36,573 nt of DNA from Bacteroidales bacterium (GTDB taxonomy: Bacteria; Bacteroidota; Bacteroidia; Bacteroidales; Marinilabiliaceae), in assembly GCA_017539645.1 (NCBI GenBank), contig JAFYCM010000087.1, positions 1 to 36,573 on the forward strand, given 5' to 3'. Below the pieces are notes generated by a model, which made no database searches, was not told the DNA's origin, and was given only the letters and a program-made list of their open reading frames with translations. Below, in pieces: positions 1 to 36,573 of this stretch (position 1 is the stretch's first letter; every line of letters begins with the position of its first letter). The translations under genes were made by a program, and so were the position numbers.

Positions 1-265
1 AAACAGGGCCCCCAGTGAGCTCCAATACCGAAAAATTGTTTGGCTATTCTTAATAGCGCATGTTTGTAAAATGTGTTCATATCTCAAACTTGTCTCAACA
101 AGCATGTGTTAACTATCTCTTTCCATAAAAAGCGGGGCAATTGTAGAAATATTTATTCGTTTTTGTCTCATAAAGGCCCTTTTTTGTTAATAGGTAATTA
201 TACTCATGTAGGTGTAATAAATTGTGGTTCAGTGTGTTCGTGTTTTGAGTGCAAGGAGCTAGGAA

Positions 266-293
266 ATTGAAAGTTGAAAGTTGAAAATTGAAA
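266..293. repeat. Heptad array, four 7-bp units
   Basis: Four back-to-back 7-bp units of the form ATTGAAA or GTTGAAA. The same units, in the same 7-bp phase, occur after the Fic gene at 1533-1574. Related arrays with different unit sequences lie at 10062-10152, 23057-23112 and 32799-32847. Confidence 0.85.
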
Positions 294-400
294 TTCTCGC
301 ACAGATGACACAGAAAAAAAGGATTAATGTAGGGTCGTCACATTGTGGCGTCTCACAATATCAGGCGCAAATAATTTGGTACACGTAGAGACGGAGCGCG
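266..400. repeat. Direct repeat flanking the Fic gene, left copy
   Basis: This ~135-bp segment recurs at 1547-1680 in the same orientation with about eight mismatches and one base less in an A-run. It contains four heptad units, the word TCGCACAGATGACAC, an imperfect inverted repeat around the motif CACATTGTGG, and the first part of the large palindrome. The two copies bracket the Fic gene and its promoter. Confidence 0.9.
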
Positions 401-412
401 CTCCGTCTCTAC
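385..412. repeat. Perfect 28-bp palindrome, copy 1
   Basis: The arm GTAGAGACGGAGCG is followed directly by its exact reverse complement, with no loop. The same palindrome occurs at 535-564 and 2137-2166, and half of it at 1665-1680. As RNA it would form a long hairpin. It has no T-run, so it is not a classic terminator; an interspersed REP-like repeat is the better reading. Confidence 0.9.
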
Positions 413-452
413 AATGAAAAACAATATCCACGTTTAGCCGAATTTGAAATTT

Positions 453-478
453 CCTATCGAACGAATATGTTACATGTA
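453..478. repeat. 26-bp repeat shared with 2115-2140
   Basis: This stretch matches 2115-2140 with three mismatches and ends in ATATGTTACATGTA in both places. Here it runs into a perfect 12-bp palindrome, GTTACATGTAAC, at 469-480. In the other copy it is joined directly to the large palindrome. This suggests that the divergent spacer upstream of tatD and the Fic upstream region share an origin. Confidence 0.7.
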
Positions 479-534
479 ACATTTAGCGTAGTCGTTCGGG
501 ATATTTATATACATGTTTCGGGATAGGTTTGTGC

Positions 535-564
535 TGTAGAGACGGAGCGCGCTCCGTCTCTACA
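535..564. repeat. Perfect 30-bp palindrome, copy 2
   Basis: Same element as 385-412, here perfect over 30 bp because flanking T and A also pair. It lies about 40 bp upstream of the -33 box of the Fic promoter, so it is outside the predicted transcript. Confidence 0.9.
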
Positions 565-600
565 ATACAAAAACAAAATCAGCCGCCCATCAATCAGAAA

Positions 601-631
601 TTTGCCGTTACCGGCAAAAAAGATATGTTTG
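601..631 (+). promoter_or_regulatory. Bacteroidetes-type promoter with an overlapping inverted repeat
   Basis: TTTG at 601-604, a 19-bp spacer, then TATGTTTG at 624-631. This matches the Bacteroidetes primary sigma-factor consensus TTTG-N19-TAnnTTTG exactly, and predicts a start of transcription near 638 with a leader of about 28 nt before the ATG at 666. The perfect inverted repeat TTTGCCG (601-607), TTAC, CGGCAAA (612-618) covers the -33 box. A repressor bound there would block the promoter. The Fic protein has its own helix-turn-helix, so autoregulation is a reasonable guess but not shown. Confidence 0.7.
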
Positions 632-665
632 TATAGCATTTTTGCGAACAAAACTTGCCGATAAC

Positions 666-1544
666 ATGGAATACATATCAGTAACTCAATTTGCCGAGAA
701 ATATGGTATAAGCGAGCGCACAGCCCGTAACTATTGCGCTGTAGGCAAAATAGAAGGCGCGTTTCTTACGGGTAAGACATGGAATATCCCTGCAGACGCA
801 GTGCTGCCGCGCAAGAGCAACCAAAAAATTACGCCGCTTCTGCGTCGACTCATCGAAGAGAAGGAGACAAAGCTAAAGGGCGGCATATATCACCGTACGC
901 AAATTGACCTTACCTATAACTCAAATCACATTGAAGGCAGTAGATTAACAAAGGAGCAGACACGTTATATATTCGAAACTAACACGCTTGGCATAACTAC
1001 CGAAAACACGCGAATAGATGACATTCTGGAGACGGTAAACCACTTCCGCTGCATAGACTATGTTATCGATCATGCCCTTGAAAAGATTACCGAGCTGCAC
1101 ATCAAACAGTTGCATAAACAACTAAAGAATAACACTTCCGACAGTCAGAAATCGTGGTTTGCTGTGGGCGATTATAAACGGTTGGCTAACGAAGTGGGCG
1201 GCGAGGAGACTGTTTCGCCTTCTGATGTGCACAAGCAAATGAAAACGCTGCTTGCAAAATATTACAGCCACCCTGCTTCACTCGATGACATCCTTGATTT
1301 TCACGTTCAATTTGAGCGCATCCACCCTTTCCAAGATGGCAACGGGCGCGTAGGTCGCTTGGTGATGTTTTGGCAATGCTTGCAATCTGGCGTTGTGCCA
1401 TTCATCATTTCTGACGATTTGCGATTGTTCTACTATCGCGGCATACAAAATTGGGGCAGAATAAATGGCTTCTTGACGGATACTTGCCTCACTGCACAAG
1501 ATAATTACAAGCAGGTGTTAGAGTACTTCAAAATTGAGAATTGA
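666..1544 (+). CDS. Fic-family protein (probable AMP-transferase) with N-terminal HTH
   Basis: Fic proteins transfer a nucleotide moiety, usually AMP, onto target proteins. The Fic core motif HPFQDGNGRVGR is intact at about residues 220-231, with the catalytic His and the phosphate-binding loop. Residues 86-91 (SNHIEG) fit the inhibitory motif S/T-x-x-x-E-G/N, which sits before the Fic core as in class II Fic proteins, so the enzyme is probably self-inhibited. Residues 1-45 look like a MerR/excisionase-type helix-turn-helix with the typical 'TGKTW' wing. I chose the ATG at 666 (292 aa). A TTG at 642 would add eight residues but lies only a few bases from the predicted transcription start. The last residues (KIEN) and the stop codon are encoded by the heptad array that continues downstream. 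The actual target is unknown. Confidence 0.9.
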   Translation: MEYISVTQFAEKYGISERTARNYCAVGKIEGAFLTGKTWNIPADAVLPRKSNQKITPLLRRLIEEKETKLKGGIYHRTQIDLTYNSNHIEGSRLTKEQTRYIFETNTLGITTENTRIDDILETVNHFRCIDYVIDHALEKITELHIKQLHKQLKNNTSDSQKSWFAVGDYKRLANEVGGEETVSPSDVHKQMKTLLAKYYSHPASLDDILDFHVQFERIHPFQDGNGRVGRLVMFWQCLQSGVVPFIISDDLRLFYYRGIQNWGRINGFLTDTCLTAQDNYKQVLEYFKIEN

Positions 1545-1574
1545 GAATTGAAAATTGAAAGTTGAAAATTGAAA
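1533..1574. repeat. Heptad array, six units, overlapping the end of the Fic gene
   Basis: Six contiguous 7-bp units (ATTGAGA, ATTGAAA, GTTGAAA types). The Fic stop codon TGA (1542-1544) lies inside the second unit, so the array supplies the protein's C-terminal residues. It continues into the right copy of the 135-bp direct repeat. Confidence 0.85.
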
Positions 1575-1680
1575 TTCTCGCACAGATGACACAGAAAAAA
1601 GGATTAATGTAGGGACGTCACATTGTGGCGTCTCACAATATCAAGCGCAGATAATTTAGTTCATGTAGAGACGGAGCGCG
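1547..1680. repeat. Direct repeat flanking the Fic gene, right copy
   Basis: Aligns with 266-400. It stops in the middle of the large palindrome: only GTAGAGACGGAGCGCG (1665-1680) is present, and the sequence then changes to what reads on the minus strand as the start of a HEPN-type gene. The boundary at 1680/1681 is therefore a recombination or insertion junction. Confidence 0.85.
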
Positions 1681-1712
1681 ATACGGCTCTCTTCGTCCAA
1701 TTCTTCTTTCAT
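1656..1712 (-). pseudogene. 5' stub of a probable HEPN-domain gene, cut off by a repeat
   Basis: On the minus strand an ATG at 1712-1710 overlaps the stop of the nucleotidyltransferase gene as ATGA, the usual arrangement of MNT/HEPN pairs. It encodes MKEELDEESRIA, which resembles the start of small HEPN proteins. The frame then runs into the half palindrome of the direct repeat and ends at a TAA (1658-1656) after 18 codons. A HEPN protein needs over 100 residues and its conserved Rx4-6H motif, so this is a remnant. Assignment to HEPN rests on gene order, the overlap and a dozen residues. Confidence 0.5.
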
Positions 1713-2023
1713 ATCACCACTCCTTCGTTCATTACGTTGATGTAAAATGGAGTTTTGAAAGGTCGATTCTCCCACTCTTTACGCGGCATAATCATAGGAC
1801 TAATCACTATGCCCGACGACAATTCTATATCGTAGAGTTTGTCAGTCAATGCGTCTTCTTGCTTGCCATCGCGTTTGTCACAATCGAGCAAAATGAGGAT
1901 GTCTATATCGCTATCTTCACGAGCTTCGCCTCGAGCCTCAGAGCCATATAGAATGACAGTCGCAGATGGTGCTATATGCTTAACTGTCTGACTTATTTGG
2001 TTTACAATGTCATTTCTACTCAT
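1709..2023 (-). CDS. MNT-type minimal nucleotidyltransferase (MntA-like antitoxin)
   Basis: A 104-residue protein built on the minimal nucleotidyltransferase fold. It carries the signature G-S-x-x-R-G followed by S-D-I-D-I, with the two metal-binding aspartates. Proteins of this kind form two-gene toxin-antitoxin pairs with HEPN ribonucleases, which they silence by adding AMP to the toxin. The partner here is reduced to a stub at 1656-1712, so this looks like an orphan antitoxin. I prefer the ATG at 2023, which gives the usual short N-terminus; an ATG at 2038 would add five residues. The gene converges on the Fic gene and is divergent from tatD. Confidence 0.8.
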   Translation of the reverse strand: MSRNDIVNQISQTVKHIAPSATVILYGSEARGEAREDSDIDILILLDCDKRDGKQEDALTDKLYDIELSSGIVISPMIMPRKEWENRPFKTPFYINVMNEGVVI

Positions 2024-2114
2024 TTCTCTTGCATGCAATAAGTACGAAATTAGCGATATTTATGAAAACACCTTCATTTTTGCGGATTTGATATGTTTCG
2101 GCGGTTTGCAAATG

Positions 2115-2166
2115 CCTATCAAACAGATATGTTACATGTAGAGACGGAGCGCGCTCCGTCTCTACA
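2115..2166. repeat. Palindrome copy 3 with attached 26-bp repeat
   Basis: Positions 2137-2166 are a perfect 30-bp copy of the palindrome at 535-564. It is preceded by a 26-bp stretch matching 453-478. The element sits in the divergent spacer between the nucleotidyltransferase and tatD genes. Nothing else in 2024-2295 looks like a gene. Confidence 0.85.
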
Positions 2167-2265
2167 ATACAACATAATCTGTGATCAAAATCAGACAGGG
2201 GATTAATTAGCATGATATTTAACAATTCTTCACTTTCCGTGTAGTGTGCAAACGTTTTCATAAGC

Positions 2266-2273
2266 TAATTTTG
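2266..2273 (+). promoter_or_regulatory. Possible -7 box for tatD
   Basis: TAATTTTG matches the Bacteroidetes -7 consensus TAnnTTTG and lies 22 bp before the tatD ATG, giving a short leader. No TTTG is found at the expected -33 distance, so the promoter is only half supported. Confidence 0.4.
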
Positions 2274-2295
2274 GCACCGTAGTTCCCTTATAATC

Positions 2296-3066
2296 ATGAT
2301 TGATACTCATACTCACCTTTTCGTTGAACAATTCGACGATGACCGTAGCGAGGTTATAGCGCGAGCCAAGCAAGCTGGCGTTGAGTGTACTATCCAGCCA
2401 AATGTCAGTGTGGAATCGCTTGAGAGATTGGCTGCTCTGTGCGATGCAGAACCCGCGTTTTGTCGTCCGCTCTATGGCTTGCACCCGACAGACCTAACGG
2501 AGAATTACATGGCCGAACTCGAAGCCATCTTCCGCTTTGCCGATGAGCGTGGCGACATGATAGGCGTGGGCGAGATTGGACTCGATTTCTATTGGGATAA
2601 GTCGCTTGCCGCGCAGCAGATTGACGCTTTCCGTCGTCAGATTGACATAAGTATTGAACGCCAATTGCCAATGTCGATTCATGTCCGAGAGGCTTTCGCG
2701 ACGCTTTGGGAAGTATTGTCGGATTACGACCCAGAAAAACTCGTAGGCTCGCTGCACTGCTTTTCGGGCACTGCCGACGATGCGCAACTGCTCGTAGATA
2801 AATATCCAAACTTGATGATTGGACTAAATGGTTCGCATACATATAAGAAATCCATTACGCCCGAAATACTCAGCATCGTACCTATAAATAGAATACTCCT
2901 CGAAACCGACGCACCATACTTAGCTCCGATACCCAACAGAGGAAAGCGCAACGAACCTGCATACGTACGTTTAGTTGCAGAACACATCGCAAATTTGCTC
3001 AACACCACAACCGACGAAATAGAAAGGGTTACAACAGACAACGCAAAGCGTCTTTTTAGATTATAA
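2296..3066 (+). CDS. tatD: TatD-family metal-dependent hydrolase/DNase
   Basis: A 256-residue TIM-barrel hydrolase of the TatD family, cytoplasmic, with deoxyribonuclease activity in characterised members. All metal ligands are visible: H5 and H7 in the opening D-T-H-T-H, E93 in GEIGLDFY, H129, H154 in SLHCFSG and D205 in ETDAPYLAP. Length and motif order are normal for the family. It reads rightward and ends only 10 bp before the first pectinase gene. Some read-through into the hydrolase block is possible, but TatD is a housekeeping protein with no known role in polysaccharide use. Confidence 0.93.
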   Translation: MIDTHTHLFVEQFDDDRSEVIARAKQAGVECTIQPNVSVESLERLAALCDAEPAFCRPLYGLHPTDLTENYMAELEAIFRFADERGDMIGVGEIGLDFYWDKSLAAQQIDAFRRQIDISIERQLPMSIHVREAFATLWEVLSDYDPEKLVGSLHCFSGTADDAQLLVDKYPNLMIGLNGSHTYKKSITPEILSIVPINRILLETDAPYLAPIPNRGKRNEPAYVRLVAEHIANLLNTTTDEIERVTTDNAKRLFRL

Positions 3067-3076
3067 TAAACATTTT

Positions 3077-6000
3077 ATGAAAAAGGTTTTTGTATACATA
3101 TCCATACTCGCGGCTTGCATAACAACAAAAGCACAAGACAAGGTGACGCACGACGCGATGCAAAAAATTTACGACGAAGTGCGCACGCCATATAAATATG
3201 GTATGGTGATAGTGCCGCAGGACAATGGGCACAAGATTGACTGCCCGACAGTCTTCCGCAAAGACGGACGTTGGTATATGACATACGTATGCTACAACGG
3301 GCATGGCGGCACCGACGGGCGAGGCTACGAGACGTGGATTGCTACGAGCGACGACCTCTTGCATTGGCAAACTGAAGGACGCGTGCTCGAATACTCCAAC
3401 GACACAGCCTCGTGGGATGCCAACCAACGCGGCGGTTTCCCGGCTCTCATAGATATGAATTGGGGCGGAAGCTACGAAATTGGCACCTACAAGGGCAAAC
3501 ATTACATGACCTACATAGGCGGCCACGGCAAAGGCTACGAGGCTGTGTACGAGCCACTTTCGATAGGAGTAGCTACTACAAACGATAATATCACAAAACC
3601 TTGGAGCGCAGCCATCAAGCCACTCATGCGCTACGACGATAAAGATGCGCAGTGGTGGGAACGCCTCACGCAATACAAAAGCACCATATACAGCATCGAC
3701 AAAAAGATATTTGGCTATCCGTATATGATGTTCTACAACGCAGGCGGCAAAGACGCTACGCACCCCAAAGGCGAACGCATAGGCATAGCGCTGAGCAAAG
3801 ACATGAAGAAGTGGAAACGCTACAACGGCAACCCCGTTTTTGCCCACGACACCGATGGCACTATCACTGGCGATGCTCAAATAGTAAAGATGGACAATCT
3901 ATGGGTGATGTTCTACTTCTCGGCATTCAACCCCGAGCGCGAATACAATGCATATAACACATTTGCCGTCAGCCGCGACCTTGTGCATTGGCAAGATTGG
4001 GACGGCGAAGACCTTATCTATCCGTCGAAACCATACGACGAGATGTTTGCCCACAAAAGCTATGTGGTGAAGTGGCAGGGCGTGGTTTACCATTTCTACT
4101 GCGCGGTGAACAATTCGGAGCAGCGCGGAATAGCCGTAGCTACAAGTAAACACATGGGACAAAGCGAATTGCACTTCGTTGCGCCCGATGCCAAGGGTCA
4201 CAGAACAACTCAGAGCCTCAACGACGATTGGCAGATTGAGTTTGGCGGTAAAAAATTCTCACACTCCATACCCATAAACCTCGACGACTACTACGGTGCA
4301 CGTCAGCTTGTGCACGGCAATCTGCACGGCGAAGCTACATTCACGAAGCATTTCGTTGCTCCCGATAAAGGCGAGAAAGAATATTTTCTAAATATCGAAG
4401 GCATAGGTACTTACGCAGACATTACGCTCAACGGCATACATATAGGTAAGTATGATGTAGGCCGACTGACTAAGGTTGTAGATATTACAAACGCAGTGAA
4501 GAAAGACGCAGAAAATGAGCTCGTTATACATGTGTCGCATCCATCGGGAATAACAGATATGCCATGGGTATGCGGCGGTTGCAGTTCGGAATGGGGCTAC
4601 AGCGAAGGCTCGCAGCCGTTTGGCATCTTCCGCCCAATAACTCTTGAAATCACCGACAAAGTGCGCATTGAACCATTTGGCGTTCACGCATGGAGCAACG
4701 CACTGACTGATAGCATATTTATAAATACAGAAATAAAAAACTACGACAGCGAAGAGGCGACATTTAGCCTCATAAATAAGCTCTGCGATAAGAGCGGCAA
4801 ACAGGTCGTTCGACTTACGGAGAACGTAATGCTCAAGGCTGGCGAAACGAAGACTATTCATCAGTGTGCACGCGTTGAAAATGTGCATCTGTGGAGCGTT
4901 GAGAATCCATATTTATATAATGTAAATACCATAATAAAACGCAACGGCAAAGCCACCGAGAGCACCAACACAGCCTTCGGATTCCGCACCATAAGTTGGC
5001 CAAAGACACGCAACGACGGCGACAAACGTTTCATACTCAACGGCAAGCCAACATTCATAAATGGCGTTTGCGAATACGAACACGAGTTTGGGCAAAGTCA
5101 CGCGTTTAGCAACGAACAGATAAAAGCGCGTATCAAAGAGACCATCAGCGCAGGCTTCAACGCCTTTCGCGATGCGCATCAACCACATAACTTACTATAT
5201 GGCAAGTTGATAGAAGAGAATGGATTACTTTGGTGGCCACAGTTTTCGGCGCACATCTGGTACGACACGCCGGCATTCCGCGAGAGCTTCAAACGCCACT
5301 TGCGCCAATGGATCAAGGAGCGCCGCAACTCGCCAAGCGTCATTCTTTGGGGCTTGCAGAACGAGAGCACACTTCCTCCCGACTTTGCCCGCGAATGCAC
5401 CGAGATAATTCGTGAAATGGATCCAACGTGCGGCAGTCAGCGCTTAGTAACAACTTGCAACGGCGGCGAAGGGTCGGACTGGAACGTGGTGCAGAACTGG
5501 AGCGGCACGTATGGCGGCAACATAGATAACTACGGCAACGAACTGAAAGACGATGCTCAGCTACTCAACGGCGAATATGGCGCGTGGCGAACTGTTGGCA
5601 ACCACACTGGCAATGGCTACACCGAAGAGAAGTTTTGCGACATACTTAGCAAGAAAATCGACCTTGCAGAGAGCGTTCGTGATAGCGTTTGCGGTCAGTT
5701 TCAGTGGTTACTTGTCAGCCACGACAACCCCGGTCGTAAGCAACCCGACGAAGGTTTACGCCGAATAGACAAGGTTGGACCTTTCAACCACAAAGGCATT
5801 TTCAGCATCTGGGAGCAGCCGACCGACGCTTTTTATATGTATAAAAGTAAGTACGTATCGGCTGATAGAGAGCCGTTTGTATATCGAACAAAATCAGGTA
5901 TCGTCTATACCAATTGTCCACAGACAAGAGTCCGTCTGAAAGGCAATGTGGAATACATCGACGGACTTTTAGAAGGCAATGTGGTTTGTACCTACAAACG

Positions 6001-7018
6001 TCTCACCGCTGGTGAACTAACCGATGATGACCTTCTTCAACCCAAGAGTGGTGTTGCCTACACACATCGCATTAATTGCGGTGGCGACCGATACACGGAC
6101 GCGTGGGGTAATGAGTGGACTGCCGATGATAGTCTTATTTGTCACTCTTGGGCTAACGATTTTGATGGCATGAATGCCTACAGCGCAAGTCAGACTGCCG
6201 ACTACGATATGCCAGTCTTGCCACTTTTTCAGACCTCGCGCTATGGTCGGCACAGAATGAGCTACAAAGTCGCAGCACCCAAGGGTACTTATCGCGTTGA
6301 GCTATATTTTGTAGAGCCATGGTATGGCAATGGAAGTGGCGAAAAAGCCGACTACGAAGGCTGGCGAACGTTTAGTGTCGCAATAAACGGAAACATCGTG
6401 GTACGTAATCTTGACATTTGGGCGCAAGCTCATTATGGCAAACCATATAAACGTGTCGTTGAAATAGTCAACGAACAAGATAGCATAGAAATATCATTCC
6501 CAGAAGTGCGTAGCGGACAGGCTATTATTAGTGCTATAGCCATTGCTCGCATGCCAGAGACTCCTGGTGGTTGGTGGCAAAACCTTGATAAACTCGAGCG
6601 TATAGGAAAGCAGTCTATCGAGTATGGTTTCTGGCACATTGCCGAAAATGACACCATTACCAAAATGCCCGACAATCTGTTGCCACCACGTGCCGACAAC
6701 TCGCTTAAAGTGAGTGGTAAGAAAACTCGGAAAGGTATGCAATGGACCTTTACCGTAGGCGTAGCTAAAATCTATGCCATTCGTTGGCGTTATCACAATG
6801 CTGAGGCTCCGCGCAAGTTGCATGTAACGTTGTCAGACCAAAATGGCGTTATCTACAAAGACGACGATGTAAGTTTCCTACAGACGCAAAAGAAAATCAC
6901 CAAGCGCAAGATGACGAGCATAACCACCGGAAACTTCATAAACGCTGGCACTTACACGCTTACGCTCACAGGCGAAGGCATTCAGAAAATGACATTTGAC
7001 GAACTAACAATAGAATGA
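3077..7018 (+). CDS. Two-module hydrolase: GH137-like beta-propeller plus GH2 beta-glucuronidase type, with malectin-like domain
   Basis: A 1313-residue secreted enzyme. A signal peptide ends at A-Q (residues 19-20). Residues 25-370 form a five-bladed propeller-like region with repeated strands such as CPTVFRKDGRWYMTY; E159 and E233 are candidate catalytic acids. A GH2 enzyme follows: sugar-binding domain (about 378-525), Ig-like domain (530-640), and TIM barrel from 650 with acid/base E763 in WGLQNES and nucleophile E833 in LLNGEYG. A malectin-like carbohydrate-binding domain lies near 1000-1160. This architecture is that of B. thetaiotaomicron BT0996 (from memory), which joins a beta-L-arabinofuranosidase (GH137) to a beta-D-glucuronidase (GH2) for RG-II side chains B and A. 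Activities here are inferred from that likeness. The stop codon overlaps the next ATG (ATGA), so translation is probably coupled. Confidence 0.8.
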   Translation: MKKVFVYISILAACITTKAQDKVTHDAMQKIYDEVRTPYKYGMVIVPQDNGHKIDCPTVFRKDGRWYMTYVCYNGHGGTDGRGYETWIATSDDLLHWQTEGRVLEYSNDTASWDANQRGGFPALIDMNWGGSYEIGTYKGKHYMTYIGGHGKGYEAVYEPLSIGVATTNDNITKPWSAAIKPLMRYDDKDAQWWERLTQYKSTIYSIDKKIFGYPYMMFYNAGGKDATHPKGERIGIALSKDMKKWKRYNGNPVFAHDTDGTITGDAQIVKMDNLWVMFYFSAFNPEREYNAYNTFAVSRDLVHWQDWDGEDLIYPSKPYDEMFAHKSYVVKWQGVVYHFYCAVNNSEQRGIAVATSKHMGQSELHFVAPDAKGHRTTQSLNDDWQIEFGGKKFSHSIPINLDDYYGARQLVHGNLHGEATFTKHFVAPDKGEKEYFLNIEGIGTYADITLNGIHIGKYDVGRLTKVVDITNAVKKDAENELVIHVSHPSGITDMPWVCGGCSSEWGYSEGSQPFGIFRPITLEITDKVRIEPFGVHAWSNALTDSIFINTEIKNYDSEEATFSLINKLCDKSGKQVVRLTENVMLKAGETKTIHQCARVENVHLWSVENPYLYNVNTIIKRNGKATESTNTAFGFRTISWPKTRNDGDKRFILNGKPTFINGVCEYEHEFGQSHAFSNEQIKARIKETISAGFNAFRDAHQPHNLLYGKLIEENGLLWWPQFSAHIWYDTPAFRESFKRHLRQWIKERRNSPSVILWGLQNESTLPPDFARECTEIIREMDPTCGSQRLVTTCNGGEGSDWNVVQNWSGTYGGNIDNYGNELKDDAQLLNGEYGAWRTVGNHTGNGYTEEKFCDILSKKIDLAESVRDSVCGQFQWLLVSHDNPGRKQPDEGLRRIDKVGPFNHKGIFSIWEQPTDAFYMYKSKYVSADREPFVYRTKSGIVYTNCPQTRVRLKGNVEYIDGLLEGNVVCTYKRLTAGELTDDDLLQPKSGVAYTHRINCGGDRYTDAWGNEWTADDSLICHSWANDFDGMNAYSASQTADYDMPVLPLFQTSRYGRHRMSYKVAAPKGTYRVELYFVEPWYGNGSGEKADYEGWRTFSVAINGNIVVRNLDIWAQAHYGKPYKRVVEIVNEQDSIEISFPEVRSGQAIISAIAIARMPETPGGWWQNLDKLERIGKQSIEYGFWHIAENDTITKMPDNLLPPRADNSLKVSGKKTRKGMQWTFTVGVAKIYAIRWRYHNAEAPRKLHVTLSDQNGVIYKDDDVSFLQTQKKITKRKMTSITTGNFINAGTYTLTLTGEGIQKMTFDELTIE

Positions 7019-10000
7019 AAAACTTAATTATAAATATTGCAGCGGCGGCTCTCTGCGTGGGTTGCACCGAGAATGCTCAGGAAAAACCTCAGCAGCGCGA
7101 AGGGGAAAACCAGAGCATTTTGCAAATCAACCGCGAGGCTGCAAGAGCTTCATTTACGCCATATTACAAGCAAAAAGGCGACCGCAGCATGAGTCTCAAC
7201 GGCACTTGGAAATTCCATTGGACCACAACGCTCGACGAACAACCAGCGGATTTCTACAAAACTTTGTTCAGCGATGCCTCGTGGGATACTCTGCAAGTGC
7301 CCGCCGATTGGGAGATGAATGGCTATGGAACGCCTATCTACAGCAGTTCGGGATACACATTCAAGATAAATCCGCCATACGTAATGGGTGAACCCAAAGA
7401 GAGCTACACAGCATACGTAGAACGCAATCCCACAGGCTGTTACCGTCGCACGTTCGAAGTGCCAAACGAATGGAGTGGCAAAGAGCTATACTTACGCTTT
7501 GGCTCGGTGGCAAGTGCTTTCTATGTATGGATAAACGGTCAGTTTGTGGGCTATTCGCAAGGCAGCATGGAGCCTGCCGAATTTTGCATCAGTAAATATG
7601 TATGCGAAGGCAAGAACACCATTGCACTGAAGGTTCTAAAATATTCCGACGGTAGCTACCTCGAAGACCAAGATCAATGGCGAGTGGCTGGCATTCATAG
7701 AGATGTAACTATCTATGCCACAGAGAGAATACGTATACGCGACTTCGGCGTACGTACTATTATAGATACTAAAAATGGCACGGCGAAGGTCATTATTGCA
7801 CCTGAGTTAAGTTCGCCAGACAGCATAAGTGGCAAAGGCTACACCGTTTGTGCAACCATAATTACACCCGACGGCGAAGCGCTCCCCGACAGTGCCCTAA
7901 CAGCCGATGCTGAGACGATGCTCAACAAAGCGCACAAGGCCAAAATTATGAATCAGCGCACGCCACAACGCGGCTACCCGATGTGGGGCTGGATGGAGAC
8001 GACCATCGAGAACGCTAAATTTTGGACCGCCGAAAATCCGCAACTATACACTCTAAGACTCTCATTGAAAGATAGTTGTGGCATAAGTATAGAAAATATA
8101 GAGACGCGCATCGGACTGCGCGACATACGTATAGAGAACGGGCAGTTGCTTGTGAACGGCATACCTACGCATCTGCGCGGTGTGAATCGCCATGAGATGG
8201 ACCCGCGCATGGGCAAGGTGATGACCGAAGAGTTGATGATGAAGGACTTGATACTTATGAAGCAAGCAAACATCAACGCAGTGCGCACTTGCCACTACCC
8301 CAATTGCGAGCGCTGGTATGAGTTGTGCGACAGCATAGGTATGTACGTCATGGACGAAGCCGACATAGAGGAACACGGACTTCGCGGACAGCTTGCAAGC
8401 GACCCTACGTGGACTGCCGCTTGGCTCGACCGCACACAGCGTATGGCCATTCGCGACCGCAACCACGCGTGCGTAATTAGTTGGAGTCTTGGAAATGAAG
8501 CTGGCTGGGGTGTCAACTTCGCGGCTTCGGCGGCTTGGCTTCACGAGTTTGACCCGACGCGTTTCGTTCACTACGAAGGTGCGCAAGGTTCGCGCGAACT
8601 GCTCGACGGCGAAAAAATCCACGAGAACGATCCTGCATACGTAGATGTGATAAGCCGATTCTATCCACGCACGCAAGACGAATATCTCAATCCGGGCATC
8701 ACCGACGGCGACATGGAACGTCCCGAGAATGCACGCTGGGAACGTCTGCTGAGCATTGCCAAAGACAAACGCGACAACCGCCCAGTGCTGACGAGCGAAT
8801 ATGCACACGCCATGGGCAACGCTCTCGGCAACATGCGCGAATATTGGGACGAGATTTATAGCAATCCTCGTATGCTCGGCGGCTTCATCTGGGAATGGGC
8901 CGACGAAGGCATCGAGGCGCATACGGGCGATACTACGTACATAGCTTATGGCGGCGACTTCGGCGATAAGCCTAACCTCAACTCGTTCTGCATCAAGGGC
9001 GTTGTGGATAGTTATAGAAACGTTGGCGCTAAATATTACGAGGTGAAGAGCGTTTATGCGCCAGTGCGGTTCAAGCTTGAAGGCGGCAAAGTGCGCACCG
9101 AATGGCTTGATAAACACGTAGATATAAATAATTATGAGATAACCGAAACGCGCGAAAATGGTTTTGTGAACATATCGGCTACACTAAAGAACGCCACAAA
9201 ATGGGCGCCAGCAGGATTTGAGGTTGCCAAAGCGCAATTCGTTGTAGATAAAAATTGGTGGAAAAGTGCTGCCGATGTTAAGCGCGATAAGGTTAATAAT
9301 GAGCCTGTTACTGCCGACGAGGCTATTGCGCTCTTTGCTCACGTGAAGCCGCATTTCTATCGCGCACCGCTCGACAACGACCGCGGTTTCGGCAGCTGGA
9401 TAGCAAAAGATTGGAGCAAGCAGCATCTTGACAGTCTGACGGAAAGCATAATAAGCGACTTTGCCACCGAGACGCTCAAAGATGGCAGCGTGGAAGTGAG
9501 CACTACGCGTGCATACGCTACGGCAAATGGCAGCATAGAGACGGCATACGTATACATAGTTATGCCCGATGGCTCGATAGATTTCAAGGCTACATATACG
9601 CCCAAAGGCGATCTGCCTACGCTGCCTTGCCTCGGCACAACGCTCGTGTTGCCTAAGTATTTCAACGAGTTGCACTACGTAGGTCGCGGACCGTGGGACA
9701 ATTACCCCGACCGCAAAGAGAGCTGCCATATCGGACGCTACAAATCGACCGTGGCTGAGCAATATTTCCATAATCCGAAGCCGCAAGACTCTGGTAATCA
9801 TGAGGATGTTGCATACGTATGTCTCTCCAATGGTCGCGACCACATCAGTGTGTCGGCTATCGATGGAACGTTCAGTTTCAGTGCGTTGCCATATTCTGCC
9901 ACTCAGCTCGCCACCACGAAGCACGACTACGAGTTGCGCGCCGAGAACTACGTCTACCTCAACCTCGATGCGGCGGTGCTTGGCATTGGCAATGGCTCGT

Positions 10001-10080
10001 GCGGTCCGGGTGTGCTGAAGAAATATGCAATAGAGCAGAAGCCGCATACGTTGCATGTGAAATTGAGAATTGAGAATTGA
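7015..10080 (+). CDS. LacZ-type GH2 beta-galactosidase, lipoprotein
   Basis: A 1021-residue enzyme with a lipoprotein signal (lipobox ending at C17), so it is anchored to a membrane. It has the full long LacZ layout: sugar-binding domain (about 55-235), Ig-like domain (240-365), TIM barrel (366-690) with acid/base E495 in SLGNEAGWG and nucleophile E595 in VLTSEYAHAMGN, then a C-terminal beta-sandwich of the Bgal small-chain type containing FYRAPLDNDRG. It should release terminal beta-galactose; in RG-II the likely target is the beta-Gal linked to aceric acid in side chain B (inference). It overlaps the preceding gene by 4 nt. The last three residues (IEN) and the stop codon come from a heptad repeat array, suggesting that the 3' end was altered when the repeat arose. 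Confidence 0.88.
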   Translation: MKNLIINIAAAALCVGCTENAQEKPQQREGENQSILQINREAARASFTPYYKQKGDRSMSLNGTWKFHWTTTLDEQPADFYKTLFSDASWDTLQVPADWEMNGYGTPIYSSSGYTFKINPPYVMGEPKESYTAYVERNPTGCYRRTFEVPNEWSGKELYLRFGSVASAFYVWINGQFVGYSQGSMEPAEFCISKYVCEGKNTIALKVLKYSDGSYLEDQDQWRVAGIHRDVTIYATERIRIRDFGVRTIIDTKNGTAKVIIAPELSSPDSISGKGYTVCATIITPDGEALPDSALTADAETMLNKAHKAKIMNQRTPQRGYPMWGWMETTIENAKFWTAENPQLYTLRLSLKDSCGISIENIETRIGLRDIRIENGQLLVNGIPTHLRGVNRHEMDPRMGKVMTEELMMKDLILMKQANINAVRTCHYPNCERWYELCDSIGMYVMDEADIEEHGLRGQLASDPTWTAAWLDRTQRMAIRDRNHACVISWSLGNEAGWGVNFAASAAWLHEFDPTRFVHYEGAQGSRELLDGEKIHENDPAYVDVISRFYPRTQDEYLNPGITDGDMERPENARWERLLSIAKDKRDNRPVLTSEYAHAMGNALGNMREYWDEIYSNPRMLGGFIWEWADEGIEAHTGDTTYIAYGGDFGDKPNLNSFCIKGVVDSYRNVGAKYYEVKSVYAPVRFKLEGGKVRTEWLDKHVDINNYEITETRENGFVNISATLKNATKWAPAGFEVAKAQFVVDKNWWKSAADVKRDKVNNEPVTADEAIALFAHVKPHFYRAPLDNDRGFGSWIAKDWSKQHLDSLTESIISDFATETLKDGSVEVSTTRAYATANGSIETAYVYIVMPDGSIDFKATYTPKGDLPTLPCLGTTLVLPKYFNELHYVGRGPWDNYPDRKESCHIGRYKSTVAEQYFHNPKPQDSGNHEDVAYVCLSNGRDHISVSAIDGTFSFSALPYSATQLATTKHDYELRAENYVYLNLDAAVLGIGNGSCGPGVLKKYAIEQKPHTLHVKLRIEN

Positions 10081-10152
10081 AAATTCATAATTCGTAATTG
10101 GGAATTCGTAACTCGCAACTCGTAATTGGAAACTCGTAATTCGTAATTAATA
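10062..10152. repeat. Heptad array, 13 units, running from the GH2 gene end into the spacer
   Basis: Thirteen contiguous 7-bp units, such as ATTGAGA, ATTCGTA, ACTCGTA and ATTGGGA. Base 3 is always T and base 7 always A, while the middle varies. The GH2 stop codon (10078-10080) falls in the third unit. The array fills most of the 111-bp gap before the next gene. No promoter or terminator is recognisable in the gap. Confidence 0.85.
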
Positions 10153-10191
10153 AATTAGCGAATCAAAAAAAACGACAACAACATAAATAAA

Positions 10192-13068
10192 ATGAAAGCT
10201 ACTATTAGTGCCTTAGCCATAGCAGCGATGCTGTGCTCCACAACAATGGCACAACCAACCAACATTCAAACCCAACGTAAATATCTCAGCGGACACGGCT
10301 GCGACGACATGGTGCAGTGGGATTTTCAGTGCACTGGCGGACGAAATAGCGGCACGTGGACCAAGATAGGAGTGCCTTCGTGCTGGGAACTTCAAGGTTT
10401 CGGTACATATCAGTATGGAATGAAGTTCTACGGCAAGGCTCACCCCGAAGGCATAGCCGACGAGAAAGGTCTCTATAAATATGAATTCACGCTTCCAAAG
10501 CAGTGGGAGGGCCGCCACATCGACCTCGTTTTTGAAGCTGTTATGACCGACGCCGAGGTCAAGATAAACGGTCGCAAAGGTGGTGTGAAGCATAGTGGCG
10601 CTTTCTACCGCATAACCTACGACGTGAGCGACCGAGTTTTCTTTGGCGATAAGAAAAACCTGTTGGAAGTGACCGTCTCGAAAGAGAGCGAAAACGATGG
10701 TGTGAACCTCTCGGAGCGCCGAGCCGACTACTGGAATTTCGGTGGAATATTCCGCCCAGTATTCATTGTGTCGAAGCCTGCCATCAACATCGAACGCTTT
10801 GCCATCGATGCCAAAGCGGACGGCGATTTCAATGCATACGTAGTGATAAATCACTCAATGGACGGAATGAAGATTCGCACCGACATTGCCGACGAAAAAG
10901 GCAACACCATCTCGCAAAACGAAACTGCTGTGCGCGGTGGCAGCGACCATGCCGAAATATCTTTCAAGGCAGGCAACAATCTCAAACTTTGGACTGCCGA
11001 AACGCCTAATAGATACGTTGCAACTTTCTCGCTCATAGACAAAAACGGCAATATCATACATAAAGAGACCGAGAAATTTGGTTTCCGCACCATTGAGACG
11101 CGCGAGCACGATGGCCTATACATAAACGGCGAAAAAGTTCTTGTGAAAGGCGTCAACCGCCACAGTTTCCGTCCTGAGACGGGCCGCACTCTGAGCTACG
11201 AAAAGAATCTCGAGGACGTAAAACTCATCAAGAGCCTAAATATGAATGCCGTACGTCTGTCGCACTACCCTGCCGACCCAGAATTCTACGACATCTGCGA
11301 CAGTCTTGGTCTTTATGTTATGGACGAACTCAGCGGCTGGCATGGGCATCAGGAGACTATCAATGGTCAGAAACTTGTGCGCGAGATGGTCACACGCGAC
11401 GTGAACCACCCAAGCATCATCTGGTGGAGCAACGGCAACGAAGGCGGCTGGAACAACGAGTTGAACGACGAATTTCATAAATATGACATACAGAAACGTC
11501 CCGTTCTGCATCCGCAAGGAAATTTCGGTGGCTACGAGACGATGCACTACCGCTCGTATGGCGAGAGCAACGAATATATGCGCAAGCCAGAGATTTGGAT
11601 GCCTACCGAGTTTCTGCACGCGCTCTATGATGGTGGTGCTGGCGCCGGACTATACGACTATTGGGAAGTGATGCGCACATGGCCACGCTGTGCTGGCGGA
11701 TTCATCTGGGCTCTCGTGGACGAAGGCGTGGTTCGCACCGACATGAATGGTATGATAGACAACGTGGGCAACTACGGCGCCGACGGCATTGTGGGACCGC
11801 ACTACGAGAAAGAGGGCAGCTACTACACCGTGAAGCAGATTTGGAGCCCGGTGCAGATATTCACGCCTAACCATAGCTACGATGGTTTGAAAGCCGCCAA
11901 CGACGCGCTCTCTACCAACTTCGATGGCAAACTTACCGTAGAGAATCGCTACGACTTCATCTCGCTCGACGACACAAAGTTTGAATATCAATATGTTACG
12001 TACGAAGGCGCGAAGACTCGCACTATTTCGAAAGGCGCAACAAGCGTAAAAGGCGTTAAGCCTCATCAGAGCGCAACGCTCGACATTCCTACTAACAAAA
12101 ATGCTGATGCTCTGACTATTACAGCTAAAAACAGCAACAACGACGAGATTTTCACTTGGACATTCAAGATACGCAATGCCGCAAGAATCGAAGGCGGCAA
12201 AAGCGCTCGCACTACCACTCAAGAAACTGAAACAGAAGCAACTGTAAAAGCTGGCGATGCAACATACGTATTTAGCAAAACGAACGGCCGCCTGATGCGT
12301 GTAAGTATAAAAGACAACGACACCGAATTTGGCAATGGCCCAGAGTTCTTCGCCTACAAACGCAGCGACCGCTCGATGGATCAATTCCTCGACACCGACG
12401 ACAAAGAGGCTTTCGAGAAGCGACTTCAATACACTGCATACGCCGAGCAGGGCAAATTCAACCGATTGGAAATCGGCAAAGGCACAAACGACACAACCAT
12501 TGTAACGGCTATATACGATTACGCAAGCCTACAACGCGCCGAATGGCACATTGCGCCCGATGGTTCGGTTCGTCTGATTTATACATACGTATTCAACGGC
12601 GTTGTCGACCTGATGGGTGTGAAATTCGACTTGCCCGAAACGAGTGTCGAAAGCAAGACGTGGCTCGGCAAAGGTCCATATCGTGTGTGGAAAAATCGCT
12701 TGCACGGACCTCAACTTGGCATCTGGCAAACCGACTACAACGATCCTATTCCGGGCGAGAGTTTCACATACCCTGAATTCAAAGGCTATTTTGCAGGAGT
12801 TCAGTGGATGAACATACATACGAAAAATGCTACAATCCGCATTGAGCCAGGCAACGACACCACCGACTTCGTGGGCGTTTATCAACCTCGCGACGGTCGA
12901 GACAATCTGCTGTATCAGTTGCCAGAAACGGGCATCTCTATAATGCAAGTCATTCCTGCCGTGCGCAACAAGGTTAACAGCACCGACCTCAACGGTCCTT
13001 CGGCACAAGCTGTTTGGGCAAATGGCGCATATACTGGCGAAATTCGCATAACATTCTCAGCCAAATAG
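10192..13068 (+). CDS. GH2 family hydrolase, possible beta-D-galacturonidase
   Basis: A 958-residue secreted GH2 enzyme with a signal peptide cleaved near A20-Q21. It has a sugar-binding domain (about 35-195), an Ig-like domain (200-300), and a TIM barrel (305-570) with acid/base E417 in WSNGNEGGW and probable nucleophile E473 in MPTEFLHALYDGG. C-terminal beta-domains follow. The sequence around the nucleophile differs from LacZ enzymes, so beta-galactosidase is unlikely. In the RG-II system of B. thetaiotaomicron one GH2 removes beta-linked galacturonic acid from side chain A; that role would fit the locus, but substrate cannot be read from motifs alone. An alpha-L-arabinopyranosidase is another option. 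Confidence 0.82.
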   Translation: MKATISALAIAAMLCSTTMAQPTNIQTQRKYLSGHGCDDMVQWDFQCTGGRNSGTWTKIGVPSCWELQGFGTYQYGMKFYGKAHPEGIADEKGLYKYEFTLPKQWEGRHIDLVFEAVMTDAEVKINGRKGGVKHSGAFYRITYDVSDRVFFGDKKNLLEVTVSKESENDGVNLSERRADYWNFGGIFRPVFIVSKPAINIERFAIDAKADGDFNAYVVINHSMDGMKIRTDIADEKGNTISQNETAVRGGSDHAEISFKAGNNLKLWTAETPNRYVATFSLIDKNGNIIHKETEKFGFRTIETREHDGLYINGEKVLVKGVNRHSFRPETGRTLSYEKNLEDVKLIKSLNMNAVRLSHYPADPEFYDICDSLGLYVMDELSGWHGHQETINGQKLVREMVTRDVNHPSIIWWSNGNEGGWNNELNDEFHKYDIQKRPVLHPQGNFGGYETMHYRSYGESNEYMRKPEIWMPTEFLHALYDGGAGAGLYDYWEVMRTWPRCAGGFIWALVDEGVVRTDMNGMIDNVGNYGADGIVGPHYEKEGSYYTVKQIWSPVQIFTPNHSYDGLKAANDALSTNFDGKLTVENRYDFISLDDTKFEYQYVTYEGAKTRTISKGATSVKGVKPHQSATLDIPTNKNADALTITAKNSNNDEIFTWTFKIRNAARIEGGKSARTTTQETETEATVKAGDATYVFSKTNGRLMRVSIKDNDTEFGNGPEFFAYKRSDRSMDQFLDTDDKEAFEKRLQYTAYAEQGKFNRLEIGKGTNDTTIVTAIYDYASLQRAEWHIAPDGSVRLIYTYVFNGVVDLMGVKFDLPETSVESKTWLGKGPYRVWKNRLHGPQLGIWQTDYNDPIPGESFTYPEFKGYFAGVQWMNIHTKNATIRIEPGNDTTDFVGVYQPRDGRDNLLYQLPETGISIMQVIPAVRNKVNSTDLNGPSAQAVWANGAYTGEIRITFSAK

Positions 13069-13091
13069 TGTTATGAAAAGCAGCGTATCAA

Positions 13092-13208
13092 ATCACCGAA
13101 TAGAACGAAAATATACTAACATAATTCGTTTCGTTCGTAGTAAGATGGAAATGCTTATAATTGAACGATTTACTAATTGCAATTTCGTTTCATTCGTTCA
13201 ATTAGGTG
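13092..13208. repeat. Long imperfect inverted repeat before the GH106 gene
   Basis: The left arm at 13092-13109 (ATCACCGAATAGAACGAA) pairs imperfectly with the right arm ATTCGTTCAATTAGGTG (13192-13208). The right arm ends 2 bp before the GH106 start codon. Related copies fill 16319-16490. The repeat happens to stay open in the GH106 frame, which produces a false 46-residue N-terminal extension. Confidence 0.7.
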
Positions 13209-13210
13209 TT

Positions 13211-16200
13211 ATGAAAAAACATTACTTGGCAACGTTTGTGGTTGCTGTAATGTCTTTATTTACAGCGTGTAGCAGCAATACGTGGCACGACGATTTTCGC
13301 CAAGCAAAATGCGAAGTCGAGCCTTGGACATTCTGGTATTGGATGTATGGCAACGTAAGTGACGATGGCATCAGAGCAGACCTAAAAGCCATGAAAGAGG
13401 CTGGCATAGAAGGGTTTTATCTGATGCCGATAAAGAGTCCGGCAGACAACGCTCAACTTGGTGGCACGGCATTGCAGCTCTCGCCCGACTGGTGGAACAG
13501 AATGCGCACCGTGGTTACCATTGCCGACAGTCTACATCTTCAAATGGGCATTCACTTCTCCGATGGTTTCGCCCTCGGCGGTGGTCCGTGGATTACGCCC
13601 GACGAGTCGATGCAAAAGGTCGTTTGGTTCGACACCATAGTTAGTGGAGGCAACATAGATATGGAGCTACCACTACCTAAGCATTATGCTGATTACTACG
13701 AAGATATAGCTACGTATGCATACCAGACTCCATTCGCCAACGACATAAAACCGTCTACCGACACGCAATTTCCACTAAAGTCGAAAGAGCCTTGCGATAT
13801 TGTATACAAGTATGCAGAGCCATTCACACTTCGCAGCGTTCAGATTGTCACTGGCGGCAACAATTACCAAGCGCACCGCTGGACGGTAAGTTCTTCCGAC
13901 GATGGCAAGATCTATAAAGAGATAACTCGCATAGAGCCAGCACGTCAAGGGTGGCAAAACACCGATGCATACGCTACGTACGCCATACCTACCACTACAG
14001 CTAAATATTTCAAATTTCACTGGACGCCTGAAGGAAGCGACCCTGGAAGCGAAGACATGGACGCCGCCAAATGGAGTCCTACGCTAAAAGTGGCAGCCAT
14101 AAACCTTGGTTCAGAACCTATTGTAGATGGCTACGAGGGCAAAAGTGGCGCAGTGTGGCGCGTTAGTAAGGCATACATAGATAAAAACAACGAAGCTATC
14201 GATGCTAAATCGTTGAGATTTATCGATATAAATAATAATAGAATAGAGACTGTGCTTCCTGAAGGAGAGTGGCACATCATACGTATGGGTCACACATCGA
14301 CGGGACACACCAATGCCACAGGCGGAGGTGGACGCGGTTTGGAATGCGACAAATTCTCCATTGCTGCCATCGACAAACAATTCAATAGTTGGTTTGGCAG
14401 CATCGATTCTATGACGCAGACAATCTCGAGCGACGTACTTACGCGCCTGCATGTGGATAGCTGGGAATGTGGCAGCCAGAACTGGAGCAAGAATTTCGCG
14501 GCAGAATTTCAGCGTCGTCGTGGCTACGACCTTTTGCAGTGGTTACCCGTATATGCAGGAGTTCGACTCGAGAGCGAAACCAAAAGCGACGCTGTCTTGC
14601 GCGACATACGCCAAACAATAGCCGAGCTCATCAACGATGTGTTTTTCGTCGAAGTGCGACGCCTTGCCGATGCTAACCACAAGCAACTATCTACGGAGTG
14701 CGTATGTCCTACGATGGTTAGCGATGGCATGCTCCACTTTGCCAAAGCCGACTATCCGATGGGCGAATTTTGGGTAAACAGTCCTACGCACGACAAGCCC
14801 AACGACATGCTCGACGCCATCAGCGCGGCTCATATCTATGGCAAACGCACCATACTTAGCGAAAGCTTCACCGAAGTTCGCGGCACGTGGGACGAGACTC
14901 CCGCTATGCTGAAACCGCTTCTCGACCGAAACTTCGCTCTGGGCATCAACGGCATTGTGTTTCATGTATATACGCACAACCCATGGCTCGACCGCAAACC
15001 AGGCATGACACTCGACGGCATTGGCACCTTCTTCCAACGCGACAACACTTGGTGGCGCGAGATGCCGGCGTTCACCGAATACATAAACCGTTGCCAATCG
15101 CTGCTACAACGCGGCACGCCAGTGGTCGACATTGCTGTATATACGGGCGACGAGACGCCACGCCGCGCCATTTTGCCCGAACGCCTGACGTCGTCGCTGC
15201 CGGGACTCTTTGGTGAGCAGATTCTCAAAAGCGAACGCGCACGCTGGCAAAACGAGGGCGTACCTATGGAGACGAGCCCTGTAGGTGTGAAACATACGCG
15301 AAACATGACCAAAGCCGATCTCTTCACCAATCCTTTGCATGGCTATAAATATGACTCTATGAACCACGATGCGCTTGCCTCGGCACACGTAGAGAATGGC
15401 GCGATAGTCACCGCTGGTGGAATGCGCTACGAAGTGCTTGTGGTGCCGCAAGAGCGCAAGATGAACCCCGACCGCATTGTGGATTGGGACCTCATTGAAA
15501 AACTCAAAGCACAGGGCGCGAGAATCATCAGCGAGCCGTGGACAGAGCCGACACTCAGCAGCATTGATATTGAGCCTGACGTGCAAATTTGCAAAGGCGC
15601 TGACTTCACGCATCGCCGAACTGGCACCGAGGATATTTACTTCATTGCCAACTTGACGGACAGCGCCATAAATATGAAGCCTACTTTCCGCTCAGCAAGT
15701 GTATATAAGTATGCATACGTAGCTAATCCACTGAATGGTAGCATCTTCGTATACAACAATGAACTAAATTTGGAGGCAAACGAATCGGCATTTGTAATAT
15801 TTACGAACGAAAAAATTGCCGTCGACAAACTACAGTCGGCAACGACCAGCATAACCATAAATACGCCATGGAGTGTTGCGTTCGAGAGTGCCGACACAAC
15901 AATAGCTATGGATATTCTACGCGATTGGTCTACTTACGACGAGCCTAAACTGAAATACTATTCTGGCCATGCTACGTATGAGAATAGTTTCGACGCAGGC
16001 CGCTCTGTTTCTGGTGCATACATACGTATAGAAGGACTGCACGACATAGCTACGATATATGTAAACGACAAATGCTGCGGCACAATATGGACAAAGCCGT
16101 ACATTACAGATATAAGCAACGCCATCCGTAGCGGCAAGAACACGCTTCGCATCGAAGTGGTGAATACGTGGGCTAATGCGCTGCTCGGTAGCGATATAAA

Positions 16201-16306
16201 TACGCCTCCATACAGCGGCATTTGGACCAATGCCAAATATCGTCGAGCCGAGAAGAATACGCTTCCAGCGGGAATTGTTGGCAAAGTGGAGGTCGTGTTA
16301 GAGTGA
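13211..16306 (+). CDS. GH106 alpha-L-rhamnosidase, lipoprotein
   Basis: A 1031-residue lipoprotein: MKKHYLATFVVAVMSLFTAC gives a clean lipobox at C20. I chose the ATG at 13211 because of this signal; the frame is open back to 13073, but those 46 codons run through repeat DNA. Residues 38-140 contain the family's opening pattern FWYWMYGNVSDDGIRADLKAM and HFSDGFALGGGPW. The C-terminal ~130 residues form a galactose-binding-like beta-sandwich. GH106 enzymes release alpha-L-rhamnose from pectins, and one (BT0986, from memory) acts on RG-II side chain B. Family call is good; the exact linkage is inferred from the neighbours. Confidence 0.85.
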   Translation: MKKHYLATFVVAVMSLFTACSSNTWHDDFRQAKCEVEPWTFWYWMYGNVSDDGIRADLKAMKEAGIEGFYLMPIKSPADNAQLGGTALQLSPDWWNRMRTVVTIADSLHLQMGIHFSDGFALGGGPWITPDESMQKVVWFDTIVSGGNIDMELPLPKHYADYYEDIATYAYQTPFANDIKPSTDTQFPLKSKEPCDIVYKYAEPFTLRSVQIVTGGNNYQAHRWTVSSSDDGKIYKEITRIEPARQGWQNTDAYATYAIPTTTAKYFKFHWTPEGSDPGSEDMDAAKWSPTLKVAAINLGSEPIVDGYEGKSGAVWRVSKAYIDKNNEAIDAKSLRFIDINNNRIETVLPEGEWHIIRMGHTSTGHTNATGGGGRGLECDKFSIAAIDKQFNSWFGSIDSMTQTISSDVLTRLHVDSWECGSQNWSKNFAAEFQRRRGYDLLQWLPVYAGVRLESETKSDAVLRDIRQTIAELINDVFFVEVRRLADANHKQLSTECVCPTMVSDGMLHFAKADYPMGEFWVNSPTHDKPNDMLDAISAAHIYGKRTILSESFTEVRGTWDETPAMLKPLLDRNFALGINGIVFHVYTHNPWLDRKPGMTLDGIGTFFQRDNTWWREMPAFTEYINRCQSLLQRGTPVVDIAVYTGDETPRRAILPERLTSSLPGLFGEQILKSERARWQNEGVPMETSPVGVKHTRNMTKADLFTNPLHGYKYDSMNHDALASAHVENGAIVTAGGMRYEVLVVPQERKMNPDRIVDWDLIEKLKAQGARIISEPWTEPTLSSIDIEPDVQICKGADFTHRRTGTEDIYFIANLTDSAINMKPTFRSASVYKYAYVANPLNGSIFVYNNELNLEANESAFVIFTNEKIAVDKLQSATTSITINTPWSVAFESADTTIAMDILRDWSTYDEPKLKYYSGHATYENSFDAGRSVSGAYIRIEGLHDIATIYVNDKCCGTIWTKPYITDISNAIRSGKNTLRIEVVNTWANALLGSDINTPPYSGIWTNAKYRRAEKNTLPAGIVGKVEVVLE

Positions 16307-16318
16307 AACATCCATGAT

Positions 16319-16490
16319 AATCACCGAATTACACGAATAAAACGAAATTTGATTAGTATAGTTTCGTTCAAATTGGTGATGAATCACGCGAAAGAAGCAA
16401 ATTGAGATTAAACGAATTCGTTCAATTCGGTGTTTGGAATACACGAACAAAACGTGTTGAGGTTAGTATAAATTCGTTCAATTCGGTGAT
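16319..16490. repeat. Three tandem copies of the CACCGAAT/ATTCGGTG repeat
   Basis: Three units at about 16319-16380, 16381-16434 and 16436-16490. Each ends in a version of TTCGTTCAATTCGGTG, and the first pairs it with an opening ATCACCGAATT. Two units carry GTTAGTATA or ATTAGTATA in the loop. The repeats fill the 201-bp gap between the GH106 and esterase genes. A fourth copy lies at 13092-13208. No promoter consensus was found in the gap. Confidence 0.8.
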
Positions 16491-16507
16491 GAAATAGACA
16501 AATAATA

Positions 16508-17962
16508 ATGACAATGAAAAGACATATAGTAACATTAGTATTGACAGCATTGGCAACTTGTTTTGCCGAGGCAAAGGTAACTCTGCCGCACATCTTCGCC
16601 GACGGCATGGTGATGCAACAACAGACGAACGCCAACATTTGGGGAACTGCCAAGGCAAATGCCACAGTGAAAATCAGCGCATCGTGGAGCAAGGATATTG
16701 TGAAGGCTGCAGCCAACAAAGATGGCAAGTGGAGCATAAGTATAGCTACGCCCAAGGCTGGCGGCCCATACACCATAACTATTGACGACGGCGAAAAGCT
16801 GACGCTCAGCAATATACTTATTGGCGAAGTATGGATATGCTCTGGTCAGAGCAACATGGAGATGCCAATGGAAGGCTTCAAAGGTCAGCCCGTTGAAGGC
16901 GCAACCGAGGAGCTCATGAACTGCGCCGACAAGCAGCTTCGCCTCTTCACCGTGAAACGCAATAGTCAATTTACGCCCACCGACGATGTCACGGGCGTTT
17001 GGAGCGAAGCTAATGCCGAAACTGTACGAGCATTCAGCGCTACGGCATACTATTTTGGCAAGCAGCTACGCCATTCGCTCAATGTGCCTGTTGGACTGAT
17101 AGTTACGTCGTGGGGCGGTTCGGCTTGCGAAGCATGGATGACCGCCGAATGGCTCAAGGCCTTCCCCGATGCTAAGATTCCACAATCGGCAGCCGACATA
17201 AAATCGAAAAATCGCACGCCGACAGTGCTTTTCAATGGTATGCTTCATCCTCTCATCGGCTACACCATGCGCGGCGTGATTTGGTATCAGGGCGAGGATA
17301 ATATTCCTCGTTACAAGACCTACGCCGACATGCTTTCTACCATGATAAAAGGTTGGAGAAGTCTTTGGAAGCAAGGCGATTTTCCATTTTACTATTGTCA
17401 GATAGCGCCATTCGACTACGAACTTATCAACTGGAAGACAAACAGCGCACTGCTACGCGAGCAACAATCGAAGGTAGAGCGCATGGTCGACAACTGTGGC
17501 ATGGCTGTTCTCGTAGATGCTGGTTTGGAATATGGAATACATCCGCGCAAGAAACGCGAAGCTGGCCAGCGTCTTGCTATGCTTGCCCTTTCGGATACGT
17601 ATGGCATGAACGGACTATCGAAAACAGCTCGATTCGAATCTATTGAATTTCTTGGCGACACAGCCGAAATACGATTCGACCGTTCGCGTATGTGGGTATA
17701 TTTTGAAAACGGCACCGAAAGCGACAACTTCGAAATTGCTGGCAGCGACAAACAGTTCCACAAAGCCAAAGCTTGGATAAGCAAAAATCGTGTATACGTA
17801 ACATGCCCCGAGGTTAAGAATCCTGTTGCTGTGCGCTATGCGTTCCACAACTGGGTAGTAGGCGACATCTTCTGCGACGGTTTGCCTATCAGTTCGTTCC
17901 GCACCGACGATTGGGACGATGTAATTGTAGAATCAAAAGGTAAAGAATATGATATACACTAA
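16508..17962 (+). CDS. Sialate O-acetylesterase-type SGNH esterase
   Basis: A 484-residue secreted esterase with a signal peptide cleaved near residue 22. Residues 25-105 form the N-terminal beta-domain of the family. The SGNH signature follows: nucleophile S115 in WICSGQSNMEM, WGGSACEAWM near 201-210, WYQGEDN at 258-264, and the late D336/H344 pair in DAGLEYGIHP. Enzymes of this group remove O-acetyl groups from sugars; despite the name, many in plant-polysaccharide loci are not sialate specific. RG-II carries O-acetyl groups on aceric acid and 2-O-methyl-fucose, which are plausible targets here. An alternative ATG two codons in would not change the product. The gene overlaps the next by 14 nt. 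Confidence 0.85.
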   Translation: MTMKRHIVTLVLTALATCFAEAKVTLPHIFADGMVMQQQTNANIWGTAKANATVKISASWSKDIVKAAANKDGKWSISIATPKAGGPYTITIDDGEKLTLSNILIGEVWICSGQSNMEMPMEGFKGQPVEGATEELMNCADKQLRLFTVKRNSQFTPTDDVTGVWSEANAETVRAFSATAYYFGKQLRHSLNVPVGLIVTSWGGSACEAWMTAEWLKAFPDAKIPQSAADIKSKNRTPTVLFNGMLHPLIGYTMRGVIWYQGEDNIPRYKTYADMLSTMIKGWRSLWKQGDFPFYYCQIAPFDYELINWKTNSALLREQQSKVERMVDNCGMAVLVDAGLEYGIHPRKKREAGQRLAMLALSDTYGMNGLSKTARFESIEFLGDTAEIRFDRSRMWVYFENGTESDNFEIAGSDKQFHKAKAWISKNRVYVTCPEVKNPVAVRYAFHNWVVGDIFCDGLPISSFRTDDWDDVIVESKGKEYDIH

Positions 17963-20138
17963 ATACTTAATTGCGGCGCTATTAGTTGGCGTAGCAGCAA
18001 CCTCGTTTGCACAGAAATCAAGTGGCGACTACACGCCAGAGCCCTACACATGGACAACGCAAAGCCACAACTCGTCGGAGTCGATGCCTTGCGGCGGACA
18101 CGATATTGGTCTGAACGTATGGGTTGAGAATGGCGATGTGCTCATATATATAGCTCAAAGTGGTTGGTTCGACGAGAACAACACCTTGCTCAAGGCTGGA
18201 CGTCTGCGCCTACACGTAGATGGCAATCAGCTCGATGGCGCCGACTTCAAGCAGACGCTCAACCTCGATGGCGGCAACATTGAAATTTGCGGCGGTGGAC
18301 TTACCATAAACATCTGGGCCGACACCGAAAATCCTATGATTTTCTGCGATGTGAAAAACAATGTCAAAGCTCGCACGGTGCTTAGCTTCGAGTCGTGGCG
18401 CTATAAAGACCGCATTGTTTCGAAAGACGAATGTCAGCAGACTTCATATAAATGGTTTATCAAAGAGGATTGCACAACATTTGCCGACAATATTGTAGCA
18501 GAGCGTAATAAGCTGACGTTCACTCACAAAAACCGAGAATCGACAATCTTCGACTTCACAGTTGAGCATGAGAAGTTGAGCGACATCAAAGATCAGCTCT
18601 ACAATCCACTTACTGGCCGACTGATGCAAGGCATCATAAATATGCCAGGGCTCAACTTTGAAGGTACAAGCGAAGGCACGTATACCAACACCGACTACAA
18701 AGCGTGGAACTTCGCTGGCGTTGTGAAAAGCACAACCATCAGCGTGGCGCTTGGCACATCAACACCCGATGGCATCGAAAAACTCAAGTTCGACGAAAAG
18801 CTCAAACCCGCCATTTCGCGCAAACGCTCGAAAGCTTGGTGGCATAGCTTCTGGCAGCGTAGTTATATATACTTAGATCCTAAAAACGGCGTACAGAACG
18901 ACACCGCCGCTACCATGATTCGTAATTATGAGCTCTTCCGCTACATGCTCGGCTGCAATGCCAAAGCTGCGTGGCCAATGAAGTTCAACGGCGGACTTTT
19001 CACTTTCGACCCTGTTTACTCCAACCCTAAGTGTCCGTTCACGCCCGACTTCCGCAATTGGGGAGGTGGCGTCATGACGGCTCAAAATCAGCGACTTGTC
19101 TACTGGCCTATGCTCAAGAGCGGCGACCTCGACATCTTGCGCGTGCAGCTCGATACATACAAACGTATGCTCGGCAATGCCGTGAAACGTAGCCAATATT
19201 ATTGGGGACACGATGGGGCTTCGTTCACCGAACAGATGGAGAATTTTGGATTGCCCAATCCTGCTGAATATGGCAAACCTAAAGCTGGCAACGATATTGG
19301 TGTAGAACGCAATGCCTGGTTGGAATACTTATGGGATACGTCGCTCGAATTTTGCCAAATGGCGCTCGAAGCGAACGCCCATTATAATATGAATATTGCT
19401 GAATATGAGGATCTTATTTGGCAATGTCTACACTTCTTCGATGAGCATTATAGATATGTAGCACGCAAAAATGGCTCTAAAGAGCTTACCGAGGATAAGA
19501 AACTTATGCTCTATCCGGGCTCTGGTGCCGAAACCTACAAGATGGCCTACAACGCGTCGAGCACCATTGCTGCGCTGCAAACTGTTGGTAATGCGTGGCT
19601 TACGTATGCACAAAAAGCAGGCAAAGACTCCACCACGATAGCCAATGCGCAGACGCTCATTGCTCGCATTCCAGAATTGCCTATGCACACCATCGACGGC
19701 TACACTTGCATTGCTCCTGCCGTAGCTTGGGCTCGCATACAAAACGAAGAGACTCCGCAGATGTATCCCGTTTTTCCTTGGCGTATGTATGGCGTTGGGC
19801 GTCCAAATATCGAGGTGGCTATAAATACTTGGACAAAAGATCCGCAAGCCATAAAAATGAAGTCTATCAAAGGTTGGAAGCAAGATAACATCTGGGCTGC
19901 GTGCCTTGGACTTGCCGACGAAGCTGCCGCGCTCAACGGCAAAAAACTTGCTAACGGTCCGTTCCGCTTTCCTGCATTTTGGGATCGTGGTTTCGACTGG
20001 GCTCCCGACATCAATCGCGGTGGCGCTGCCATGATTGGTCTTCAAGAGATGCTCTTGCAATACGCGCCCGATGGCTCGAAGATTCTTCTTCCTGCTTGGC
20101 CTAAACGTTGGGGCAATGTTATATTCAAATTGAATTGA
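17949..20138 (+). CDS. DUF5703-domain protein, putative (alpha/alpha)6 glycoside hydrolase
   Basis: A 729-residue secreted protein with a signal peptide ending at A-Q (about 21-22). Residues 25-280 look like the DUF5703 beta-domain (motif GGHDIGLNVWVENGD). The rest reads like a helical-barrel hydrolase distantly related to the GH95 enzyme in this same window: AQNQRLVYWP (378-387) parallels NINLEMNYWP, PGSGAET with E528 parallels SPEN, and PDINRGG...LQEMLLQ...ILLPAWP (686-716) parallels QIDGNFG...VEMLLQ...SLLPALP. The two catalytic Asn of GH95 are not conserved, and the GH95 Asp aligns near D687/N689. No activity can be assigned. It overlaps the esterase gene by 14 nt, so the two are probably translationally coupled. 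Confidence 0.7.
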   Translation: MIYTKYLIAALLVGVAATSFAQKSSGDYTPEPYTWTTQSHNSSESMPCGGHDIGLNVWVENGDVLIYIAQSGWFDENNTLLKAGRLRLHVDGNQLDGADFKQTLNLDGGNIEICGGGLTINIWADTENPMIFCDVKNNVKARTVLSFESWRYKDRIVSKDECQQTSYKWFIKEDCTTFADNIVAERNKLTFTHKNRESTIFDFTVEHEKLSDIKDQLYNPLTGRLMQGIINMPGLNFEGTSEGTYTNTDYKAWNFAGVVKSTTISVALGTSTPDGIEKLKFDEKLKPAISRKRSKAWWHSFWQRSYIYLDPKNGVQNDTAATMIRNYELFRYMLGCNAKAAWPMKFNGGLFTFDPVYSNPKCPFTPDFRNWGGGVMTAQNQRLVYWPMLKSGDLDILRVQLDTYKRMLGNAVKRSQYYWGHDGASFTEQMENFGLPNPAEYGKPKAGNDIGVERNAWLEYLWDTSLEFCQMALEANAHYNMNIAEYEDLIWQCLHFFDEHYRYVARKNGSKELTEDKKLMLYPGSGAETYKMAYNASSTIAALQTVGNAWLTYAQKAGKDSTTIANAQTLIARIPELPMHTIDGYTCIAPAVAWARIQNEETPQMYPVFPWRMYGVGRPNIEVAINTWTKDPQAIKMKSIKGWKQDNIWAACLGLADEAAALNGKKLANGPFRFPAFWDRGFDWAPDINRGGAAMIGLQEMLLQYAPDGSKILLPAWPKRWGNVIFKLN

Positions 20139-20146
20139 TATTTATA

Positions 20147-20234
20147 TCGCACAGAGAACACAGATGACACAGATTTTATAGGATTCAAAGGATATAAATA
20201 TCTGTGTCAATCCGTTTCATCTGCGTCATCTGCG
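20147..20234. repeat. CACAGATGACAC-type inverted repeat
   Basis: The left arm contains CACAGATGACACAGAT and the right arm ATCTGTGTCA followed by CATCTGCGTCATCTGCG. The best stem is TGACACAGAT (20165-20174) with ATCTGTGTCA (20200-20209). It belongs to the same family as the words at 297-311, 1578-1592 and 22982-22996. On the plus strand it stays open in the GH78 frame and would add a false leader to that protein. Confidence 0.75.
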
Positions 20235-20269
20235 TTCATAATAAGATAAATAACAGACATTTAGTACGT

Positions 20270-22972
20270 ATGAAAATAACCGCCGTCCTTGTTTGTATAG
20301 GCATATTTATAAGTATGCAAGCAGAGGCAAAAATCCGCATCGAAAACCTATCGTGCAACGGACAACACGAAACGGCCGTGGCTACAGGAGAGCTCAATCT
20401 GCATTGGCAAATCATAGCCGATAAAGATGAGCCAACCGACGCGCTTAACTACGAGATAACTATCGTAGATGGTAGCGATGGCAAGACTGTTGCACTACGC
20501 AAGACTGCCATGCTCGAATATGGGTGTCAAAGCGTAGCTATCGATTCTGGCGCGTTGGCGTTCAACCCTTCGGGATATATATGGAGCGTGAAAGCTACGT
20601 ACGCGAACGGCAAATCGGCAGGCAAATGTGCTACTGGACAGAAGCTATTCATTGTACCCACTGAAAATGCTTTCGGCAATGCCAAATGGATTGGCGCCAT
20701 AACTAAAGCCGATGCCAATATTCCCGATGGACGATGGAGCAACAGCGATTTCAAAAAAGAGAGCTTCAAAAACGCTTGGGCGAACACCCGAACCGACATT
20801 TGCAGCCGCAGCATAACAGTAAACAAGACCTTCAAAGTGAATGCTCCAAAAATCAACGGCGCATTACTACTTATCTGTGGTTTAGGGCATTACGATTTAT
20901 CAATAAACAACAAACGCGTAACCGACAACATCTTTGCGCCACTCTGGAGCGAATATGACAAGACTGTCTATTACAATGTTTACGACGTACGTAACTTTTT
21001 GAAAACCACCGAAAACAATATTTCTGTAAAGCTCGGCAACGGCTTTTTCAACGTCATTCGTGGAGAACGCTACAGCAAGTTGCAAGCCTCGTTTGGTGCG
21101 CCACAGATGATAGCTCGTCTCATAATTAGTTATACCGATGGCAGCACTCAAGAGATATGCACTGGCGAGAATTGGTCGTATGCATTCAATGCCATCACTT
21201 TCAATAGTATTTATGGCGGCGAGAGCTACGATGCCACGCTCGAAGAGGCGCCCGAGATGCATCGCGCGGTGCTCACCGAAGGTCCACGCGGCACGCTCAC
21301 GCCACAGACAGCTCCGCCTATACGTATTATGGAACGCTACGGCGTGAAGAAGTGGCTCGACGTAGACAAAAACCAACTTGCAGAGGCTTCCAAGAAGACA
21401 AAACGCGAGATAGCGCCATCGGTGAAAGTGGCCGACATGGGGCAAAACCACGCGGGCTTTCCTCAGATAAAGGTGAGAGGCAAGCGCGGACAAAAAATCA
21501 CGCTCGTGGTTAGCGAAAACCTCAACGACTTCGGCGTGTGCGACCAGCGTCAAATTGGACGTCAGCATTTCTATGAATACACGCTCAAAGGCAGTGGCGA
21601 AGAGACGTGGCACCCGCTATTTTCATATTATGGATATAGATACATACAGGTGGAGGGCGCGGCGCTCAAAGGCGAAGCCAATCCCGACAACCTACCAGTG
21701 CTCAACGACTTGCAGAGTTGTTTTGTGTACTCCTCGGCAAAAGAAGTTTCAACCTTCGAATGCGACAACGAGATTTTCAACGTTGCCCATCGACTGATAG
21801 AGCGCGCCGAACGTAGCAATATGCAAGCTGTGCTGACCGACTGTCCGCATCGCGAGAAACTTGGTTGGCTCGAGCAAGACCACCTCTGCGGTCCTTCGCT
21901 TCTGATGAACTTCGACATGGAGGCGTACGTACCCAAAATAATCCGCGACATAGCCGACACGCAAAAAGAGAGCGGAATGGTGCCCACCATTGCACCACAA
22001 TATGTGTCGTTCGGCAACCTCTTCGACGATTCGCCCGAATGGTCGGCTACGCTCATTGCTTTGCCTTATATGTATTACGAACGCAATGGCGATGACGCAC
22101 TGCTACGCGAGTATTATCCAGTGATGCTCAAATACTTAGACTACTTGCAAAGTCGTGCGCGCTTTGGCATTCTCGACTACGGCTTAGGCGATTGGTACGA
22201 CTACGGACCTTGGAAAGCTGGTTTTTCGCGCAACACGCCCATTGCTCTTGTGGCTACGGCGCACTACATACTTAGTTTGCAACAGATGCTACAAATAGCT
22301 ATGATTCTCAATAAAAATGCTGACATCGAACGTCTTGCACTTCTTGCTGCATACGTAATTGAGGCCTTCAACGCAGAATTTTACCACGCCGATTCGTGCT
22401 ATTATGGTACGAATAGCCAGACGAGCAATGCCTTGCCGCTATTCCTTGGCATAGCTATGAATCCAGATGGCGTGATGAAGAACCTCGTAGCAGATATCGA
22501 AAAACATGGCAACCGACTGACAACTGGCGACGTGGGCAACAGATACCTTTTTCAAGTTTTGGCTCGCAACAACCAAAACGAACTTCTATACAAAATGTTC
22601 AACCACAACGAGACGCCAGGCTACGGATTCCAAGCACTCCAAGGTGCTACCACGCTCACCGAGCAGTGGGATCCACGCCAAGGAGCTTCGTGGAACCATT
22701 TTATGATGGGGCAAGTGGACGAGTGGTTTTTCGGCACGCTCGCGGGTATTGGTCAGGCAGAGGGCAGCGTAGGTATGCAACATCTTGTCATCAAGCCCAC
22801 TTTGCCCGGCGACATGAAACGCGTGCATGCCAAAACCGAAACTAAATATGGCACGGTGGAGGTTACGGCAACCAACGAAAAAGTTACCGTAAGTATTCCG
22901 TATGGCTGCGATGCCGAGATAATTACACCTCGCGGAAGCCATTCTGTAACGCATGGTACATATACATTTTAG
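20270..22972 (+). CDS. GH78 alpha-L-rhamnosidase
   Basis: A 900-residue secreted enzyme. The ATG at 20270 starts a normal signal peptide (MKITAVLVCIGIFISMQAEA); the frame is open back to 20204, but that part is repeat DNA. The domain order fits bacterial GH78: an N-terminal fibronectin-like domain (about 25-130), beta-sandwich domains (150-480), then an (alpha/alpha)6 barrel from about 490 with the signature TDCPHREKLGW (523-533) and a C-terminal beta-domain. GH78 enzymes remove alpha-L-rhamnose from pectin. In RG-II, rhamnose caps side chain C (Rha-Kdo) and decorates chain B, so the locus would need more than one rhamnosidase; the GH106 is the other. The linkage is not readable from sequence. 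Confidence 0.87.
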   Translation: MKITAVLVCIGIFISMQAEAKIRIENLSCNGQHETAVATGELNLHWQIIADKDEPTDALNYEITIVDGSDGKTVALRKTAMLEYGCQSVAIDSGALAFNPSGYIWSVKATYANGKSAGKCATGQKLFIVPTENAFGNAKWIGAITKADANIPDGRWSNSDFKKESFKNAWANTRTDICSRSITVNKTFKVNAPKINGALLLICGLGHYDLSINNKRVTDNIFAPLWSEYDKTVYYNVYDVRNFLKTTENNISVKLGNGFFNVIRGERYSKLQASFGAPQMIARLIISYTDGSTQEICTGENWSYAFNAITFNSIYGGESYDATLEEAPEMHRAVLTEGPRGTLTPQTAPPIRIMERYGVKKWLDVDKNQLAEASKKTKREIAPSVKVADMGQNHAGFPQIKVRGKRGQKITLVVSENLNDFGVCDQRQIGRQHFYEYTLKGSGEETWHPLFSYYGYRYIQVEGAALKGEANPDNLPVLNDLQSCFVYSSAKEVSTFECDNEIFNVAHRLIERAERSNMQAVLTDCPHREKLGWLEQDHLCGPSLLMNFDMEAYVPKIIRDIADTQKESGMVPTIAPQYVSFGNLFDDSPEWSATLIALPYMYYERNGDDALLREYYPVMLKYLDYLQSRARFGILDYGLGDWYDYGPWKAGFSRNTPIALVATAHYILSLQQMLQIAMILNKNADIERLALLAAYVIEAFNAEFYHADSCYYGTNSQTSNALPLFLGIAMNPDGVMKNLVADIEKHGNRLTTGDVGNRYLFQVLARNNQNELLYKMFNHNETPGYGFQALQGATTLTEQWDPRQGASWNHFMMGQVDEWFFGTLAGIGQAEGSVGMQHLVIKPTLPGDMKRVHAKTETKYGTVEVTATNEKVTVSIPYGCDAEIITPRGSHSVTHGTYTF

Positions 22973-22981
22973 AATAGAATT

Positions 22982-23047
22982 TCGCACAGATGACACTGAT
23001 AACACTGATAGAAAAGAAATCTGCGTAATCTCGTGTAATCAGTGCGA
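22982..23047. repeat. Inverted repeat TCGCACAGAT...ATCAGTGCGA
   Basis: The left part is TCGCACAGATGACAC, identical to 297-311 and 1578-1592, followed by a 10-bp tandem ending in ACACTGATA. The right arm ATCAGTGCGA (23038-23047) pairs with the outer part of the left arm. It sits just after the GH78 stop codon. Confidence 0.7.
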
Positions 23048-23056
23048 TTATAATAG

Positions 23057-23112
23057 AACTCTGAACTCTAAACTTTGAACTTTATACTCTAAACTTTGAA
23101 CTATATACTCAG
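23057..23112. repeat. Heptad array, eight units, ending 5 bp before a start codon
   Basis: Eight contiguous 7-bp units (AACTCTG, AACTCTA, AACTTTG, AACTTTA, TACTCTA and similar). The array directly abuts the start region of the three-module hydrolase gene, leaving 5 bp before its ATG. It therefore forms the translation-initiation leader of that gene. Confidence 0.85.
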
Positions 23113-23117
23113 AACAA

Positions 23118-26100
23118 ATGCATAAATTACTTATAACAACATTACTATCAGCGCTTTTCGTAGTAGGCGCGATGGCGCAAGAATATTTTGTATCCACCTC
23201 GTTTCACGAGCCAGCAACCGATGGACTACGCTTCATCTATAGCACCGACGGTTTGCGATGGGATACCATTCAAGGCACCTTTCTGATGCCCGAAGTGGGC
23301 AAACAGAAAGTCATGCGCGACCCGAGCATCGCAGTGGGCGCCGATGGCACGTTTCACCTCGTGTGGACCAGCAGTTGGCGTGGCGACCGCGGTTTTGGCT
23401 ACTCTTCGTCGAAAGACCTCATACACTGGGAGAAGCAACGCTTCATTGAGGTTATGCCCGACACCAACACTGTCAACGTGTGGGCGCCAGAGCTCTTCTT
23501 CGACGACGAGAAGAAGCAATTCCTGATTGTTTGGGCTTCGTGCATTCCGGGCAAATTTCCCGATGGTCAAGAGGATCACAAGAACAATCATCGTCTGTAC
23601 TATACCACCACTAAAGATTTCAAGAAGTTTGCCCCAACGAAACTCTTCTACGATCCTGGTTTCAGCTGCATCGACGCCACAATTGTCAAGCGCGGCAAAG
23701 GCGACTACGTGATGGTGGTGAAGGACAACACGCGCCCAGAGCGTAACATAAAAGTTGCGTTTGCCTCTTCGCTCTACGGACCATGGAGCAAGGCGTCGGA
23801 GCCGTTCACTGCCAACTTCACCGAGGGCCCAAGTACGGCTAAACTCGGCGATTTCTGGTATATATATTACGATAGTTATGGTTCGAAAACCTACGGAGCT
23901 CACAAAACCAAAGATTTCAAGAAGTTTTGGAATCAGGCTGGCGACGTGCATTTCCCCGTTGGTCACAAGCACGGAACGGTTTTCAAGGCTTCGAAGCAAA
24001 TCATCGATGCACTCAAAGGCTACAACCGCGATGTGATACACTACACTGGTAAAGATGTTGCCACACCCATTCGCCACGACGGCGGTCTGCGTCCAACGGT
24101 TGGCGTACATAATATCCAAACTATGCGCGGCGAACGTCCTTGGACCTACAACCATCAGCCGATGATGGTCTACTGGAATAATAAATTCTGGATTAGCTAC
24201 CTCACCGACCCTCGCAGCGAGCACGAAGCACCTGGCAAGACCATGTTGCTCACTTCCAACGATGGCTATTCGTGGAGCGAACCTTCGGAACTCTTCCCAG
24301 AATACAACGTGCCCGATGGATTCACCAAAAAGACTTGGCCGGGCGTAGTAGCCAAAAATCTAAAAGCTATTATGCATCAACGCGTTGGATTCTATGTATG
24401 GCGCAGTGGTGCTAAAGAGAAACTTCTGGCTATAGGCAACTACTGCGTTGCTTTAACTCCTAAAGACGACCCTAACGACGGCAACGCCATAGGTCGCGTG
24501 GTTAGAGAGGTGAAAGCCAATGGCGAACTTGGGCCTATTTATTTTATATACTACAACCACGACTTTAGCGAAAAGAATACCGATTACCCATATTACAAAA
24601 AGTCGAAGGACAAAGATTTCATCAAGGCTTGCGAAGCTCTTCTTGCCGACCCGCTGCAACGTATGCAATGGGTGGAAGAGGCCGACCGCAACGACAAAAT
24701 AATTCCACTGAACAAGCCTTACAAAGCATTCTGCTACTACACTTTGCCCGATGGTCGCGTGGTGTCGTTGTGGAAACATGCGCTAACGAGTCTCAGCAGC
24801 GATGGCGGCAACACGTGGCGCACTCCAGTCTATCGCGCGCCCGGCTTCGTAAATAGCAATGCTAAAATCTGGGGACAACGCCTCAGCGATGGTACTTATG
24901 CCACGGTATACAATCCGTCGGAATATCGCTGGCCGCTTGCCATAAGTCTTAGTGGCGATGGCCTTGAGTATACTACGCTGAGCCTTATAAATGGTGAGGT
25001 CACTCCACTTCGCCATGGCGGTAATTACAAGAGCTACGGCGCTCAATACACACGCGGCATTCAAGAGCACAATGGCTCATCGATAGACAAAAATCTTTGG
25101 GTTACATATAGTAATAATAAAGAAGACATTTGGATTAGCCGCATTGCTGTGCCCGTAGCTACTACGGCTTCGCGCCATGCCAACGAGAATTTTAGTACGT
25201 ATAAAAAACTCTCCGACATGACCGAGTGGAACATCTACTCGCTTCTTTGGGCTCCCGTCAGCCTCGATGGCGCTTGGCTAGAGCTGCAAGACAAAGACCC
25301 ATACGACTATGCCAAAGTGGAACGCGTGATTCCTGCCACCGAAAACCTGCGCGTGGAGTTTGACGTCGTTGCCGAACAAAACAACTTTGGCGTTTTGCAT
25401 ATCGAGTTTGCCGACGACAAAGGCAACGTATGTAACAGAATCGTTATCGACTCCATTGGTAAGATTTCGGTAAAAGGTGGTGCGCGCTATGGCACAATAG
25501 CAAAAGAGTTCAAGGCTGGTCAGAAGTATCACCTTGCAGCAATCATAAATACCAAGTTGCACCAATCCATTTTCTACATCGATGGTCAGAAGGCATGCAC
25601 GCGCATGTTCGACACACCCGTTGAGAATATCACGCGCATAATATTCCGCACTGGCGACCTCTTCCTCGAGCCTAATATCGAGACGCCAGCCGACCAAGAT
25701 TTCGACATGCCACGCGCCGACGAGCAAGACCGAAACGCGGTGTACAGAATTGCAAACCTCACCAGTCGCAGTATCGACAACAACGGCGCTGGCTGCGTGC
25801 TCAACTATCGCGACTTTGCACATTATGCCAACTACTTCAACACTATGGAAGAGGAGACTCTCCCAACCGACATCTCCAATGCCCAAGCGTCGGAGTGGAT
25901 GGCTGAGAACATTCCGCTCTTCGACTGTCCGCAAGACAATTTCCGCGAGATGTACTACTTCCGTTGGTGGTCGCTGCGCAAACATATCATACGTACGCCA
26001 GCGGGCTACGGCATGACCGAGTTCATCGTTAAGCGTAGTTATGCCGACCTCTACAACCTCATCGCTTGCGCCATTGGCCACCACGTGATGGAGATGCGTT

Positions 26101-27257
26101 GGGCGCGCGACACTACATACCTAAACCAAATAATTCGCACGTGGTATTATGGCAACAACGGCAAGGCGATGAACAAGATGAACAAATTCTCATCGTGGAA
26201 TCCTGCGGCTATCTACGAAGCGTGGAAAGTCAATGGCGACACGGCATTTTTGCTCTCGTTGCGCCAACGTCTGACCGAAGAATATGACCGTTGGCAATCG
26301 ACAAACCGACTCGAGAGTGGTCTCTATTGGCAAGGCGATGTTCAAGATGGTATGGAGGAGAGCATCTCGGGCGGCCGCAAGAAGAAATTTGCTCGTCCTA
26401 CCATAAATAGTTATATGTATGGCAATGCCAAAGCCCTCGAAGCCATTGCGCTCCTCGTGGGCGACAAGCAGAGCGCCGAAAAATATGCTAAAGATGCAGC
26501 CGAGCTCAAGTCGCACATCACCAACAAACTGTGGAACAGCGAACAAAACTTCTTCGAGACTATGCGCGGCGACACACTTGCCAAAGTTCGCGAGGCTATT
26601 GGCTATATACCTTGGTACTTCAATATTCCAGACGATAATAGTACGTACGATGCAGCTTGGCAGCAACTCACCGACCCGAAAGGCTTCAGCGCGCCATACG
26701 GATTGACAACCGCCGAACGACGTCACCCACTATTCCGCAGTCACGGTTTCGGCAAATGCGAATGGGACGGCGCTATCTGGCCTTTCGCTACAAGCCAGAC
26801 ACTCACGGCACTTGCTAACTACCTAAACGACTACAGCCACACAGCTCTCACCGACAGCGTATTCTTCCGTCAGATGGAGCTCTACGTAGAGAGTCAGCAC
26901 ATGCGCGGCCGCCCATACATAGGCGAATACCTCGACGAGACTACAGGTTATTGGCTTATGGGCGATCGCGAACGCTCGAAATACTACAACCACTCCACCT
27001 TTGCCGATCTTGTAATCACGGGCATTGTTGGTGTGCGTCCTCAAGCCGATGGCAGCGTGGTTGTTAATCCGCTCATTCCACAAGACAAGTGGAACTATTT
27101 CTGCCTCGATGGAGTTAACTATCACGGACACTCGCTCACCATTGTTTGGGATAAAGATGGCCAACGCTATCACCGCGGCTCGGGCTTGTCGATTTTTGTC
27201 GATGGCGTGAAACGCGCAAATCGCAAGGATTTGGGAAGCGTGAAATGTGAATTGTGA
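23118..27257 (+). CDS. Three-module hydrolase: GH43-like propeller, GH143-like propeller, GH142-like barrel
   Basis: A 1379-residue secreted protein; the signal peptide ends at A20-Q21. Residues 22-310 form a GH43-like five-bladed propeller with the expected three acids: D68 in MRDPS, D186 in IDATIV and E236 in TEGPS. Residues 320-690 form a sialidase-like propeller with Asp-box sequences (SNDGYSWSEP, SSDGGNTWRTP), fitting GH143. A concanavalin-like domain lies at about 700-860. Residues 895-1330 are an (alpha/alpha)6 barrel fitting GH142. In B. thetaiotaomicron BT1020 (from memory) GH143 and GH142 are joined and remove DHA and beta-L-arabinofuranose of RG-II side chain D. The extra N-terminal module could act on an alpha-L-arabinofuranose nearby. 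Module boundaries are approximate, and no activity is proven. Confidence 0.75.
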   Translation: MHKLLITTLLSALFVVGAMAQEYFVSTSFHEPATDGLRFIYSTDGLRWDTIQGTFLMPEVGKQKVMRDPSIAVGADGTFHLVWTSSWRGDRGFGYSSSKDLIHWEKQRFIEVMPDTNTVNVWAPELFFDDEKKQFLIVWASCIPGKFPDGQEDHKNNHRLYYTTTKDFKKFAPTKLFYDPGFSCIDATIVKRGKGDYVMVVKDNTRPERNIKVAFASSLYGPWSKASEPFTANFTEGPSTAKLGDFWYIYYDSYGSKTYGAHKTKDFKKFWNQAGDVHFPVGHKHGTVFKASKQIIDALKGYNRDVIHYTGKDVATPIRHDGGLRPTVGVHNIQTMRGERPWTYNHQPMMVYWNNKFWISYLTDPRSEHEAPGKTMLLTSNDGYSWSEPSELFPEYNVPDGFTKKTWPGVVAKNLKAIMHQRVGFYVWRSGAKEKLLAIGNYCVALTPKDDPNDGNAIGRVVREVKANGELGPIYFIYYNHDFSEKNTDYPYYKKSKDKDFIKACEALLADPLQRMQWVEEADRNDKIIPLNKPYKAFCYYTLPDGRVVSLWKHALTSLSSDGGNTWRTPVYRAPGFVNSNAKIWGQRLSDGTYATVYNPSEYRWPLAISLSGDGLEYTTLSLINGEVTPLRHGGNYKSYGAQYTRGIQEHNGSSIDKNLWVTYSNNKEDIWISRIAVPVATTASRHANENFSTYKKLSDMTEWNIYSLLWAPVSLDGAWLELQDKDPYDYAKVERVIPATENLRVEFDVVAEQNNFGVLHIEFADDKGNVCNRIVIDSIGKISVKGGARYGTIAKEFKAGQKYHLAAIINTKLHQSIFYIDGQKACTRMFDTPVENITRIIFRTGDLFLEPNIETPADQDFDMPRADEQDRNAVYRIANLTSRSIDNNGAGCVLNYRDFAHYANYFNTMEEETLPTDISNAQASEWMAENIPLFDCPQDNFREMYYFRWWSLRKHIIRTPAGYGMTEFIVKRSYADLYNLIACAIGHHVMEMRWARDTTYLNQIIRTWYYGNNGKAMNKMNKFSSWNPAAIYEAWKVNGDTAFLLSLRQRLTEEYDRWQSTNRLESGLYWQGDVQDGMEESISGGRKKKFARPTINSYMYGNAKALEAIALLVGDKQSAEKYAKDAAELKSHITNKLWNSEQNFFETMRGDTLAKVREAIGYIPWYFNIPDDNSTYDAAWQQLTDPKGFSAPYGLTTAERRHPLFRSHGFGKCEWDGAIWPFATSQTLTALANYLNDYSHTALTDSVFFRQMELYVESQHMRGRPYIGEYLDETTGYWLMGDRERSKYYNHSTFADLVITGIVGVRPQADGSVVVNPLIPQDKWNYFCLDGVNYHGHSLTIVWDKDGQRYHRGSGLSIFVDGVKRANRKDLGSVKCEL

Positions 27258-27283
27258 TTATAATTTGAGGAGGAGCTACAGAT

Positions 27284-28156
27284 ATGACCAGCGAAATTTT
27301 AGCGATCCAAAACAAGATTGTAACGCTTCGTAACCAGCAAGTTATGATTGATAGAGACATCGCTGAATTGTACGGTGTGGAGACAAGACGTCTAAATGAA
27401 CAAGTGAAACGTAATAAAGAACGTTTTCCAGAAGAGTTTTGTTTTCAACTGAGCGAAGAAGAATTTGAAAATTGGAAATCGCAATTTGCGACTTCCAATT
27501 CAGATAAAATGGGATTGCGTAAAAGACCTTACGCTTTTACCGAACAAGGTGTTGCTATGTTGTCGACAGTTCTGAAAAGTGATACTGCAGTGATGGCAAG
27601 CATACAAATTATGAAGGCATTTGTAGTGATGCGTAGATTCTTGCAAAACAATCAGCAATTGTTTGAAGAAATAGTCTCTATAAAACAGCATCAGTTGAAT
27701 GCAGACAAGAAAATAGAACAGCTTTTCAACTTGATGGACAAATACAGAATCAACGACACGCAAGGCATATTTTTCCAAGGTCAAATTTTCGATGCGTACG
27801 CCAAGTTTGAAAGTTTCATAGCGCAAGCACAAAAATCCATCATACTCATTGATAATTATGTCGATTTATCGGTGCTTGAACGGCTGACAAAGAAGAATAA
27901 TGGCGTTGCTGTCACCATATATACTAAAGCGCAAACTCTCCTCACTTTGCAGGATATACAAAAATTCAATACTCAATACCCGACTCTCGAAGTAAAATTC
28001 ACCGACTCGATGCACGATAGATTTCTAATAATCGACGATATGGTGCTTTACCATATTGGTGCATCTCTCAAAGATTTAGGTAAAAAATGCTTTGCATTTG
28101 AAGTCTTCGATACAAGTTTTATCGGAGATATTATGAATAAACTCGCAACTAATTGA
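27284..28156 (+). CDS. ORF6N-domain protein with PLD-like C-terminus
   Basis: A 290-residue cytoplasmic protein. Residues 8-95 are an ORF6N domain, a DNA-binding module common in phage and Bacteroidetes accessory genes (IDRDIAELYGVETRRLNEQV, RFPEEFCFQL, AFTEQGVAMLS). Residues 100-152 are helical. The C-terminal part (155-290) resembles a phospholipase-D-like fold with HDRFLIID (from H244) and only one recognisable HKD-type motif. It is more AT-rich than the hydrolase genes and has a purine-rich GAGGAGGAG run 11 bp before its ATG, rare in this phylum. It sits 26 bp after the three-module enzyme and only 3 bp before the esterase gene, so it is part of the transcription unit. Its role is unknown; regulation of the block or a mobile accessory gene are both possible. 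Confidence 0.83.
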   Translation: MTSEILAIQNKIVTLRNQQVMIDRDIAELYGVETRRLNEQVKRNKERFPEEFCFQLSEEEFENWKSQFATSNSDKMGLRKRPYAFTEQGVAMLSTVLKSDTAVMASIQIMKAFVVMRRFLQNNQQLFEEIVSIKQHQLNADKKIEQLFNLMDKYRINDTQGIFFQGQIFDAYAKFESFIAQAQKSIILIDNYVDLSVLERLTKKNNGVAVTIYTKAQTLLTLQDIQKFNTQYPTLEVKFTDSMHDRFLIIDDMVLYHIGASLKDLGKKCFAFEVFDTSFIGDIMNKLATN

Positions 28157-28159
28157 TAT

Positions 28160-29458
28160 ATGAGGAAATACGTAATTATCGGTTTGCTTTTCTGCGCCTT
28201 TACCACGGCAAGTGCGCAGAGCTACGACACCAAATTTGCACGTCCGCTTTCGGAGGTGATAAAGAACATCGAAGCGCGTTTCGGCGTTCGACTGAAGTGC
28301 AGCGATGTAGATACCACAGGCATCATTCTTAATTATGCCGACTTTCGCATTCGTCCATACTCACTCGAAGAGACGCTGCAAAATGTGCTCGCGCCGTTCG
28401 ACTTCAAAGCCGTAAAGCAGAACGATAAACTTTATAAGGTTAAGAATTATGAGTATGCACGCCGTACGCCTGCCGATGGGCAGAAACTTACCGACTATCT
28501 ACTTACGCTCAGTCCCGATAGCGCATCGTGGGAGGCTCGTCGGGCGCAACTGAAAAAGGAGGTTCGTGACATACTTAATATCGATGCTCTGCTTGCGCAA
28601 TGCTCCACCGAGTCACCACAAGTGAGCAAGATTCGTAAGCACAACGGCTATACCACGCAGAATTTCTGTATGCAGACGCTGAATGGTCACACTGTTAAGG
28701 GCACTATTTATGCGCCGAGCAGCAAAGGCAAGCATCCGCTAATAGTTTGCCCGAACGGACATTTCTTGAACGGTCGCTACGGCAAAGTGCAGCAACTTCG
28801 TTTGGGTACGTTGGCGCGCATGGGAGCCATCTGTATCAGCTACGACCTTTGGGGCTGGGGCGAGAGTGCCGATGAGGTTGGCGCCGCAGCTCATCGCACC
28901 GACACGGCTCACGTGATGCAAGCTATCAACGGACTAAAGATCCTCGATTGGGCATATAAATTCAAAAATGTCGATACCGAGCGCGTGGCTGTGAATGGAG
29001 GTTCGGGCGGTGGCTCGCAGTGTGTACTACTTGCATTGCTCGATGACAGATTTACTGCGGCATGTCCTGTGGTTAGCGTCTCGTCGTGGTTCGATGGTGG
29101 CTGCCCGTGCGAGAGTGGCAAACCCATTCAACTTGCTTGCGGCGGCACTTGCAACGCCGAGCTTATGGCGACGTTCGCTCCACGTCCGCTGATGCTCGTC
29201 AGCGATGGCGGCGACTGGACAAGCTCTACGCCCGAGGTGGAATATCCTTTCATTCAGCATTTTTATAAATATTATGATGCCGAACAAAACGTAACCAATA
29301 TTCACCTACCTAACGAGCGTCACGACTTCGGAGAAAACAAGCGCAATGCGGTATACGAGTTCTTCGGCAACGTGTTCCACTTAGACACCTCCAAGGTGGA
29401 CGAATCGCTCGTAGATATTGAAAGCGAAGATGCGCTTAGGTGGGAAAAGAAAAAATAG
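28160..29458 (+). CDS. Alpha/beta-hydrolase esterase, likely BT1017-type pectin methylesterase, with STN-like N-terminal domain
   Basis: A 432-residue secreted esterase; the signal peptide ends at A-Q (19-20). Residues 28-97 look like a small STN/DUF4974-type domain (SLEETLQNVLAPFDFKAV followed by LYKVK), unusual on an enzyme. The alpha/beta-hydrolase domain spans about 170-420, with nucleophile S282 in NGGSGGGSQ, a candidate Asp at 352 and H388 in NERHDFG. Acetyl-xylan esterases and the RG-II methylesterase BT1017 have this fold; the neighbours make a BT1017-like methylesterase, which would unmask the RG-II backbone, the better guess. The ATG lies 3 bp after the ORF6N stop codon, indicating coupling. 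Confidence 0.72.
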   Translation: MRKYVIIGLLFCAFTTASAQSYDTKFARPLSEVIKNIEARFGVRLKCSDVDTTGIILNYADFRIRPYSLEETLQNVLAPFDFKAVKQNDKLYKVKNYEYARRTPADGQKLTDYLLTLSPDSASWEARRAQLKKEVRDILNIDALLAQCSTESPQVSKIRKHNGYTTQNFCMQTLNGHTVKGTIYAPSSKGKHPLIVCPNGHFLNGRYGKVQQLRLGTLARMGAICISYDLWGWGESADEVGAAAHRTDTAHVMQAINGLKILDWAYKFKNVDTERVAVNGGSGGGSQCVLLALLDDRFTAACPVVSVSSWFDGGCPCESGKPIQLACGGTCNAELMATFAPRPLMLVSDGGDWTSSTPEVEYPFIQHFYKYYDAEQNVTNIHLPNERHDFGENKRNAVYEFFGNVFHLDTSKVDESLVDIESEDALRWEKKK

Positions 29459-29532
29459 AACCATATTTTTGCGATTGAGAATCAATAAGTTGTTCTATAT
29501 GCAATTGTCTTGAATCTTAGAATTCGGAGAAT

Positions 29533-30345
29533 ATGGCCAAAATAATAGTACAAAATACTGAAGTGACCATCTTGTCACACGATGGCAAAGACTACATTTC
29601 TTTGACAGATATGGCCAACGGCAAACTTGATGAAAGTCGTGCCGCTGATGTTATCAAGAATTGGATACGTACCCGCTATACTATAGAGTTCTTGGGAACT
29701 TGGGAGATGATTCATAATCCCAATTTCAAAGTGGTCGAATTTGACCACTTTAGAATGCAAGCTGGTCTCCCCAATTTTACGCTGAGCGCTAGTGAATGGA
29801 TTGAAAAGACTAATGCCATTGGCATTATTGTCAAACGTGGTCGCTATGGTGGTACGTATGCATTCAAAGATATTGCCTTTGAATTCGGTACAGCCATCAG
29901 CGTAGCTTTCAAACTTTATCTGATTGAAGAATTCCAACGGATGAAGGAGAAAGAAAAAAATCTTTTAGGTTGGACGGTGAAACGCGAGTTGTCAAAGATT
30001 AATTACCATATCCATACGGATGCTATCAAGCGGCATCTTATCCCCGAAGAAGTGACTCCTGTGCAGTCGAATATTATTTATGCAGAAGAGGCTGATGTGC
30101 TAAATGTGGCAATGTTTGGTATGACAGCAAGACAATGGCGTGAAGCTAATCCAAACCTCAATGGAAATATTCGCGATTACGCCACAATAAATGAACTTAT
30201 TTGTCTCTCGAATATGGAGAATATCAATTCCGTTCTCATAGATGAAGGAATGTCGCAGAGTGAGCGATTGATCAAGTTAAACCAAATAGCCATTCGTCAA
30301 ATGCAAGTGTTGGCGGATAATGATGGCCAAAGGTTGTTGAAATAA
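29533..30345 (+). CDS. KilA-N domain protein
   Basis: A 270-residue cytoplasmic protein with no signal peptide. Residues 8-120 match the KilA-N DNA-binding domain: YISLTDMANGK, DVIKNWIRTRYTIEFLGTWE, WIEKTNAIGI and RGRYGGTYAFKDIAFEFGTAIS are typical. The C-terminal half (125-270) is helical, without a motif I recognise. Base composition is AT-richer than the hydrolase genes. It lies 74 bp after the esterase and 23 bp before the GH95 gene, all on one strand. KilA-N proteins are known from phages and from bacterial accessory regions; the job of this one is unknown. A TATTTTTG at 29464-29471 resembles a -7 box, so it may have a promoter of its own. Confidence 0.85.
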   Translation: MAKIIVQNTEVTILSHDGKDYISLTDMANGKLDESRAADVIKNWIRTRYTIEFLGTWEMIHNPNFKVVEFDHFRMQAGLPNFTLSASEWIEKTNAIGIIVKRGRYGGTYAFKDIAFEFGTAISVAFKLYLIEEFQRMKEKEKNLLGWTVKRELSKINYHIHTDAIKRHLIPEEVTPVQSNIIYAEEADVLNVAMFGMTARQWREANPNLNGNIRDYATINELICLSNMENINSVLIDEGMSQSERLIKLNQIAIRQMQVLADNDGQRLLK

Positions 30346-30368
30346 TAAAGTATTACTAACTAAAAACA

Positions 30369-32810
30369 ATGACAACAAGACAAATATTAACCGCGCTGCT
30401 GTTGGTGTTCGCTGCGTCGGCTATGGCGCAGAATCAGCATAATCTTTGGTACGACCAGCCAGCGCAGATGTGGACCGAGGCGCTACCTATTGGTAACGGA
30501 CATCTTGGTGCCATGGTCTACGGCACGCCAGCCAACGACCGCCTACAACTCAACGAAGAGACTATCTGGGCGGGTCGTCCGAATAACAACGCCAACGCCG
30601 AAGCTCGTGAATGGCTTCCTAAAATCCGCGAAATGGTTTGGAATGGCGAGTATCGAAAAGCGCAAGACGCTGCCACTGCTCATGTGCAAAGCAACACTAA
30701 CCATGGCATGCCGTATCAACCTTTTGGCGATTTATACATAACATTCGCTGAGCACAACAACTACACAAACTACTCGCGAACGCTCAACCTCGACTCGGCG
30801 TATGCCACAACTACATATAAAGTTGGCGATGTTACATACGTACGTAGATACATAGCTTCGCTTGCCGAAAATACCGTCTGCATACAACTCAGCGCCGACA
30901 AGTCAGAAAGCATCACGTGCAACCTCTCGCTCACTTCACCTCATAGCGATGTTGGTCTTCGCTCAGAAGGCGACCAGATTGTGCTTAGCGGCATAACCTC
31001 GAACCACGAAGGTTTGAAAGGCAAAGTGCAGTTCACAGGACGTGTGAAGGCGGTAACCAACGGCGGTTCGGTTACATCGCGCGATGGAGTAATAAGTATC
31101 GCTAATGCCAACGAAGCCACTATATACATAACTATAGCCACCAACTTCGTCAACTACCACGACATAAGTGCCAACGACACCGTGCGCTCACTCGAAGCAA
31201 TGCAACGCGCGTCGGCTGTGCCTTTCGACAAACTCTTCAACAGCCATATAAATAACTACAAAAAATACTACGACCGCGTGCAGCTCAACCTCGGCGAGGA
31301 TATTTATGCCAACGAGACTACCGATATGCGCGTAGCAAAATTCAAGACTCGCCCCGACTTGCACCTCATCGAGACTTATTTTCAGTTCGGACGCTACCTA
31401 CTTATCTCGTCGTCGCAGCCTGGTTGCCAACCACCAACGTTGCAAGGCATCTGGAACGACAAGATGTTTCCGTCGTGGGATTCTAAATATACCACCAACA
31501 TCAACCTCGAGATGAACTATTGGCCGGCCGAAGTAGCCAACTTGAGCGAACTCACCGAACCGCTGCTAAAACTCATCAAGGAGGTTAGCAAGACAGGTCA
31601 CGAGTCGGCGCGTATTATGTATGGTGCAGATGGTTGGGTGCTTCATCACAACACTGATATTTGGCGAGTTACTGGCGGCATCGACAAAGCACCTTCGGGG
31701 CTCTGGCCTACTGGTGGCGCGTGGATGTGCCAACACATCTGGGAACACTATCTATATAGTGGCAACAAAGATTTCCTCCGCGAAGTTTATCCTACCATGG
31801 AGGGCGCAGCGCGTTTCTTGAACCAGATTATGGTGCGCGAGCCTAAGAATAATTATTGGGTGATATGCCCGAGCCTCTCGCCCGAGAATGCACACCCAGG
31901 CAACGCCACTACAGCAGCAGGCGTGACAATGGACAACGAACTCGTGCGCGACCTCTTCAACCACGTAATCAGAGCCACGCAGATTCTCGGTATAAATAGC
32001 TCGCTTACCGACAGTTTGAAAGACAAACTTGCAGGCCTACCGCCCATGCAAATTGGCAAATGGGGACAGCTACAAGAGTGGCTCGACGATTGGGATAATC
32101 CCAACGATAACCATCGCCACGTGAGCCATCTCTATGCGCTCTATCCGAGCAACCAAATTACACTCGAGGGCACACCAAAACTTGCCGAAGCTGCCAAAAC
32201 TTCGCTTATCGCGCGTGGCGACCCATCGACGGGTTGGAGCATGGGTTGGAAAGTTTGCCTCTGGAGCCGCCTACACGACGGCGACCATGCCATGAAGCTC
32301 ATCACCGAACAACTCACCCTTGTGCGCAACGAGAAGAAGAAAGGTGGTACTTATGCCAACCTCTTCGACGCACACCCACCATTCCAAATAGATGGCAACT
32401 TCGGCTGTGCGGCAGGCATTGTCGAGATGCTTCTCCAAAGCCACGACGGCAAAGTATCGCTTTTGCCTGCATTACCAACTTCGTGGAAGAGCGGCGAAGT
32501 GAAAGGTCTGAAGGCGCGTGGCGGTTTCATTGTAGATATGCAGTGGAAAGGTGGCAAACTACATCGCGCTGTGGTGACGTCGACCAATGGCGGCAACTTG
32601 CGCATAGCGTCGGCCGTGCCACTCAAAGGCAAAGGACTAAAGAAAGCCAAAGGCGCCAATAGCAATCCTATTTACGCCCTCGATGCCGCACCCGCCGAAA
32701 AAATTAGCAATCCGGATGCCGTGCATAAAACTATAAATAGCGAACCGACGTACCTCTACGACATTGCTACCAAAGCTGGCCAGACGGTAATTTTGGAAAG
32801 TAAAAAGTAA
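30369..32810 (+). CDS. GH95 family hydrolase, probable alpha-L-galactosidase
   Basis: An 813-residue secreted enzyme; the signal peptide ends at A20-Q21. It has the GH95 layout: N-terminal beta-domain (about 22-270, opening LWYDQPAQMWTEALPIGNG), helical linker, (alpha/alpha)6 barrel (330-690) and C-terminal beta-domain. The catalytic set of the family is present: N377 and N379 in TTNINLEMNYW, E506 in SLSPEN and D675 in FQIDGNFG, equivalent to N421, N423, E566 and D766 of Bifidobacterium AfcA. Position 375, two before the first Asn, is Thr; AfcA fucosidase has His there, and Thr has been linked to L-galactose preference. RG-II side chain A ends in alpha-L-galactose on glucuronic acid, which fits. 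The end of the gene lies in a heptad array. Confidence 0.85.
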   Translation: MTTRQILTALLLVFAASAMAQNQHNLWYDQPAQMWTEALPIGNGHLGAMVYGTPANDRLQLNEETIWAGRPNNNANAEAREWLPKIREMVWNGEYRKAQDAATAHVQSNTNHGMPYQPFGDLYITFAEHNNYTNYSRTLNLDSAYATTTYKVGDVTYVRRYIASLAENTVCIQLSADKSESITCNLSLTSPHSDVGLRSEGDQIVLSGITSNHEGLKGKVQFTGRVKAVTNGGSVTSRDGVISIANANEATIYITIATNFVNYHDISANDTVRSLEAMQRASAVPFDKLFNSHINNYKKYYDRVQLNLGEDIYANETTDMRVAKFKTRPDLHLIETYFQFGRYLLISSSQPGCQPPTLQGIWNDKMFPSWDSKYTTNINLEMNYWPAEVANLSELTEPLLKLIKEVSKTGHESARIMYGADGWVLHHNTDIWRVTGGIDKAPSGLWPTGGAWMCQHIWEHYLYSGNKDFLREVYPTMEGAARFLNQIMVREPKNNYWVICPSLSPENAHPGNATTAAGVTMDNELVRDLFNHVIRATQILGINSSLTDSLKDKLAGLPPMQIGKWGQLQEWLDDWDNPNDNHRHVSHLYALYPSNQITLEGTPKLAEAAKTSLIARGDPSTGWSMGWKVCLWSRLHDGDHAMKLITEQLTLVRNEKKKGGTYANLFDAHPPFQIDGNFGCAAGIVEMLLQSHDGKVSLLPALPTSWKSGEVKGLKARGGFIVDMQWKGGKLHRAVVTSTNGGNLRIASAVPLKGKGLKKAKGANSNPIYALDAAPAEKISNPDAVHKTINSEPTYLYDIATKAGQTVILESKK

Positions 32811-32847
32811 GAAGTAAAAGAGTAGAGAGTAAAGCGTAGAGCGTAGT
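32799..32847. repeat. Heptad array, seven units, overlapping the GH95 gene end
   Basis: Seven contiguous 7-bp units (AGTAAAA, AGTAAGA, GAGTAGA, GCGTAGA types). The GH95 stop codon TAA (32808-32810) lies in the second unit, so the array encodes the last residues. The unit sequence differs from the other arrays, but the 7-bp phase and a stop codon inside the array are shared. Confidence 0.8.
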
Positions 32848-32875
32848 GTTCTCTATAATCTCTACACTAAACAAT

Positions 32876-32901
32876 AGGGCTGCCCTTCGGGGCGGCCTTT
32901 T
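32876..32901 (+). terminator. Intrinsic terminator with UUCG tetraloop
   Basis: The stem GGGCTGCCC (32877-32885), loop TTCG and arm GGGCGGCCT (32890-32898) pair over nine bases with two G-U pairs, plus a flanking A-T pair, and run into TTTT (32898-32901). It lies 66 bp after the GH95 stop codon and closes the hydrolase block. Confidence 0.88.
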
Positions 32902-32967
32902 GGGTATATATAAGAGGTTATAAAGAGTGTGCCGTCAGTCTACTCTGCGCGAGTTGTTCAATTTTCT

Positions 32968-32975
32968 TATTTTTG
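32968..32975 (+). promoter_or_regulatory. Possible -7 box for the PorW/SprE-like gene
   Basis: TATTTTTG fits TAnnTTTG and would start transcription near 32982, shortly before the ATG at 32999. No TTTG is present at the right -33 distance. It comes after the terminator, where a new promoter is expected. Confidence 0.35.
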
Positions 32976-32998
32976 CCTTGGCAATGTCCTCTACTAAA

Positions 32999-35725
32999 AT
33001 GCATTTGAAACGCTTATCATATATATTATCAACGTTGACCGTCGTGCTTGTCTTGGCGGCATGCTCCAACAAACGTAACACTTGGCTAAGTCGTAATTAT
33101 CAAAAACTCACCTCTCACTATAATGTCTATTTCAATGGCGCTGAGGCATTTCGCGTAGGTACGGAAAAGATTACCGAAAACTACGAGTTCGACTATAGCC
33201 ACATTTTGCCCGTATACACCTTTGCCGATGCATCGGCTGCGAAGGTCGGTAGCAGCGATATGGAGACTGCGCTCAAGAAGGGACATAAACTCATACAGTT
33301 GCACTCCATAACGGCTAAGCCCGAGCGCAAAGCTGAGATGACAGAGGCCGATAAACGTTTCTATGCGCAAGAGGAGTTTAATCCGTATGTAGCTGAGGCA
33401 TATCTACTTATAGGAAAAGCCAACGTGGTCAATCATGCCGAAAATGAGGCTATGGAGGTTTTCGATTACCTCTCGCGTAAATATGAAGGACGCGACTGCT
33501 GCTACGAAGGCAAGATTTGGAAGGCTATCGGCTATGCGCAACTTGGCCAGTATGCCAGCGCGCACTCAGCACTCGAAAGTTTCGACCTCGATGGTATGGC
33601 GCCTGCTAAGTATTTTGGTGCATACGAGGCTGCATCGGCCAACATACTTATACTCGAAGAGAAATATGCCGAAGCCATTCCGCACATGAAAAACGCCGTC
33701 GACGGAGCTCCCGACCGTGTTACGCGTCGTCGTTATACATACATACTTGCTCAGCTCTACCGCGAGGTGGGCAACAAGACCGAAGCAGCTCCGCTCTTCT
33801 TGGCATTGTCGCGCCAACATTCCGACGCTAAGATGGGTTTTGCCGCGCAGATGGAGCTTGCCAGTGTTGCTACTACGCCACTCGAACTTGCTGCTGCCGA
33901 GAAGAAACTTCGAAAAATGGCCAACGATGCCAAAAACAAGAAGCGTCTCGACCAGATTTACTACGCACTGGGTCAGATGGAGGAAAACCGTGGCAATACC
34001 GATGCAGCCCTTGCCAACTACAACACGTCGATACTCGAATCGGTGGAGAACGACAATCAGAAAGGTCTCTCGTTTCTCGCCACTGCCGATATTTATCAAG
34101 CTGTGCCTAAGTATTTAGAGACCGCAACGGCTCTCGATAGCGCGGCTTTCTACCTCAACGACAATAACTTCCGCAAAGCCGAAACCGTACAACGTGCAGC
34201 TACACTTCAGCCGTTGGCACGCGACCTGCGCATAATAGTTCGCAACGACTCGCTCATGCGCGTAGCTACTATGAATACCGCCGACCGCGATGCTTTCATC
34301 CAAGCTATGCTCGACAAACAAGCTGAGGAGATTCGTGCGCGCGAAGAGGCTGCCCTTGCCGAGCAGGAGGCTGCTATGTCGCAGAGTGAATATTATCAAC
34401 TTACGCGCGGAGGAACGAACGCTACGGCCACCAATCAGAAGTGGTATTTCTATAATAATACGAGTGTCTCGGCGGGTAAGAGCGCCTTCAGTGGCAAATG
34501 GGGACGCCGCAAAAACGAAGATAACTGGCGCCGCGCCAACAAGCAGTCGGTAGTTGCAACCAACGATGCCGACGATACGACCGAGAGCGATACCACATCT
34601 ACCGCCTCGAATGCCAATGGTAATAGTAGTTATGGCGAACAGCCCGAAGGTCAGCCATATACGCGAGAGTCGCTCCTCGCTGGACTTCCACTCACTGCCG
34701 ACGCCCAAGCTGCTTGCCTCAAAGAGACTGACGACGCACTCTTCGAGGCTGGTGCTATCCTCTACGATAATATCCACGATTATCCGTCGGCAGCTAAGCA
34801 ACTCAGTACGTTGCTCAAACGCTTCCCACAAAGCGAACACCGCTACGATGCACTTGTGATACTATACTTCGCACGCCAGAAATCGAGCGATGTGTCTGGT
34901 GCACAAGATGTTGCATCGATAATAAAACGCGAATATGCCGAGTCGTCGTTTGCTAAATATCTATCGAATCCAAGTGGCTATTTTGCTAACGAGCAGCAAA
35001 TTACAGATGCTAAGGAGGCTATGTATAAATCGGCGTACAACGCATACATAACCAACAACTTCGGTAGTGCCATAAGTATAAGTAGTAGTGCTATTGCGGA
35101 CGAAGGCAATGCTACATACGTACCTAAATACTTATTAGTGAGAGCGCTCTCGTATGCTAAGCAGGCCGAATTGACGCACTTCCGTGCCGACCTCGAGACC
35201 ATCACGCGCGACTATTCGGGCGGCGAAGAAGATTCGGTGGCTCGTGCGCTCCTTGCTATGCTCGACCAAGGTCTGACGCCGGTGCGTGCGTCGAATTACA
35301 ACTCGCCGTTTGATAGCGATGTACTCAAAACCGAAGGCGAGGCGGCAACGCAGGATTACAACTTCGCATTCCGCGCCGACACTACGCACACTATTGTTTG
35401 TGTGATAAATAGCGATGCGCAAAACCGCGCGCAGTACCTCATTGCCGACTATAACTTCGACCACTTCTTGCTCCGCGATTATGAGATCCAAAGCACCACA
35501 TTGCCCGATGGTCGCCTTGTAATTATGGTAGAAGGCTTCGACAACAAAACCGAGGCGATGAACTACTACTACGCATTGCGCGACTGCTCGTTCTGGAGCG
35601 AGATTACCGATGCCGCATTGCCCGAAATATATGCCGTGTCGGACAACAATACCCGCAACGCACTGCTCGCTTCGCTATCCGACAAGTGGCGTAAGTTCTT
35701 CAATGAAAATTATTTAGGAAAATAA
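32999..35725 (+). CDS. PorW/SprE-type TPR lipoprotein
   Basis: A 908-residue lipoprotein with the lipobox LVLAAC at C22. The ATG at 32999 gives a compact lipoprotein signal; the frame is open back to 32927. The N-terminal part (NTWLSRNYQKLTSHYNVYFNG) and the C-terminal domain, with HTIVCVINSDAQNRAQYLIADYNF and VEGFDNKTEAMNYYYALR, resemble PorW/SprE, a periplasmic lipoprotein of the type IX secretion system and gliding machinery. Between them lie TPR-like helical pairs (about 120-450 and 600-780) and a Ser/Thr/Asp-rich linker near 525-560. It follows a terminator, so it is probably an independent gene unrelated to pectin use. None of the hydrolases here shows an obvious type IX C-terminal sorting domain. 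Confidence 0.75.
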   Translation: MHLKRLSYILSTLTVVLVLAACSNKRNTWLSRNYQKLTSHYNVYFNGAEAFRVGTEKITENYEFDYSHILPVYTFADASAAKVGSSDMETALKKGHKLIQLHSITAKPERKAEMTEADKRFYAQEEFNPYVAEAYLLIGKANVVNHAENEAMEVFDYLSRKYEGRDCCYEGKIWKAIGYAQLGQYASAHSALESFDLDGMAPAKYFGAYEAASANILILEEKYAEAIPHMKNAVDGAPDRVTRRRYTYILAQLYREVGNKTEAAPLFLALSRQHSDAKMGFAAQMELASVATTPLELAAAEKKLRKMANDAKNKKRLDQIYYALGQMEENRGNTDAALANYNTSILESVENDNQKGLSFLATADIYQAVPKYLETATALDSAAFYLNDNNFRKAETVQRAATLQPLARDLRIIVRNDSLMRVATMNTADRDAFIQAMLDKQAEEIRAREEAALAEQEAAMSQSEYYQLTRGGTNATATNQKWYFYNNTSVSAGKSAFSGKWGRRKNEDNWRRANKQSVVATNDADDTTESDTTSTASNANGNSSYGEQPEGQPYTRESLLAGLPLTADAQAACLKETDDALFEAGAILYDNIHDYPSAAKQLSTLLKRFPQSEHRYDALVILYFARQKSSDVSGAQDVASIIKREYAESSFAKYLSNPSGYFANEQQITDAKEAMYKSAYNAYITNNFGSAISISSSAIADEGNATYVPKYLLVRALSYAKQAELTHFRADLETITRDYSGGEEDSVARALLAMLDQGLTPVRASNYNSPFDSDVLKTEGEAATQDYNFAFRADTTHTIVCVINSDAQNRAQYLIADYNFDHFLLRDYEIQSTTLPDGRLVIMVEGFDNKTEAMNYYYALRDCSFWSEITDAALPEIYAVSDNNTRNALLASLSDKWRKFFNENYLGK

Positions 35726-35791
35726 ACTATAAGCACACAGCAGATCTGCAATCCCCGTGCGGCGTAGTGTCTCGCTACATCGAAATTAGAA

Positions 35792-35809
35792 GCAAGGCTC
35801 CAGCCTTGC
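35792..35809. repeat. Perfect hairpin GCAAGGCT-CC-AGCCTTGC
   Basis: An 8-bp perfect stem with a 2-bp loop. A close relative with a different loop occurs 52 bp downstream (35861-35878), so this is a short interspersed repeat pair. Confidence 0.75.
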
Positions 35810-35860
35810 AGAAACAAAACAGAAAAAAATGGAAGTGCAACAAAACGATATAGCAAATGT

Positions 35861-35882
35861 GCAAGGCAGGAGCCTTGCTTTT
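35861..35882 (+). terminator. Hairpin with T-run, probable terminator
   Basis: GCAAGGC, loop AGGA, GCCTTGC, then TTTT. It lies 136 bp after the PorW/SprE-like gene and could terminate it. A second hairpin, CGTAGGC-GCA-GCCTACG, follows at 35891-35907 without a T-run. Confidence 0.6.
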
Positions 35883-35890
35883 AGCTCGGA

Positions 35891-35907
35891 CGTAGGCGCA
35901 GCCTACG
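35891..35907. repeat. Perfect hairpin CGTAGGC-GCA-GCCTACG
   Basis: A 7-bp perfect stem with a 3-bp loop, third of three hairpins in the 230-bp spacer 35726-35955. No gene is convincing in this spacer; a 34-codon frame starting at 35829 runs straight through the hairpins. Confidence 0.65.
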
Positions 35908-35955
35908 CCAAACGGGAGGTTTTGTTGTATTGAATTGACAAATATCAAATTATCT

Positions 35956-36573
35956 ATGACTATAAAGCAAAAGGCATATATAGCGTACTATACTTTTATC
36001 TGTGTTGTATATTTCTATTTCAATACTGACAATATTATCGTTAATGCACAGAATAATATAGTCTTACACACGATTAGAGTGTTTTGGCCTCTCCTTTTCT
36101 TAATACCAATTTTCTTACCTCGTAAATACAGACATAGGTATCCTGTCATATTAGTTATTCTGTTTATTGGAACATACACGTATAGCGAAAAAGTGAGAAA
36201 TGAGGTTCAAGAAAAATACCTTCTTCAAAATGACTTCTATATTGCCACAGCAAAGTATCGAGTAACTATAAACAGAGGTAGTCGATATGACAAGGCAAAT
36301 TTTGACCATTACTCTATTATGCAATATGGAGGAGATGCAGAGTTGTATGTTGATGAGTCAAAGCACCTATATGATACCGTATTGGTGAAAATATCTTATA
36401 AATATAAGTTTTGCGGTGTTTATGAAGGCAATCCATCCCCTGCCGAAATTCAAAAATACATGGAGCCCGTTCTCTTCATTGATGGTGTTGAACAACCACG
36501 CCCCGAATACGATGACTTGAAACTATCGGACGAAGAACGCCGCGATTTACTAAGAGAGCATCACATAGAAGTT
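35956..36573 (+). CDS. Hypothetical membrane protein, cut by the window edge
   Basis: An open frame of 206 codons without a stop, continuing past the right edge. I do not recognise the family. The first 80 residues hold three hydrophobic stretches (about 7-22, 42-55 and 61-75), likely membrane segments, followed by a soluble region rich in Tyr, Asp and Lys. The frame was built from the raw sequence: ATG at 35956, then consistent protein-like coding. It is clearly more AT-rich and uses AGA and AAT-type codons more than the hydrolase genes, so it may be of different origin. Starts are AT-rich with no Shine-Dalgarno, as usual here. Confidence 0.6.
   Translation, partial: MTIKQKAYIAYYTFICVVYFYFNTDNIIVNAQNNIVLHTIRVFWPLLFLIPIFLPRKYRHRYPVILVILFIGTYTYSEKVRNEVQEKYLLQNDFYIATAKYRVTINRGSRYDKANFDHYSIMQYGGDAELYVDESKHLYDTVLVKISYKYKFCGVYEGNPSPAEIQKYMEPVLFIDGVEQPRPEYDDLKLSDEERRDLLREHHIEV

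Follow-up and report, generated by a model that had tools for sequence, protein, structure and literature searches.

An RG-II locus of a Bacteroidales bacterium with a GH43 module fused to a GH143-GH142 enzyme of the BT1020 type

The DNA analysed here, hereafter the window, is a stretch of 36,573 nucleotides from a Bacteroidales bacterium (contig JAFYCM010000087.1 of assembly GCA_017539645.1). Its forward (+) strand, to which all coordinates below refer, carries at 23118..27257 an open frame with an ATG start that encodes a fused GH43-GH143-CBM-GH142 protein of 1379 amino acids. Residues 1-20 (23118..23177) form a signal peptide, judged by eye and against relatives to be of the ordinary type without a lipobox. 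There follow a BT1021-like GH43 module (residues 21-300; 23178..24017), recognized by Pfam, alignment and fold comparison; a linkerless junction (residues 301-306; 24018..24035), which lacks both the stop codon and the GH143 signal peptide of the separate genes; and a GH143 propeller module (residues 304 to about 690; 24027..25187). Beyond these lie a sialidase-like CBM domain (residues 704-860; 25227..25697; PF22585, 182.5 bits), a GH142 barrel module (residues about 881-1300; 25758..27017) and a C-terminal GH65C-like domain (residues 1310-1363; 27045..27206; PF03633, 36.7 bits). In a Pfam scan of the full-length protein the BT_1020-like propeller (PF24067) is found at 306-534 and the MGH1-like barrel (PF22422), here GH142, at 979-1293, and both modules are further delimited by alignment with PDB entry 5mqr. 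This evidence confirms the three fused catalytic-type modules that a preliminary description had read from the same frame; the borders found here, about 21-300, 304-690 and 881-1300, deviate slightly from those it proposed, and it had left the CBM unnamed. The whole window gave no Rfam matches at gathering scores.

The neighbouring genes provide a functional context. Upstream are a BT0996-like multidomain GH2 gene (3077..7018; 553.9 bits to 5mt2 over residues 2-373), 5mt2 being listed among the structure matches under the name BT_0996; a GH106 alpha-L-rhamnosidase (13073..16306; PF17132, 431.3 bits; 5mqm, 1101.8 bits); and a GH78-type rhamnosidase (20204..22972; PF17389, PF08531 and PF05592). 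The last gene carries the family label GH78, and the BT0996-like neighbour the label GH137. GH2-type genes are also found near the fused gene, and downstream of it lies a GH95 gene (30369..32810; PF22124, 583.2 bits). Between the two is a BT1017-like pectin methylesterase (28160..29458) that lacks the DUF3826 part and whose residues 17-426 match residues 23-432 of 6goc with 587.8 bits, a structure identified as BT1017 in a passage of PMC7939467. These neighbours are RG-II enzymes, and the region is an RG-II locus.

The greater part of the protein corresponds to BT1020, the GH143-GH142 enzyme of Bacteroides thetaiotaomicron (PDB 5mqr/5mqs). Residues 304-1378 match positions 25-1104 of 5mqr (1108 aa) with 1621.7 bits when the whole sequence is used, and residues 881-1379 match positions 610-1104 with 780.7 bits; both catalytic modules and the CBM occur in the order of BT1020, and the GH142 regions are 65% identical. 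In the GH142 active site E968 (26019..26021) stands opposite position 694 of the 5mqr chain, and Glu694 is the putative catalytic residue of BT1020 according to a part of PMC7263609. Four other residues of this site given in that part of the paper (Tyr, Gly, Trp and His) are places where the 5mqr chain and the window protein agree, at chain positions one below the published numbers; this offset is counted as a caveat to our best explanation of the protein.

Two differences set the window protein apart from BT1020: a signal peptide specific to the GH143 part is missing, and 283 residues (GH43) that are absent from BT1020 stand in front of that part. Because BT1020 has no counterpart of residues 21-303, the additional N-terminal module is real. 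Both modules resemble beta-propellers, and residues 20-310 might for that reason be taken as the ordinary N-terminal portion of a GH143 enzyme; this is exceedingly improbable, as the match to BT1020 starts at residue 304, which refutes the idea for BT1020 itself, and as the N-termini of the 16 separate GH143 genes viewed by eye each show a signal peptide just ahead of the equivalent of residue 304. The preliminary description had itself named a normal GH143 part, or a lack of similarity to GH43, as what would undo its reading; these residues are instead absent from BT1020 and GH43-like by both Pfam and fold.

When residues 21-303 are scanned alone, PF04616 (Glyco_hydro_43) is matched with 34.3 bits (cut-off 32.2), whereas the scan of the full-length protein lists PF22847 (BT_3657-like_N; 30.1 bits, cut-off 27) in its place. 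The propeller of the module resembles solved GH43 enzymes, and the three acids characteristic of such enzymes, D68 (23319..23321), D186 (23673..23675) and E236 (23823..23825), or positions 48, 166 and 216 of the excised module, lie exactly where they had been reported. They are identical in 125 of 125 compared rows, a set that counts the window's own row, includes 81 fused rows and excludes duplicate loci and the truncated L061. By analogy with GH43 in general, we presume that they act as catalytic base, pKa modulator and catalytic acid, respectively.

The closest characterized counterpart is indicated by genome G514, whose BT1020 copy is near-identical to 5mqr over the part of the alignment inspected. 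The frame directly upstream of this copy, which shares its strand, encodes a GH43 protein (PF04616, 39.1 bits) and, from its position, should be BT1021; the separate GH43 gene that the preliminary description had placed next to BT1020 was thus located. BT1021 may belong to subfamily GH43_18. The window's module is about 60% identical to the G514 gene over 280 residues; it scores 73.1 bits with the NCBIfam alpha-arabinofuranosidase model, far under the cut-off of 500. This identity, together with the gene neighbourhood, suggests a BT1021-like specificity, and BT1021 is described in a portion of PMC7939467 as an alpha-arabinofuranosidase that takes arabinose off chain F of RG-II.

A change of function is conceivable all the same. 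The fused module may no longer be a chain F arabinofuranosidase and may either hold the substrate or cleave another sugar. Fused modules diverge from separate ones at seven positions of GH43, which makes a shift in specificity possible, and at six of the seven (T240 is the exception) the fused residue is absent from the nearest unfused genes, L065, L179, L196 and L185; moreover, the genome encodes a second, related GH43 module (45%) that is fused to GH35. Yet each of the 81 fused rows among the 125 retains all three acids, the 60% identity to the BT1021-type gene extends over 280 residues, and two genomes with the fused gene (G795 and G873) have no second match at E<=1e-100, although this carries little weight, as scoring was limited to two candidates in each genome. 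On these grounds we consider such a change improbable.

We searched 71 genomes of the window's family, 393 of its order and, from the family of G233, another 399. A set of 126 deduplicated loci has GH43 and at least one of the two other modules; counts among these loci are not prevalences, and the scan that gave organism names covered the best 80 of 576 relatives. GH43 and GH143 share one frame in 81 of the 126, and in 78 of these the frame includes GH142, a few being ended by the contig inside it; in L105 the frame is broken within GH142, whereas L131 and L170 end at a contig edge before it. GH43 is a frame of its own upstream of a GH143-GH142 gene in another 37 loci, and in the remaining 8 GH43 and GH143 are each their own frame with GH142 in neither (in L071 and L078 it lies outside the stretch retrieved). 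The gene-fusion reading of the preliminary description is supported. As GH43 is found elsewhere before either a GH143-GH142 gene or separate GH143 and GH142 genes, the window's gene would represent the last step in a series that may have passed from three genes to two and then to one.

Some long frames (1427 to 1489 aa) were candidates for further fusions, but the loci concerned, in G031, G076, G177, G233, G483, G635 and G674, have separate frames, and the long frames were therefore left out of the fusion count. The frame pattern in G703, also outside the count, is like that of these seven genomes. A 1439-aa frame of G423 carries GH143-GH142 without GH43.

At the junction, GH43 ends with a stop codon in the separate loci that we viewed, and a signal peptide precedes the start of GH143; their genes are divided by a short intergenic stretch or overlap slightly, and 64 to 210 nt lie between the matched domains. 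In the fused genes, by contrast, the C-terminal helix of GH43 passes directly into the first GH143 residues (in the window, ...DALKGYNRDVIHYTG), and there are two junction styles that differ in length by about one residue. Loss of an intervening stop codon through an assembly or sequencing artefact could mimic a fusion, and in L064 the two genes do lie in one frame, separated by a single stop codon and a short gap. For the window this is hardly credible: the GH143 signal peptide is missing as well, comparable junctions occur in 80 of the best 80 of 576 relatives, isolates included, and recurrence of the fused frame in G055 (98%), G057 (72%) and further assemblies excludes an assembly error of this genome. 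An AlphaFold2 model of residues 21-879, made with 20 fused rows, reached a pLDDT of 69.3 and a pTM of 0.54, values at which the orientation of GH43 relative to GH143 is not readable.

The fused arrangement is widespread. All of the best 80 of the 576 relatives, that is, the loci most like the window's, join GH43 to GH143 in one frame; 78 of the 80 have a GH142 match in the same frame (L105 included), and 77 have titles that name Prevotella, Prevotellaceae, Xylanibacter or Marseilla, the exceptions being L099 and L100 (Bacteroidales of the window's genus) and L147 (Candidatus Equicola). Ruminant hosts appear in many of the titles. The isolates Prevotella pectinovora, Xylanibacter caecicola, X. 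rarus and Marseilla massiliensis carry the fusion and, like those of many MAGs, these Prevotellaceae proteins have their modules in one frame with a junction similar to that of the window. The surroundings are also alike: among the best 80 of 576 loci (matches above 120 bits, some loci being cut by contig ends) the same esterase accompanies 62 and GH95 56, and Prevotellaceae fused loci are flanked by these two genes as the window's is, whereas in Bacteroides-type loci and in the smaller of the two fused clades described below it is mostly a GH78 gene that follows.

Because it is common in the Prevotellaceae, the fusion is not peculiar to this genome. Within the family of G233, 40 of the 399 sampled genomes have a match at E<=1e-100 (two candidates scored per genome); among these 40, G717, G795 and G873 were shown to be fused. 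Of 149 genomes in G233's genus, 45 have a match to a BT1020-type protein at E<=1e-60, some of them partially; none of the frames listed there exceeds 1282 aa, and GH43 is a frame of its own in all 20 loci retrieved. The window's genus has the fusion in three of 15 genomes searched (G000, G055 and G057), and in two other genomes of its family (G031 and G051) the genes are separate. None of the titles and abstract openings listed from open-licence PMC mentions the triple fusion, and CAZy or PULDB may already list the module string. The finding, a fused form of known enzymes that is common in the Prevotellaceae, is sound but modest.

The most probable account, in which we have considerable confidence, is that the window protein is a GH143-GH142 enzyme of the BT1020 type with a BT1021-type GH43 alpha-L-arabinofuranosidase fused in front, that it belongs to an RG-II utilisation locus and that it is exported, with activities against chains D and F. 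On chain D, the action of GH142 precedes that of GH143. Its ordinary signal peptide would take the protein out of the cytoplasm, in all likelihood into the periplasm, to act on RG-II fragments: the GH142 module would remove the terminal beta-L-arabinofuranose from side chain D and the GH143 module would next remove DHA from the galacturonan backbone (activities listed in part of PMC7761036, that of GH142 also in part of PMC7263609), and the GH43 module would take the alpha-1,3-linked arabinofuranose off chain F. All three modules are likely active, and fixed dosage and co-localisation are possible benefits of joining them. The pectin RG-II is among the most complex of plant polysaccharides, and its breakdown is known from one species in which these enzymes are made separately. 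A natural three-enzyme fusion, which couples the steps of BT1021 and BT1020, opens no new enzyme class; it provides a ready test of whether joining helps, and suggests that RG-II use in gut and rumen Prevotella is organised otherwise than in Bacteroides.

Whether the fusion arose once or twice was addressed by phylogeny. A combined tree of the three modules comprised 57 rows: 20 in a larger fused clade, 9 in a smaller one and 28 separate. A single fused clade is rejected (AU p 0.0139), the fused rows requiring two changes. Among unfused rows, L185 lies nearest to the large clade, and L065, L179 and L196 lie nearest to the small clade. In trees of individual modules (54 rows, L060, L068 and L069 being dropped), a single fused clade is rejected by GH142 (p 0.00021) but not by GH143 (p 0.064), and GH43 groups the fused rows with an uninformative support of 26. 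Residues common to both fused clades, defined as present in at least 85% of each and in at most 15% of the separate genes, number 7 in GH43, 3 in GH143 and 2 in GH142, and identity crosses over near the junction. The seven shared GH43 residues and this crossover suggest a mosaic, in which the GH43 part was perhaps passed on by recombination. Tested directly, GH43 does not reject a GH142-like grouping (p 0.319) and does not favour such recombination over two fusions. Since GH142 rejects one fused clade and GH43 leaves it open, a single fusion spread by recombination and two separate fusions are both plausible.

The 57-row tree places the window's copy within the larger fused clade, in a set of 12 rows that has an SH-aLRT support of 98, and well away from L062 and L063, the unfused copies of its own family; in a 105-row tree built with a simpler model it lies within the fused clade at no supported place. 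Its genome bears family code f1, as against f59 for the fused-gene genomes G717, G795 and G873, and here, unlike in Prevotellaceae fused loci, an ORF6N gene comes after the fused gene. The position in the 57-row tree points to a transfer of the gene from a Prevotella-type lineage.

We tentatively offer a broader scenario, which is plausible but less likely than not. Joining BT1021 and BT1020 may have produced one soluble periplasmic machine that clears chains D and F off the RG-II backbone, with an advantage that let the arrangement originate or spread more than once, there being two fused clades that do not form a single clade in GH142; a copy would have crossed a family border into a rumen lineage, and GH43 would have lost its lipid anchor on the way. 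The separate BT1021-type genes mostly have a lipoprotein signal, in contrast to the ordinary signal peptide of the window's fused module: counted as a sequence pattern, a lipobox is found near the module in 40 of 44 separate GH43 genes; of the fused genes, the smaller clade has it in 0 of 10 and the larger clade in 9 of 71. The nine matches lie within the hydrophobic core and are probably not true lipoboxes; a looser count gives 41 of 46, 1 of 10 and 10 of 75, respectively.

In the window, the BT1017-like esterase gene and the GH95 gene are separated by a gap of approximately 920 bases (29437-30356), and this gap is occupied by a KilA-N domain gene (29533-30345). The corresponding gap in L099, a fused-gene locus from the same genus, is only 119 bases long; the sequences flanking the gap in the two loci are 96.2% identical on one side and 93.7% on the other. 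The KilA-N gene, which matches the phage transcriptional-regulator family phrog_2657 with 197.3 bits, is present in a single copy in the window's own genome (E<=1e-5).

In the window, the fused gene is followed first by an ORF6N gene (27284-28156) and then by the esterase gene, whereas in those Prevotella loci that have a BT1017-like esterase, the esterase mostly follows soon after the fused gene. The ORF6N gene is also found in L099, and it has two relatives (51% and 45%) within the window's genome. The esterase itself (28160-29458) is 432 aa long, and its match to BT1017 stops near the point where the DUF3826 domain of BT1017 would be expected to start (PMC7939467).

The RG-II locus also encodes a DUF5703-domain protein of 729 aa (17949-20138). 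After the GH95 gene comes a gene for a 932-aa protein (32927-35725) with weak TPR matches only, which, at a guess, may be a regulator. Elsewhere in the same genome, a 1007-aa frame (L059:675-3698, on G000:C96) joins a GH43 module to a GH35 domain; this module is of the same kind as that of the fused gene, with 44-45% identity between them.
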